Assembly (NCBI GenBank): GCA_948144175.1
Contig: CANXME010000853.1
Coordinates: forward strand, 248,001 to 312,000
Direction of reading: 5' to 3'
Length of the DNA stretch: 64,000 bases
Source of the DNA: Closterium sp. NIES-65
Taxonomy: Eukaryota; Streptophyta; Zygnematophyceae; Desmidiales; Closteriaceae
Shown: positions 1-64,000 of the stretch, piece after piece
Position numbering within the stretch: position 1 is the stretch's first letter
How the letters are laid out: the number at the start of each line of letters is the position of its first letter
Program-made: the position numbers and the translations under genes
Notes under the pieces: generated by a model
The model's input: the letters and a program-made list of their open reading frames with translations, nothing else
Database searches by the model: none
What the model was told of the DNA's origin: nothing

Positions 1-45
1 CTAGCCGAGCCGCGCCGCCCTAGCCGAGCCGCGCCCTACTTACCT

Positions 46-3000
46 GTGCACAGCACTGCTACTGCTACTGCTACTACCACCACTGTTGCTACTGCCACTT
101 CAGCTATGGCTAGCCCTACAGTTCTCTCGTTTGATGCTGAGGGCCGCCCGATTAAGTTTGATACCTGGCTCGATGATCTGCACCTGTTCCTCCAGCTCAC
201 TGCCAGAGAGGATATCTCGCTGTACGATCATGCACTAGGCACAGTCCCTGCTCCTGCTACTACTGCTACCGCTACTGCTCGCTCGCAGTGGCAGACTCGC
301 GATGCCCACGCCCGCTTTGCTATTCGCAACTCCCTACCAGTAGATGAGCGTGAGCACTTCGGCCAGCATCAGACTGCGCAGGCCCTGTACACTGCTGTAG
401 TTGCGCGCTACTCCTCCCCGGCCTCACCTGCACTAGGCCGTCTCTCCCTTCCCTACCTGTTCCCCGACCTGTCCGCTTTCCAGACAGTCGCTGACCTCAT
501 CACTCACCTCCGTTCTAGTGATGCCCGCTTCCGTGCAGCCATGCCCGCTGAGTTTCTTGCCTCCAACCCTCCCCCGCTCTGGCTCACTCTCTACCACCTA
601 GTCACCCGCCTCCCTGACACTCTGCGTACAGTCAGGGACCACTTCCTAGCTCGCTGCCCCATTGAGCTCACCATTACCGCCCTAGAGAAGGAACTACTTG
701 CAGCTGAGAAGAGTATTGTAGCTGTAGGTGCCTCTCGTGGCGACCCCCGCACCCCTTTCTTCGAGGGGTGTTCCCCCTCCCCCCTCCTCCCCTCTGTCGC
801 CTCTGCTGCTGCTGTCGACCTTCTTGGTGCTGAGCAGGTCGGCTCTGCGTCCGCTCCCAGCGGGCGCCGCAGCGGCAAGGGCAGGGGAGGCAAGGGCGGT
901 GGGGGTGACGGCGGGGGAGGCGGTAGTGGGGGTGGTGGCAGCGGCGGGGGCGGTGGCGGGGCTGGAGGGGCTAGTGGCAGCGGTGGGGGTGGTGGAGGCA
1001 GCGGCGGCGGCGGTGGCCGGGGTGGGGGCGGTGGTGGTGGCGGCAGTGGACGTGGCGGCGGCAGGGGCGGTGGTGGTCGTGGTGGAGGCGGCTGTGGTGG
1101 TCGTGGAGGCTCTGGCACTGGCCAGAGTGCGCAGCACCCTCAGTCCTCCCAGGAGCTTCGTGAGTGGTACTTACAGCACGGGGGTGGGGGGGGTAGCCTT
1201 AGCTGCACGTACGTCATCCGCACTGGTCGCCGCAAGGGACAGACGTGCGGGAGGGCGCACACTTCGCAGCGCTGCTTCTCTCGCCTAGATGACGCTTGGC
1301 GTGCTCAGTTTCCTGACGCTCCTGAGCTCCCTCACTGGGCTGATCTCCTCAAGAAGGATATCGATATCTATGCTCTTGATTTTGATGTTATTCTCAAAGC
1401 AATGTATGCATTGACTATTAGTGGAGAGGAGGACCAGTACCTGAGTGTTCCGCCTGACCAAAGCATCCGCACGAGTGAGGCTGCCGCCCTAGGTGCTTGC
1501 GTGTCTGCTACCCAAGGTACTGGTGAGGCTACTGCTCTAGGTGCGTGTGTGTCCGCCACCCCAGGTACTACTGAGTCCACTGAGGCACTGCACACCTTCA
1601 CTCTAGACGCAGGCGCTTCGCGCTGTTTCTTTCCTGACCGCACTGCTCTTGAGCCCCTTGCTCGACCACTCGCTGTCTCGCTCGCTGACCCCTCTGGGGG
1701 TCCGGTCATTGCGACCTCCTCCACCCTCCTTCCTTGTCCTGCTGTCCCGTCGAGCACACTGTCAGGTCTCCACCTCCCCTCGTTCTCTACAAACTTGGTG
1801 GCAGGTTGTGCGCTTCAGGATGGGGGTGTTCACCAGTTCACCCCTGCCTACGAGCGCGTGACACACTGCACGTGTGCTCGGACGGGCCGTCACCTGGCTA
1901 CCTTCACTCGTCAGCCGGGGTCGGACCTGTACACACTGACCACTGAGTCCCCTCAGGTAGCGGCGTCTGCGTCTGCGTCTGCGTCAGGTCAGCTCTCTGC
2001 CCCCTGCTTGTGTCGCTCTCTAGCGCACAAGACTGTCCTCTGGCACCACCGACTTGGTCACCCGTTAGTGCAGCGCCTTCGGGGCATGCACGCCCGGTAC
2101 CTTGTCTCTGGTCTTCCTCGGGTACTCCCTCCCCTCCCTCCCTCCCTTGCTCCTCCTTGTCTTCCCTGTGTCGAGGGGCGGCAGCGCGCTGCCCCTCACT
2201 CCTCCTCGTTCCCCCCGACGACTGCTCCTTTGCAGACGCTCCACATGGACGTGTGGGGCCCAGCCCGCGTCCGTGGTCAGGGCCAGGAGAGGTACTTCTT
2301 GATCGTCGTTGACGACTACTCGCGCTACACCACGGTCTTCCCCTTGCGCACCAAGGGTGAAGTCCCTGATGTTCTGATCCCTTGGATCAGCAAAGCACGT
2401 CTTCAGCTGCGAGAGCGTTTTCGCTCGGAGTTTCCTGTTCTGCGCTTGCACTCTGACAGAGGTGGCGAGTTCTCCTCCGACCTCTTGGCAGCCTACTGTG
2501 CCGAGCATGGCATTCGCCAGTCGTTCACGCTCCCAGCCTCTCCACAGCAGAATGGGGTTGCTGAGCGCCGCATTGGCTTGGTCATGGAGGTCGCTCGTAC
2601 CTCCTTAGTCCACGCGGCTGCTCCCCACTTTCTGTGGCCGTTTGCGGTCCGGTACGCTGCGCATCAGCTCAACCTCTGGCCCCATGTCTCCGCTCCGGAG
2701 ACCTCGCCCACACTGCTGTGGACGGGGGAGGTTGGCGATGCGTCACGCTTCCATGTCTGGGGATCCCAAGCTTTTGTTCGTGACACGTCTGCGGACAAGC
2801 TCTCCTCCCGCACTGCTCCCTGTGTCTTTCTTGGCTTTGTCCCGGATGCGTCTGGCTGGCAGTTTTACCACCCCGCCTCGCACCGAGTCTTCCCCTCTCA
2901 GGACGTCACTTTTGACGAGTCCGTGCCCTTCTACCGCCTCTTCCCCTACCGCACTACCCCGCTCCCTCCCCCGCCTCTCTTCCTCGCGCCAGGTGCTGCA
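46..3000 (+). CDS. Element A gag-protease-integrase region (fossil)
   Basis: Encodes the capsid/nucleocapsid part, aspartic protease and integrase of element A. The integrase shows HMDVWGP, LHSDRGGEF and NGVAERR, which carry the D, D and E of the catalytic triad. A copia-type C-terminal integrase segment (FLGF, FPSQDVTFDE) follows to about 2950. The nucleocapsid has a wide-spaced CTYV-C-H-C pattern instead of the compact CX2CX4HX4C knuckle. The same pattern occurs in elements D and E. Triplet-rich low-complexity DNA lies between this region and the RT region. Confidence 0.85.
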
Positions 3001-4614
3001 GTGGTAGACCCCCTTCCCCCTCAGGGTGCCGCTCCCTCAGGTGTCTCTCGGGTAGACCCGGTTGAGCCTGCCGAGGTAGCTGTCGACTCGCGTCCTGCTA
3101 GAGGTGCTGAGCCTGAGCGTGCGGAGCCTGAGCGTGGGGAGCCTGAGCGGGCGGAGCCTGGGGGTGCTGAGTCTTGGGGTGCTGATCTGGGGGTACTGAG
3201 CCTGGGGGTGCTGGGTCTGGGGGTACTGAGCCTGGCGTTGCTGAGTCTGAGGGTGCTACGCCTGGAGTTGCTGAGTCTGGGGGTGCTGAGCCTGGTGGTG
3301 TTGCAGTTGACTATGAGGCGCCTGGAGGACCTCCCTCTTCGCAGCAGCTGCGTGAGTGGTACTGACGGTACTGCAGCCTCCGGCGGGGTGAGTCTCGGGC
3401 TCGTGGTGCTGCTGGAGTTGGTACTCGTGTTTCCCCACCACGGCGGGAGCCGCCCTCTTCCCCTCAGCTTTGAGAGTGGTACGCTCGGCACATCAGTCTC
3501 CGTAGTGGAGCTGCTGGTGCTGGGGTCCCCGGAGTTGACGCTGCTGCGGGTGCTACGGACCCTGGTGCTGGAGGTGCTGCTGCTGCTGGCGGTGCTGCTG
3601 GAGGTGCTGCTAGTACTGAGGACCGGGGCGTGGGAGCTGCTGTGGGTGCTACGGACCCTGCTGCTGGAGGTGCAGCTGCTACTGGCAGTGCTGCTGGAGG
3701 TACTGCTGCTGCTGGCGGTGCTGCTGGAGGTGCTGCTGCTGCTGGAGGTGCTGCTGCTGCTGGCGGTGCTGCTGGAGGTGCTGCTGCTGCTGGCGGTGCT
3801 GCTGGAGGTGCTGCGGACCCTGGTGCTGGAGGTGCTGCTGCTTCTCGAGGTGCTGCTGCTGCCGCTGGTGTCTCTGCTGGTTTGAGAGCTGCTGCACGGC
3901 CACGACCGTACTTCGTTCCGCTCCTTCAGCAGGTTCTTGGTCAGCCTCCTCCTCCTTGTTCTCCTCTCGCCTTAGAGTGTCCGCCGTCTGTCCAGTCACA
4001 GCCACAATTACCGCCTGCCTCCCCACTCCCTGTGCCAGCTCCTTACACTGGTCCGACTGACGGTCTTGCTGAGAGACGTGAGCCTGCGTCACGTCCTGTG
4101 TCACCTCCGTCTCGTCGAGCGTCGCCTGTTCGAGCTGCTACCACTGGTAGTCGTGTCCCGCGTGAGCGTCAACCTGCTGTCCCAGGCACACACCGGATGG
4201 CGCTTCGTCAGTCCACTGCTCCGCAGCGTGTTGCTCTCCCGTCGCCTCCTGCGTCCTCTCTTCCTGCTCTTGCTGACCCGGAGTCAGACACCCTTCGTGC
4301 TGCCAGTCCTACTGTCACACGTCACCTGGCTACGGTTGTCACTGACCCTTCCTTTGAGTCCGCTGCTGCGTCTGCCCTAGTCACTGAGCTTGTCGACTTT
4401 GCAGCTGCGTGTCGTCTAGACTACGCAGCGAGTCTTGTTGCTGAGTCTGAGTCTGCCTGTCCTCCGTTCGTCGGGGGTGAGTGTGCTCTTGGCACGGACG
4501 TCCTTGAGGACAGGCAGGAGGAGTTTGGTTGCCTTGCCGCTGCTTTGCCCCATCTCGTGTCCATGCTTGTTGCCCCTGAGGGAGACCCGGATGCACCAGA
4601 CATCCCGACCCCAC

Positions 4615-6181
4615 GCTCTTACGCAGAGGCGATGGCCGGTCCCTACTCCTCTCAGTGGCAGTCAGCCATGGACACAGAGATGGCTTCCTGGAAGTCCACA
4701 GGCACCTACGTTGACGAGGTTCCCCCACCTGGGGCGAACATCGTCAGTGGCATGTGGATTTTGAGGGTGAAGCGGCCGCCGGGCTCTCCGCCTGTCTTCA
4801 AGGCGCCTTACGTTGCATGAGGCTTCAGTCAGCGAAAGGGAGTTGACTTCTTCCAGACCTTCTCCCCGACCCCGAAGATGACCACTCTTCGGGTTCTGCT
4901 ACACGTCGCCGCTCAGCGTGACTACGAGCTCCACTCTCTTGACTTCAGCACAGCTTTCTTGCAGGGCAGCCTGCACGAGGAGATCTGGCTGCGCCGCCCA
5001 CCTGGCTTCACTGGGTCGTTCCCTCCAGGCACCCAGTGGAGCCTCCGGCGGCCAGTCTACGGTCTCCGCCAGGCGCTGCGTGAGTGGCACGACACACTGA
5101 GGACTACACTTTCGGCTCTTGGGTTTGCTCCTTCTACTGCTGACCCGTCGCTGTTCTGCGCACCGATACCACGCTGCCGCTGTTCTACATCCTCGTGTAC
5201 GTCGACGACTTGGTCTTTGCCACTGCGGACACTGCCGCACTCGCCCACGTGAAGTCCGAGCTGCAGAAGAGACACACGTGCACAGACCTGGGTGAACTGA
5301 CGAGCTATCTTGGCTTGCGGATCACCCGGGACAGAGCACGCCGCACCATTACCCTGACTCAGTCACACATGGTGCAGCAGGTCCTTCAGCGCTTCGGCTT
5401 CACGTACTCCTCGCCTCAGTCCACTCCTCTGCCTACGGGCCACTCGCTCTCAGCTCTGCCTTCGGATGAGTCCGTAGAGTCGAGTGGTCCGTATCCAGAG
5501 CTTGTGGGCTGCCTCATGTACCTGATGACCTGCACTCGACCTGACCTAGCATACCCTCTCAGCATCTTAGCACGCTATGTTGCTCCCGGCCGTCACCGGA
5601 AGGAGCACATGGATGCAGCTAAGAGGGTGTTGCGCTACTTGTGCAGTACGTCGGGCATGGGGCTAGTGCTTGGAGGGCGAGACCGGCCTGTTCTCACTGG
5701 GCACTCAGACGCTTCTTGGGCAGACGACCAGGCTACTCAGCGGTCGTCTCAGGGTTACACCTTCAGTCTTGGCTCTGGCTCTGTCTCTTGGCGTTCTACT
5801 CGTTCTTCTTCTGTTCTCAGCTCCAGCTGTGAGGCTGAGATCTACGCCACGGCCATGGCTGCCCAGGAGCTTCGCTGGCTCACCTACCTGCTGACTGACC
5901 TTGGAGAGCAGCCTCGTTCTCCTCCAGTGCTGTACGTCGACAACAAGGCAACCATTGCCTTGTGCCAGGAGCACAGACTGGAGCACAGGACGAAGCACAT
6001 TGCTCTGTGTTGTTTTCTAGCTCGAGAGCTACAGCAGCGTGGTCAGCTTCTTCTGCGTTACGTGGCCACTGAGGCCAACACTGCTGATGTGTTCACCAAG
6101 GCGCTTCCGCCTGTTGACCATCAGCGTTTTTGCACTCTTCTAGGCCTTGTGCCGACTGTTTCTCACTTACTTACTTCTTGA
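4615..6181 (+). CDS. Element A reverse transcriptase-RNase H region (fossil)
   Basis: Copia-type RT and RNase H. Visible motifs are DFSTAFLQGSLHEEI, YVDDLVFATAD at the polymerase active site, HSDASWADD and SSCEAE of RNase H, and YVDNKATIAL with RTKHI near the C terminus. The coding part ends about 230 bp before the 3' LTR. Part of the broken element A. Confidence 0.85.
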
Positions 6182-6411
6182 CTTTACCTGTACTGTGATC
6201 ATTATATATTTACCTGCATGTTTGCCTTGTTAGGTTGTGATCATTGTACCTCTTGCTCTATTATAAAACTGCATGTGAACTGGTCTTGTGACCGCTTGCT
6301 TGTGCTCGGAATTTGTGTGGAATCCTCGAGATCCACCCTGAGCTTGTTTGCCTTGTTTTGCCTTGACTGGTCTTGTGACCCCTAGGTCTCCCCACTTTGC
6401 CTATGGGGGTG

Positions 6412-6545
6412 TGTCAAACATTATATGTTTGTGTGGTTCTAGGCTGTAGTGGGTCACACCATAAGGGGTACACCAGATTAGGGTTTGACATATTTGTACT
6501 GTTGTTCCTGCTAGTCACTCCTCATTCTCGTTTCTCATTCTGACA
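6412..6545 (+). repeat. 3' LTR of element A
   Basis: Short LTR of about 134 bp with inverted ends (TGTCA at the start, TGACA at the end). It is preceded by the G-rich tract CTATGGGGGTG, a likely polypurine tract. It resembles the 5' LTR at 61031-61155 in its ends and in the shared stretch AGGGTTTG...TCATTC...CTCGTT. The partner 5' LTR is outside the window. Confidence 0.7.
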
Positions 6546-6835
6546 CAGATTGCATCCATGACGAATTAAGTGCCCCTCTATAGATACCGGCCAGCAGGCC
6601 AGTGCAGAAGGTGTGCACAGCCAGAAGTGCAGTACCGGTACGGTATGGTAGCTTCTCTGCCCCAGAGGTATGATCTATGGTACCCTTAATTTCCTCCTGA
6701 CATTCTTGATTCACTGCCCTATTCACCGCTTCACTGCTCTGGCTTAAGTCATATCTTCTAAAAAACGTTTCATTCCCTCTTTGCATGTCCCGTCTTCACA
6801 GCCCCATTCACTGGCCCACTCACCCCACCTCCGCC
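6546..6835. other. Flank of element A, no gene seen
   Basis: About 290 bp of ordinary-looking DNA between the LTR and the first GC-rich repeats. No long open frame, tRNA or splice-bounded exon could be supported. Confidence 0.5.
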
Positions 6836-6859
6836 ACCACTACCCCCAACTGCATTGGG

Positions 6860-7290
6860 TGTTCTCAAAAGTGCAGTGATCTGCCTCTAGCACCGGCCGT
6901 GGAAGGCCCACGGCGCTCCAATCGGCGCCCCCAGCAGCGGCGGCACTCATTGCGATGCTGTACCTTACGGCGCTCCACTCGGCGCTCCAGCGGCGGTGGA
7001 TGGCCCACGGCGCCCCACTCGGCGCTCCACACGGCGCCTTACACGGCGCCCCACTCGGCGCTCCAAAACTGCAGTGATCTGCCCCAACAGCGGCGGCGCT
7101 CATCGCGATGCTGTACCTCACGGCGCTCCACTCGGCGCTCCAGCGGCGGTGGATGGCCCACGGCACTCCATGCGGCGCTCCACACGGCGCCTCACACGGC
7201 GCTCCAAAACTGCAGTGATCTGCCCCCAGCAGCGGCGGTGGATGGCCCACGATGCTCCACTCGGCACTCATCGCGATGCTGTACCCCCAG
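6860..7290. repeat. GC-rich repeats of a CGGCGCTCCA module
   Basis: Three or four diverged copies of a roughly 130-bp unit. Each holds a GCAGTGATCTGCC segment, an AGCGGCGG(C/T)...CTGTACC segment, and short runs of CGGCGCTCCA or CGGCGCCTCA, followed by GGTGGATGGCCCACGG. Frames are open on both strands because of composition. No protein family is recognisable. Confidence 0.7.
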
Positions 7291-7398
7291 AAGAGATCAG
7301 GCCCGGACCGGGTGGCAGTGCTTGGAACCTTTCAGGAATCTCGTCGCAAAGAGGATGACGCTGAGAAGGGCCTTCGAGATGCCAGTGATGTGAGGGAT

Positions 7399-7448
7399 AA
7401 GGTGGGTTTGGGTGGGTTTGGGTGGGTTTGGATGGGTTTGGATGGGCA
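7399..7448. repeat. 10-bp minisatellite GTGGGTTTGG
   Basis: About five tandem copies of GTGGGTTTGG/ATGGGTTTGG directly after GATAAG. The G-runs could form a quadruplex. A diverged version (GGTGGGTTGG-like) sits at the homologous place near 15490-15535. Confidence 0.85.
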
Positions 7449-7654
7449 TGACATCGACTTACAGCTGGCCTTGGGAGATTGCTAGTGGTTGACGGAAGAC
7501 GGGTGTTTCAAGATGCAATGCAAGAAGGGAAATAGCTGTGAGGGAGGTTTGTTGCGGGGTGTGGAGGATTAGTGTTGGATGGGTATGCGAGCGGTGGGAG
7601 CATGATGACACACAGATGAGGTGACCATATCGCTGAGACGGGAAAGGGATTGCA

Positions 7655-7762
7655 GTGTAGTGAGGGAGGGAGGTGCAGTGAGGGAGGGAGGTGCAGTGAG
7701 GGAGGGAGGTGCAGTGAGGGAGGGAGGTGCAGTGAGGGAGGGAGGCGCAGTGAGGGAGGGAG
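7655..7762. repeat. 18-bp minisatellite GTGCAGTGAGGGAGGGAG
   Basis: About six near-identical tandem copies, with one copy carrying C for T. It lies inside the dispersed mosaic repeat and is absent from the copy at 15465. Confidence 0.92.
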
Positions 7763-8214
7763 GTGGATGACGTGTCGATGTAGCTGGGGTAGGGAGGGAG
7801 ACTGTGAGTGAAGGATGGTGACTTTTGAGTTGACTCAATCACCTTGTGTATCTGTAGCTGGTAAGGAGGGAGGCAGTACAGTGAAGGATGGCAGGGGAAG
7901 GTTTGCACTGGGTCATAGGAGCAGGAGAGTGGGAAAAGAGGGAGTGGGAGATGATACGAAGGGAGGTAGGCAAGGAGGGAATAGAAGAGGGACAGGAGGA
8001 AGATAGGAGGAGGGAAGGAGGAGGGGGAGGAAGGAAGTGAGTACGAAAGGGAGGAGGGAAGGGACGGAGCTTGAAACGAAGAGGATTCACTGCCGCTTAG
8101 TTAAGCGAGGGAGAGATACAAATGCTGGGAATGAATTCAGACTCAAACGTCACTAAATAGCTGGCCAGGGGAGAAAGCAAACGTAAGCATGTGAGAATGG
8201 GAGCGGGCAGGAAA

Positions 8215-8545
8215 GCGGCAGCCGGAAGGGGAAAGGGGGAAGCGAGAAGGGGGACGGGGGACGGGGAAAGAGGGAAGGGGGAAGGGGGAATGGGGACGGG
8301 GAAAGGGGGAAGGGGGAAGGGGGAATGGGGACGGGGAAAGGGGGAAAAGGGGAAGGGGGAAGGGGGATGGGGGACGATGGACGGGGGACGGGGGATGGGG
8401 GACGGGGGAGGGGGGAGGGGGAAGGGGGAGAAGGGGGGATGGCGGGGGGAGGGGGGAGTGGGGACGATGAAGGGGGAGTGAAGCGGGGAAGGGGGAGGGG
8501 GGAGGGGAAGGAAAGGGGGGCGGGAGGACGGAGGAGGGAAAGCGG
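8215..8545. repeat. Purine-rich GGGGAA/GGGGGA tract
   Basis: About 330 bp almost entirely of G and A on the + strand, made of irregular GGGGAAAGGGG and GGGGACGGGG units. Such tracts can form triplex or quadruplex DNA. Frames are open on both strands only because of composition. Confidence 0.85.
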
Positions 8546-8865
8546 GGAATTGGACGGATCCTTGAAAGTCTTTCAGCATTGAGGCTCACCAGAGGGATCA
8601 GAGCAGAGGGGTGAGAGCATAAGTATAGCAGGACAAGGAAGCAGTGAGGACAGCAGGCGGGTCCTTGTATGAAAGCAGTGGCCCCTTCAACTGAGGGCAC
8701 ACCGCCTTCTCGAGCAGGACAGCGTGAATTGGCTTTTGAGGCGCCACAGAAAGCATAGCGTGAATCGGCCATGCGAGTGATGTTTGAGAATTCTCAAATA
8801 CCGCGGTACTCCTTCCCTGGATAGGACGGCAGGGAAGGCAAGGGGGGCAGGTGACAGTGTGATGT

Positions 8866-9925
8866 GAGGAAAGTTACGGCACACGAGAGAAAGATACGGC
8901 ACATGAGAGAACGATACGGCACACGAGAGAATGATACGGCACACGAGAGAAAGATACGGCAGACGAGAGAACGAAACGGCAGACGAGAGAACAATACGGC
9001 AGACGAGAGAACGATACGGCAAACGAGAGAACGATACGGCACACCAGAGAACGATACGGCAGACGAGAGAACGATACGGCACACGAGAGAACGATACGGC
9101 AGACGAGAGAACGATACGGCACACGAGAGAATGATACGGCAGACGAGAGAACGATACGGCACACGAGAGAATGATACGGCAGACGAGAGAACACGAGAGA
9201 ACGATACGGTACACGAGAGAACGATACGGCACACGAGAGAACGATACGGCACACGAGAGAACGATACGGCACACGAGAGAACGATACGGCACACGAGAGA
9301 AAGATACGGCACACGAGAGAAAGATACGGCACACGAGAGAACGATACGGCACACGAGAGAACGATACGGCAGACGAGAGAACGATACGGCACACGAGAGA
9401 ACGATACGGCACACCAGAGAAAGATACGGCAGACGAGAGAACGATACGGTAGAGGAGAGAACAATACGGCACACGAGAGAACGATACGGCAGACGAGAAA
9501 ACGATACGGCAGACGAGAGAACGATACGGCACATGAGAGAACGATACGGCACACGAGAGAAAGATACGGCAGACGAGAGAACGATACGGCACACGAGAGA
9601 ACGATACGGCACACGAGAGAAAGATACGGCAGACGAGAGAACGATACGGCAGATGAGAGAACGATACGGCACACGAGAGAACGATACGGCAGACGAGAGA
9701 ACGATACGGCACACGAGAGAACGATACGGCACACAAGAGAAAGATACGGCAGATGAGAGAACGATACGGCACACGAGATAACGATACGGCACACGAGAGA
9801 ACGATAGGACAGACGAGAGAACGATAGGGCACACGAGAGAACGATACAGCACACGAGAGAAAGATATGGCAGACGAGAGAACGATACGGCACACGAGATA
9901 ACGATACGGCACACGAGAGAACACA
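8866..9925. repeat. 20-bp minisatellite ACACGAGAGAACGATACGGC
   Basis: About 53 tandem copies. Variation is concentrated at ACAC/AGAC/ACAT and AACG/AAAG. Sixty bases equal three units, so the array is open in several frames on both strands and gives spurious proteins of 300-450 residues. It is not coding. Confidence 0.97.
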
Positions 9926-10400
9926 GGCATCGCAGGTGCCTTAGTGCGAGCGAGGAAGCCTTGCTGTATTCCGCCCCACAGAGGGGAGGGAGTGTGGAAG
10001 GGCAGGGAGAGGAAAGAGAGTTATGCAGCAAGACAGTGAGATCCGCTATTCTCCTTCGCTGCAAAAGGAGAGGCAATGAGGCAAAGGGGGACAGGTGACA
10101 GTGTGAGGAAGGACACGGTAAACGAGAGAACACAGGCATCGCAGGTGCCTTAGCGCGAGCAAGTTGGCCTTGCTCTAGTCCTCCCCCTGCGAGTGATGCA
10201 GGAGAAGATACGGAGAAACGCAAGAGAGAGAAGACAGGCATCACAAGCGCGAGCGAGTTGGCCTTGCTCTAGGTTGCCATGTTGCCAGGTTGCTAGGATG
10301 CCAGGTTGCTAGGTTGCCAGGATGCCAGGTTGCCAAGTTGCCTGTGTTGTAGGCATCGCAGGTGCTGTAGGTGCAAGCCCGCCGTGCTGCGCTCCTGCAG
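9926..10400. repeat. Spacer with three copies of a 45-60 bp dispersed core
   Basis: Contains three copies (near 9930, 10133 and 10233) of a core built on GCATCGCAGGTGCCTTAG, CGCGAGCGAGTTGGCC and TTGCT, followed by a CCTCCCC...GCGAG segment. A short AGGTTGCCAGGATGCC array lies at 10263-10345. No gene is seen. Confidence 0.6.
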
Positions 10401-10990
10401 AAGTGGGAACGCAACAACAGGAGTGGGAACGCAACGACAGGTGTAGGAACGCAACGACAGGAGTGGGAATGCAATGACAGGTGTGGGAACGCAACGACAG
10501 GTGTGGGAACGCAACGACACGTATGGGAACGCAACGACAGGTGCGGGAACGCAACGACAGGTGCGGGAACCCAACGACAGGTGCGGGAACGCAACGACAG
10601 GTGCGGGAATGCAACGACAGGTGCGGGAACGCAACGAAAGGTGTGGGAACGCAACGACAGGTGCGGGAATGCAACGACAGGTGTGGGAACGCAATGACAT
10701 GTGTGGGAACGCAACGACAGGTGCGGGAACGCAACGACAGGTGTTGGAACGCAACGACAAGTGTGGGAACACAACGACAGGTGTGGGAACGCAATGACAG
10801 GTGTGGGAACGCAACGACAAGTGTGGGAACACAATGACAGGTGAGGGAACGCAACGACAGGTGCGGGGACGCAATGACAGGTGTGGGAACGCAACGACAT
10901 GTGCGGGAACGCAACGACAGGTGTGGGAACGCAGCGACAGGTGTGGGAACGCAACGACAGGTGTGGGAACGCAACGACAGGTGCGGGAAG
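10401..10990. repeat. 20-bp minisatellite GTGTGGGAACGCAACGACAG
   Basis: About 29 tandem copies. The main variation is GTGTGGG versus GTGCGGG, and AACGACAG versus AATGACAG. The unit resembles the GGGAACGCAACGAACGTG segment of single-copy-like repeats near 16340 and 17055, which may be its source. Confidence 0.96.
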
Positions 10991-11067
10991 GCATGATGGC
11001 AGAGGGAGGCATGATGGCAGTGGGAGGCATGATGGCAGTGGGGCGCCGACGCGCCTCCGTAAAGGCG

Positions 11068-11150
11068 GGGTCGGAGGAGACGCGAGGGTGGCGAGGAGAC
11101 GCGAGGGTGGCGAGGAGACGCGAGGGTGGCGAGGAGACGCGAGGGTGGGA
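11068..11150. repeat. 19-bp minisatellite GAGGAGACGCGAGGGTGGC
   Basis: Four tandem copies. The unit is alignable, at about 14 of 19 positions, with the 19-bp repeat at 13670-13745. Both arrays precede the same CACCTCACTC...ATTCGCAGCCTTCGCC segment. Confidence 0.88.
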
Positions 11151-11334
11151 AGGGGATGAGAGAGAGGGGAGGGAATGAGAGGGATGAAAGGGAATTAGAG
11201 CGTTGAGAACTGATTTTCCTGCACCTCACTCTTCATCGCTGCTCATTCGCAGCCTTCGCCAGGTCTTGTGAAGGTTTCCAGCTCGCCGCTCCCAAAAGCG
11301 GTTCCCAGCTCACGGATGGAAGGCAGGATGGCAG

Positions 11335-11753
11335 AGAAAGGGGCAGGCGACAAGGTAAGGAGAGGAAGGGGCAGGCGACAAGGTAAGGAGAGAAAGGGGC
11401 AGGCGACAAGGTAAGGAGAGAAAGGGGCAGGCGACAAGGTAAGGAGAGAAAGGGGCAGGCGACAAGGTAAGGAGAGAAAGGGGCAGGCGACAAGGTAAGG
11501 AGAGAAAGGGGCAGGCGACAAGGTAAGGAGAGAAAGGGGCAGGCGACAAGGTAAGGAGATAAAGGGGCAGGCGACAAGGTAAGGAGAGAAAGGGGCAGGC
11601 GTCAAGGTAAGGAGGGAAAGGGGCAGGCGTCAATGTAAGGAGAGAAAGGGGCAGGCGTCAAGGTAAGGAGGGAAAGGGGCAGGCGATAATGTAAGGAGAG
11701 AAAGGGGCAGGCGTCAAGGTAAGGAGAGAAAGGGGCAGGCGGCAAGGTAAGGA
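11335..11753. repeat. 28-bp minisatellite containing AAGGTAAGG
   Basis: About 15 tandem copies of a 28-bp unit holding GGGGCAGGCGACAAGGTAAG. Each unit carries AAG|GTAAGG, a near-consensus 5' splice site on the + strand. No exon is recognisable upstream, and the frames open through the array are compositional. Confidence 0.95.
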
Positions 11754-12790
11754 GAGGCACCAAGAAAAAAAGCCCATGCACTGCGAGTGGCATAGCGCGA
11801 GTCGGCCTTGCTGTGCTGCTTCCATCTGCGGGGTGAAGGCAAGCGGGGCAGGTGAGAGGGTAAGGTGAGACAAGAGAGGCCGGCAACATGGTTAGGGGGC
11901 CGGCAACATGGTTAGGGGGACGTTGCAGGGGGACGTTAGGAGGCCGACAACTCCCTTCGAGACAAGACAGGCCGGCAACATGGTTAGGGGGACACATGCA
12001 TTACGAGAGGCATGTCGCGAGCTAGCCTTGCTGCACTGTTTCCATGCGGGGGAGGAGTGGTGCAAAGGGGTGGTGCAAAGGGGTGGTGCAAATGGGTGGT
12101 GCAAAGGGACAGATGAAACGGACAGATGAGGCCAAGGGGAGAGCAGAGCAAGGCACACGGTAAGAGTCAGCTTTTCTGTGCTCCCTCCCTGCGAGGGAAG
12201 AAGCAGAAGGACAGATGGTAGGGCAAGGCGGAGCGGGGCAGGCATTGCTGGTGAATCCACTCCCAGCATTACTCGGGCATTGCTGGTGAATCCACTCCCA
12301 GCATTACTCGGGCATTGCTGGTGAATCCACTCCCAGCATTACTCGGGCATTGCAAGTGAGGGCACGACAGGATGCTCAGACGTTACAGCGTCAGATCCAC
12401 GCACCACCGTCACCCCAATGCAATGCCAGACTAAATCAAGTTTGCAATACCACAAGAGCAAACTTGAACCCCACTCAACGGAAAACCTCACCTGCAGCAT
12501 ATGCACTGCACCGCATGCCTGCCTATTGACTCACGAGTCAATCCAAGCGTCACCATCGCCACAGCAGTGTTCTTTGGCATAAGAGCATTCTTTAATGTTT
12601 AACCCCACACGTACATAAGGCCCTTGCCTCGCACCCGCCACACAAGTTTCACTCACTCTAGCAGAAAAGCGCTCCAGGTGCTGCTCTGCTCATAAGGTCC
12701 TTGCACCCGTCCGTTACCCTATGCGTCAGTCAAACCAAGCGCCGCCATCGGCATATCACCCCAGCAGCATTGCCAGTGAGGTGGGCGAGC
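11754..12790. repeat. Mosaic repeat spacer
   Basis: Includes two more copies of the GCGCGAG...GGCCTTGCTG core (near 11800 and 12009). Short repeats of GGCCGGCAACATGGTTAG and GGGGTGGTGCAAA, three 35-bp copies at 12242-12346, and segments alignable with 16135-16195 and 16390-16470 are also present. No gene is seen. Confidence 0.55.
12242..12346. repeat. 35-bp minisatellite, three identical copies
   Basis: Three tandem copies of a 35-bp unit beginning GCATTGCTGGTGAATCCACT and ending TACTCGG. They are identical by eye, so the expansion is recent. Confidence 0.93.
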
Positions 12791-12794
12791 GCGA

Positions 12795-12960
12795 CAAATG
12801 TGCCTTCCAGCACCACGTGGTAAGGTGAGGCGCAACGAACGTGCCTTCCATTCCAGCACCACGTGGTAAGGAGAGGCACAACGAACGTGCCTTCCATTCC
12901 AGCACCACGTGGTAAGGTGAGGCGCAACGAACGTGCCTTCCATTCCAGCACCACGTGGAT
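12795..12960. repeat. About 46-bp tandem repeat with CACGTGGTAAGG
   Basis: Three to four copies of a unit holding AACGTGCCTTCC, ATTCCAGCACCACGTGGTAA and GGTGAGGCGCAACG. Single diverged copies of the same segment lie near 16355 and 17060, so this is a local expansion of the dispersed repeat. Confidence 0.88.
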
Positions 12961-13670
12961 CGACCCCGTCACGGCCCACCAGCAGAAGATGGGCCTATCC
13001 AGAGCCGACATGTGGCGGCAGGATCCTGATGGGCGGGTGGCAGGGGGCCGGAGGGAAAGGGGAGGGGGAAAGAAGATGGGCTCGTCCTGGCCCACCAGCA
13101 CAAGTCGGCTCTATCTAGAGCCGACATGTGGCGGCATGATTCTGATTGTCGGGTGGATCGTGGAGGAAAGACGGGGCAGGGGGCGGGGAGGGGGAGAGGA
13201 GGAGGAAGCGGGAGGGGGAGGTGGGGGGTGGAGAGGAGAGAGAAGTAGATGTTCCTGTGATATACCAGCAGCAACAAACCGTGGACCTATCAACAGCCGA
13301 CACATGGCAGCGGGAGCCTGATACCGGCACGTGGCAGCGGCAGCGGGTGTGGAGGATGGCTGGAGGGGGGGGGGGGGGAGGGGGGGGTGAGGGGGAGGGG
13401 GGGCGGGAGGGGGGTTGGGAGGAGCAACAGGAATTGGCACGAAGCAGCATGAGTGGAAGATGATGGGGGAGTGGAAGATGATGGGGGAGTGGAAGGCACA
13501 ATGCCAGAGGGGACTGGACGCGAGAAGGCTGCAGATCGCTCAATGGCAAGAATTGCAAGAATGTCACGAGTCGCATGACTGAACTGCACACATCGTAACA
13601 ATATGGATTCAATACAATTGCCTTCGCATGGTAGGTCGCATCCCGTGTTAGGGAGGCGGGATAAGAGGAT
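12961..13670. repeat. Diverged repeats with CCGACATGTGGCGGCA segment, plus purine-rich DNA
   Basis: Three diverged copies (near 12985, 13090 and 13270) of a segment built on ACCAGCA...CCTATC.AGAGCCGACA and TGTGGCGGCA..AT.CTGAT. They are separated by G/A-rich stretches. Low-complexity frames are open on both strands. No gene is supported. Confidence 0.6.
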
Positions 13671-13745
13671 GGGGAGGGGATGAGAGGGTGGGGAGGGGAT
13701 GAGAGGGTGGGGAGGGGATGAGAGGGTGGGGAGGGGATGAGAAGG
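13670..13745. repeat. 19-bp minisatellite GAGGGGATGAGAGGGTGGG
   Basis: Four to five tandem copies. It sits at the place equivalent to the 19-bp array at 11068-11150, upstream of the same flanking segment. Confidence 0.88.
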
Positions 13746-14350
13746 TGGGGAACGGACGAGAGAGCCAATCTCCTGCACCTCACTCGTCGCTGCTTATATC
13801 CGGATTCGCAGCCTTCGCCTTGTCTCGCGAAGCCTGCGGCTCGCTCCCAGCTCGCACCTCCCCGGCGGTCGCCGCGTTGGGCGCGGGGCGGATGGCGTTG
13901 CGCTGAACGCGTCAACAGCGTCGGAGGCTTGAGAGGCGCTGGGCGCGCGGAGGTGGACTCCAGTGGTGCGGCGGAGGCGGTACTGCGGCGAGGGACACGG
14001 GTGAGGGTCCCCCGGCGGCGAGCCATGGGAAGGATTACAAAGGGGTGGTGGGAGGAACACGAAGCACGACGCCGCAGCACAAACGGGTACAGTTACTATT
14101 GAAAGCCATTACGCAAAACCATGGGGCTGACGCATGGAAATCGCGTCGCGTGGGGGCATACTGGGCTGGAAACTGTTTGTGCTGCACTGCGCAGTGGAGA
14201 GAACTTCGATCAACCTATTTTGCCGCACTACCTGCGTGTTGTGATTACTGGTCGATTAGTGGCTCACCTGTAGGGTTTCAGTTGAAACCAAGCCAGGCTG
14301 AAACTCTATGTTGTATACGTGGCACCAGGATGAAAGAACCCAAGGTCGAA
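13746..14350. other. Spacer upstream of U2, no protein gene supported
   Basis: Starts with a CACCTCACTC...GCAGCCTTCGCC segment shared with 11222-11300, then about 400 bp of GC-rich non-tandem DNA. Short open frames exist but have no recognisable domain or splice context. Confidence 0.45.
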
Positions 14351-14352
14351 GA

Positions 14353-14397
14353 GACCCACGGAACACGATTGCAAACTGCCAAAGCGGAAAATAAAGG
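14353..14397 (+). promoter_or_regulatory. Possible snRNA promoter (USE-like and TATA-like)
   Basis: AAAATAAAGG at 14388-14397 lies about 33 to 24 bases before the U2 5' end, the place of the plant snRNA TATA box. GACCCACGGAA at 14353-14363 has only a partial match (the CCCAC core) to the plant upstream sequence element RTCCCACATCG. It is near the spacing expected for a Pol II snRNA gene. The TATA match is the better of the two. Confidence 0.35.
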
Positions 14398-14420
14398 CAA
14401 AAATGATGATTGTCCCAGGT

Positions 14421-14609
14421 ATACCTTTCTCTGCCTTTTGGCTAAGATCAAGTGTAGTATCTGTTCTTATCAGTTTAATATCTGATACGTGGACCATCGG
14501 TCCACATGATATTAAATTAATTTCTTTTGGGAGCAGGTGCCAATGGCTAGCTTGCTGGTCGGCCCTGCAAGCGTTGCCTCTTTATTGCACTAACTAAGAG
14601 GAAGGCGCA
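14421..14609 (+). ncRNA. U2: U2 spliceosomal snRNA
   Basis: The first 90 or so bases match plant U2 nearly exactly. The 5' end is ATACCTTTCTCTGCC, followed by TTTTGGCTAAGATCAAGTG and the branch-point-pairing segment GTAGTA. Then come TCTGTTCTTATCAGTTTAAT and stem IIb as a perfect hairpin (GTGGACC-ATC-GGTCCAC). GATATTAAATTAATTTCTTT then leads into a T-rich Sm-like site. The 3' part is more diverged but can still fold (GGTGCC...GGC stem and a terminal GCCTC...GAGG stem). The length of about 189 nt is close to plant U2. U2 pairs with the intron branch site in the spliceosome. The 3' end is estimated from the last stem; the 5' end is firm. A functional gene is likely, though a recent pseudogene cannot be excluded. 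Confidence 0.9.
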
Positions 14610-14924
14610 CCCCTCCCCCGTTAGGGGACGAAATAAAATTGAGAAATGGGATTCAATTAGGGCCTTTGCCGCACTAAAGCTTACCATGTAACTCTGATGT
14701 AAGGGTGAATAAGAGAATCGGCTATAATTTGGTTGTATAACGGCAGTTACATTGTTGTAGCGTGTCTGATGTGGAAGAGCCAATCAGGTATAGGACAGGA
14801 TGCATTTTTGCCACCTACTACTACAATCTCAACTCAATGACTTCACCCTGTCAATCAGTCTTGCTCCCTGTCTGTACCCTGCATTGGCATTTCCACTCCC
14901 CCCTGCCAACGTTCCAGGTGGCGT
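14610..14924. other. Region downstream of U2, nothing identified
   Basis: About 300 bp of moderately AT-rich DNA with no supported gene. It leads into the 36-bp minisatellite. Confidence 0.45.
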
Positions 14925-15350
14925 TCAGATGGTGCAGAGCAGAGCATCACAGGTGGCAATCAGATGGTGCAGAGCAGAGCATTACAGGTGGCAATCAGAT
15001 GGTGCTGAGCAGAGCAGTACAGGTGGCAATCAGATGGTGCTGCAGAGCAGAGCATTACAGGTGGTAATCAGATGGTGCTGCAGAGCAGAGCATTACAGGT
15101 GGCAATCAGATGGTGTGCAGAGTAGAGCATTACAGGTGGCAATCAGATGGTGCAGAGCAGAGCATTACAGGTGGCAATCAGATGGTGTGCAGAGCAGAGC
15201 ATTACAAGTGGCACTCAGATGGTGCAGAGCAGAGCATTAGAGGTGGCAATCAGATGGTGCTGCAGAGCAGAGCATTACAGGTGGCAATCAGATGGTGCAG
15301 AGCAGAGCATTACAGGTGGCAATCAAATGGTGTAGAGCAGAGCAGTCCAG
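14925..15350. repeat. 35-37 bp minisatellite with ATTACAGGTGGCAATCAGAT
   Basis: About 12 tandem copies, each holding GTGCAGAGCAGAGC and ATTACAGGTGGCAATCAGAT. Length varies by two or three bases (GTGCTGCAG or GTGTGCAG). Frames are open on the + strand only because of the repeat. Confidence 0.94.
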
Positions 15351-15464
15351 GTGGATACATGCAATTTAGGCATGCCCGGTCATAAGGTTTGCAATTTAGT
15401 AGTGTCACGGCAATCCTGACAGATGCACCAGTCACTGCTGCACTCACCCACTCCATGGCGTACC

Positions 15465-16200
15465 TGTGATGTGAGGGAGGGGGTGGGTGCGTTCGGGTGG
15501 ATTGGGGTGGGTTGGGGTGGGTTTGAGTGGGTTAAGATGAGACAAATGGCGTCGCTGTACAGCTGGCTGAGGGAGACAGCAAAACGGAGGAGCGAAGAGA
15601 AGGGGTGCCGACATTCCATTGGTGAGGGTTCCGTGGGTGAGTTGGGATGGGTTGGATGGGCTTGAGTGGTATGTGGGTATGGGTGATGGAAGGAGGAAAG
15701 GAAGAAAGGGCGGAGGACGGGAAGGAGGGAAGGAAAGAAAAGGCGGAAGACAGGAAGGAGGGAAAGGAGAAGGGGAGGAGTAGTAAGGAAAAAGGGAAGG
15801 GAGGGAGCTTGTAGCAAAGCGGATGATCCAGCGAGGGAGGGGGAAAGAGGAAGGTGGAAGGGGGAAGGGGGAAGCGGGAAGGGAGAAGGAGGAAAGGGGA
15901 AGGGGGGAATGGGGAAATGGGGCTGCAGTATAAGGCTCACTCACAGTACGAGGAAGCAAGCAGGCCTTTGGATGAAAGCAGTCAGAGCTTCAGGAGGCAT
16001 AGAGCGAGTTGGCAATGCTTTTCTCCTTCTCTGCGAGTGGTGAGAAGGAAAATGAACAAGGTAAATGAGGCCAGCAACAAGGTAAGGTGGGGGGCAAAGA
16101 GAAAGCATGTGCATCTTGACTTTTGAGCATGCGGCTTGAAAGAATCTAGCAGACAAGTGTTGCATGGTGCTGCTCATGAGGTCCTTGCATGCAACGAAAG
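15465..16200. repeat. Dispersed mosaic repeat, copy 2
   Basis: Alignable in order with 7385-8720: TGTGATGTGAGGGA with GGTGGGTTGG-like repeats, TCGCTGTACAGCTGGC, a G/A-rich tract with GGAGCTTG.AGCAAAGCGGA, then TAAGGCTCACTC and GATGAAAGCAGT. It ends with a GCATAGAGCGAGTTGGC core. It is shorter than copy 1 because the purine tract and minisatellites are smaller. Confidence 0.6.
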
Positions 16201-17150
16201 TCCCCTTTGGCAGCAAACGAAATGCACGAATTTCTTCCCTACTGCGCTAATGCAAGCAGCACCGCCACCCCTGGGGGCTTTCTTTTAATCCCGCACGTAC
16301 ACGTATCTAGAAGGAATGCGTTGCTGGTGCTGCTCATGAGGTCCGGGAACGCAATGAACGTGCCTTCCAGCACCACATGGACTGCACCCCTGCCCAGTTC
16401 ATCCCAAGCACCACCATCACCACCACCCTCGGGGCTTTCTTCTAACCCCGCACGCACACGCATCAAGAAGGAATGCGTTGCCGGTGCTCCTGATAAAAAG
16501 CAAACAGCCAATTCATGCGGCTTAGCAGGAGCCAACCTGGCAGCTAGAGAGCGGGGTGGGTAACAAAATAAGGAAAGAAGAAGGGTAAAAAAGGGAACAC
16601 AGCCACGGCAGGCGGCATAGCGCGAGCGAGGTGGTCTTGCTTGCAGTATCCCTCCCCTGCGATGTTTGAGGGCGCACTGGACTTCTTGGGCGGCGATTCT
16701 TGACTGAAAAATCGCGAGCACAATGGCCTTGCTTGCAGTTCTTCCTCCATGCGATGGGCTATGCAAGAGCGGGGAAGGGGACAAGGCGAGGCGAAGCAAG
16801 AGCGGCAGCTGACGAGGTAAGGCAGGGAAGAAAGAGAACGCACACATGCGAATAGCAAGAAATAGTCGGGTTTGCAGTAATTCTGCCATACTAACTACCC
16901 CATTGCCTCGTGCGCCATCCCATCCCAACCCAGCATCACATCCATTCTGACAGCATCAGCATCCCATCGTGAGGTACAGACGCCTACCAATGAACATGTT
17001 GCCGGAGCTGCTCATGCGGTTTGGGGAATGCCGGTGCTGTTCATGAGGTCAGGGAACGCAACAAACGTGCCTTCCAGCACCACGTGGATCTTCCCCATCA
17101 CGGCCCACCATAATAAAATGTGGCAGCAGGATACTGATGGGCGGGGGGAG
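16201..17150. repeat. Mosaic of diverged dispersed repeats
   Basis: Contains repeated segments built on TGCTGGTGCTGCTCATGAGG, GGGAACGCAA(T/C)GAACGTGCC, TTCCAGCACCAC(A/G)TGG and GGGGCTTTCTT.TAA.CCCGC. Two copies of the CGCGAGC...TTGCTTGCAGT core lie near 16615 and 16705. These match parts of 12540-12960. No gene is supported. Confidence 0.55.
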
Positions 17151-17933
17151 AGGTGGGGAGGGAGGGTGAGAGGCAGAAGATAGGGTGGGTGTAACGCCTG
17201 TGGGCTGTGATAAGGGCAATCCGCTACGTCTCAATAACACCCTTGTTTTCACCCAGTGGGTAGCGAGGTGTTATAATGGGTGTAGGATTCGGTGGTTGTT
17301 GAACGATGGGGAGTGGAGGTGGGGATACGAGCGACGTAAGAAATGGAAGAAGTTTCAGCAACGGCGGAGATGATAGTTGTCAGGAATGTAATCAGTCACA
17401 TGATCAGTCGCTTGATCAGTCGCATAATCAGTCGCATTATCATTCGCATGGTCAATCGCCCGATTCGCTATGAGTCGCATGATTGGCATAGCATGCGTAT
17501 GACACGAATCGGCATAATCGCAGAAATGTCGCTTCGTGTGCATTGGCTTCGTGCGGTACTTGATCGCAGCGACGCGCTAGGCTTGTCTAACCAGATCTGC
17601 ACGTGAAAGCAAACATACGGGTAACCCAATAACACTAGACCTAAGGGTAACAAGGCTGCAACAGTGAACCTAGGGTGATCGTGTACCTGAGGGCCTAAGC
17701 GTGAAGAGCCACGAGTCGCGATCATGAGAACCATAGCTGCTCTAAAGGCTGAATAGCTACAAGACGGCAAATCACGAGAAAAATGGCCGCTCCGAAGATG
17801 CCGAAGAGCGCTTCGACGGGCCACCCCGAATTAGGGACGACGATATCGCGCGGGTACTACGGATGGGTGACGCCATGGCTGGGCTGGAGGAAGGTTGGGA
17901 AAAGGGCCGCAACATGCTCGCTCGCGAAGCAGG
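17151..17933. other. Less repetitive flank of element B
   Basis: The repeat mosaic ends here. A 12-bp repeat (AGTCGCATGATC-like, about seven diverged copies) lies at 17393-17485. Open frames of about 50 codons reach the insertion point of element B (17783-17933), but no domain can be named and no splice-bounded exon is clear. The host sequence continues at 30906. Confidence 0.4.
17929..17933 (+). repeat. Target-site duplication of element B (left)
   Basis: GCAGG directly before the 5' LTR is repeated directly after the 3' LTR at 30906-30910. This is a perfect 5-bp duplication, as expected for copia integrase. Confidence 0.88.
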
Positions 17934-18799
17934 TGTTATGTGATGCTATCATTTGCATTAACGTCTGTCTGCCTCCCATCATGTGTTCGTGCGCTGCATG
18001 CGTGCTATGAGCGTGTGCAAGAATTTATGTTTTGTGCGGTTTGGTTTTTCTAAGTGTGTGTGAATGTTATTTGGCTTGAGCAAATATCTGAAGTGACTCC
18101 TCTATTCAAGAGCTTTTCGACAAACCAAGTATCGCTTCAATCGGAGCACGAACAAGAAAGTTACGAACGTTGGAGTTCGTATGCTTTTCATATTTGATTG
18201 TGGCAATTGTGGGAAGTTGTGGGGTTGACTCAATATGGGGTACAAACTTTTGGGGGTTGGGAAATTCGTCTTTTCTACTGTAGCTGCTGCCAAATGGTTG
18301 GGTGAAACCAAACCAGGTTGGCAAGTGTGGCCAAGTTGGGTTGAGGTGGATTGTGGAGGTTGGGATAGTGACAAAGGTCAAAGTTGGGTTGCCTATGGGG
18401 AAGGGAATTGTGTGGCATGGGGTTTCCTTGGTTGGGGACACTCTTAGGACCTTCCCTCTCATCCTCCTCATCCCTTCCACCTGGTTTTGTGCTACTCTAA
18501 TTCTCTTGTGGAACTTGTGAGACAATTGTGATTGAGTTAAGATTCCTTTGGCAGCATACCCCCCAGCGCGCCAAAATCAATAACTCAAAATTTACTTCAC
18601 CTCTGAATACGATTGAACTTGGGAAATGTAGCTACGATGTAGAGCTACAACATATCTGAAATTGGTGAAGTTTTGAAAGTGCGTTTTACGTCGACAGCGT
18701 TTCTTGTGAGCGCAATTATTCTGTCCAGAAATAGAAACCAACGATTTTTGAGAAATTTAGGCACCTAATCTTCATAGACTCCGTCGTTAGTCTCTAACA
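17934..18799 (+). repeat. 5' LTR of element B
   Basis: 866 bp, starting TGTTATGTGATGC and ending GTCTCTAACA, followed one or two bases later by the primer site. The matching 3' LTR lies in two parts, at 23528-23718 and 30217-30905. Confidence 0.93.
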
Positions 18800-18801
18800 A
18801 G

Positions 18802-18813
18802 TGGTATCAGAGC
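18802..18813 (+). promoter_or_regulatory. Primer-binding site of element B
   Basis: TGGTATCAGAGC, complementary to the 3' end of plant initiator-Met tRNA, sits two bases after the 5' LTR. Confidence 0.9.
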
Positions 18814-19020
18814 TGATTAAGGACTTTTTGGAGAGTCTACTGAAGTATGAAGACCCTCCTAGACCCACCATGGCCTGTGGGCGTGCCTAAGTGGAGTTCT
18901 GGAGCTTGCAAGTGACTTCCGCTAAGGGGAAACTCTGCCGAAATTTCGTTGGCGCCGACACTTGTGAAGATTGTGTGGATCTACATTGTGACCAGCAAAA
19001 GGAGGAGCTGAAACCTCTGA

Positions 19021-20316
19021 TTGGGAGTAGAGGAGATGAGTCAAGGGATTGGAGAAGCAGCTGAGAAGAGGAGTGAACCGCCACCATCCAAGATCGAAGC
19101 TTTGGATGGCTCCAACTATGAGGAATGGAGCGGGCGGATGCGGAGCACCTTCAAGCGCTACAAGCTGCTGAAAATTGCAATGGGAGAGGAGAAGATGCCC
19201 GAGGAAGGAGATGCCCACGATCGGTGGACTGAGCAGAGCGCGGTGCTGTACGACTTGATTCTACAGTCGGTCAACAACGACATGTTCCAACACATCAAAG
19301 ATTTGGTGGAGCTCGATGACTCGGGACTGAAGGCATGGAAGCTGCTACGCGATGTAGTTCAGCCCAACACGCTGCCGATGGTGATCGTATTGGAGAAGGA
19401 GCTGGCTGCCCTCTCCATGCGGCCAGGAGATCACGTGAAGCCGGTCTTTGACAAGGTCAAGGACACCTATGCGAGGATGGGAGCGGCGGGCAGCAAGGTG
19501 TCAGAGATGCAGCAGTGCACCAAGATTATCTCGGTGCTCGACAACTCGTGGGACAACCTTATCCCCACCCTCAATGCTCAGCAGGAAAAATGGACGCCAA
19601 AGTGGCTACGGCAGCAGGTTCTGCAGGAGGACTTCCGCAGGCGCCACACGGGAGGTGGTGCTGCCAACAAAACTGCTGAGGGGTATGGAGCTGTAGGAGG
19701 CAGCAGAGGAAGAGGGGGGGGGAGAGGCCGAGGCCGTGGGAGAGGCTTTGGCAGATGGAGAGGCCGAGGTGACTATAATGAAGGGCATGGGAGCTCTGGA
19801 GGCAGGGGGAGCACGTGAATGGAGGGTGCGTGCTGGTACTGCAAGAAGGCTGGACACCCATGGTTCAAGTGTTTCAGCCGGCCTAAAGGATGGGCGCCTC
19901 CACGCATGAAGCCGCCAAGTGGTGAACGTGCACGAGGTGGTGCTGTGCAAGGTTCAGGTGCACTATGTGATGGTGCACAAGATAAAGTCGACCCTGGGAT
20001 GTTCCTCATGGTTGAGGATGTGCAAGGGAGTGGGGGTGATGTGGGTTCAGTTGGGAAGGTTGTGATGCACCCCATCACTCATTGGGTGATCGATTCAGGT
20101 TGCACAAGTCACATGACCCCACGGGCAGATTTGCTTGATGAGGTAAAACCCCCCGGGAAGATCAAGCTTGTGGCTGCCGCTTCAGGTGCTTTGCTCCCTG
20201 TGATTGGTGTTGGGAATGACAAGGTCATGGGAGCTAATAAAGGGATTGTGGGGCAGGGGAATGTGCTGTTGGTTGAAGGTTTGTCCGCTAACCTTCTTTC
20301 TGTGCGCCGGCTGTAG
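19021..20316 (+). CDS. Element B gag and protease region (fossil)
   Basis: Gag of the UBN2/copia kind (YEEWSGRMRSTF, LQEDFRRR), an Arg/Gly-rich stretch, the knuckle CWYCKKAGHPWFKC, and the protease core WVIDSGCTSHMT. Part of broken element B. Confidence 0.8.
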
Positions 20317-20639
20317 AAAAGCAAGGCCAAAGTTACGTTCGGCCCAACCAGCTGCCGTGCAAAGCTTGGGAAGTTGCTGCTATGGGACTTGGAGGAGAAG
20401 AGCAGCCGCATCAAGGCCTGTGGCAGCTGCCCATCATCCCTTGGAAAGGGAAACCACCAGCAAAGGCAACGGCAGCGGTAGCGGCTAAAGCAACTGCGGG
20501 AGGAGAGGAGATTGCACCAAATGATGGGGTCCTGGATGCAGTCAAGAAGGTGCAGCAGCCACAGCAATCACATGGTGAGGTTCTTGCTGGTGTGGATGCG
20601 ACAGCTGCATGGGCAAACGCTTCATCTGGGAGTGGTGAG

Positions 20640-23470
20640 GCTGATTGGGAGACATGGCACGAGAGGTTGTGTCACATCAACATCCCTATGCTGCAGAAGT
20701 TAGTGAAGGATGGGTGCTTGAAGAGGCTGGAGGTGAAGGGGGCAGCAAAGGAGATTGGGAGCTGCCCTACATGCCTTGAGACCGAATTCACGAAGTTTCC
20801 CTTCAGCAGCAGCACAGGACCTGCCAAGGCACCACTTGCACTAGTGCACATGGATGTGGTGGGCCCCACGAGGGCCCTTTCTCTCTCGGGCAGCCGCTAC
20901 TTCTTGACGATAGTGGACGACCACACGTGTGCGGTGTGGGTATACCCTCTCAAGACAAAGGGGGAGGTGGTAGCGGCTCTTCTTAAGGAGTGGATGCCGA
21001 GAGCTCAAAGGGAGAGCGGTCACAAAGTGAAGGTGATCCGCACTGACAACGGGGGAGAATTCATTGGTGCTGATTTTGAGGCGGTGCTAAAGAAGAAGGG
21101 GATCCAGCATCAGCTCACAGTGCCCTACAACTCTCAGCAGAACGGCGTGGCTGAGCGGTTCAACCGGACCCTGCAGGAAGGTGCTCGCACTCTTCTTGGG
21201 CGTGCAGGGCTGCCGGATCCGTTTTGGGTGACTGCACTGCGGCAGGTCGCCCTTGTGAAGAACAGGGTGCTGGCGACTGTGGGGGACAAGCAGTGGGTCC
21301 CCTTTGCCAAGTAGTATGGGAGTGCACCAGCAGTCAAAATGCTTAGAGCCTTTGGGTGCATGGTGGTGTTTCATGTGCCTAAGGAGAGGAGGGGAAAACT
21401 GGAAGCTTCTGGGAGATGGGGTGTGCACTTGGGGCTTGCTAAGGAACACAAGGGCTGGCTGATTTGGGACTTGACCAGCCAGCAGCTGACTGTGTCAAGG
21501 GATGTGAAGTTCCTTGAGTCCTTGTACTACAAGGAGTGGAAGCAGCAGCGACAGAAGCTTCCTACTACACCGCTGATCATTGAGGCTGATAAGGTGCAGC
21601 GGCCTTCGAGGCAAGTGCAGGTCACTGTCTCAGAGGAGGAGATTTCTGGGGTGACTGAGGATGGGGGAGAACCTGAGAAGGAGGAGGAGCAGCAGCAGCA
21701 GCAGCCGCAGCAGCAGCAGCAGCAAGATGCTCCACAAGGTGCCGCACGTCCGGCTTACCGTCCAAGGAGGGATGTGCGCCCTCCTAACTGGTTGACCTAT
21801 CCGAGCTTTGGCAAGCCAAAGGTGGTAAGGGCTGGGAGTGTGGCTGAGTAGTGTGATGAGGATGAGATAGCACACTGCTACTGGGCAGCCGTTCCTGAGC
21901 ACAAGACGCTAGCTGAAGCATTGAGCGGGCCGGATGCTGAAAAATGGAAGCAGAGTGTGAGGGAGGAGTATGACTCTCTGCTGGAGAACGAGACGTGGGA
22001 GCTGTGTGAGCTGCCACCTGGGAAGAAGGCCATTTCTTTCAAGCTGATCTTCAGGCATAAGTACGGACCAGATGGGGAGCTGACCCGCTACAAGTCAAGG
22101 CTTGTGGCTAAGGGGTTTCAGCAGACAAAGGGGAAGGATTATGACGAGGTCTTTGCTCCTGTGGGGAAAGGCACAACATTGAAAGTGTCACTGGCAATGG
22201 CAACAAACCGTGGATGGCGGGTGAAGCAGATGGACATCACCACCGCCTTCCTCAATGGGATCATTCTGGAGGAGCTGTACATGTTACAGCCTGAGGGTTT
22301 GGATGATGGGAGCGGCAGGGTGTGCAGGCTTAAGAAGGCCATCTATGGCCTGAAGTAGGCTCCTCGTGCATGGTACCACAAGCTAGAGGAGACACTGCTG
22401 GCTGGGGGGTTCAAGAAGAGTGAGTTTGACCACAGCCTGTTCCTGCTGCAAGAGAAGGAGCAGCTTCTCATGCTCCTGGTGTATGTGGACGACATCCTGC
22501 TCTTCTCTAAGTCGTCTGCAATGATTGAGCGTGTGGAGGAGATGTTGGAGATGCAGTTCAAGTGTTCCAAGATGGGAGATGTGAAGTACTATTTGGGGAT
22601 GCATGTGCAGAGGGACCTTGACAAGGGAGTGTTGAGGTTGCATCAGAGGAAGTACTGTGAGGGGCTGGACGAGAAGTATGGGCTGCAAAATGGAGGGAAG
22701 CCAGCCACCCCACTGCCTTCAGGGTTCACAGTGGAGCCCTGAGCTGATGAGGAGGTGATGGGTGAGAGTGACTGGAAACTTTTTCATTCCATGGTTGGGG
22801 CACTCAATTATGCGGCTAACCACACGCAGCCTGACCTACATCCAGGCTTGCAAGTGTGGTTGCACGCCCCAGTCATGAGCAGCTGGAAGCGGCCAAGAGG
22901 TTGGTCCGCTATGTGAGCACTACGGCATCAGTGGGCTTGGAGTACAGTGCTGTGCGGCAGAGGCTGCAGAGAGGTGCAACTGATTTAAGCAAGGGGGAGA
23001 TGCTCCTGACTTGCTACACCGACGCCAGCTTCAACTCTGTGAAGGCGGATGGTACCAGCATTGGAGGCTATGTGTGCCTGTTTGGAGGTGGTGCAGTGAG
23101 CTGGCGCAGCAAGAAGCAGAACGAGGTGGGGCAGTCCTCGTGTGAGACAGAGTACATGGCCCTGCATCATGGGGCAAAGGAGGTGGTGTGGCTGAGACGT
23201 TTGTTGGAGGAGATCGGAGTGTGCCAGAGGGAGCCGACTGTGATTTTCTGTGACAATGAGTCGGCGGTGAAACTAGCAAAGAATGCTTGTCTTCATGGGC
23301 TGACCAAACACATCAGGCCTAAGTGGCACTGGGTGAGGAGGCTCTTGGACAAGGAGGTGCGGCTGGAGATTGTGAAGACCCATCAGCAGGCGGCTGACAT
23401 TCTCACCAAGCGCCTGGCTGAATCTGAGCATTGGAAGGGCATGAAGCTTGCTAAGATGAGTGTTCATTGA
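20640..23470 (+). CDS. Element B integrase, RT and RNase H region (fossil)
   Basis: Visible motifs, in order: WHERLCHINIPML (pre-integrase), HMDVVGPTRAL, IRTDNGGEFIG, QNGVAERFNRT (integrase), RYKSRLVAKGFQQTKGKDYD, MDITTAFLNG, YVDDILLFSKS (RT), YTDASFNS, SSCETEYMAL and CDNESAVKLAKN (RNase H). Part of broken element B. Confidence 0.82.
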
Positions 23471-23527
23471 GGGTGCATGATTGAGCTATGGCATGTGGGA
23501 TGATGGTAGGCAGCCAGAGGGGGAGTT

Positions 23528-23718
23528 TGTTATGTGATGCTATCATTTGCATTCACGTCTATCTGCCTCCCATTATGTGTTCGTGCGCTGCATGCGTGGT
23601 GTGAGCGTGTGCAAGAATTTATGTTTTGTGCAGTTTGGTTTTTCTGAGTGTATGTGTGTGTGTGTATGAATATTATTTGGCTTGAGCAGATATCTGAAGT
23701 GACTCCTCTGCTCAAGAG
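23528..23718 (+). repeat. 3' LTR of element B, first part
   Basis: Matches the first 180 or so bases of the 5' LTR at 17934 and stops where element C begins. It is preceded by CCAGAGGGGGAGTT, a polypurine tract. Confidence 0.92.
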
Positions 23719-24548
23719 TGTTGGTGCAACCCTACGGTTTGCACTCGGCTTGTTGTCCGTGTGCGTGCATGTGTATGTGTATGGAATGGTATGAGGGCAT
23801 GGGATGATATATATTTCATGCTTATAATTGTGTGTGAATATTGAATCATGATGTCGAGTGTGTGTGTCGAGTCAATAGCGAGTTATCGCTAGACGCGTGT
23901 TACGCGGTCGTTTGTGTCTCGCGCACGGTTTTTATTTTTGTCGTGCGCGGTTTCTAATTTGTCCTGTGTCGAACGTTCGGTGTGTCGCAGGTGTGTGCAG
24001 CAGACCCATCAAGAATTCAAGGATGATTTTGTGATGAAGAGCCCGAGCCTTGGTGTCAAGCCTCAAGTGATTTCGAAGCTCACCAAAAGGGTACACCTCA
24101 AGATATTGAATATAGTTACATTACTTTCTGTAGTGTAACATTTCACTTGGTGTAGGCCCTAGTGAAGGGTAGTTTCGAGACCCTTCGTGGTTGGGGACAC
24201 TGTGGCACTGTTCCACATCACTGTACCTCGGCTCTTGGGGTTTGTAGGAGCTGGGAGTCATTCCCAACTCGTAACTCTTCATATCTCTTCCTATTTTGTG
24301 TTCTAAGACTATAGTGGCTGCAATAGTGCCGTTCGTTCAAACCAACACTGTGTCGTCAATACTTGATGAAATTGTGCGATCTAAATTGCCTATTGTAGGC
24401 GACGTTCAAACGCTCCAGATCCAAGTTGAATCTGGTCATTTAAAGTTGTGACCAGAACGCTATGAACGTTTGCAGCCGCTGTGCAGAAATCCAGCTGTGC
24501 ACTCTATCTTTCGTTTTAGGCACATTGGAGCCTATTGTGACTATAACA
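23719..24548 (+). repeat. 5' LTR of element C
   Basis: 830 bp, from TGTTGGTGCAACCC to GTGACTATAACA, aligned over its whole length to 29387-30216. Confidence 0.95.
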
Positions 24549-24550
24549 AG

Positions 24551-24562
24551 TGGTATCAGAGC
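24551..24562 (+). promoter_or_regulatory. Primer-binding site of element C
   Basis: TGGTATCAGAGC two bases after the 5' LTR, complementary to plant initiator-Met tRNA. Confidence 0.92.
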
Positions 24563-24858
24563 CCCTTGGAGCAGTTTCGACAATGGCTGGACCTGAGGAA
24601 AGGGGTGGCAGAGGTGCTGGTGGCAGAGGAGAAGCCCAAGCTCAAGGCCAACCCCGTGATTCAGCCATGGCGCCTGTGCAACCAAGTGTTGGCCCATCTA
24701 GGGATGAGCCTAGAGTGTTTGGCCTTGACAAGTTCAATGGTGACAACTTTGCTGAGTGGTCCTTCAGAATGGAGAACATATTTGACCACTATGACCTGCT
24801 GGAGGTAATGGAAGGAACGGAGAAGCGTCCTGAGAACGACCCGTAGAAGAGCCCGTGG

Positions 24859-26100
24859 GTGCGGAAGAGCGCACAAGGCTACCTCCTACTTGGGCAAGCG
24901 TTGGGGAGCAGCCAAATCCGTCACATCAAGCCTTTCCAGCGTGAACCAGAGAAGGGACCAAAGGCATGGGCTGGTCTCAAGGGTGTACACGCTCCTGCAA
25001 CAGCGGCGGTAGCTGTTGTGTTGGAACGGCAAATGGCGACACTACGAATTGAAGAGGATGAAGCGGTTGAAGAAGGGGTGCAGAAATTCTTCGACTTGTT
25101 GACGCGGCTTGAGGGAGCTGATTTGAACCATAGTGAGCTCCAAAAGAAGACCAAGTTGCTGGCCCTACTCCCTGAGTCATGGTCCTTGCTCATCATCAAC
25201 CTTAATCGCGACTTGCCCCGCCTCTCGCTTGAAGACGTGAAGCGAGCTATCCTTCAAGAGGATTTCCGCCGCCGTGAGTTGGCGAGTGCGGATGGCGCTG
25301 GGGCAGCGAGCATCGGCCGTGGATATGGTCAAGGAAGAGGTAGAGGACGAGGGGGAGGAAGGTTTGGTGGCAGCAACTTCGGCGGAGGCCGCGGGAGTGG
25401 CGGTTACGGCAGCGACGACAAGAGCTACGGACGCAGTCGCGGCCGATTCGACGGCGAGTGTCACTATTGCCACAAGAGCGGACACATGTGGCGCGACTGC
25501 TACAAACTTCCTGATGGTTGGACCCCTGCTCAAGGCCAAGAGGGTAGAGGAGCAAGAGGAGGGAGAGGAAGAGGCCGTGGAGGCCGTGGCGATCGCGGTG
25601 GCGGAGCTGCAAACATGAAGAGCGGAGACAACAACAAGGACCCGAGCAACGATCGGTACCCGGGTCTATTCTACTTCGTGTCGACGCAAGTACCGACTGG
25701 TCCAGAGAAGGATGAAGGCTTTGAGGAGCCAGCAGCTGTGGGGAAGGTGACTCTACACCCTCTGGACTATTGGGTGATCGATAGTGGCGCTACCTATAGC
25801 ATGACACCTCGCCCGGACTTGCTCACCGAACTCGAACCGTCACCGGTGAAGCATGTCACATCAGCTTTGGGGCAGCGAGCAGAGGTGAAAGGCATGGGCA
25901 AGGCCATGTTTAAGGGTGCTGATGGGAAGATGGTGGGCCTCAAGAATGTGCTTTGGGTGCCCAGCCTTGCTGCCAACCTGATTTCCGTGCGGCGGTTGGC
26001 AAAGGCCGGCATGGACACGAACTCAAAGGGAGCCAAGACCTACACCGCAAGGCTTGGCGATCGGATTCTTTGGGACCTTCATGAGGACAGAGATGTCTAC
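24859..26100 (+). CDS. Element C gag and protease region (fossil)
   Basis: Gag with LQEDFRRRELAS, an Arg/Gly-rich region on both sides of the knuckle CHYCHKSGHMWRDC, then the protease core WVIDSGATYSMTPR and the LISVRRLAKAGM segment. Upstream sequence from about 24600 also belongs to gag. Part of element C. Confidence 0.82.
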
Positions 26101-26141
26101 AACGAGATGTGGCAGATCCCTGTAGTCCCAATGCCTAAGAA

Positions 26142-29100
26142 GTGGCAGCAAGCGTCAGCACCAAAGGTGGAGCGGTTGGTAGCGGCGATTGCGCGGACGG
26201 TCGCGCTAAGGAGAAGGAGTCCAAGAAGTGCAATCTTGGAGGGACCAGCAAGCTTGGTGAACCTATGGAGAGAGGTGCAGCAGCCAAGGAGCAGCAAAAG
26301 GGTGAGGAGAACCCCGAGGCAGTAGCGGAGGAGGACTACGGAGAGAGTATGTGGGGCGCTATTGCGAGCGCGGCATTCTCCAATCCAACTTCGGCTACGG
26401 GGGAGTGTGATTGGCTCACCTTGCATCGGCGCATGGGGCATGTGGCCCTGCCCATCTTGCAGCAGCTAGTAAAGAATGAGATGGTTGCTGGCATACGTGT
26501 GAAGGGGGAGCCCAATGAGGTACTTGGCTGCCCGACGTGCATGCAAGCCAAGTTCACCCGTTTCCCATTTTCTAGTTCGGAGGCAACGGCTAAGGCACCA
26601 CTTGATGAGGTGGTGATGGACGTGGTGGGCCCCCTGAAGCTTGGAGCTGCTAGAGGTGAGTACTTCCTCACTATTGTGGACGTCTATACCCGTATGACTT
26701 GGGTGTACGTGCTGGCCAAGAAGAGCAACGTGGCTGAAACGTTGAAGGCGGATTGGTTCCCGATGGTGGAGCGGCAACAAGACCGTCTAGTCAAGTCAAT
26801 CCGCACCGATCGAGGGGGAGAGTTCCTGAGCAAGGAGTTTGGGTTGTGGCTGAAGAAGAATGGTATTCGGCACTCCCTCACCATGCCATACTCCCCTGCA
26901 ATGAACGGCATCGCCGAGCGAGCGAACCGCACAATCACGGAGGCGGCACGCAGGTTGCTCATTGAAGCCGGGCTACCCGACTATTTCTGGCCTGATGCGG
27001 TGCGGAGCGCGTGTGTGGCCAAGAACCGAGCCTTGACTCATGTGGGAGCAGACAAATGGGTGCCCTATGTGGAGTGGCTAGGAAGGAAACCAAAGGTGGA
27101 TATGCTTCGGGTGTTCGTGTGCATGTGCATGGCGCTCGTGCCTAAGCATCTTCGGCACAACAAGCTTGGTGCCAAGGCGGTGTGGGCCGTGCACTTGGGC
27201 ATGGCTCAAAACAGCAAGGTATGGCTTCTTTGGGACCCATTCACCAAGAAGTTCTTGGTGAGCAGGGACTGCAAGTTCATGGAGAACTTCATGTACAAAG
27301 ATTGGAAGGCGGAGAATGAGGCGAAGATAGGCGTGCGGTTTGGGGAGGTGAAGAGTTCCGGCTTGGAGCATGTGGAGCTGCCTTTGGAGCTGAGCAGCGG
27401 CAGCACAACCACGAGGCAATCCTCCCTTGTGAATGGGGGAGAGGAGGCCAATGATGCAGAGGAAGAAGAGGAGGAGGTGCAGCAAGTGAGCGAGCGTGCA
27501 CCGACACTCCCTTCCCGTACTACGAGTGCTCCACGGATTCGAGCCACACCGCAGCAACGCCAAGGCCTTCAAGTCCCTGCAGCTGAGGAGGAAGGAAGGG
27601 GGAAGAGGAGAGTTCAACCCCCTAATAGGCTGACCTATGATGCGCCGGGAAAGCAGGGCAAGACAGCCCTGGCCGGAGCGGAAATGATGGTCGCAGACGA
27701 CGAGGACAGTGACTACGAGGAGTGTGCCTTCGCGTTCTTCTCTCCGGTGGAGATGCCGGGAGAACCAGCAACTCTCAAGGAGGCTTTGGAGAGTAGTGAT
27801 GCTGAGGAGTGGAAGAAGGCCATGGAGAGTGAGCTGAAGAGCATCGAGGAGAATGACACGTTTGAATTGGTGGAGCTACTGGAGGGGCGTACGGCAATAA
27901 CGTCCAAGTGGCTCTTCAAAATCAAGTCGGATGCCGACGGCAAGATCGAGCGCTACAAGTCTAGGCTTGTAGCCAAGGGGTACCAGCAGAAGGAGAAGGT
28001 GGACTTCAAGGAGCTGTTTGCCCCTGTGGTGAAGCCGACGACGCTGCGAACCCTATTCGCGGGAGCCAATATCAAAGGATGGGTAGTAAAACAAATGGAC
28101 ATCGTAACGGCATTCCTTAACGGCATCCTTGAGGAGAAGATTTTTATGGCGCAGCCAGAGGGGTTTGATGATGGTAGTGGCAGAGTGTGGAAGCTAAAGA
28201 AGGCCCTCTATGGGCTGAAGCAGGCCCCTAGGCAATGGTACATGAAGCTGCGCGAAGTGTTGGAGGGGATCGGCTTCATTCCCTCAACAACCGATCACTC
28301 CTTGTTCATGCTTGGCGAGGGGGAGCAGAGGAGCTTCATGGTGGTTTATGTGGATGACATTCTTATATTCTCACCCTCCTCTGACCTAGTGAAGGAGGTG
28401 ATGCTGAAGCTGCATGACAAGTTCAAGTGCAAGTCCCTTGGTGACGTGAACTTCTACCTTGGGCTCCGCATCGAACGAGACGTGGAGAAGCGGAGCATGC
28501 GAGTGCACCAACGGAAGTACCTGGAGGCGTTGGCTGCCAACTTCGGCCAGAGTGAAGGTCATGTGGCTACTCCCTTTCCCTTTGGGCTCAAGTGTGTGAA
28601 GGGACCAGAGGAGGAGAGCGTTTGTGAAGAGGAGAGGCGCCGTTTTCACTCGTTGGTGGGCAGCCTCATGTATGCGGCGGTAAACACCCGACCGGACGTC
28701 GCGTTTGCTACCGGGCAGCTGGCTAGGGTTGTGCAATGCCCTAATGAGGAGCAGGTAGCAGCTGGAATGAGGGTGGCCAAGTATCTTGGCCAAACACCGA
28801 CTGTTGGGCTGCAATACTCGGCGGCGGCACAAAGGCGCCAAAAGGGCGCGGATGGTGTTGAACCCGGGCGTTTGTTCCTCAGCGCCTACTCGGATGCGTC
28901 ATATGCATCGGAACCAGAGGACATGACAAGTGTGGGAGGCTTCATATGCTGTGTTGGTGGAGGCCCAACTGCTTGGGAGAGCAAGAAGCAGGTTGGCCAA
29001 GCTTTGAGCTCGATGGAGTCCGAGTACATGGCACTCTTCCGTGCCGTACGGGAGATTGTGTGGCAGCGGCGTTTGTTGGCTGAATTGGGGGAGGAGCAGC

Positions 29101-29345
29101 AAGGACCTACCCCACTCTACTGTGATATCCAGGGTGCCATTGCTCTTGCTAAGAACCCTGTGTTGCATGGACTCACAAAGCACATGAGGGTGAAATGGCA
29201 TTGGACAAGGAGCATGGTGACCGCGGGTGAAGTTGAGTTGCGGTACGTGAAGACCACGGGGCAGCCGGCTGACATGATGACTAAGAAGCTCGTGGAGCAG
29301 CAGCATTGGAAGTGTTGCAAGCTGGCTGGGATGGCTCTGAACTGA
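26142..29345 (+). CDS. Element C integrase, RT and RNase H region (fossil)
   Basis: An open stretch of 1,067 codons. Pre-integrase LHRRMGHVALPIL; integrase VVMDVVGP, IRTDRGGEFLSKEF and MNGIAERANRT; RT RYKSRLVAKGYQQ, MDIVTAFLNGILEEK, LYGLKQAPRQW and YVDDILIFSPSSD; RNase H YSDASYAS, SSMESEYMAL and KHMRVKWHWTR. This is the best preserved retroelement coding sequence in the window. Confidence 0.88.
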   Translation: MAASVSTKGGAVGSGDCADGRAKEKESKKCNLGGTSKLGEPMERGAAAKEQQKGEENPEAVAEEDYGESMWGAIASAAFSNPTSATGECDWLTLHRRMGHVALPILQQLVKNEMVAGIRVKGEPNEVLGCPTCMQAKFTRFPFSSSEATAKAPLDEVVMDVVGPLKLGAARGEYFLTIVDVYTRMTWVYVLAKKSNVAETLKADWFPMVERQQDRLVKSIRTDRGGEFLSKEFGLWLKKNGIRHSLTMPYSPAMNGIAERANRTITEAARRLLIEAGLPDYFWPDAVRSACVAKNRALTHVGADKWVPYVEWLGRKPKVDMLRVFVCMCMALVPKHLRHNKLGAKAVWAVHLGMAQNSKVWLLWDPFTKKFLVSRDCKFMENFMYKDWKAENEAKIGVRFGEVKSSGLEHVELPLELSSGSTTTRQSSLVNGGEEANDAEEEEEEVQQVSERAPTLPSRTTSAPRIRATPQQRQGLQVPAAEEEGRGKRRVQPPNRLTYDAPGKQGKTALAGAEMMVADDEDSDYEECAFAFFSPVEMPGEPATLKEALESSDAEEWKKAMESELKSIEENDTFELVELLEGRTAITSKWLFKIKSDADGKIERYKSRLVAKGYQQKEKVDFKELFAPVVKPTTLRTLFAGANIKGWVVKQMDIVTAFLNGILEEKIFMAQPEGFDDGSGRVWKLKKALYGLKQAPRQWYMKLREVLEGIGFIPSTTDHSLFMLGEGEQRSFMVVYVDDILIFSPSSDLVKEVMLKLHDKFKCKSLGDVNFYLGLRIERDVEKRSMRVHQRKYLEALAANFGQSEGHVATPFPFGLKCVKGPEEESVCEEERRRFHSLVGSLMYAAVNTRPDVAFATGQLARVVQCPNEEQVAAGMRVAKYLGQTPTVGLQYSAAAQRRQKGADGVEPGRLFLSAYSDASYASEPEDMTSVGGFICCVGGGPTAWESKKQVGQALSSMESEYMALFRAVREIVWQRRLLAELGEEQQGPTPLYCDIQGAIALAKNPVLHGLTKHMRVKWHWTRSMVTAGEVELRYVKTTGQPADMMTKKLVEQQHWKCCKLAGMALN

Positions 29346-29386
29346 GAGAGCAACATATCCTAAGGCCAACAATCCGAGGGGGAGTT

Positions 29387-30216
29387 TGTTGGTGCAACCC
29401 TACGGTTTGCACTCGGCTTGTTGTCCGTGTGCGTGCATGTGTGTGTGTATGGAATGGTATGAGGGCATGGGATAATATATATTTCATGCTTATAATTGTG
29501 TGTGAATGTTGACTCATGATGTCGAGTGTGTGTGTCGAGTCAATAGCGAGTTATGGCTAGACGCGTGTTACGGGGTCGTTTGTGTCTCGCGCGCGGTTTT
29601 TATTTTTGTCGTGCGCGGTTTCTATTTTGTCCTGTGTCGAACGTTCGGTGTGTCGCAGGTGTGTGCAGCAGACCCATCAAGAACTCAAGGATGAGTTTGT
29701 GATGAAGAGCCCGAGCCTTGGTGTCAAGCCTCAAGTGATTTCGAAGCTCGCCAAAAGGGTACACCTCAAGATATTGAAGATAGTTACATTACTTTGTGTA
29801 GTGTAACATTTCACTTGGTGTAGGCCCTAGTGAAGGGTAGTTTCGAGACCCTTCGTGGTTGGGGACAGTGTGGCACTGTTCCACATCACTGTACCTTGGC
29901 TCTTGGGGTTTGTAGGAGCTGGGAGTCATTCCCAACTCGTAACTCTTCATATCTCTTCCTATTTTGTGTTCTAAGACTATAGTGGCTGCAATAGTGCCGT
30001 TCGTTCAAACCGACACTGTGTCGTCAATACTTTGTGAAATTGTGCGATCTAAATTGCCTATTGTAGGCGACGTTCAAACGCTCCAGATCCAAGTTGAATC
30101 AGGTCATTTGAAGTTGTGACCAGAACGCTATGAACGTTTGAAGCCGCTGTGCAGAAATCCGGCTGTACACTCTATCTTTCGTTTTAGGCACATTGGAGCC
30201 TATTGTGACTATAACA
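29387..30216 (+). repeat. 3' LTR of element C
   Basis: 830 bp, the same length as the 5' LTR, with about 3 percent difference by eye. Confidence 0.95.
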
Positions 30217-30905
30217 TAGAGCTTTTCGACGAACCAAGTACCGCTTCAATCGGAGCACGAACAAGAAAGTTACGAACGTTGGAGTTCGTATGCTTTTCAT
30301 ATTTGATTGTGGTAATCGTGGGAAGTTGTGGGGTTGACTCAATATGGGGTACAAACTTTTGGGGGTTGGGAAATTTGTCTTTTCTACTGTAGCTGCTGCC
30401 AAATGGTTGGGTGAAACCAAACCAGGTTGGCAAGTGTAGCCAAGTTGGGTTGAGGTGGATTGTGGAGGTTGGGATAGTGACAAAGGTCAAAGTTGGGTTG
30501 CGTATGGGGAAGGGAATTGTGTGGCATGGGGTTTCCTTGGTTGGGGACACTCTTAGGACCTTCCCTCTCATCCTCCTCATCCCTTCCACCTGGTTTAGTG
30601 CTACTCTAATTCTCTTGTGGAACTTGTGAGACAATTGTGATTGAGTTAAGATTCCTTTGGCAGCGTACCCCCTAGTGCGCCGAAATCGATAACTCAAATT
30701 TACTGCACCTCTTAATACGATTGAACTTGGGAAATGTAGCTAATCTAGGGCTACAACATATCTGAAATTGGTGAAGTTTTGACAATGCGTTTTTCGTCGA
30801 CGGTATTTCTTGTGAGCGCGACTATTCTGTCCAGAAATAGAGACCAACGATTTTTGAGAAATTTAGGCACCTAATCTTCATAGACTCCGTCCTTAGTCTC
30901 TAACA
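30217..30905 (+). repeat. 3' LTR of element B, second part
   Basis: Resumes the LTR of element B at GAGCTTTTCGAC and runs to GTCTCTAACA. The 5-bp duplication GCAGG follows at 30906. Confidence 0.92.
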
Positions 30906-32164
30906 GCAGGTTGGTGTCGAAATAGGTAGACGCGGGTCCCAGAGAATATCGTGAGAGCTACCAGATTCCCCCAACGCAACTCGTGGACGCGTAAAATCGC
31001 GGATGCGAAAGATTGTGCCAATGCGTCACTGCTGCTGTAGTCGATGCCTGCTGTCGAGGTTCCCACGATTCCGAGGCTGGAGACTTGGATGAATACTTTC
31101 TAACTTGTGATTGTAAGAACTTTATGCGGTTTACATGTAGTGTTGCCTAAACGAAGCCAAGCCAATCAAATCCCCCTCGACCTGACTGATCTCTGAACAG
31201 TTTGCTCTGGTTGCTGCATGACAGACAGGGGCTGAGAAATTCATTTCTATGGCCAACTTCTCAGATTCCCCCTTCCCTTCCCACCTACAAATCTTGAGAA
31301 GCAAGATTACTGCTAGAAGCGTCATTCCTGCTAGAGGCCATCAATATGAGCACTCTCATAGCAGTTCAGGTCGAGGAACAGATAAGAGCGAGAGCGTAAT
31401 ATTATTTTCCTAAGAACGTCCACGTTGCCAAGTGTACATGTGAAAGTCAGTCGCCGACCATTCGGTCATAAACCTGTGATGTCTCACCGATACCGTAAAA
31501 AATGCTGGTCCTAGTGAATCTTACATGGAAGCGTGTCAAGCTGGTTGAAAGACTTTACAAAACAGCTTAGTCAATGCTAGAAATTTAAATCGGCTAGTAA
31601 TGCTTGTTTACCGTCCTAAACCCGGTTCACTGCTTTATGTGCACGCAGGTGGATATGAGAATGCACAAGTTTAAGCTTAGTTTCCAGTCACCCGTCCACA
31701 CGGTGAGAATGTCGCTTCTTTTAGCCCTGAAATGTTGACTCTCCCTTGACGCTTATTTCTCGTGCAGAGACAGTAAATGGCTGTTATAGTGGGAATGTTT
31801 AAGCTTAGTACGAGTCACGTTCATCATGAGGCCACCACTTCATGCGGAAACATTCTGATGCCTTTTTTTTTCGTACCAAGTGCTGGGTGGAGTGACTGGA
31901 GTCACTTTTTTATGCCTTGTAACTAACACTGTTGAGCTTTGCATCAGGAACTTAATGCTTCATTGTCACTTCTGTTGAGGACACATTTGTCGACCCTGGG
32001 TACCTGCTTCAGGGGAAATGAGAAGTCGTACATCAACCAATCCAGAGACCTCCATTTTTAACAATGATATCAGCTGGCCACGGCTCTCATCACAAACAAC
32101 AAGTCAAGTCACAGTACCGTGTTTGATGAGTGTCAGAGCCCGGGACATGCCTTAATCTGATGAG
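30906..32164. other. Intergenic, no gene seen
   Basis: About 1.25 kb of non-repetitive, moderately AT-rich DNA between element B and the first MITE. No open frame beyond about 65 codons, no recognisable domain and no tRNA. It continues the host sequence interrupted at 17933. Confidence 0.5.
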
Positions 32165-32694
32165 CAGGCCCTCAGATATCAGCGTAAAACACGCTGATTA
32201 CGCTGATTTTGTAGCTCAGATTTTCGTTTTCCCTGAAAATTCAGCATATGCTTCAAATTTGCACTGAAATTTCAGTATAACATACCTTGCCACACTGACC
32301 ATTTTCCGTGTTGCTGTACAAGGAACACTGACGAATCAGTGTAGTGTCGTGAGTCACACTGAAACGGACTAGACCGATTCGGGGTGGTACGCGTGTGTAC
32401 AGTCTGTACCTGGCCCGGGATTCGCGAGACCTCACTCACACACTTAACGATGCATGCGCTGTACAGATCGCGTGCCGACGTGTTCTGCATCGCTGGAATA
32501 AACTCTCACAGCGACAAATTTTGAACGGGAAATTCAACTTTGTATTTCTTTTTTACACTGATGGTTCAGTTTACTTATAACTTTTACACTGGCAAAATCA
32601 GTATAAAGAAAACCATGAACGCTGATTTGGACACCTGGGCAACCGGGGCACGCTGATCCATCAGCATACCCTCTCAAACCAATCTGAGGGCCTG
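32165..32694. mobile_element. hAT-type MITE, copy 1
   Basis: 530-bp non-autonomous DNA transposon. It has terminal inverted repeats CAGGCCCTCAGAT (13 bp, perfect at the ends) and an 8-bp target duplication CTGATGAG on both sides (32157-32164 and 32695-32702). Subterminal GCTGAT/ATCAGC motifs are repeated near both ends. An 8-bp duplication with CA...TG ends is the hAT hallmark. No transposase is encoded. Confidence 0.9.
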
Positions 32695-32708
32695 CTGATG
32701 AGTGTGAT

Positions 32709-33227
32709 CAGGCCCTCAGATATCAGTGTAAAACACGCTGATTACGCTGATTTTGTAGCTCAGATTTTCGTTTTCCCTGAAAATTCAGCATATGCTTCAA
32801 TTTTGCACTGAAATTTCAGTATAACCTATTTTGTCACACTGACCATTTTGCGTGTTGCTGTATAAGTAGCACTGACGAATCAGTATAGTGTACTGAGTCA
32901 CAGTGATTCGGACATGATAGGGTATGGGTGTGCAGGGGGTGTTCAAACCAGAATACCCGCAAGAAGAACTCGCGGCCCACTCAGGTTGTTCTCGTCTACG
33001 GTAATCGACCCCGAAACCTTTGCAATTGCAAGACATGACACAAACAACTACGCTAGCAACACCGTTCTAATCGGGCAGTGAATATTTTAACACTAATGCT
33101 TTAGCTTGCTTTGAAATTTTACACAGAGAAAATCAGCATAAATTTAACCCCCAAGGCTGATTTGGACACCACTTTGGACACTGCACACTGATCGATCAGC
33201 ATGCCCTGAAACCAATCTGAGGGCCTG
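32709..33227. mobile_element. hAT-type MITE, copy 2
   Basis: 519 bp, homologous to the copy at 32165 over its outer parts. It has the same CAGGCCCTCAGAT terminal inverted repeats and its own 8-bp target duplication AGTGTGAT (32701-32708 and 33228-33235). Only 14 bp separate the two elements. The central region is more diverged. No transposase is encoded. Confidence 0.9.
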
Positions 33228-33611
33228 AGTGTGATCAATGTGTTGATCATCAGATGGGATAGGAGAGTCTAAATCCAAATCAGTTCTGGAATTCGTATGC
33301 AGCAGTCTGCACCAGCTTCATATTAATGATGATATATCATCATAAAGGCCCGTAATCACTTATTCTGCCGTGAGCGTGGGATCAGAGGTAAGCTTATGGT
33401 AACACCTATATTGTTTCAACTTCTTGATCTGATAAGATGTTCAACTGTATTTTGTTTTGTCAGGTTTTAAAGCTGTTCAAAGCAACAAGCAGAACAATGT
33501 AAGGGAACAATGCAGGTATCCTGCTCTTGCGAATCTGGGACATCTGTCCGCTTGAAAGGTGTCAACTGCAGAGTCATAGTACTTCACATGGTGGTGGTGG
33601 TACATCAACAA
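33228..33611. other. 3' flank of the pyrophosphatase-fold gene
   Basis: About 380 bp without a gene. On the - strand this follows the stop codon at 33612 and probably holds the 3' UTR. No polyadenylation signal could be assigned firmly. Confidence 0.4.
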
Positions 33612-36600
33612 TTACTGCACATTGTCATATTCATAGACCTTCACAACCGAATTGAATGACACCTGCCTCTTCATCTTCCTAGACCGTTCCTCCTGTGCAC
33701 TACCACCCACACAACCGCCAGTCGCCATTACACCTCCATCCTCTTTGTCCATAACTCCTTTACTCTCACTACCCCTCTCCTCCTTCCTTGCTGCCTCCCT
33801 GAAACTCACACTCCCGACCACAAACCGCTCCTTCTCCCTCTCCCACTCCCTCTCCCTCTCCTCCTCCCTCTTCCTCTCCCATGCTTGCTCCCTCCTCTCC
33901 TCCCCTTCCGACTCTGTCCCTTCTGCACCCTGCAACTCTGATTGAAACACCTTCAAAAGGGGATGAGAAATCGAAACGGCTTTGCTCCCTCCTCTTTCCT
34001 CCCAGCTCAAGGACTGCTTCAGCCCACCCCTCGGGACCCCTCTCTTCTCCCCCACACCTTCCCCGTTCCCCCGGTCTAAACCACCGCAATTATCCCCGTG
34101 AGTGGCATCTCCTTTATAAGCAGGTGTCGAGAATTGATCCCCGTCCAGAGCCTTAGTATAAGCTGCCTCGTTGAAGGAAAGATGGTGTGCAGAAGACTTC
34201 AATGAGTGAACAGACATAGATGTCTGGTGCCTTTGGTCAGTGGAAATAGGGGTGAGTGTGGGTGGGAGTGTTAGTGTGTGGGTCAGTGTGGGGTTCAGTG
34301 TGAGTGAGTGTGAGTGGATGGGTGCAGAGGCAGTCCTGGATAGGGGAGCAGCAGAAAGCGGCGGCAACAACGCTCCTCTTCTCTCTCTTGCCTCCTCCCC
34401 TCCCCTATCTTCACCTTTTATCGCTTCCCGTTCCCTCCTAAACACCGCCTTCCTGCTTCCTCGTGCCTCTCCATCCTTCGTCCTCCCATGCTCCTCGCCT
34501 TGACCTTCCCCCTCGCTCCAATCCCCACTTGATTCCCTCCCTCGTCCCTGGTAATACCTCACCGTACCTGGACTTGAGCTTCGGGCCCATGATTCCAAGC
34601 TTCTTACCGGACCTAGCAGTGCGAACATCGAATGCTGGTGCTGCCGTTTCTGCGAGCTTGGCTCAGCACTAGCCTCGGAGGTAGCAGGTCCGGAATTAGG
34701 CTTGGCAGAGCGAACAGGCTTAGGTCTGGGTGTTAAATGGTCGCCCCCTTTGGAATCTGAAGACAGTAATGCCGTTGACAGCTTCGGAAGAGATAGGTTT
34801 GGTTTGGACCAAGAGGATCGTCCGAACCGGCGGTACCCGAAGCTGCTTCTAGAGCTGCCAGTCTCACTCGTGTATCCACCATCCCCCTCCCCCTGCTCCT
34901 CCTCCCCTCCACTTACCCTCCACAACCTTTCTCCTCCTCCCGAGCCCCTCTTTCCTCCTCTTAGTCCGCCCATTCTCCACCTTCCCTCCCTCCCGTCACT
35001 AGAAGCAATAGAGTCACCTCCATCCGCATTTCCATCGGCATCAACAACCATCGTAGTCAGATCTCCCATGCTACTCACCCTGCCAATGCTACTACTGCTG
35101 CTGCAGTGGCCGTGCAAGCTCCCCATGCTGCCAATGCTGCTGCGGTGGCCGTGGCTGTTTCTGGAAATCGTTCGAGGACTACCATCGGGGCTGGCACCCG
35201 GGCTGCTACCCGGGCTGCTGGCAGGGCTGGTACTGGGGCTCCTACCAGCTTCGGCTTGCATGCTTGACACCTCGCAAGCATCAATGCTAGCTGCTATGCT
35301 TGACGTGCTGACAGTACTTCCCATGCTCCTATGCCTTGCTCTCTCCCTCTCTGCCTTCTTCTCTCTCTCCCTCATCCTCTCCTTCTCCCTTTCCCTCTCC
35401 CTCTCCCTCTCTCTCTGCCTTTCTCTCTCTCGCTCCCCCTCCCTCTCCTGCTCACTACTACTCCCCAGTTCACTACTCTTATTGAAATTTCTCCTGCCCG
35501 AGTTTCCTCCATATAGAGTTATCTCGTTCCAGTTAAAAGGCTTGGAATGCAAGGCTCCATCCACATCACTAATACATGAGGACTCCCGCGTACCATAACC
35601 ACTAATACCGCTCCCAACCGCACTACCTTCCCCCAAGCTTCCAATCCTCCGAATTGCACACTCCCTCTCTTTCCCACTCACATCCAACTCCTCACTCCTC
35701 CACGCTCTCCCCATCCCCGAACCCTCTCCATTCCCTCTTGCTCCTAATCTCTCATCCACCCATGCTGGCAACTGTAGCACCTCACTCCGCACCTGCCCTC
35801 TTAGGTTCGGCGGGCTCAACCCATACCCAGAGCTGCTGTAGGTTCGGGGGATGCTGATGGTGGCAGAGGAAACGGTGGAGGTGGGGGAGGGAAGGGAGGA
35901 CGGGAGAGACGGGGTAGTTGGAAGGGAGATGCCCAATGAGATCTCTCCCACTCCCGTTCCGTCCTCTCCCATCCCTCTCATCTCTGCTTTTGGTGATTCC
36001 ATGCCCGTACCATGGCAAGCAGCGGCCGTGACCACAGAAGAGGTTGAAGCTACTGATGCTATAGACGATGCTGCTGTGACGGGCCGTGCTCCTAAACTCC
36101 TGCTGCTGCCCTGCATCCCACTACTGTCACCCAGCCTACAGTCACACGGGTCCATCCTTGCAGCAGAAGCATTACACTCCAAGGGGGCCCAAACCCTGCT
36201 GCATGCCCCACCAGCCTCTCCTCCACTCCCTAACCCTGAATCAACTGTTTCCATCTGTTGCCTTCCGTTGCCAATGCTGCATACACCCTCCTGCTCAGCC
36301 TTGGCTGCTGCTGCTGCTGCTGATCCTGCTGCTCCTCCCCCCCCTGTTGTCGCTGCTGCTTCGCCTACCCTTTCTGCGACCACGGCAGCAGCAGCGGCAG
36401 CGGCCTCCACCCCAGCAACAAGCCTGTGAGAGAACGCCAGAATCTCCCTCGTCTGCAATGCTACACACGCCCCACCACTTCCGCCCTGCTGTTCCCCGCC
36501 CCTCACTGACCCAGCAATAGCACCAGTGGCAACTGCGCCTGCAGTATCCCACAAAAAAGCGAGGACGGGTGGCAGGGAAAGCAGAGACGCGTCATCATCG

Positions 36601-39600
36601 AGAGAGGAGACGAGGGCCTGATCCCAGGCGTCACTCAGGCTGGTGCGCGGCGATGCGAGATCGAGTGTGTCTGCTATCGAGGCGTCTCCAAACGAGGATG
36701 AGGAGAGGGATGGCCAGTTGTTGGTGCCCTGTGTCCCCCTCCTCCTCCTGCCACCACCAATACCACCACCTCCCACGGAGGGACTTTCAGCTGTGAGGGG
36801 TCTTGGCGTTACACTCACTTCCCCTGATCTTATTGCCCCGCCTGCTGCTGCTGCTGCTGCTGCTGTTGCTCTTGCTGCTGCAGTTGCCGGCGCTGCTGCC
36901 GAAGCTGCTCTTGTTGCTCTTGGTCCTGCTGCTAGAGCTGTTGCTGCAGCTGTCCCACCTGCTCCACCTTCACTCCCTTCACGCTCACCCATTCGCCCCC
37001 CCATAGGCCCGTACCTCCAACCTCCCCACCGCCGCTGCACTGCCCGAACCGCCCCGTCAGGCTTGGAAGATCCCCGAACCTCGCCATCAGGCTTGGAGGA
37101 TTCCCGAACCTGCGTGTCAGGTTCTGGAGGAGGTCGGTCCGAGCCTCCTCCCGTGCCCCAGAGCGCGCCGAGCCTGGCCAATGCTGTCCTGTGATCGTTA
37201 AGTAAGGCGCGGTTCAAGCTGCTGTGTCTAAAGAGAGGGAAGCCTCTGCTGTGCTCTGTGGCTTGTGCCTTGTTACCTGCTAGTGTTACACGGTTACCGT
37301 TAGTCACCTCTGCTACAGTGGCAATGAGATTTTCATCAGGGGCGGAAGTGTCAGCGAACGCAGCAGTGGCAAGAGATGTTACTGTGTTATCAGTGGTAAC
37401 GCTGTTACGCGCTGCTAGAGCGTCGGGTATCCACACCCCTCCAACAGTCATGTTGCCGAAATCCCATGACCCCGACTTGCGACGAGCCTTCATCCTCCAC
37501 CCACCATCACCAGCAGCCGCAAATGCAGTGCTGCTGCCAAATGTCGGTCCATGTGACGTGTCATATGGTGCCTCTGGCACGCTTGGTGATTGGTCCGAGA
37601 GGCCAGGTGAGTCGAATGCAGAACAGCACCGACGAATAGAACCTGCCGTTGCTACCGCCACCACCCCTGCTGCTGGTGCCCCTGCTGCTGGTGCCACAGC
37701 TGCTGCTGTCCCCCCAGCTGCTGATTTCAACGCACCAGTGCTTGTTTGGACTGCACCAGACTGCATTCCACCGCACTCTACCGACCTGTACGACCTGCTA
37801 CCGTGCCCCTCCTCCTCTTCCTCCTGATTTCCCTCCATTTCCCTACCCCAATTACTCCCCTCTTCCCTCTCCTCCCGCTCCACCACTCCAAACCGCACTA
37901 CCATGGGGCCTGACTTGCAAGTCCTCAGCTCCCCCCCTACCATAGTAGGCCCTTCGGACGATCCTCCGTAAGAGCTGACCCGAGAATCCTTATAAGAGCC
38001 GCCAAACCGCAAGCCGTTTCCAACACCACTCCCACCAGCATCACCATTTGCAGCAGCAGCAGTGGCGGCATGCAAAAACGAGCGGGTGCTGCTGCCAGAA
38101 AACGAGCCTGCTCTGCTTGTCTCCTCCCACGCCCTGTCGAACCTCCTTTCAGCCCTCGAGGTGGTGGGATCGCTGAACGGAACAAACGGGAGGTTAAGTG
38201 GAGGAGCAGCAGCAGCACCACCACCACTCAAACTCCCACTCCCACCTCCCCCCTGCCAGCTTCCCAAGCTCCCCACACTGAACGCCCTTCCCCCCCTCTC
38301 ACCCTCCCAGCTGCCACTCTTCCGATCTCCTTTACTATCTGCCTCGTTATAATACTGATCAGTGTATTTCCGCCATTTTTCCTGGAGAACACGCGCCGAG
38401 AGCACGAGGTTGGCGGGGCTCCAGGGGGAGGGCGGCGGGCTGTCGTCCGTGAGAAGCTGCCAGGAAGCATGAGCCTGCGCAATGATTGCCAGCGCCACGT
38501 CAGCAGCGCCGGCCCTTTGGTTGAGCCCGAACTCGTTCTCCTCATCGTCTGTAGCGGAGGAGAGAGGAAAGGGGCCGGGGGGTGGGGGAAATCAAGGCAC
38601 CTGGAGATTCAATAAGCTTTTTAGAAGAAAGATTCATTACACCTAATGCTGCTATTGAATTAGGTACGCTACATCAGTCTTATCCCAAAGATTTCAAAGT
38701 AGGTTACACACGCAATATAAGTTGATAACGGAAAACAACGGAAATAACTCTATTGCCGTTCTAACAGAGATAACGGAAATAACTTTATTTCCATTTATTG
38801 TAATGAAATGTAAGATAATGGTCGTGCCAGAAAAGAAAGGCCTAAGAAATGGGGTGACACTTAGCAATCACTAAACGAGAAAAGGAAGCACTATTCACTT
38901 TCTGTATAGGCCTAAATAATCGGAAAGCCTGCTAGTAATGGATCCTAGTGACTGAATGATTGTAGCGATATCCAAAGGTCGGTAAGTGCGCATATCCGCC
39001 AATTCTACTTCAATGCGCTCTTGTGACAAGGGGGTGGTTGATTTTCCCCTCTTTTCAACAGGAAACCAGGTTAAATCTCGCCCTGGCTTGCTAAGATTTA
39101 CTCGTCCAATCGGCAAGCAATACTCGTAATCGGGTGCCTAAAGTACATAAGTGGATAGATTCAGAGAAGAAGGGAGAGCGATCCATGCAATAAAGGGGGA
39201 AGAGGTTCCCTAGTTGAGCCAGCACGTTCCCCCCTTGTAGCGGCGAGACAACGTGCGGGGCAGGGGAAAAACAAGTGAGGAAAAGGGAGGGGACGCGGCG
39301 GTGGGCGAGTGAGCAAGCGACAGGGGGAGAGAGGGGACAGGAATCCAGTAACATAAAACCCAGATACGGCGGATATCTATTTATACGGCCTCACGTCGTT
39401 GACTTACCTGGATCAACGCAGTCGCAGAATCGCAGCCATTCGCGAATGTCGTCCAGCAGGCCCGGGAACAGCGCATGCACGTCTGCCACGTCACTGATCC
39501 GATCAGCCACGTCATCCTCACCGACACCGCCACCTCGACTACTGCTACCCGGCGCCGCGGGAATGGCAAGAAGCTTCCAGGAAAGGCGGCTCTTCTGCTG

Positions 39601-40515
39601 TACGACCGCGAACGCGCCGACTACTCTCACCTGACACACATCCCCTGTCCGCAAATCGCGGGACGGCAGCATACTATTAGACAGACTAACCGACGAGGCG
39701 AACCCGGCTCGCGACGCGTCATTAAGATCCAGCAGCAAGGCGTCCATCGGACCGCCTTGGTACGCGAGGCCGCCATAGTCGGGGTTGGGCTGCGCGGGGT
39801 CCGCGTACGTCTGCGGGAGAAAACCTAGGGTGAACCGCGTCGCGTTCTCCGCGAAATGCGCCGGCTTCGAGTAACCGTTCGTGGAGGGAAACTGGGAAAT
39901 TCGAAGCGGGGTGAACTCCTCGTTCTGAGCTACCTCGTACTTAATCCACGAGCCTCTAGGCGTCGCGCAGACGAAATTAAGCAGCCCGTCGCGGCTGTAA
40001 AGCGGCACGTGGTGCCACCAGGAAATCAGCCTCAAATCGCGGTCAACCGCCAGCTGGCGCCACGTCAGCGTGCCGACGTGGCCGATCTCGATCGACGTGG
40101 ACTGGAGGATTTTGTCGTGTATCGGAGTTGGCGGGGTGGGAGTGAGAGGGGAATCATGCAAGCCGCGACCGCCGCTTCCGGTGGGAGTCGCGTCGCTTCC
40201 TAAAATGTGGTCCCAAGCGGAAGATACCGAATCGCCATATCCCGACGAGTTAAAGTCGGCAATGCTTGTCGTTACGGTGGTGGTGGTGCTAGGAGTAGGA
40301 ATCACTGAGCTTTCTCTTACTAAGGACGTCTCTAAACTAGACCGCGCAGCTCCGCTACCACTACCAGTAGCACCGCCTGGCTTGGACTCTATCGTCGAGC
40401 CGCTGTCCACGTCAGCATTCCTTATCTCCCATAGCCCATGGCTGGGAAACGAATCGTCCTCCTCGTCCCCGCAGCTAATCTGCAGCTTCCGCGTTCGCTT
40501 CATTGTACCCGCCAT
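33612..40515 (-). CDS. Pseudo-pyrophosphatase with giant disordered tail (two exons)
   Basis: Exon 1 is 40515-39408 and exon 2 is 38548-33612, with one intron of 859 nt (CAG|GTAAGT donor; CTCCGCTACAG acceptor after a pyrimidine tract). Phase agrees (1 + 2) and the product is 2,014 residues. Residues about 145-415 match family I soluble pyrophosphatase of the plant plastid PPA6 type: HHVPLYSRDGLLNFVCATPR, NEEFTPLRI, GFLPQTYADP, GDVCQVRVVGAFAV, SWKLLAI, HALFPGLLDDIREWLR. Across the splice, NEFGLNQRAGAADVALAII and HASWQLL match the family's C-terminal helix. The metal-binding aspartates are largely gone: GDNDPxDV reads QGGPMDA, and the second acidic motif (IDEGELDWK in PPA6) reads VQQKSRLSWK. 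Hydrolysis is therefore unlikely. The remaining 1,600 residues are Ser/Gly/Ala-rich with an Arg/Glu-repeat segment, and end in RKMKRQVSFNSVVKVYEYD. No clear transit peptide is seen. The start is the first ATG of the long frame. The function of the fusion is unknown. Confidence 0.85.
38549..39407 (-). other. Intron of the pyrophosphatase-fold gene
   Basis: 859 nt, GT-AG, more AT-rich than the exons in part. It holds an ATAACGGAAATAACT direct repeat near 38730-38790 and an open stretch of about 80 codons listed separately. The exons on both sides continue one protein fold, which supports the intron. Confidence 0.85.
38892..39140 (-). pseudogene. Open stretch inside the intron, unlike host codon use
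   Basis: About 80 codons reading APDYEYCLPIGRVNLSKPGR at the start and ITSRLSDYLGLYRK at the end, then a stop. Third positions are often A or T, unlike the GC-rich exons around it. This suggests inserted organellar or mobile-element DNA. The family was not recognised. It may be a remnant, or chance. Confidence 0.25.
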
Positions 40516-40989
40516 AGTGCACCTCGACTCTAGACTGCCTGACGTAAAACTGAGCCTTCACCAGAGTTTCTAGTACACCGCTGGCGCAGACCAGACGTGT
40601 TACACTTGGTTACACTTGTTACAAACGCGACCGCTGCCTCGGAGGGAAGTTTCATGCTGAACGCGCTAAGCCCAGCGCCTACCGTTAATCTTCTAACGCA
40701 GCTGAAGCCTTGTTAGCGGCGCCAGTGGTCTGCAAAAGGACGCAATATCAAAACGACTGCCCTTCAGTTAGTAGCAGGCGAGCGACACGGCTTTAGGCCG
40801 TCTTTGAGTTTACACTTAGCGCTGTACGCTGTACAGTACATCTCGAGTCATTTTTCACCAACCAACCAACCCCGCCGCCGACCAACCAACAATCAGAGGA
40901 CCGTGGCTCCTTTTATTCGTCAACGACAAGTTCATGCCCAAGCGAGAGCAGCGGAGGGAAGGGGCAGTTCCTTCAAGCTTCGGGTTTTA
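40516..40989 (-). promoter_or_regulatory. 5' region of the pyrophosphatase-fold gene
   Basis: Upstream DNA of the - strand gene. It should contain the 5' UTR and core promoter, but no TATA box or other element could be assigned with confidence. It ends at a MITE. Confidence 0.3.
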
Positions 40990-41537
40990 GGGCGCGTAAC
41001 CATTTTGCATTTTGCGATTTTGACGGACAGTCCGCTTAAACGAAGTGGACGGTCCACCTATCGAGAACGGGACCGTCCGACTGACTTTTTTGCAACTTCG
41101 GACTGTCCGAAGACAGTTGTGACACTTTTTTCATAATGTACAGTTTCGCGATTACTGCGAAAGCATTACGCAAATCTGTTAAACTCGCGAATGTCGTTTT
41201 CGAATCATTTTTGTTTATGGGTTGTCTCTGGTTGGTCGATGTCGATTCGTAAAGTAGCCTCGTACGTTTTTGTTGGTGGACGAGGTGACTCGACAGTTTT
41301 TGCGTCGCCCTCCAATCGTGTGCAAGGACTGTCGGACAGTCCGTTTGGGATTCGGACCGTCCACGGTTCAGATTTCGGACCGTTGAAGTGGGAAAAAGTG
41401 TCACTACAGTCCGTTTTGTTGGCGATGTCGCCAACATCTCAGCGAACATGATAACGAAACTGTCCGAATCTTCTTACCGTTTCGCTACCCAGACGGTCCA
41501 CGGTTCGAACCGTCGGGTGCAAAATGGTTACGCGCCC
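40990..41537. mobile_element. Harbinger-like MITE between divergent genes
   Basis: 548 bp with perfect 20-bp terminal inverted repeats GGGCGCGTAACCATTTTGCA and a 3-bp TTA duplication on both sides (40987-40989 and 41538-41540). A TTA/TAA duplication with G-rich ends suits the PIF/Harbinger superfamily. The inside holds many short inverted and direct copies of GGACAGTCCG and GACCGTCC. No transposase is encoded. A similar GTAACGCGCCC end-like sequence lies at about 41595. Confidence 0.85.
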
Positions 41538-41540
41538 TTA

Positions 41541-42352
41541 GTACAGCCTCGAGATACAACTTGAACCTGCGTCAAATATTTTGCACTCCTAACTGTAACG
41601 CGCCCAGACCCGCTAGGAGGATCCGAGTTGAGAGCACGCCCAACGCATATCGCGAATCGTCACTGTGAAGTTTTCGTCAGGCGTTGTAACTTCGTCAGTG
41701 TGACTCGTTACTGCCTGCTCAAGCAAAAGGGTGAAATGTATGCACTCCCTATTGACTTCACCGTTATGTTCTCCACAGCAAGTTTCCTCTTTTTCTGTGG
41801 TGAGCTTGTACAAGCCGCATATTTCTTCCTCTCGCCTTTTGCGCGAGGAAAGCGCTTCGAACTCCGCATATTTTTTCGCTTCGCCTTTTAGCGGCAAAAT
41901 AATCTCTATTAGTGTCCTTATTCCGTGGCTTGTATCGAGGATTCGTTACTGACGCATTCAGCGCGAAATTTTTCAAAATGTGCGAGTGATTGCCGAGTGT
42001 GATCATTGCAAGATTCTAGCCGTCCGTCAAAGCCAGATTCACGAGATTTCCGAGCCGTCTGGCAGCATTATCGTCGCGTGGGCGACCATTCTCGTCGCAT
42101 AAACGACCAATCTCGACGCATGGCCGACCATTGACGTCGCTAGACGACTGAGCAGCAGCTACTCGTCGACTCGATTTTCCACGACGCTCGAGCCTTCTTC
42201 CGATGGTTGCGAAGGAAGCACACGTCAGACAGTGGTCTATCCCTCTCTAGCGAAAGCAGCACACGTCAGGAACGTGATCCATCCGAGTACGCTAGGAACT
42301 ATTAGTTCCGAGATCCATCTTTAACGCCGCATCCCGAAGCCGAGAGCGGAAA
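41541..42352. other. 5' region of the AP-5 mu gene
   Basis: About 800 bp before the AP-5 mu start codon. No further gene is supported. Promoter elements could not be assigned. Repeated CGACCATTCTCGTCGCAT-like segments lie near 42070-42140. Confidence 0.35.
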
Positions 42353-45300
42353 ATGAACGGCGGAGATTGCGCCATCCGGGCCGTGTGGGTGGTGGCTCAC
42401 CACCTAGCGTACGGCGGGTCGGCGGCTGCTCCCTCCGACCCAACCTGCAGCATCCTCTTCTCACGGTGAGTGACTCGCGACTCGCCACGTGGCAGGAATT
42501 TGAACACGTGGTGCTTAGTGTTGGAGGTTCCAGCTTCAGCATATCAGTCTTCTTGTGGAGTGGTCGCTTCTTTCGTCACGCCCGTTTTTTTAAGGCATGA
42601 GCACGTGTCAGGCATGAGCACGTGTCAGGCCGTGGGCTGGCCCGGACCATTGCTCATGTCTGGTTTACGTCACCACCTGCAATCCCTCTTCTTCTCAACT
42701 GCCCATCTGCTGACGTGGTTCCGTCTTTTCACGTGTGACGTGTCGATCCACAGCCGATTCCCGACAGTGGACCGCCAGTGGCGCCTGCTCTGTGCCACGT
42801 CACCTGCTTCTGCAGAACATGCTACAGTAAGTGGTACGGTGGCTCCTGAGGTGACTTTTCAGCCGAACCGAATCAGTCACCACAGTGGCTGTACAGTAGA
42901 ACATGCATATCATTACAAACTAGTACTACAGCTTCTCTACAGTAAGCAACAACACTATGTTTGCAGTACACGATATAGTCGCAACAGTGAGGCACGCTGG
43001 CATATTCGGCCCAGCCACTGGGAATTCTCTTTTGAGGCGCCTCCAAAGTATTCACAGCCACTGGGGATTCTCTCGAATAGTCCTTGCATTGATTAAGGTC
43101 TGGTACAAAGGAAGATGCAAACACATGCTAAACAAACTAGCAAACCGGTATCCTACCTACCACAAATCTCCCACCCACTCCGCCCCCTTCTGTCCGACCC
43201 TACTGGTCGAACGGGGGCTCAATCAGCTGGTGCAGCTGCCCCTCACTAAGAGGGGCGAAGGGTCCCTGCATGCCTAGCTCGTCCGCGGCCAGGGCCTCAT
43301 TGGTCCCCTGACTAAGAGGGGATTCTCTCTGTGTGTGCCTTTTCACATTCACCTCTCTTAACATTCTTCCTGCTTCTGCTTTGTGACATGGAGAGTAGCA
43401 ATGCACCGTATGAAAAATGTCACCACAAGTTGACTTCTGGGTTCAGTGCGAAGTCAGCATGGAACAGCATTCGAACAGCATTCAAATAGCATTAGAACAA
43501 TATAAAAGTCACAAGCACGCCATGCTGCTGTGAGAGGGTGCGCCAGTTTTCAACTGCATGTAAACACGGCACCTTCCTTGCTACTCCGGTGCTTCGTCTG
43601 TTGCTGATATAATACATAGCAGTACCACAGGTTGCAGCACTAACAGTGCTGGTGTGGCTAGGCTCCCTCCCCCCGCTTCCCTCCCCCCCCCCCCCCCCCC
43701 TCCCCTTCCCGTCTCTCCGTCCCTACACTCTCCTAACCCCCCAACCTTCAAATTCCCACCACCAGGGCTCATCTAACCCCCCAACCTTCAAATTCCCACC
43801 ACCAGGGCTCATCTAACCCCCCAACCTTCAAATTCCCACCACCAGGGCTCATCTAACCCCCCAACCTTCAAATTCCCACCACCAGGGCTCATCTAACCCC
43901 CCAACCTTCAAATTCCCACCACCAGGGCTCATCTAACCCCCCAACCTTCAAATTCCCACCACCAGGGCTCATCTAGCCCCCCAACCTTCAAATTCCCACC
44001 ACCAGGGCTCATCTAATCCCCCAACCTTCAAATTCCCACCACCAGGGCTCATCTAACCCCCCAACCTTCAAATCCCCACCACCAGGGCTCATCTAACCCC
44101 CCAACCTGCAAATCCCCACCACCAGGGCTCATCTAACCCCCCAACCTGCAAATCCCCACCACCAGGGCTCATCTAACCCCCCAACCTTCAAATCCCCACC
44201 ACCAGGGCTCATCTAACCCCCCAACGTGCACATCCCCACCACCAGGGCTCATCTAACCCCCCAACGTGCACATCCCCACCACCAGGGCTCATCTAACCCC
44301 CCAACGTGCACATCCCCACCACCAGGGCTCATCTAACCCCCCAACCTGCAAATCCCCACCACCAGGGCTCATCTAACCCCCCAACGTGCACATCCCCACC
44401 ACCAGGGCTCATCTAACCCCCCAACGTGCACATCCCCACCACCAGGGCTCATCTAACCCCCCAACGTGCACATCCCCACCACCAGGGCTCATCTTCCGTT
44501 TCACGAGGGCAGGGCAAGCCTGGGAAGGCGCCTCCCCCGGTGACGTACCGGCCGATTCCTCTGGATGACGAGATCAGCATCGCGTTTGCACAACACATGC
44601 AGCGGTGAGATGTATGGTGATGAGAGCAGCAATAGGCGGTGTGACTGTGCTTGTTGTGAATTGCCTTCAGTACACATTGGGTGACGTATTGTGTGGCAAT
44701 GAAATAAGCCTCCGTCCCGCTGCCCCCCGTCCCATCTCTATTCCCATATCCCTCTTCGTCATTTCCTCCGTCTCTGCTCTCTTCCCTCCCTATTTCCTTA
44801 TTCTCCCATTTTCGCTCCCTCTCCTCCCCATCAGCCTCGTATCCTCTCCAGCCATTCGCAGCGTGACATCTGTCATCGGCACAGATGAGTGGCTGGACGA
44901 CCCCATCACACGCCACGTCATCGGGCTGCGCCTCGTCAGCACCACTCCTACGCTCCCCGCCTCCCACTTGCGCACTCACACCAGCACCACCCAGGCTAAA
45001 GAATCGTTGAAGCCTCGGGGAAAAGGGGGCGTAGAGGGAGGGAAGGGTGGAAGAGGGGAAGAGGGAAAAGGGGGAGCAGCAGCAGCAGGAGCACGTGCAG
45101 TAGAAGCGGATGAAGGGTCGCGAGGAGATGCTTTGGCTTGGAAGGCAGGGGGGAATGGCGGCAGCCCAACCGAGACAGGAACATGTGCAGCAGCAGCAAC
45201 TTCAGAAGCAGATCCAACAGAATCTCGACTCGCTAAAGACACACCTGAAGAAACACCTGGAAAAACATCTGAACAAACTCCAGAGACAGTAACAGACCAG

Positions 45301-47669
45301 CCAGCACCCCCCGCATCCCCCTCCACCCCCTCTTCCCCTCCCCCTCCCCCCCCACCTCCCTCCGCACCCACACTCCTCTGGCCAATCATAGTGCACCCCC
45401 ATTCCAAGGCCTCCAATGTGCACGTTCTCGTGCTCCCATTGGTGGCGCCCTGCCATGTGGCAGCCTATGAGAGGCTGTGCTGGCAGCGCAACTGCGGGGG
45501 AGGGGCGGGGTTGGCGCATGGGGGAGGGGGAGGGGGAGGGGGAGAAAGAGGGGGGACAGCAGAGGGAGGGATGGTTGGTTCTGGGGGCGGTGGTACTGGT
45601 GCAAGTGGTGCCAGTGCATTCACGCTGTCTGCTCTGCTTGCTGACCTACCTGCTGTGACAGCGTGAGTGAGTCATTCGATTGCAACTTGCAAGTCTCTGT
45701 GCTGCTTGCTTGCAGGTTACCCTTCCATTCCACCTTACAGTGCAAAACCTTTGTTGTCTTGCATGCCTTCTTTCTCGACTCCTCGCCCTCCCTAGCCCTC
45801 TCCCACCCCCAGAACCATATCCCTTGCTCTGTAGACCATCGAGTCCCTCCTCTCTGCTGATTCTACCGCCACCCCTACCGTGCCTTCCTCCTCTGCTCTC
45901 AACGCGTCTTCTCACCCTTGCTGCCTCCCCCTTCACTCCCGCTCTCCCTTCCCTCAGGGCCATCTTGCTTGCTCAGTGCATCGAGTCCCTCATCTCAACA
46001 GACTCATCTGCCACTCCCACCGTGCCCCCTCGCACCTCCCCCCTCCTCTCCGCCCCCTCCGCCCCCTCCCCCACCCTCCCCTCTATCTCCCTCTCTGGAG
46101 GGGGAGGAGGCGGAGGAGGAGGGATGGGAGGGGTGGGTGTTGGTGTGAAGGCTGGTGCTTTAGGCACCAGCACCATTGGCAGCAGTACTAGCACTGCCGC
46201 TGCTGCTGCTGCCGCTGCTGCCGCTGCTTCTGGAGGGGAAATGGGGAGTGGAGGAGCGGGAGGAGGAAAGGGAGGGGCAGCAGCAGGAGGGAGCGGCTTA
46301 GGGTTTGGGTTGCTGGGGGCGATAGGGGCCAGTATGGGAATGTCCCGAGCCAAGACCGCCCAAACCAGCCAGCTTGGTTCGGCGCCAGGCATGGCCGGAG
46401 GTTCGGGAGGAGGGGATGTGGGGAGGCAGGGTGGTGGGGGAGGAGGTGGGGTGATGGTGCAGCAGCTGAAAGCGGCTGAGTTGGAGGGAATCAGGCTTCT
46501 CATCTCAACGTACCTCCCCTTTGGTAAGACATGCGCTTTCTGCTGGTTCTGAATATTGAACTAATGCCATTGAAGTGAGGGTTTGGGAAGTGGAAGGGAT
46601 GGTTTGGGTGGGGGGAGGGGTAGAGCTGCGGCTGAATTAGTGATGGGGAGCTATTCAGAGCAATTCTCCTTGTAAATCAGACCCCATTATCCTCCCTTTA
46701 TCCACCCCCACTATTCCTAAAACATGGCCTTGCTTGCTTGCAGGTCGACCCATTGACTTCCCCACCCCTGCCACCATCACCACCCTCCGCACCCAACCTG
46801 CGGCCTACTCCCAGGACCTCTCACCCTACCTGCAACCGCCTTCCCCCCCCTCCGCCTCTCTCCTTTCGAGCAAAACCACCAACCAACCACACCCGAAGCA
46901 GCAGCAGCAGCAGCAGCAGGCAGGAAGAGCAGATGGAGCAGAGGCGGCACTTAAAGGCCTCGGCGGAACTTTAGGCGTGTCAGTAGACTCTCTAAGAGAC
47001 ACTTTTAGGCAGCCGGTGGGGAAACCAGTGCTTTACACCGGAAAACAGAGGGTATCCGTAGCAGTTGTAGAAGAAGTGAGTGTAGCTCTGTATGACAGGG
47101 AGGGGGAGGTGGCAGATGTGGTGAGTGTAACCGGTAGGGTTACCACACGATGGGAGGTGGAGGGTCTGCCAGATGTCACGCTCTCATTGGACGTGCCAGA
47201 AGACGCGTGTGTGGAGTCCCTTGTTGTGCATCCATGCGCTCAGGTGATGCCTTTTGCTGGTTCTCACGTCAGGTGAATTTTCAGGTGAAAATTCATGTAC
47301 ATTCGCAGGTAGAAATATCCGTGTTTTTTTTTTTTTGGGCGTGTTCAACTTCTCCCAACAATCGCTGCCACTTCCCTTGTTTGAACCTTTTTAAGAGCTC
47401 TTTAACTGGCACACTGTCTTCTTCTGCCTGCCGCCAGGGCCTTCAATCCCTTGCTCTCTCCCTCCTCCGCTCTCCCCTTTTCTCCCCTCCCTTTCCTCAT
47501 TGTCCTCTGATTCTACCTCTCACAGCTCTCCCATCAGCACACAGTCTCATTCAGCCCGCCTCTGGGGGCATTCGACCTGGTCAACTACCACTGCTGCCTG
47601 CCCACCACCCCGGAGCAATTGCAACAGAAACTGCAACAGCAACAACAACAGCAGCAGCAGCAACAGCAT

Positions 47670-47744
<75 letters not shown>

Positions 47745-50700
47745 GCACAGATGCAGCAGCAACGGGTTCCTCCCTCCCCCACCACCCCCTCCGCCCCTCC
47801 CTCCACCCCCTCCTTCCTCTCCTCCTCCTTCTTCTCCCCCAAACCCCCAACTGCCCCCACCTCTCTCGCCCGCCTTCTAGCCTCCATGCGAACCCCTCCC
47901 GTCGTCGGCTTTTACCAGAACCAATTCGTTTCTCCCACCGAGTCCCAGTTCTTACTTAAGCTCCGGATTATGGATGGGTACAAGCCGCCCTGTAACATGG
48001 AGCAATGCACCCTGCACATGCCCTTCCCACGGCGCCGCATTCTGACGGTCTCTGCTGCGCCCCCGTCTTTGGGGGTAGTTACCCACACCGAACACTTAAT
48101 TGAGTGGCGGATCTTTGCACGGGGATACTCGGGAAAGACGCTGGAAGTTTCCTTTTCCGGGTCGGTGTTTTTCCATCCGACAGGGGAAGGGGGAGAAGGG
48201 GAGAAGGAGGGGGAGAGGAAGGGGGTTGCGGACGAAGGGGTGGAGGAGGAGGATGAGGGAGTGGGGGTGGAGGAGGGAGGGGTTGTGCGCGGTGTGAGGG
48301 GGTCTGGTTGGGATGACCCGTTTTGTCGAGATGCGTTTGATTATGCCAAGGTGCGTTCTATCATCATGTTCCATGCTCTGTTGGTGGTGGTATGCTGCTA
48401 TGTTACTTGTTGCTTCAATGATGTGACATCATACTTCTTGATGTGGCATAGTAATATAATGAGGCATCGTCAATGTTGTATGCGGAGGAATTCGGCATGC
48501 TATCATGAAGTTGCATGCTACCAGGTTATGCATGTCAGGAAAGCTAGGGAGTAGTATGATATGATTTGATATGGTAAGGTAAGGTATGTTATGTTATGTT
48601 ATGGTATGATTTGATATGATTTAGTATGATATGATATGATATGATATGATATGATATGATATGATATGATATGATATGATATGATATGATCAGTGTTTGA
48701 GAGTGGCAGAGGTAGGTGTTAGTGACATAGGAGCAGTAACAAGTGTGATGCATTAGATTGCATGGCTTGATGGTGCTTATTACACATATCTCACGCCCAT
48801 TCCCCACCCCACCCCCCACCCGCACTACCACTCCCCACCTCCGATTTTTACAAGTTGAAGTTTGTAGATGAGATGGGGTTCAATGCGGTAGATGGGATGG
48901 GTTACAATGTGTACATTTGAAATTCAACTTTCGCTTTGCCAGATGTGCCTGGAAAATCTGAGGTCATATCCCCGCTTGCCTGGACCACGGAGTTGCATTC
49001 GACTTCCGCAAAATGCTCACCAAGAAAATCCCCATCTAATTCGTGTTTTCTTTTCTCGGGCAGCCTATTTTGTTTTCCGATTGCTTATAGCGTATTTGCT
49101 TGCGCCGTGTAGTGTGTAAAAGCCAGCGTACATCCACTAAAGGCGAAGTGTTTTAAGCATATTTGGCAATTTAGACCGCCACGCCATACCACTGCACACC
49201 CACATTGCCAACCATCTCATTTCCACCCCAGCCATGCATCTACCCCAGCCATGCATCGACCCCAGCCATGCATCGACCCCAGCCATGCATCTACCCCAGC
49301 CATGCATCTACCCCAGCCATGCATCTACCCCAGCCATGCATCTACCCCAGCCATGCATCGACCCCAGCCATGCATCTACCCCAGCCATGCATCTACCCCA
49401 GCCATGCATCGACCCCAGCCATGCATCTACCCCAGCCATGCATGGACCCCAGCCATGCATGGACCCCAGCCATGCATGGACCCCAGCCATGCATGGACCC
49501 CAGCCATGCATGGACCCCAGCCATGCATGGACCCCAGCCATGCATGGACCCCAGCCATGCATGGACCCCAGCCATGCATGGACCCCAGCCATGCATGGAC
49601 CCCAGCCATGCATGGACCCCAGCCATGCATGGACCCCAGCCATGCATGGACCCCAGCCATGCATGGACCCCAGCCATGCATGGACCTGTCAGATGAAATG
49701 CCAATTCACGAGTTGCCCAGACAACCCTGTCGTGCTCTATTTCTTTGACGCCTTACCATTACCATTCCTCCCCTTACCTGTCATGCCTTCTCCCTTGATG
49801 CCTCACCAGGTGGCCTTCAAGATGCACGGAGGAACAGTCTCAGGCGTTGCAGTGAGCGCAAGCAAGGTGTGTGACTTGCACTGGTGTGTGTTGACTTGCA
49901 CTGGTGTGTGTTGACTTGCACTGGTGTGTGTTGACTTGCACTGGTGTGTGTTGACTTGCACTGGTGTGTGTTGACTTGCACTGGTGTGTGTTGACTTGCA
50001 CTGGTGTGTGTTGACTTGCACTGGTGTGTGTTGACTTGCACTGGTGTGTGTTGACTTGCACTGGTGTGTGTTGACTTGCACTGGTGTGTGTTGACTTGCA
50101 CTGGTGTGTGTTGACTTGCACTGGTGTGTGTTGACTTGCACTGGTGTGTGTTGACTTGCACTGGTGTGTGTTGACTTGCACTGGTGTGTGTTGACTTGCA
50201 CTGATGTGTGAGCTGACTTGCACTGGTGTGTGTTGACTTGCACTGATGTGTGAGTTGACTTGCACTGGTGTGTGTTGACTTGCACTGATGTGTGAGCTGA
50301 CTTGCACTGGTGTGTGTTGACTTGCACTGATGTGTGAGCTGACTTGCACTGGTGTGTGTTGACTTGCACTGGTGTGTGTTGACTTGCACTGGTGTGTGTT
50401 GACTTGCACTGGTGTGTGTTGACTTGCACTGGTGTGTGTTGACTTGCACTGGTGTGTGTTGACTTGCACTGGTGTGTGTTGACTTGCACTGGTGTGTTGA
50501 CTTGCACTGGTGTGTGTTGACTTGCACTGATGTGTGAGCTGACTTGCACTGGTGTGTGTTGACTTGCACTGATGTGTGAGTTGACTTGCACTGGTGTGTG
50601 TTGACTTGCACTGATGTGTGAGCTGACTTGCACTGGTGTGTGTTGACTTGCACTGATGTGTGAGCTGACTTGCACTGGTGTGTGTTGACTTGCACTGATG

Positions 50701-53700
50701 TGTGAGTTGACTTGCACTGGTGTGTGTTGACTTGCACTGATGTGTGAGTTGACTTGCACTGGTGTGTGTTGACTTGCACTGGTCTGTGTTGACTTGCACT
50801 GGTGTGTGTTGACTTGCACTGGTGTGTGTTGACTTGCACTGGTGTGTGTTGACTTGCACTGATGTGTCTGTTGACTTGCACTGGTGTGTGTTGACTTGCA
50901 CTGATGTGTGTGTTGACTTGCACTGGTGTGTGTTGACTTGCACTGATGTGTGTGTTGACTTGCACTGGTGTGTGTTGACTTGCACTGGTGTGTGTTGACT
51001 TGCACTGGTGTGTGTTGACTTGCACTGGTGTGTGTTGACTTGCACTGATGTGTGAGTTGACTTGCACTGGTGTGTGTTGACTTGCACTGATGTGTGAGTT
51101 GACTTGCACTGGTGTGTGTTGACTTGCACTGATGTGTGTTGACTTGCACTGGTGTGTGTTGACTTGCACTGGTGCGTGTTGACTTGCACTGGTGTGTGTT
51201 AACTTGCACTGGTGTGTGTGTTGACTTGCACTGGTGTGTGTGTTGACTTGCACTGGTGTGTGTGTTGACTTGCACTGATGTGTGTGTTGACTTGCACTGA
51301 TATGTGTGTTGACTTGCACTCATGTGTGTGTTGACTTGCACTGATATGTGTGTTGACTTGCACTGATGTGTGTGTTGACTTGAACTGATGTGTGTGTTGA
51401 CTTGCACTGGTGTTTGTTGACTTGCACTGGTGTGTGTTGACTTGCACTGGTGCGTGTTGACTTGCACTGGTGTGTGTTGACTTGCACTGGTGCGTGTTGA
51501 CTTGCACTGGTGCGTGTTGACTTGCGCTGGTGTGTGCTGACTTGCACTGATGTGTGTGTTGACTTGCACTGGTGTGTGAGTTGACTTGCGCTGGTGTGTG
51601 TTGACTTGCACTGATGTGTGTGTTGACTTGCACTGGTGTGTGTTGACTTGCACTGATGTGTGTGTTGACTTGCACTGGTGTGTCTTGACTTGCACTGATG
51701 TGTGTGTTGACTTGCACTGGTGTGTGTGTTGACTTGCACTGATGTGTGAGTTGACTTGCACTGGTGTGTGAGTTGACTTGCACTGGTGTGTGTTGACTTG
51801 CACTGATGCGTGAGTTGACTTGCACTGGTGTGTGTTGACTTGCACTGATGTGTGTTGACTTGCACTTATGTGTGAGTTGACTTGCACTGGTATGTGTTGA
51901 CTTGCACTGGTGTGTGTTGACTTGCACTGGTGTGTGTTGACTTGCACTGGTTTGTGTGTTGGCTTGCACTGATGTGTGAGTTGACTTGCACTGGTGTGTG
52001 AGTTGACTTGCACTGGTGTGTGTTGACTTGCACTGATGTGTGAGTTGACTTGCACTGGTGTGTGTTGACTTGCACTGGTGTGTGTTGACTTGCACTGGTG
52101 TGTGTGTGTGCACCAGAGGGTGGGGGCGGACTGTGGGAAACCAAGCTCCTGGAGTATGAAGGTGAGCCAACGGGCCTCCTGAGCAGCCATGGTGCCAGCG
52201 TAGAGCTCTGCCTCACAGGAGGAGAGGGAGACTGCAGACGACCTGGTCGAGCGCCGACTGACAATTCCGCTCCCAAGGGTGAAGCAGTACCCCTGAGAGG
52301 AGCGTCGGTCGGTCTGGTCATCAGCCCAGGAGGAGTCAGTGTAACCTTCCAGGCGAGGAGGGAAGAGCCCACCGAGTGTGAGAACGTGAGACTTGGTGCC
52401 CTGAAGATAGCGCAGCACCCGTTTCGCCGCCTTCCAGTGAAGATCAGTGAAGCGTCCAGGGGCCACGTAGCGAGAGAGGACACTGACAAGATAGGCCAAG
52501 TCCGGTCGGGTGCACATCATGGCGTACATGAGGGACCCAACAAGCTCCGGGTATGGCTCAGAGCAGGCCTCTGGTGTGGGTACAGCTGGGGCTGTGAGGA
52601 GGTGTTGCAGCGGCAGCGGGGTGGCAACAGGTGTGCACAGCTCCATCTCGAACCGATTGAGCACATTGTCGATGTAGAACTCCTGGGAGAGTGAGATGGT
52701 GCGAGTCTGGCGATCACGAGTGATCTCCATCCCCAGGTAGTGCTTGAGGTCACCGAGGTCTTTCATCTGGAGGGTCTTGCTCAGGGCTGTCTGGACAGAG
52801 GTCATCTGGGCTGAGTCCTTGGCAACGAGGATGAAATCATCCACGAGACCAGGATGTAGAATGGCTCAGAATGACGGCGGATGAAGAGAGTCGGGTCAGC
52901 AGTGGAAGGGTGGAAGTCCAGGGAGAGGAGGACTTCATTCACCTTGTTGTGCCATTCGCGAGGGGCTTGCTTAAGGCCGTAGACGGGGCGATTCAGCTTC
53001 CAGACAGTGTTGGGAGGGAATTCTCCTGGGAACCCTTCTGGTCTGTCCATGAACACTGTCTCCTCGAGACGTTCTTGTAGGAAGGCGGATGAGGCATCCA
53101 TGGATTTGATCTCAAAGTCTTCTCGAGCTACGACATCCATGAGCGTACGAATGGTGGGAGGTTTGGATGTGGGGGAGAAGGTTAGGAAGAAGTCGCGGTA
53201 CTGCTGCTGGGTGAAGCCCTTGGCTACGTAACACGCTTTGAACACTAGGGCCTCGTCTGGGAGCTGTGCTACACGGAACAACCACTTGCCCCCGACGATG
53301 TTGACTCCTGGAGGTGGAGTCTCGTCGTCGAAGGAGTGGTTGCGGGTTAATGCTGCAATCTCCGCTTCCATGGCAGCACGCCATTCGGTAACATGAGGGC
53401 TTGAGAGAGCCTCTTGGACGGTGAGAGGGATAGGGATGGTCGGGTTCTCCGCGAAGTTGAGGGAGGGTGAGTCAGTGATGTCGGGGAAGATGTGCGAGAG
53501 CTGAGGAATGACTGCATGAAGATCACACAGCTCCTCATGCCTGTCTTCCAGAAGGGTAGAGGGCACATCCCCCCAGCAGGAGGAGGCGGTGTGATCGCCG
53601 TGTATCGAAGAACCAGCGCGAGTGGAAGAGCAGCGCGATGCGAACGAGTGCCATGAGCCACCGGAGAGGAGGGTGGGGCAGGCGGTGTCGGAGGGGTTGA

Positions 53701-56700
53701 CTTAGGAGGCTTGGGCGGGGGAATGGGCCGCCGGTGGTACGTGATCAGCTCGGGTGACAATGGGAGAGCGGGTTCCTCTGTGGTGGGGGGAACCGAGGGA
53801 GGAGGTGGGGCCGGAGGGTGGGACCGCCAATGGTAGGTGATAGGTGCGCTCGGAGGTGGCTGCACAGTCGGCGGAGTGGGAAGTGAGGGGGATGGAGGAG
53901 CAGCTGCCGAAGACACCGGTGAGGGCGGGTCAGAGACCTCAGAGGGGGACGGTGCGGTGGCAGGAGGGGTAGAAGGTGAAGGGGCCGGAATAGGCGGGAG
54001 GTCAGGGGGCGCATCAAGGTCTGCCCACACGAGGGAGGGTGGATCAGGGAGAGGGTCCCATCCCGAAGTGGAGTAGAATGGGCGGGTCTCATCAAAGACA
54101 ACGGTTCGCGGCTCCGGACCAGCTGTTGAGTGGAGGGATTGAGGAAGAGGTAGTCAGGCGAGTCGGCGTTGTGCCCGAGGTAGATGCACGTATGGGTCTT
54201 GGGACCGAGCTTGCCGCCGTGCTGCCGTCGAGCCTGAGGGTTGAGGAGGACATAGGCGGTGCACCCCCAAACGCGAAGAGAGCGAGCAGTGGGCGTTTTC
54301 CCAAGCCAGAGTGTGGTTGGAGTGGTGTTGGAAAGATGCGGGTGGGGGTAAAGGTTGTAGAGGAGGGCGGCGTGGTAGAGAGCGTACCCCCAGAGAGAGT
54401 GCGGAGCGTTGGAGTGGCTGAGGAGGCACCGAGTGATCTGCACCAGGGTGTGGTTGCGGCTCTCAGCTATGCCGTTCTGCTGTGGACTGTCAGGGAGGGT
54501 GAATTTTTGCTGGATGCCTTCTGAGGAGCAGAAGGCTTTGAGCTTGTCGTTGCAAAACTCACCACCACCATCTGAGTGGAGGCGCTTGACTTTGCGGTCA
54601 AAGGTGGTCTGTGCCTGTTTAACCCACGCCATGAGGACCTCTGGAACCGCAGCCTTAGTGTGGAAGAGGTGAACAGAGACGTAGCGAGAGTGGTCATCGA
54701 CGATAACAAGGAAGTAGCGATAACCACCTCGTGCGGGAGCAGGGGCAGGGGCCCAGACGTCCAGGTGTACCAGGTCCAGTGGTCCTGCTGCGACAGAGGG
54801 TGAGGCCGGGTGGGGCTGTTGACGCAGTTTGCTCTTGGTGCAGTCAAGGCACGTGGGAGCGGGGGAGTCTGGTGGTGGAGGAAGTGAGGCTGGCAGGCCG
54901 AGTAGAAGTTTCTTGGAGGCCATGTCAGCAAGTGTGCGGAAGTTTGGGTGCCCGAGCCGATGGTGGTAGAGTATGGTCGGGTTGGAGAAACTGCGGCACG
55001 AGCATGGTGAGGTAGTCGCCGCTGTTTGGGTGGTTGACACCTGTGGGATGGGTACTTGCAGCGTGTAAAGGCCGCTGCTGTTGAGGGTGAAACGAGTCAA
55101 GACCTTGTTGGTGAGTGGGTCGAGGATATCACCATAGTTCTCGTTCTCCTAGAAGATGGTGCATAGCCCAGCTTCCTGAATTTCCGTTTGGGCCACGAGA
55201 TTGTGGCGGAGTGAAGGCATGCACATTCCAGTGACAGTGCCGGAAGGGAAGGCGGGGCACGGGACTGTGGATGAACCCTTGGCATTAGTGGTGGAGCTTG
55301 AGTCAGCTCCTAGGAGAGGGATGGGTGTTGCGTAGGGTTTGAAGGAGAGTGTCTCCATGAGTACAGTGTGCGTGGCGCCGCTGTCGAGTGTGAACTCTAT
55401 GTATTGTGGTGCTTGTGATGAGCCGAGGTACTGGGAGGAAGCTTCATTAATCATGGCAGTGCCAGGAAACAACAGGTTGATACGCACATCAGTAGGAGCA
55501 CTATCACTAGCACTAGCCGAAGTGGGGTCCGGGACCTCAACTAGGTTGGCCTTACGAGGACGCATCCAGTTTGGCGGCTTCTTGTCCACTCCGTGAATGA
55601 CATACCATTCGTCGTCTTTCTTCTTGAAGCACGTAGCAAGGGGGTGGTTAGTGCCACCACACACTTGTCCCTTGCGGTTGCCATACTTGACTACATAGGT
55701 GCACGGAGGGAACCGGTTGCGCTGGAAGGGCGCCGAGGCGAGGGCCGATGCGACACTTGCTTGTGGCATGGGAGCGCGGATGGCGTAAGCCTTGGCTTGA
55801 GCCGTGGAATCTTTCTCAGCAGAGAGGAGTGCGGATGAGACCTTAGCAAATGTGAGGTCTTCCGCTGAGAGCGTGAGGAGCATCTTCGTCGTTACTTCAT
55901 ATGCCGAGGTGAGACCAACTAGAAGGGCGGCTGCAAGGGCTTGTTTGGGGAAGACTAAGCCCAGCTCCTTCAGTTCGCCATGAATAGTCTGCACCTTGGC
56001 GATGTAGTCAGCCATTCCCGAGCAATCCTCAAGGCGGACCTGGAACATGCTGGGGATGAGGATGGCAACCCCGACCGCCGTTTTGTTCATGAACCGATCC
56101 TGGAGGTACTTCCAGATGGCGTTGGAGGTAGGGTAGTTGTGGAACGTGTTGACTAGTTCGGGAGGGGTGGAGGCAATGAAGACGCTGATGATAGCAGCAT
56201 CTGCATTCTCCCATTTCCAGTACTTCTCAACAGCTTCCTCGTACGCCCTCATGTCAGTATCACTAGCGGATTCGGTCGGCTCAAGGGGGGAAGGGGGCTG
56301 TTTTCCCTTGCCACGGTTGAGGAGAACGTCCTTGAGGTCCAATCCATGCACGTCACGACTCAGGAGGTGCTTGTCAACCCCGTAGCTCCATGCCTTGAAG
56401 TTGGAGCTAGAGCCATCGGCTTCAAGGCGGAGCGGGGTGATGGGGTTGGCCATGGTGGACGAGGAGAAGGCCATGATGAAGGCCCCTTAATGTCTCGCAC
56501 GGAGCGCCGCTCTTAAGTCACGAGCGGCGCTCAGCGCGGCGATTCCGAAATTCAACGGGTTCGAATAGGAGAAATCGTCAATGTCGGCCGCGTCGGAATG
56601 CCGTGTAGAGAGTTTTTTCAGGCCGTCAAAATTAGGTTGAATCGGCCGATTTCCGTAGTACTAACTCTAATCCCACACCCCCCCCCCACACACCACCCTC

Positions 56701-59131
56701 AGCTTCGCGGCTACGCTGCTGCTCGGCTTCGCGGCTACACGGCTGCTCGGCTGCGCTGCTGCACCTGTTCAGCTGCGGGAAGGTGGGGGGAATGGGGGTA
56801 GGAGTGCAGATGCAGAGCGACGGGCGGCAGCCTGAAGGTGAAGCTGCAGGGCGACGGGCGGCGGCCCGACGAGAAGCTGCGGGGCGGCGGGCGGCGGCCC
56901 GACGAGAAGCTGCGGGGCGACGGGCGGCGACCCGACGAGAAGGAGAAATGACGCGATGACGTTGACGAAAGAACGAGCGATAGGTTATAGCGCCGACGAT
57001 GCGCTTACCAGTGAACTAGTAGATGTCGTCGAAAGTGACGGGAAAGTGGTGCGGGAGAATTTCCGCCCACGAATGTCGCGAATCGCCGGCGACAAGATTG
57101 AAGGTGGTTCCGCCGAGGTTTGCGGGATGAACATCCGCAGAGATAAGAGGATCACAATCCGCGTGTGCTGTTGACGGGCTCTGATACCATGTGAGAACTT
57201 AGGCTTAGAAGCGATGCATTAGTAATGAGCTTGAAGCTCTTTAAGTACATCCAAGAAGGGGAGGGAATGGATGGGGAAGGGAATCGGGGGCAATCCCTAG
57301 GGATTGGGGGTAATCCCAAGGCAATCTCCAATTGGTGGGTTGGAGATTGCTTGGAGATTACATTTGGGTTTGGTTGGGATGTAGGTGTACACCCAACCAA
57401 ACACAAAGTGCAAACTACACTACTCTAGGATATAGAAAATACTAAGTACAAAGTGTGAGATTGAAGGCTAACACTAACAGTGTGTTGACTTGCACTGGTG
57501 CGTGTTGACTTGCACTGGTGTGTGTTGACTTGCACTGGTGTGTGTTGACTTGCACTGGTGTGTGTTGACTTGCACTGGTGTGTGTTGACTTGCACTGGTG
57601 TGTGTTGACTTGCACTGGTGTGTGTTGACTTGCACTGGTGTGTGTTGACTTGCACTGGTGTGTGTTGATTTGCACTGATGTGTGTTGACTTGCACTTATG
57701 TGTGAGTTGACTTGCACTGGTGTGTGTTGACTTGCACTGGTGCGTGTTGACTTGCACTGGTGTGTGTTGACTTGCACTGGTGCGTGTTGACTTGCACTGG
57801 TGCGTGTTGACTTGCGCTGGTGTGTGCTGACTTGCACTGATGTGTGTGTTGACTTGCACTGGTGTGTGAGTTGACTTGCGCTGGTGTGTGTTGACTTGCA
57901 CTGATGTGTGTGTTGACTTGCACTGGTGTGTGTTGACTTGCACTGGTGTGTGTTGACTTGCACTGATGTGTCTGTTGACTTGCACTGGTGTGTGTTGACT
58001 TGCACTGATGTGTGTGTTGACTTCCACTGGTGTGTGTTGACTTGCACTGATGTGTGTGTTGACTTGCACTGGTGTGTGTTGACTTGCACTGGTGTGTGTT
58101 GACTTGCACTGGTGTGTGTTGACTTGCACTGGTGTGTGTTGACTTGCACTGATGTGTGTGTTGACTTGCACTGGTGTGTGTTGACTTGCACTGGTGTGTG
58201 TTGACTTGCACTGGTGTGTGTTGACTTGCACTGGTGTGTGTTGTCTTGCACTGGTGTGTGTTGTCTTGCACTGGTGTGTGTTGAGTTGCACTGGTGTGAG
58301 TTGACTTGCACTGGTGTGTGTTGACTTGCACTGATGTGTGTACCTTGCTCTGGTTTTGCTCCCTGTGCTTGTTGATTTTTTAACTGGTGCAAAGTCGCCT
58401 TGTTTCAGGTTTCTGTGTAGATTCTTCCGGCATTGTGCTGACGGAGTCCTTTTTCAGCCGAAACGCTCGCGCACGCATCATTCGACGCAATGCTTGTCCA
58501 ACAATCGAATTACCTTGTCCAGCCAGTCAGATCTGCAAAGATAGTAGTCCGATCATTTCATGGCTTGCTGCAATCTAATCCATGTTTTGCAATACTTTGC
58601 TCCATGTGGTTCTATTCTACATTCGCCGGCTTTGCATTGGGCTTACATCAGATCAACATCTTCCCTCCACCAACCAAGACACCTCTTCTTGAAATCTCTC
58701 ACCAGGTGAGCATGTGTGAAGAGTGAGAGTGAGGGTGGGTGTAAAGTGAATGTGAGAGTGGGAGAGTGAAACGCTGTCATTCCCTCTGTCTCTTGTAAGG
58801 TTGACGCTTGGTGGTACGAGTGTTGACTTTCCCACTCACTCCTTTCCTAGCTTATATGATCCTTTCATTTTTACATCAGGCCACCCCACCTTTGCACCTC
58901 TGTATTCACAAATCTTCCGACTTGCTCCACTGTAATCTACTGTAATTTCAAATGGTTTTGGATGGGAAGTGTACTGCTGTAGACCGCCCACTTAATGGTG
59001 CATTTCTACTTTTGGATCCGTGTTTGCCAAATGAACAGATTGTGGCAGGGGATTACATTCTCTGGAACAGCTTGGGGAGACGGCCTCCCACCACAGCAAA
59101 GCAACTGCTGCGAAACGCATCGGCTGCATGA
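42353..59131 (+). CDS. AP5M: AP-5 complex mu subunit, ten exons
   Basis: Exons: 42353-42465, 42754-42826, 44486-44604, 44862-45662, 45958-46523, 46744-47243, 47526-48350, 49810-49866, 58652-58705, 59039-59131. All junctions are GT-AG with agreeing phases. The coding length of 3,201 nt gives 1,066 residues. The protein follows plant AP5M along its length: MNGGDCAIRAVWVV and LFSR|RFPTVDRQW at the start; DEWLDDPITRHVIGL; LLWPIIVHPHSKASNVHVLV and LPLVAPCH; PFGRPIDFP. In the mu homology domain come VLYTGKQRVSVAVVEEVSVA, GLPDVTLSL and HPCAQ; then MEQCTLHMPFPRRRI, TEHLIEWRIF and DAFDYAKVAFK; and at the end INIFPPPTKTP and GDYILWNSLGRRP. Plant AP5M is near 600 residues; the excess here is low-complexity insertion in exons 4, 5 and 7, including polyglutamine. 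AP-5 acts in late endosomal sorting. The gene runs divergently from the pyrophosphatase-fold gene and convergently to the glycosyltransferase. Confidence 0.88.
43732..44493. repeat. 40-bp minisatellite ending at the exon 3 acceptor
   Basis: About 19 tandem copies in intron 2 of the AP-5 mu gene. Each unit runs CTAACCCCCCAACCTTCAAA, then TTCCCACCACCAGGGCTCAT. The last unit provides the CCACCACCAG|GGCTCATC acceptor of exon 3, so every unit looks like a 3' splice site with its own pyrimidine tract. Confidence 0.95.
47634..47764 (+). repeat. CAG/CAA tract coding polyglutamine in AP-5 mu
   Basis: About 43 codons, nearly all CAG or CAA in frame, broken by single His, Ala and Met codons. The tract lies inside exon 7 between the PPLGAFDLVNYHC strand and the VVGFYQNQF strand of the mu homology domain. 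An uninterrupted CAG run of more than 20 units makes it length-unstable. Confidence 0.93.
48551..48692. repeat. ATGAT microsatellite
   Basis: Irregular TATGATATGAT repeats becoming a pure 5-bp ATGAT array near 48625-48690, in intron 7 of the AP-5 mu gene. Confidence 0.93.
49225..49687. repeat. 17-bp minisatellite CCCCAGCCATGCATGGA
   Basis: About 27 tandem copies in intron 7. A CATCTA/CATCGA form dominates the first half and a CATGGA form the second. It is open in many frames on both strands and is not coding. Confidence 0.95.
49867..52107. repeat. 20-bp minisatellite GTGTGTGTTGACTTGCACTG, left block
   Basis: More than 100 tandem units of 20 bp, with 22-24 bp variants (CTGATGTGTGAGTTGACTTG). 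It starts exactly at the exon 8 donor (AAG|GTGTGTGACTTGCACTG), whose sequence is almost one unit. It stops at element D. The same array resumes at 57480. Confidence 0.96.
52120..53566 (-). CDS. Element D RT and RNase H region (fossil)
   Basis: RT motifs FKACYVAKGFTQQQYRD, MDASSAFLQERLEE and VYGLKQAPREWH, then RNase H YTDSSWADD and SSCEAELYAGTMAAQE. The open frame continues out of the element into the minisatellite, which is not part of the protein family. Confidence 0.8.
53745..55100 (-). CDS. Element D integrase region (fossil)
   Basis: Pre-integrase YHHRLGHPNFRTLADM; integrase HLDVWAP, YFLVIVDDHSRY, LHSDGGGEFCN and PQQNGIAESRN, then the FLNPSTQQLV segment and a Pro/Ser-rich linker. Part of broken element D. 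Confidence 0.82.
   Translation of the reverse strand: MTRFTLNSSGLYTLQVPIPQVSTTQTAATTSPCSCRSFSNPTILYHHRLGHPNFRTLADMASKKLLLGLPASLPPPPDSPAPTCLDCTKSKLRQQPHPASPSVAAGPLDLVHLDVWAPAPAPARGGYRYFLVIVDDHSRYVSVHLFHTKAAVPEVLMAWVKQAQTTFDRKVKRLHSDGGGEFCNDKLKAFCSSEGIQQKFTLPDSPQQNGIAESRNHTLVQITRCLLSHSNAPHSLWGYALYHAALLYNLYPHPHLSNTTPTTLWLGKTPTARSLRVWGCTAYVLLNPQARRQHGGKLGPKTHTCIYLGHNADSPDYLFLNPSTQQLVRSREPLSLMRPAHSTPLRDGTLSLIHPPSCGQTLMRPLTSRLFRPLHLLPLLPPHRPPLRSLTRPHRCLRQLLLHPPHFPLRRLCSHLRAHLSPTIGGPTLRPHLLPRFPPPQRNPLSHCHPS
55149..56474 (-). CDS. Element D gag and protease region (fossil)
   Basis: Gag of 440 residues with FKAWSYGVDKHLLSRDVHG, IWKYLQDRF and a wide-spaced CTYVVKYGNRKGQVC-H-C knuckle, then the protease segment FTLDSGATHTVLM. 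The knuckle pattern and sequence resemble those of elements A and E. This suggests a related lineage, although the LTRs differ. Confidence 0.82.
   Translation of the reverse strand: MAFSSSTMANPITPLRLEADGSSSNFKAWSYGVDKHLLSRDVHGLDLKDVLLNRGKGKQPPSPLEPTESASDTDMRAYEEAVEKYWKWENADAAIISVFIASTPPELVNTFHNYPTSNAIWKYLQDRFMNKTAVGVAILIPSMFQVRLEDCSGMADYIAKVQTIHGELKELGLVFPKQALAAALLVGLTSAYEVTTKMLLTLSAEDLTFAKVSSALLSAEKDSTAQAKAYAIRAPMPQASVASALASAPFQRNRFPPCTYVVKYGNRKGQVCGGTNHPLATCFKKKDDEWYVIHGVDKKPPNWMRPRKANLVEVPDPTSASASDSAPTDVRINLLFPGTAMINEASSQYLGSSQAPQYIEFTLDSGATHTVLMETLSFKPYATPIPLLGADSSSTTNAKGSSTVPCPAFPSGTVTGMCMPSLRHNLVAQTEIQEAGLCTIF
57178..57189 (-). promoter_or_regulatory. Primer-binding site of element D
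   Basis: TGGTATCAGAGC on the - strand, directly next to the LTR end at 57190. Confidence 0.9.
57190..57479 (-). repeat. 5' LTR of element D
   Basis: 290 bp. On the - strand it starts TGTTAGTGTTAGCC and ends AAGTTCTCACA, immediately before the primer site. Its outer end touches the minisatellite. Confidence 0.82.
57480..58341. repeat. 20-bp minisatellite, right block
   Basis: About 41 units of the same GTGTGTTGACTTGCACTG array as 49867-52107, with the same 22-24 bp variants. A stretch near 57690-57900 repeats the variant order seen near 51430-51600, which points to duplication within the array. Confidence 0.95.
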
Positions 59132-59502
59132 GTGTTGCATGCACTCATGCTTCACATCACACAAAAGAAAGCACGGCTAGCAGATGGCGACATAAGACTA
59201 GAGCTTGTTATGTCAGACGTGGGTCGCTTGATTCCATTCAAACCATAAAGGGGCTCAAAATATTGCCCATGCCCTGAAAGTCGCTGTAGAAAGACATCGC
59301 AATTCTATTCTAAGATATCAAGCCAGTTTGTTGGGTTTAGGATGGAATACCTTGTACTGTACCAAAATCTGCAGCCCAACACAAATGAGGCAAGCTGTAA
59401 GGTTGTTCTGTGCTCTGATTCTGAATACTGCACACATCTATTTAACACTTTCATAAACGCAGCGAACCTTTACATGAAAAGAACAGCACATGTATTACCA
59501 AG
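59132..59502. other. Convergent intergenic region
   Basis: 370 bp between the AP-5 mu stop and the glycosyltransferase stop. It must hold both 3' UTRs. No other gene or repeat is seen. Confidence 0.5.
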
Positions 59503-60711
59503 CTACTGTACATCCATCCCTTCAAAAGCAATAGCATCCAGGGTCCCATTCCCCACTATCTCGTGCACTAGCCCGCTAAACCTCTTATCCCCAGACTGGT
59601 GGAGAACGCACGGATACGCCTTGGTCACCTTCGAATACACCTTGATCTCCACACCAGTCCCTTGCACCTCATACTCTTCTGACTTCCGCCCTCCCAGCTG
59701 GTCTATAAGAACATTGTAGTGGTCCAGCTTGATGAACGGCGGCGGTGTTGCCTGCCTGGCCTCTTCCAGACCTGCAGGCGTGATGTTTTGAGGAATCAAG
59801 ACTTGCGCCGGTTCAGGAAGAGAGCAGAAGTACCGCAGTGTGCCGGGCAGAGGAGCAGCAGAGGAGGTTAAAGAAGAATCAGAATCACCAGACGAATCAC
59901 CAAAGTCTTTGGTGGATGGTTTGGTACCTCCGTGGCTGTCTGTTACTGGTTCGGGATACGGCGTGCGTGGGAGGGAGTTGAATAGGAATGGCTGGGCCAG
60001 GTATACAGATATGAATTGCCGCTGATCTTCCATACAGTCACTTGTGTACGTTGCATCCATCATCTCGCCTAAAGCCCACGCGTATCCAACATAGAACCCT
60101 GCATTGACGAATAGATTCGGAAAAGGGTACCTCGGCTTTGGAGGGTACAAAGGGATGACGTCACCACTTGGGTATGAAAACAGCTCGGCCCCAAACACGA
60201 TAGGAGCGTTGAGAGACAGAAACGCTTTGAGTAACGAATCTGGTCCGCATAGCTGCCTGTTTGGCAGCAGCAAGACGTCATCAGCATCCGTAATAATCAC
60301 AATTCGGTCTCGTGGCAATGTCCTTAGGTACTCGCGATAGTATCTCACCCGACCACCTAGTCTCTGCCAGGTCTCTTTCAAACCAAGAAATGCAAGCTGA
60401 ATTTCGTTCATCTCACAGAACTTAGCTAAGCGCTGAACGCCTTTCCCACACCGGGTGGAAAGAGTGAGCCATTCGATGCTGCAGTTGGAGTAGGTGAAAG
60501 CTGACGTTGGCTTTAAGTCGCGAGGGTCTACTGTAACGTCATATGTGACGCGGCAGCCATCCCTTCCCCCATTTTCTGCCGCTCCCTCGCTGCTACTACT
60601 GCTTGTAAGGTCACGCTCAGACCCTGGATCGGAGATGATCCCGCCTGATAGTCCTCCATTGCTAGCCACCACTTTCCCCCCGCTGATACCGCCTCGGTTG
60701 TTGGAGCTCAT
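59503..60711 (-). CDS. PLOD/procollagen-type glycosyltransferase-like protein
   Basis: An open frame of 402 residues. Residues about 55-245 resemble the glycosyltransferase domain of lysyl hydroxylase/procollagen glucosyltransferases: LGLKETWQRLGGRVRYYREY, RDRIVIITDADDVLLL with the DxD metal site at 142-145, PIVFGAELFSYP, FPNLFVNAGFYVGYAW, and EDQRQFISVYL. A C-terminal PCVLHQSGDKR at 368-378 is the family's histidine motif. Residues 255-290 are a low-complexity insertion. The first 50 residues are Gly/Ser-rich. No membrane anchor lies in this frame, so a short upstream exon is likely (see 60814-60993). Expected role: sugar transfer in the ER or Golgi. Hydroxylysine as substrate is not implied in a plant. 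Confidence 0.8.
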   Translation of the reverse strand: MSSNNRGGISGGKVVASNGGLSGGIISDPGSERDLTSSSSSEGAAENGGRDGCRVTYDVTVDPRDLKPTSAFTYSNCSIEWLTLSTRCGKGVQRLAKFCEMNEIQLAFLGLKETWQRLGGRVRYYREYLRTLPRDRIVIITDADDVLLLPNRQLCGPDSLLKAFLSLNAPIVFGAELFSYPSGDVIPLYPPKPRYPFPNLFVNAGFYVGYAWALGEMMDATYTSDCMEDQRQFISVYLAQPFLFNSLPRTPYPEPVTDSHGGTKPSTKDFGDSSGDSDSSLTSSAAPLPGTLRYFCSLPEPAQVLIPQNITPAGLEEARQATPPPFIKLDHYNVLIDQLGGRKSEEYEVQGTGVEIKVYSKVTKAYPCVLHQSGDKRFSGLVHEIVGNGTLDAIAFEGMDVQ

Positions 60712-60813
60712 CCCAAAAATCGTGGGCGCCTGTCAGTATGTTTGAGAAAGTCACCTTCCAAGAGAGGTGGGTTGGGTGTATGTTGTTGGTATGTCAAGTG
60801 TCCCTGCAGTTAC

Positions 60814-60993
60814 TTTCTCGCAGCTTTCCAGGTCCGGAAAGCAGCCAGCTCGGTTCAATTCGAAGTAACTCACACGTAGATTTTCACGTCCAACCAATCC
60901 CAGCCTCAGGAGGTGCGTGGTTTGGAATTCGAAACCTGTGGCTTCGGCTGAGGCTCTACACTCGAAAAAAACTATGAGAAGAGTTGGTAACAT
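60814..60993 (-). CDS. Candidate 5' exon of the glycosyltransferase gene
   Basis: Opens with MLPTLLIVFFECRASA, a short hydrophobic run with an A-x-A end like a signal peptide. It continues to FPDLESCEK, where GTAACT could be a donor. TGACAG at 60730-60735 would be the acceptor of an 84-nt intron, joining in phase 0 to APTIFGMSSNNRGG. The fit is neat, but it is only inference. Confidence 0.35.
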
Positions 60994-61030
60994 TGGTGGC
61001 AATTACACATTATCTTTTGTATCTATTTCC

Positions 61031-61155
61031 TGTCAGATTTATATGACATAGCTACTGTAGGCTATAGTGGGGTAGCACATATGCGGTATAGCTTTCTAGG
61101 GTTTGTACTTGTACCCAACTTTCCCTTAGTCATTCCATTCTCGTTCAGTTTCTCA
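61031..61155 (+). repeat. 5' LTR of element E
   Basis: About 125 bp, starting TGTCAGATTTATATGACATA and ending CAGTTTCTCA. It resembles the 134-bp LTR of element A. A TAGTATCGAGCAGGTT sequence that resembles the plant initiator-Met primer site follows directly. Confidence 0.65.
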
Positions 61156-61199
61156 TAGTATCGAGCAGGTTCCCCTGTGGGAACTGTTCCTAGGGCCCA

Positions 61200-62000
61200 C
61201 CACCTTTTTTTTCCTGCCCGGAGCGCGCTCTACACTGCCCGAGTCGCGCTCCCCTCTCAAGGCCCCGTCGAGCCGCCCTTTCGACCCTGTCGCGTCGCGC
61301 TTGCGGCCCCGTCGCGTCGCCCTCTCGGCCCCTCACGTCGCGCCGCCCTAGCGGCCGCGTCGCGCCGCCCTCGCGGCCCCGATCGCCGCCCTCGCGGCTC
61401 CGTCGCGTCGCGCCGCCCTCGCGGCCCTTTCACGCCGCCCTCGCGGCCCTTTCTAGCCGCCCTCGCGGCCTCTTCAAGCCGCCCTCGCGACCCCCCCCCC
61501 TCCTAGCCGCCCTAGCGGCCCCGTCGCCTACCCCTGCGGCCCCGGCGCCGCCCTTCCTTGCCTCAGAGCCGCCTCTGCTGGCCCCGTCGCCTACACCTGC
61601 AGCCCCGCGGCTGCCCTTCCCAACCCCGGCGCCGCCTCTACTGCCGGCCCCGACGCCGCTCCACCCGGCCCCGCCGCCGCTCCACCCGGCCCCGCCGCCG
61701 TCCCCACGCGGCCCCGCCGTCACCACCGAGCCGCCGGCGCCGCCGAGCTGCTGCCGAGCCGCCCGATCCACCCGAGCCGCCCGAGCCGCCGCGCCACCTG
61801 AGCCGCCCGAGCCGCCGGGTCGCCGAGCCGCCGAGCTGCAGTTACCGCCGAGCTGCAGTTGCTTCCGAGCCGCTGTACCGCCGAGCCGCCCGAGCCGCTC
61901 GAGCCGCCGAGTCGCCGAGCCGCAGTTGCTGCCGAGCCGCCCGAGCCGCCCGAGCCGCCGAGTTGCCGAGCCGCCGAGCCGCCCGAGCCGCCCCGTCTGG
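61200..62000 (+). repeat. GC-rich leader repeats of element E
   Basis: About 800 bp of short repeats, first CGCCCTCGCGGCCC-like and then GCCGAGCCGCC-like, nearly all G and C. The same CTAGCCGAGCCGCGCCGCCC sequence opens the window just before gag of element A. Frames are open on both strands because of composition. Confidence 0.8.
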
Positions 62001-62049
62001 TAAGAGCAGACAGGAGAGGGAGCACTCTTGCTATAAGTCGCCACCTGCC

Positions 62050-63985
62050 TACCTCTGAGCGTGCGCACTTTAGCCAGTACAAGAGTGCTCAGACCTTGTA
62101 CGACGCTGTAGTTGCGTGCTACTCCTCCCCTGCCACTGCTGCACTGAGCCGCCTCATGCTACCGTACCTCTTCCCTGACCTTGCTGCCTTTCCCACAGTC
62201 GCTGACCTTATTACGCACCTCCGCACTAGTGACACTCGCTACCGCGCTGCGCTTGCTGCAGAGTTCTGCGCCAAGAACCCCCCCCCCCATGTACATCACC
62301 CTCTACTACATAGTCACCCGGCTCCCTGACTCCCTTCGCGTAGTCAGGGACCACTTCCTCTCAGTTTGCCCCACCACTCTCACCGTTGACCTCCTCGAGA
62401 AGGCCCTCCTAGCAGCAGAGAAGAGCATAGTCGCTGTAGGAGCCTCTCGTGGTGACCCTCGCACCCCCGTCTTTGAGGGGTGTTCCCCCTCCCCCCTTTT
62501 GCCCTCTATTGCCTCTGCTGCTGCGGCCGACCTCGTTGGTTTCGAGTCGGTCGGCGCTGCGTCTACCCCGAGCGGGAGACGCCGCACCGGCAAGGGCAAG
62601 GGGGGCAAGGGTGCTGGAGGGGCTGGCGGGGTTGGCGGAGGTGGCGGTGGAGGCAGTGGAGGGGGTGGGGGTGGCGGTGGGAGTGGTGGCGGGGGTGGAG
62701 GTGTCGGTGGCGGCAGTGGAGGCGTAGGCGGCGGCGGCAGTGGCGGTGGGAGCGGAGGTGGCTGAGGTGGCGGTGGTGGAGGAGGCAGCGGCGGAGGAGA
62801 TGGAGCTGGTCAGGGTGGCGCTGCGCAGAGGGTCGGCTCCGGTGGTGGCCAGCGCCAGCAACAGCAGGAGCAGCAGCAGCAGAGCACTCGTGACATCCCC
62901 CCCCCCCGCAGCAGCTCCGTGAGTGGTACGCTGCACGCCAGTGGGGTTGGGGTACTGGTCCGTGCACCTACGTCCTACGCACCGGCGACCGCGCGGGTGA
63001 GCGGTGTGGGGGTGCGCACTCCACCCAGCGCTGCTTTGGCCGCCTGACGGACGCTTGGCGTTACCAGTTCCCTGAGGCCACCGAGATCCCCCGCTGGGGT
63101 GAGCTGTCTAGGGCGGGAGTAGCTGTCTTTGACCTTGACTTTGATGCTATTCTTGCTGCCATGTATGCTGTGACTATTAGTGATGAGGGTGACTCTTACC
63201 GGTGTTTTCCGCCCGGCCCGGGCATTGAGACTGCTACTCTAGGTACTGGTGAGGCTGCTGCTCTAGGTGCTAGCGAGGCTGCTGCTCTAGGTGCTCGTGC
63301 GTCTGCTCCCTCAGGTGTTGGTGAGTCTGCTCTCTCAGGTACTGCGTCGGCTTCGGCCTCCCACACCTTCACCCTTGACTCGGGGGCTTCTCGCTCCTTC
63401 TTTCGAGACCGCACCACACTCACGCCGCTTGGCCGGCCAGTTGCAATCTCTCTGGCAGACCCCTCTGGGGGTCCTGTCCTTGCTCACTTCTCCACTGTCC
63501 TCCCGTGTACGGCGGCCCCGTTTGGCACCATGTCTGGTCTTTACCTCCCCTCGTTCTCTACGAGCTTGGTGAGTGGTGCTGACCTACAGGATGCGGGGGT
63601 TCACCAGTTCACTCCTGCGAGTCAGCGGGTGACCCACTGCACGGACACTCGGACTGGCCGACACCTAGCCACGTTTACACGTCGGTCGGGGTCGAGCCTA
63701 TACACACTGACCACTGCGTCTCCTCCAGTCACTGCGTCTGGTCAGGTAGCTGCGTCGGGTCAGGTGTTTGCTGCAGCGTCCAAGTCTGGTCCTGAGTCTG
63801 CCCCCTGCTCATGTCGCCTCCTGTCTCACGAGACTCTCCTCTGGCACCACCGCCTTGGTCACCCCTCCCTGCTTTGTCTCCGAGGCATGGCCTCCCGTGT
63901 CCTTGTCTCTGGTCTTCCTCGGTCCCTCCCTCCCCTTCCTGAGGGGCCTGGCCCTACCTGCGTCCCCTGTGTCGAGGGGCGCTAG
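62050..63985 (+). CDS. Element E gag and protease region (fossil)
   Basis: Gag matches element A (SERAHFSQYKSAQTLYDAV, FPTVADLITHLRTSDTRYR). A Gly-rich tract lies at about 62580-62820, then CTYVLRTGDRAGERCGG with a following H and C, the protease core FTLDSGASRSFF, and the HHRLGHP segment at the right edge. Part of broken element E. Confidence 0.82.
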
Positions 63986-64000
63986 CGGGCTGCCCCTCAC

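Follow-up and report, generated by a model that had tools for sequence, protein, structure and literature searches.

Two reading frames on the − strand of the window, i.e., the whole 64,000-nucleotide stretch of Closterium sp. NIES-65 DNA analyzed here, raise the question of whether a pyrophosphatase-like domain and a long low-complexity sequence belong to one protein and, if so, whether that protein can still be an enzyme. Soluble family I pyrophosphatases are near-universal housekeeping enzymes. The sequence shows a fold whose core is preserved but which has lost most of its ligands for metal and substrate, and a frame that leads on without a break into a low-complexity tail of ~1,600 residues. 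We regard the product as a probable pseudoenzyme of the family I pyrophosphatases; its long tail may or may not have a use.

Gene Structure and Splice Joint

The gene consists of two exons on the − strand. Exon 1 (40515–39408) contains the start codon, a 131-residue N-terminal stretch, and most of the pyrophosphatase-like domain, an assignment based on the splice joint, the reading frame, and PF00719. Its open frame begins at 40557, and the first ATG, at 40515, lies in a context with A at −3 and G at +4. Exon 2 (38548–33612) encodes the end of the domain, the tail, and the stop codon (33612–33614). The intervening intron (38549–39407, − strand) is 859 bp long, of the GT-AG type and in phase 1, with a GC content of 46% versus 60% for exon 1. 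The donor site is CCAG|GTAAGT, cut after 39408, and the acceptor is a pyrimidine tract ending in CTACAG. When exons 1 and 2 are spliced in phase, the joined frame comprises 2,014 residues with no internal stop. The joint 39408/38548 thus bears out the earlier note, in which two − strand frames had been connected by a clean intron of agreeing phase. If the intron were retained, translation would continue through 39391–39407 (− strand), adding GKSTT before a stop, and would yield a 374-residue protein without the last helix of the domain.

The fold was also said to continue across the intron, and three comparisons agree with this. In tblastn searches, exon 1 was matched by a provisional sequence of Arabidopsis PPA6 with an E-value of 3.5e-23 and by the yeast enzyme with an E-value of 2.5e-16. 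The start of exon 2 was matched by the same two queries, PPA6 at 38537–38451 (E = 0.020) and yeast at 38540–38451 (E = 0.029); these matches span the first ~29–30 residues of the exon and follow those in exon 1 in the correct order. In addition, 14,202 segments of 36 residues, taken in steps of 9 residues from the six reading frames of the whole window, were scored as a sum against the C-terminal ends of yeast pyrophosphatase and the provisional Arabidopsis PPA6. The two best segments (scores of 108 and 106) overlap each other at the start of exon 2, and the best score elsewhere is 68. Finally, PF00719 matches exon 1 alone with 33.0 bits and the spliced sequence of both exons with 40.2 bits. 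The predicted intron is well supported because the last helix of the domain lies in exon 2, and the alternative of two separate genes was rejected since the pyrophosphatase fold crosses the intron.

Identity and Fold of the Domain

Residues ~132–402 form a eukaryote-type family I pyrophosphatase domain, as indicated by PF00719 with an E-value of 3.7e-10 (cut-off, 23.5 bits). The part encoded by exon 1 (residues 132–369; 39409–40122, − strand) was assigned by sequence matches and by an AlphaFold2 model compared with known structures using Foldseek, and the part encoded by exon 2, the C-terminal helix EFGL..ALAII..SWQLL (38451–38548, − strand), was assigned by tblastn and by the segment scan. 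A sequence search of the PDB with E-values up to 1 returned 26 distinct sequences, 25 of which are pyrophosphatases, with yeast pyrophosphatase at an E-value of 2.7e-16; the remaining one, general stress protein 13 (E = 0.71), was taken as a chance match. Pairwise comparison gave 105 bits and 29% identity for the provisional PPA6 sequence and 86 bits and 25–30% identity for yeast. A closer relationship to PPA6 than to yeast, among these two enzymes, is therefore supported and agrees with the PPA6-type label given in the earlier note. This similarity does not contradict the streptophyte origin suggested there. The N-terminal stretch contains an acidic run, GDEEDD (residues 16–21), which we take to be unlike a typical plastid transit peptide.

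The checks suggested in the earlier note included a family I profile search and a structure prediction. The former gave the PF00719 match above the cut-off. The AlphaFold2 model, which omits the exon 2 part of the domain, was of low confidence, with a pTM of 0.64 and a mean pLDDT of 61 when 13 viral relatives were included in the alignment, and a pLDDT of 32 without relatives. When this low-confidence model was compared with the PDB using Foldseek, yeast pyrophosphatase ranked first, with an E-value of 1.9e-8, a probability of 1.00, and a query TM-score of 0.48, and the query-normalized TM-scores were 0.42–0.51 over the best 50 of 407 rows. This fold match is not independent of homology, as the alignment behind the model held the 13 viral pyrophosphatases. 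The viral set, which serves as a yardstick only, originated from a tblastn search of the provisional PPA6 sequence against phages that led to three bacterial-type enzyme records and from these to 1 + 14 viral loci. From 15 loci (L003–L017), L004 and L017 were dropped as the same proteins as L003 and L016, respectively, and L001 and L002 are outside the alignment. Several of the 13 enzymes are near-identical, and they do not represent 13 independent cases.

Active-Site Residues

For the comparison with the yeast enzyme, we used a provisional list of 18 active-site positions (yeast numbering). Only K56, E58, D120, and K154 are kept, and the other 14 positions are changed. E48 is replaced by Ala, D147 by Gln, D152 by Ser, Y192 by Cys, and K193 by Asp in the alignment to yeast; Y192 and K193 are still not kept in an alternative alignment register. 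The loop with D71, K73, R78, and Y89 is placed differently among three alignments, and those entries are uncertain. Of ten active-site positions outside the DXDXXD signature (E48, K56, E58, R78, Y93, D147, D152, K154, Y192, and K193), three are kept (K56, E58, and K154).

The viral enzymes give a similar picture. The 13 enzymes share 27 invariant columns, 26 of which are occupied in the present protein. It agrees with them in 11: seven are G (two), P (two), F, T, and A, and the remaining four are K56, E58, D120, and K154, all of which presumably face the pocket. Every invariant column corresponding to E48, D115, D117, D147, D152, Y192, or K193 is replaced. Structural positions such as PQT, FPG, and SW are kept in the domain.

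The main losses are seen in comparison with yeast and again with the 13 viral enzymes. QQKSRLSWK (39574–39600, − strand) occupies the place of DEGExDWK, with both Asp lost and the Lys kept. QGGPMD (39742–39759, − strand) replaces DXDXXD, which is described as the family I signature (PMC8386120), and two of its three Asp residues have become Gln and Gly. D115, D117, D120, D152, Y93, and K56 are named among the yeast active-site positions in PMC11210485, where D117 is described as activating the attacking water together with two metal ions. The equivalent of D117 is Gly in the present domain. In mouse PPA1, the single substitution Asp117Ala, in a numbering not matched to yeast, is reported to abolish detectable activity (PMC3633968). 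Loss of hydrolysis would be expected because most ligands are replaced, D117 is Gly, and the mouse Asp117Ala enzyme is inactive; a loss of catalysis is accordingly well supported as a prediction. The replacement of most metal-binding aspartates, including QGGPMDA and SRLSWK, had been recognized in the earlier note, which had omitted that K56, E58, D120, and K154 are kept.

The Tail: Reading Frame, Composition, and Motifs

The tail (residues 421–2014; 33615–38396, − strand) is composed of 14% G, 14% S, 12% A, 9% R, and 8% E, and it is probably disordered, as judged from this composition alone. It runs in one open frame, in agreement with the length of about 1,600 residues given earlier. An uninterrupted stretch of 1,659 codons contains exon 2, whereas the longest obtained from 200 dinucleotide shuffles was 357, and the other five frames over exon 2 contain 21–91 stops each. 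A Pfam search of exon 2 with E-values up to 1 gave no match. A coding-phase score was also applied, for which exon 1, the glycosyltransferase frame, and one adaptor-subunit frame of the window served as training set. The true frame ranked first in 8 of the 16 tail blocks, one of these being a virtual tie, where equal frames would give one in six (2.7). The last two blocks favor the true frame over the next by 7.3 and 9.7 log units.

The region is also rich in repeats: 12 overlapping tandem-repeat rows were found in 33–41.5 kb, and tandem repeats are generally abundant in the window. Within the tail arrays, codon position 3 did not vary clearly more than the other positions in eight readings, which come from partly overlapping arrays with small counts; position 3 was slightly highest in some and position 1 in others. 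Third-position variation was therefore rejected as proof of constraint, and the tandem-array pattern is better explained by repeat growth than by constraint on the protein.

Several short motifs were considered. Near the end of the tail, RQVSF (residues 1997–2001; 33654–33668, − strand) is a candidate PP1 docking motif of the RVxF type; with the following NSVVKVYEYD, it makes up the C-terminal end of the protein save four residues. The plain RVxF-type pattern occurs once in the tail against 0.87 expected, and the extended pattern once against 0.10 expected, being present in ~9% of the 5,000 shuffles that preserved composition. Measured in this way, the RVxF-like motif lacks significance. KSGSW is present in two copies (38307–38321 and 37464–37478, − strand), a count reached in none of 2,000 shuffles, and AW[DE] occurs three times (7 of 2,000 shuffles); both were picked by eye among 17 patterns after the sequence had been viewed, and these figures are uncorrected for that number. 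Enrichment was unconvincing for [ST]P (19 versus 14.1 expected; 190 of 2,000 shuffles), RxxS (27 versus 27.7; 1,193 of 2,000), and SnRK-like sites (8 versus 5.8; 449 of 2,000).

Possible Function and Alternative Explanations

There is about an even chance, in our estimate, that the gene encodes a pseudoenzyme whose ancestor was a PPA6-like family I pyrophosphatase of the eukaryote type, in which the dead domain serves as a binding or dimerizing module holding a flexible, partner-recruiting tail. The domain would no longer hydrolyze pyrophosphate and would act as a folded unit that binds or dimerizes and carries the long chain. Most eukaryotic family I members are homodimers (PMC8386120). Partners would be recruited by short linear motifs on the chain, perhaps including the PP1-docking-like site at its end. 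Several results stand against this reading: the RVxF-like motif is within chance, the tail arrays lack a clear position 3 excess, the true frame leads in half of the tail blocks, one of them a virtual tie, and the AlphaFold2 model has low confidence and lacks the exon 2 part. Of the earlier proposal of a pseudoenzyme used as a scaffold, the first half is probable, given the loss of most catalytic residues; the second is less so, as the tail arrays give no clear indication that selection acts on the protein, and a scaffold role of the tail is possible. A more elaborate version, which we regard as very doubtful, would make the domain the dimerizing anchor for a very large, disordered scaffold that targets a phosphatase. 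The domain would associate either with a second copy or with a working enzyme of the PPA6 type, or would sense pyrophosphate or phosphate without hydrolysis, with PP1 held at the C terminus and other partners at KSGSW and AW[DE].

The same results bear on four other explanations. That the domain is the sole working part and that the tail, tolerated without a specific role, arose as simple repeats expanded in a genome full of them is rather unlikely, although the position 3 counts (eight readings, small numbers), the 12 repeat rows, and the large tandem arrays elsewhere in the window all speak for it; a tail with no stop where the other frames have 21–91, and the recurrence of the eye-picked KSGSW and AW[DE] beyond shuffles, do not. 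The tail could instead be absent from the mature mRNA of the domain, the protein being cut short just past the domain by an additional intron or by premature polyadenylation. The eight tail blocks in which the coding-phase score favors another frame would fit this, but the frame leads straight from the last helix of the domain and is open to 33612, and the last two blocks are clearly best in the true frame, so that such an ending seems quite unlikely. Neutral drift in a decaying pseudogene of a PPA6-like enzyme would also account for the lost active-site residues. Yet 2,014 codons remain without a stop although the domain has fallen to 25–30% identity to working enzymes, structural positions such as PQT, FPG, and SW persist, and the splice sites are canonical; we consider decay very unlikely. 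Altered chemistry or residual activity, relying on K56, E58, D120, and K154, is highly improbable: these four kept positions, which presumably face the pocket, are its basis, but the majority of the Asp ligands have been lost, and Gly stands in place of the water-activating D117. If the domain of the preferred pseudoenzyme is inactive and maintained, the family I pyrophosphatase fold would have been reused for binding.

Comparison with Known Pyrophosphatases

The closest likeness of the two sequences compared pairwise is to the plastid soluble enzyme PPA6 of Arabidopsis, with which the domain shares its fold. In PPA6, both DXDXXD and DEGELDWK are intact and a long tail is not known, whereas most ligands are lost here and ~1,600 residues follow the domain. 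Yeast inorganic pyrophosphatase (PDB 1e6a and others) has the same eukaryote-type family I domain but differs at 14 of the 18 active-site positions. The trypanosomatid acidocalcisomal pyrophosphatase (PDB 5cuu and 5c5v), found by both sequence and fold matches, likewise carries extra sequence besides its family I domain. There, however, the additional part precedes the domain, the match starting at residue 187 of 414 in 5cuu, in contrast to the C-terminal extension described here, and it is an active enzyme. Family II pyrophosphatases have a DHH fold unrelated to family I, and those with CBS domains are active and nucleotide-regulated. The CBS-containing enzymes are described as a further case of a pyrophosphatase joined to extra sequence (PMC11210485).

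Among the matches listed in the open-licence literature, there was no natural inactive family I pyrophosphatase, which is not proof of absence. The inactive PPA1 described previously is an engineered mammalian mutant (PMC3633968, PMC6760234). Another match to "inactive pyrophosphatase" concerned an unrelated inositol-pyrophosphate enzyme.

Relatives were sought in collections of prokaryotes, viruses, and plasmids, where empty scans say nothing about algae. In viral contigs, no relative was found among 21 pattern matches with the domain as query, 225 with PPA6 and yeast, 57 with a fragment of both PPA6 and yeast, or 31 with the C-terminal 210 residues. In genome contigs, there was none among 24 pattern matches with the domain and yeast or 156 with PPA6 and yeast. 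True relatives may be missed in three of these scans (225, 24, and 156 matches) because their patterns came from stretches other than DXDXXD and PQTWEDP. The same combination of domain and tail was not found in these collections. Within the 64-kb window, no second pyrophosphatase copy was seen, tblastn giving, besides the gene itself, only E-values of 0.88 or more.

Neighboring Genes and Repeats

Frames with similarity to two other genes lie in the window. An adaptor-complex medium-subunit-like gene (46644–48551, + strand) occupies two frames (PF00928, E-values of 2.8e-8 and 9.4e-8); a long Q-rich run is in frame before the second half of its domain and may lie in an intron. A PLOD-type glycosyltransferase domain is encoded at 59503–60732 on the − strand (PF25342, E = 3.9e-20).

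Retrotransposon frames are also present. The frame at 26139–29345 (+ strand) contains gag-pre-integrase, integrase core, and RVT_2 reverse transcriptase domains, and that at 53745–55148 (− strand) contains gag-pre-integrase and integrase core domains. Judged by eye, frames at 55149–56486 (− strand) and 62894–63985 (+ strand) resemble further retrotransposon pieces, and one at 49803–52865 (− strand) reads like a copia-type reverse transcriptase/RNase H, running into a long HQCKSTHTSASQHTPVQVN-like tandem array. A similar array is present at 57425–58453, and both are open in more than one frame. Two large tandem arrays at 8687–11232 (− strand), SFSRVPYRSLVCRI-like and FPHLSLRSHTCRCVPTPVVA-like, are open in several frames.
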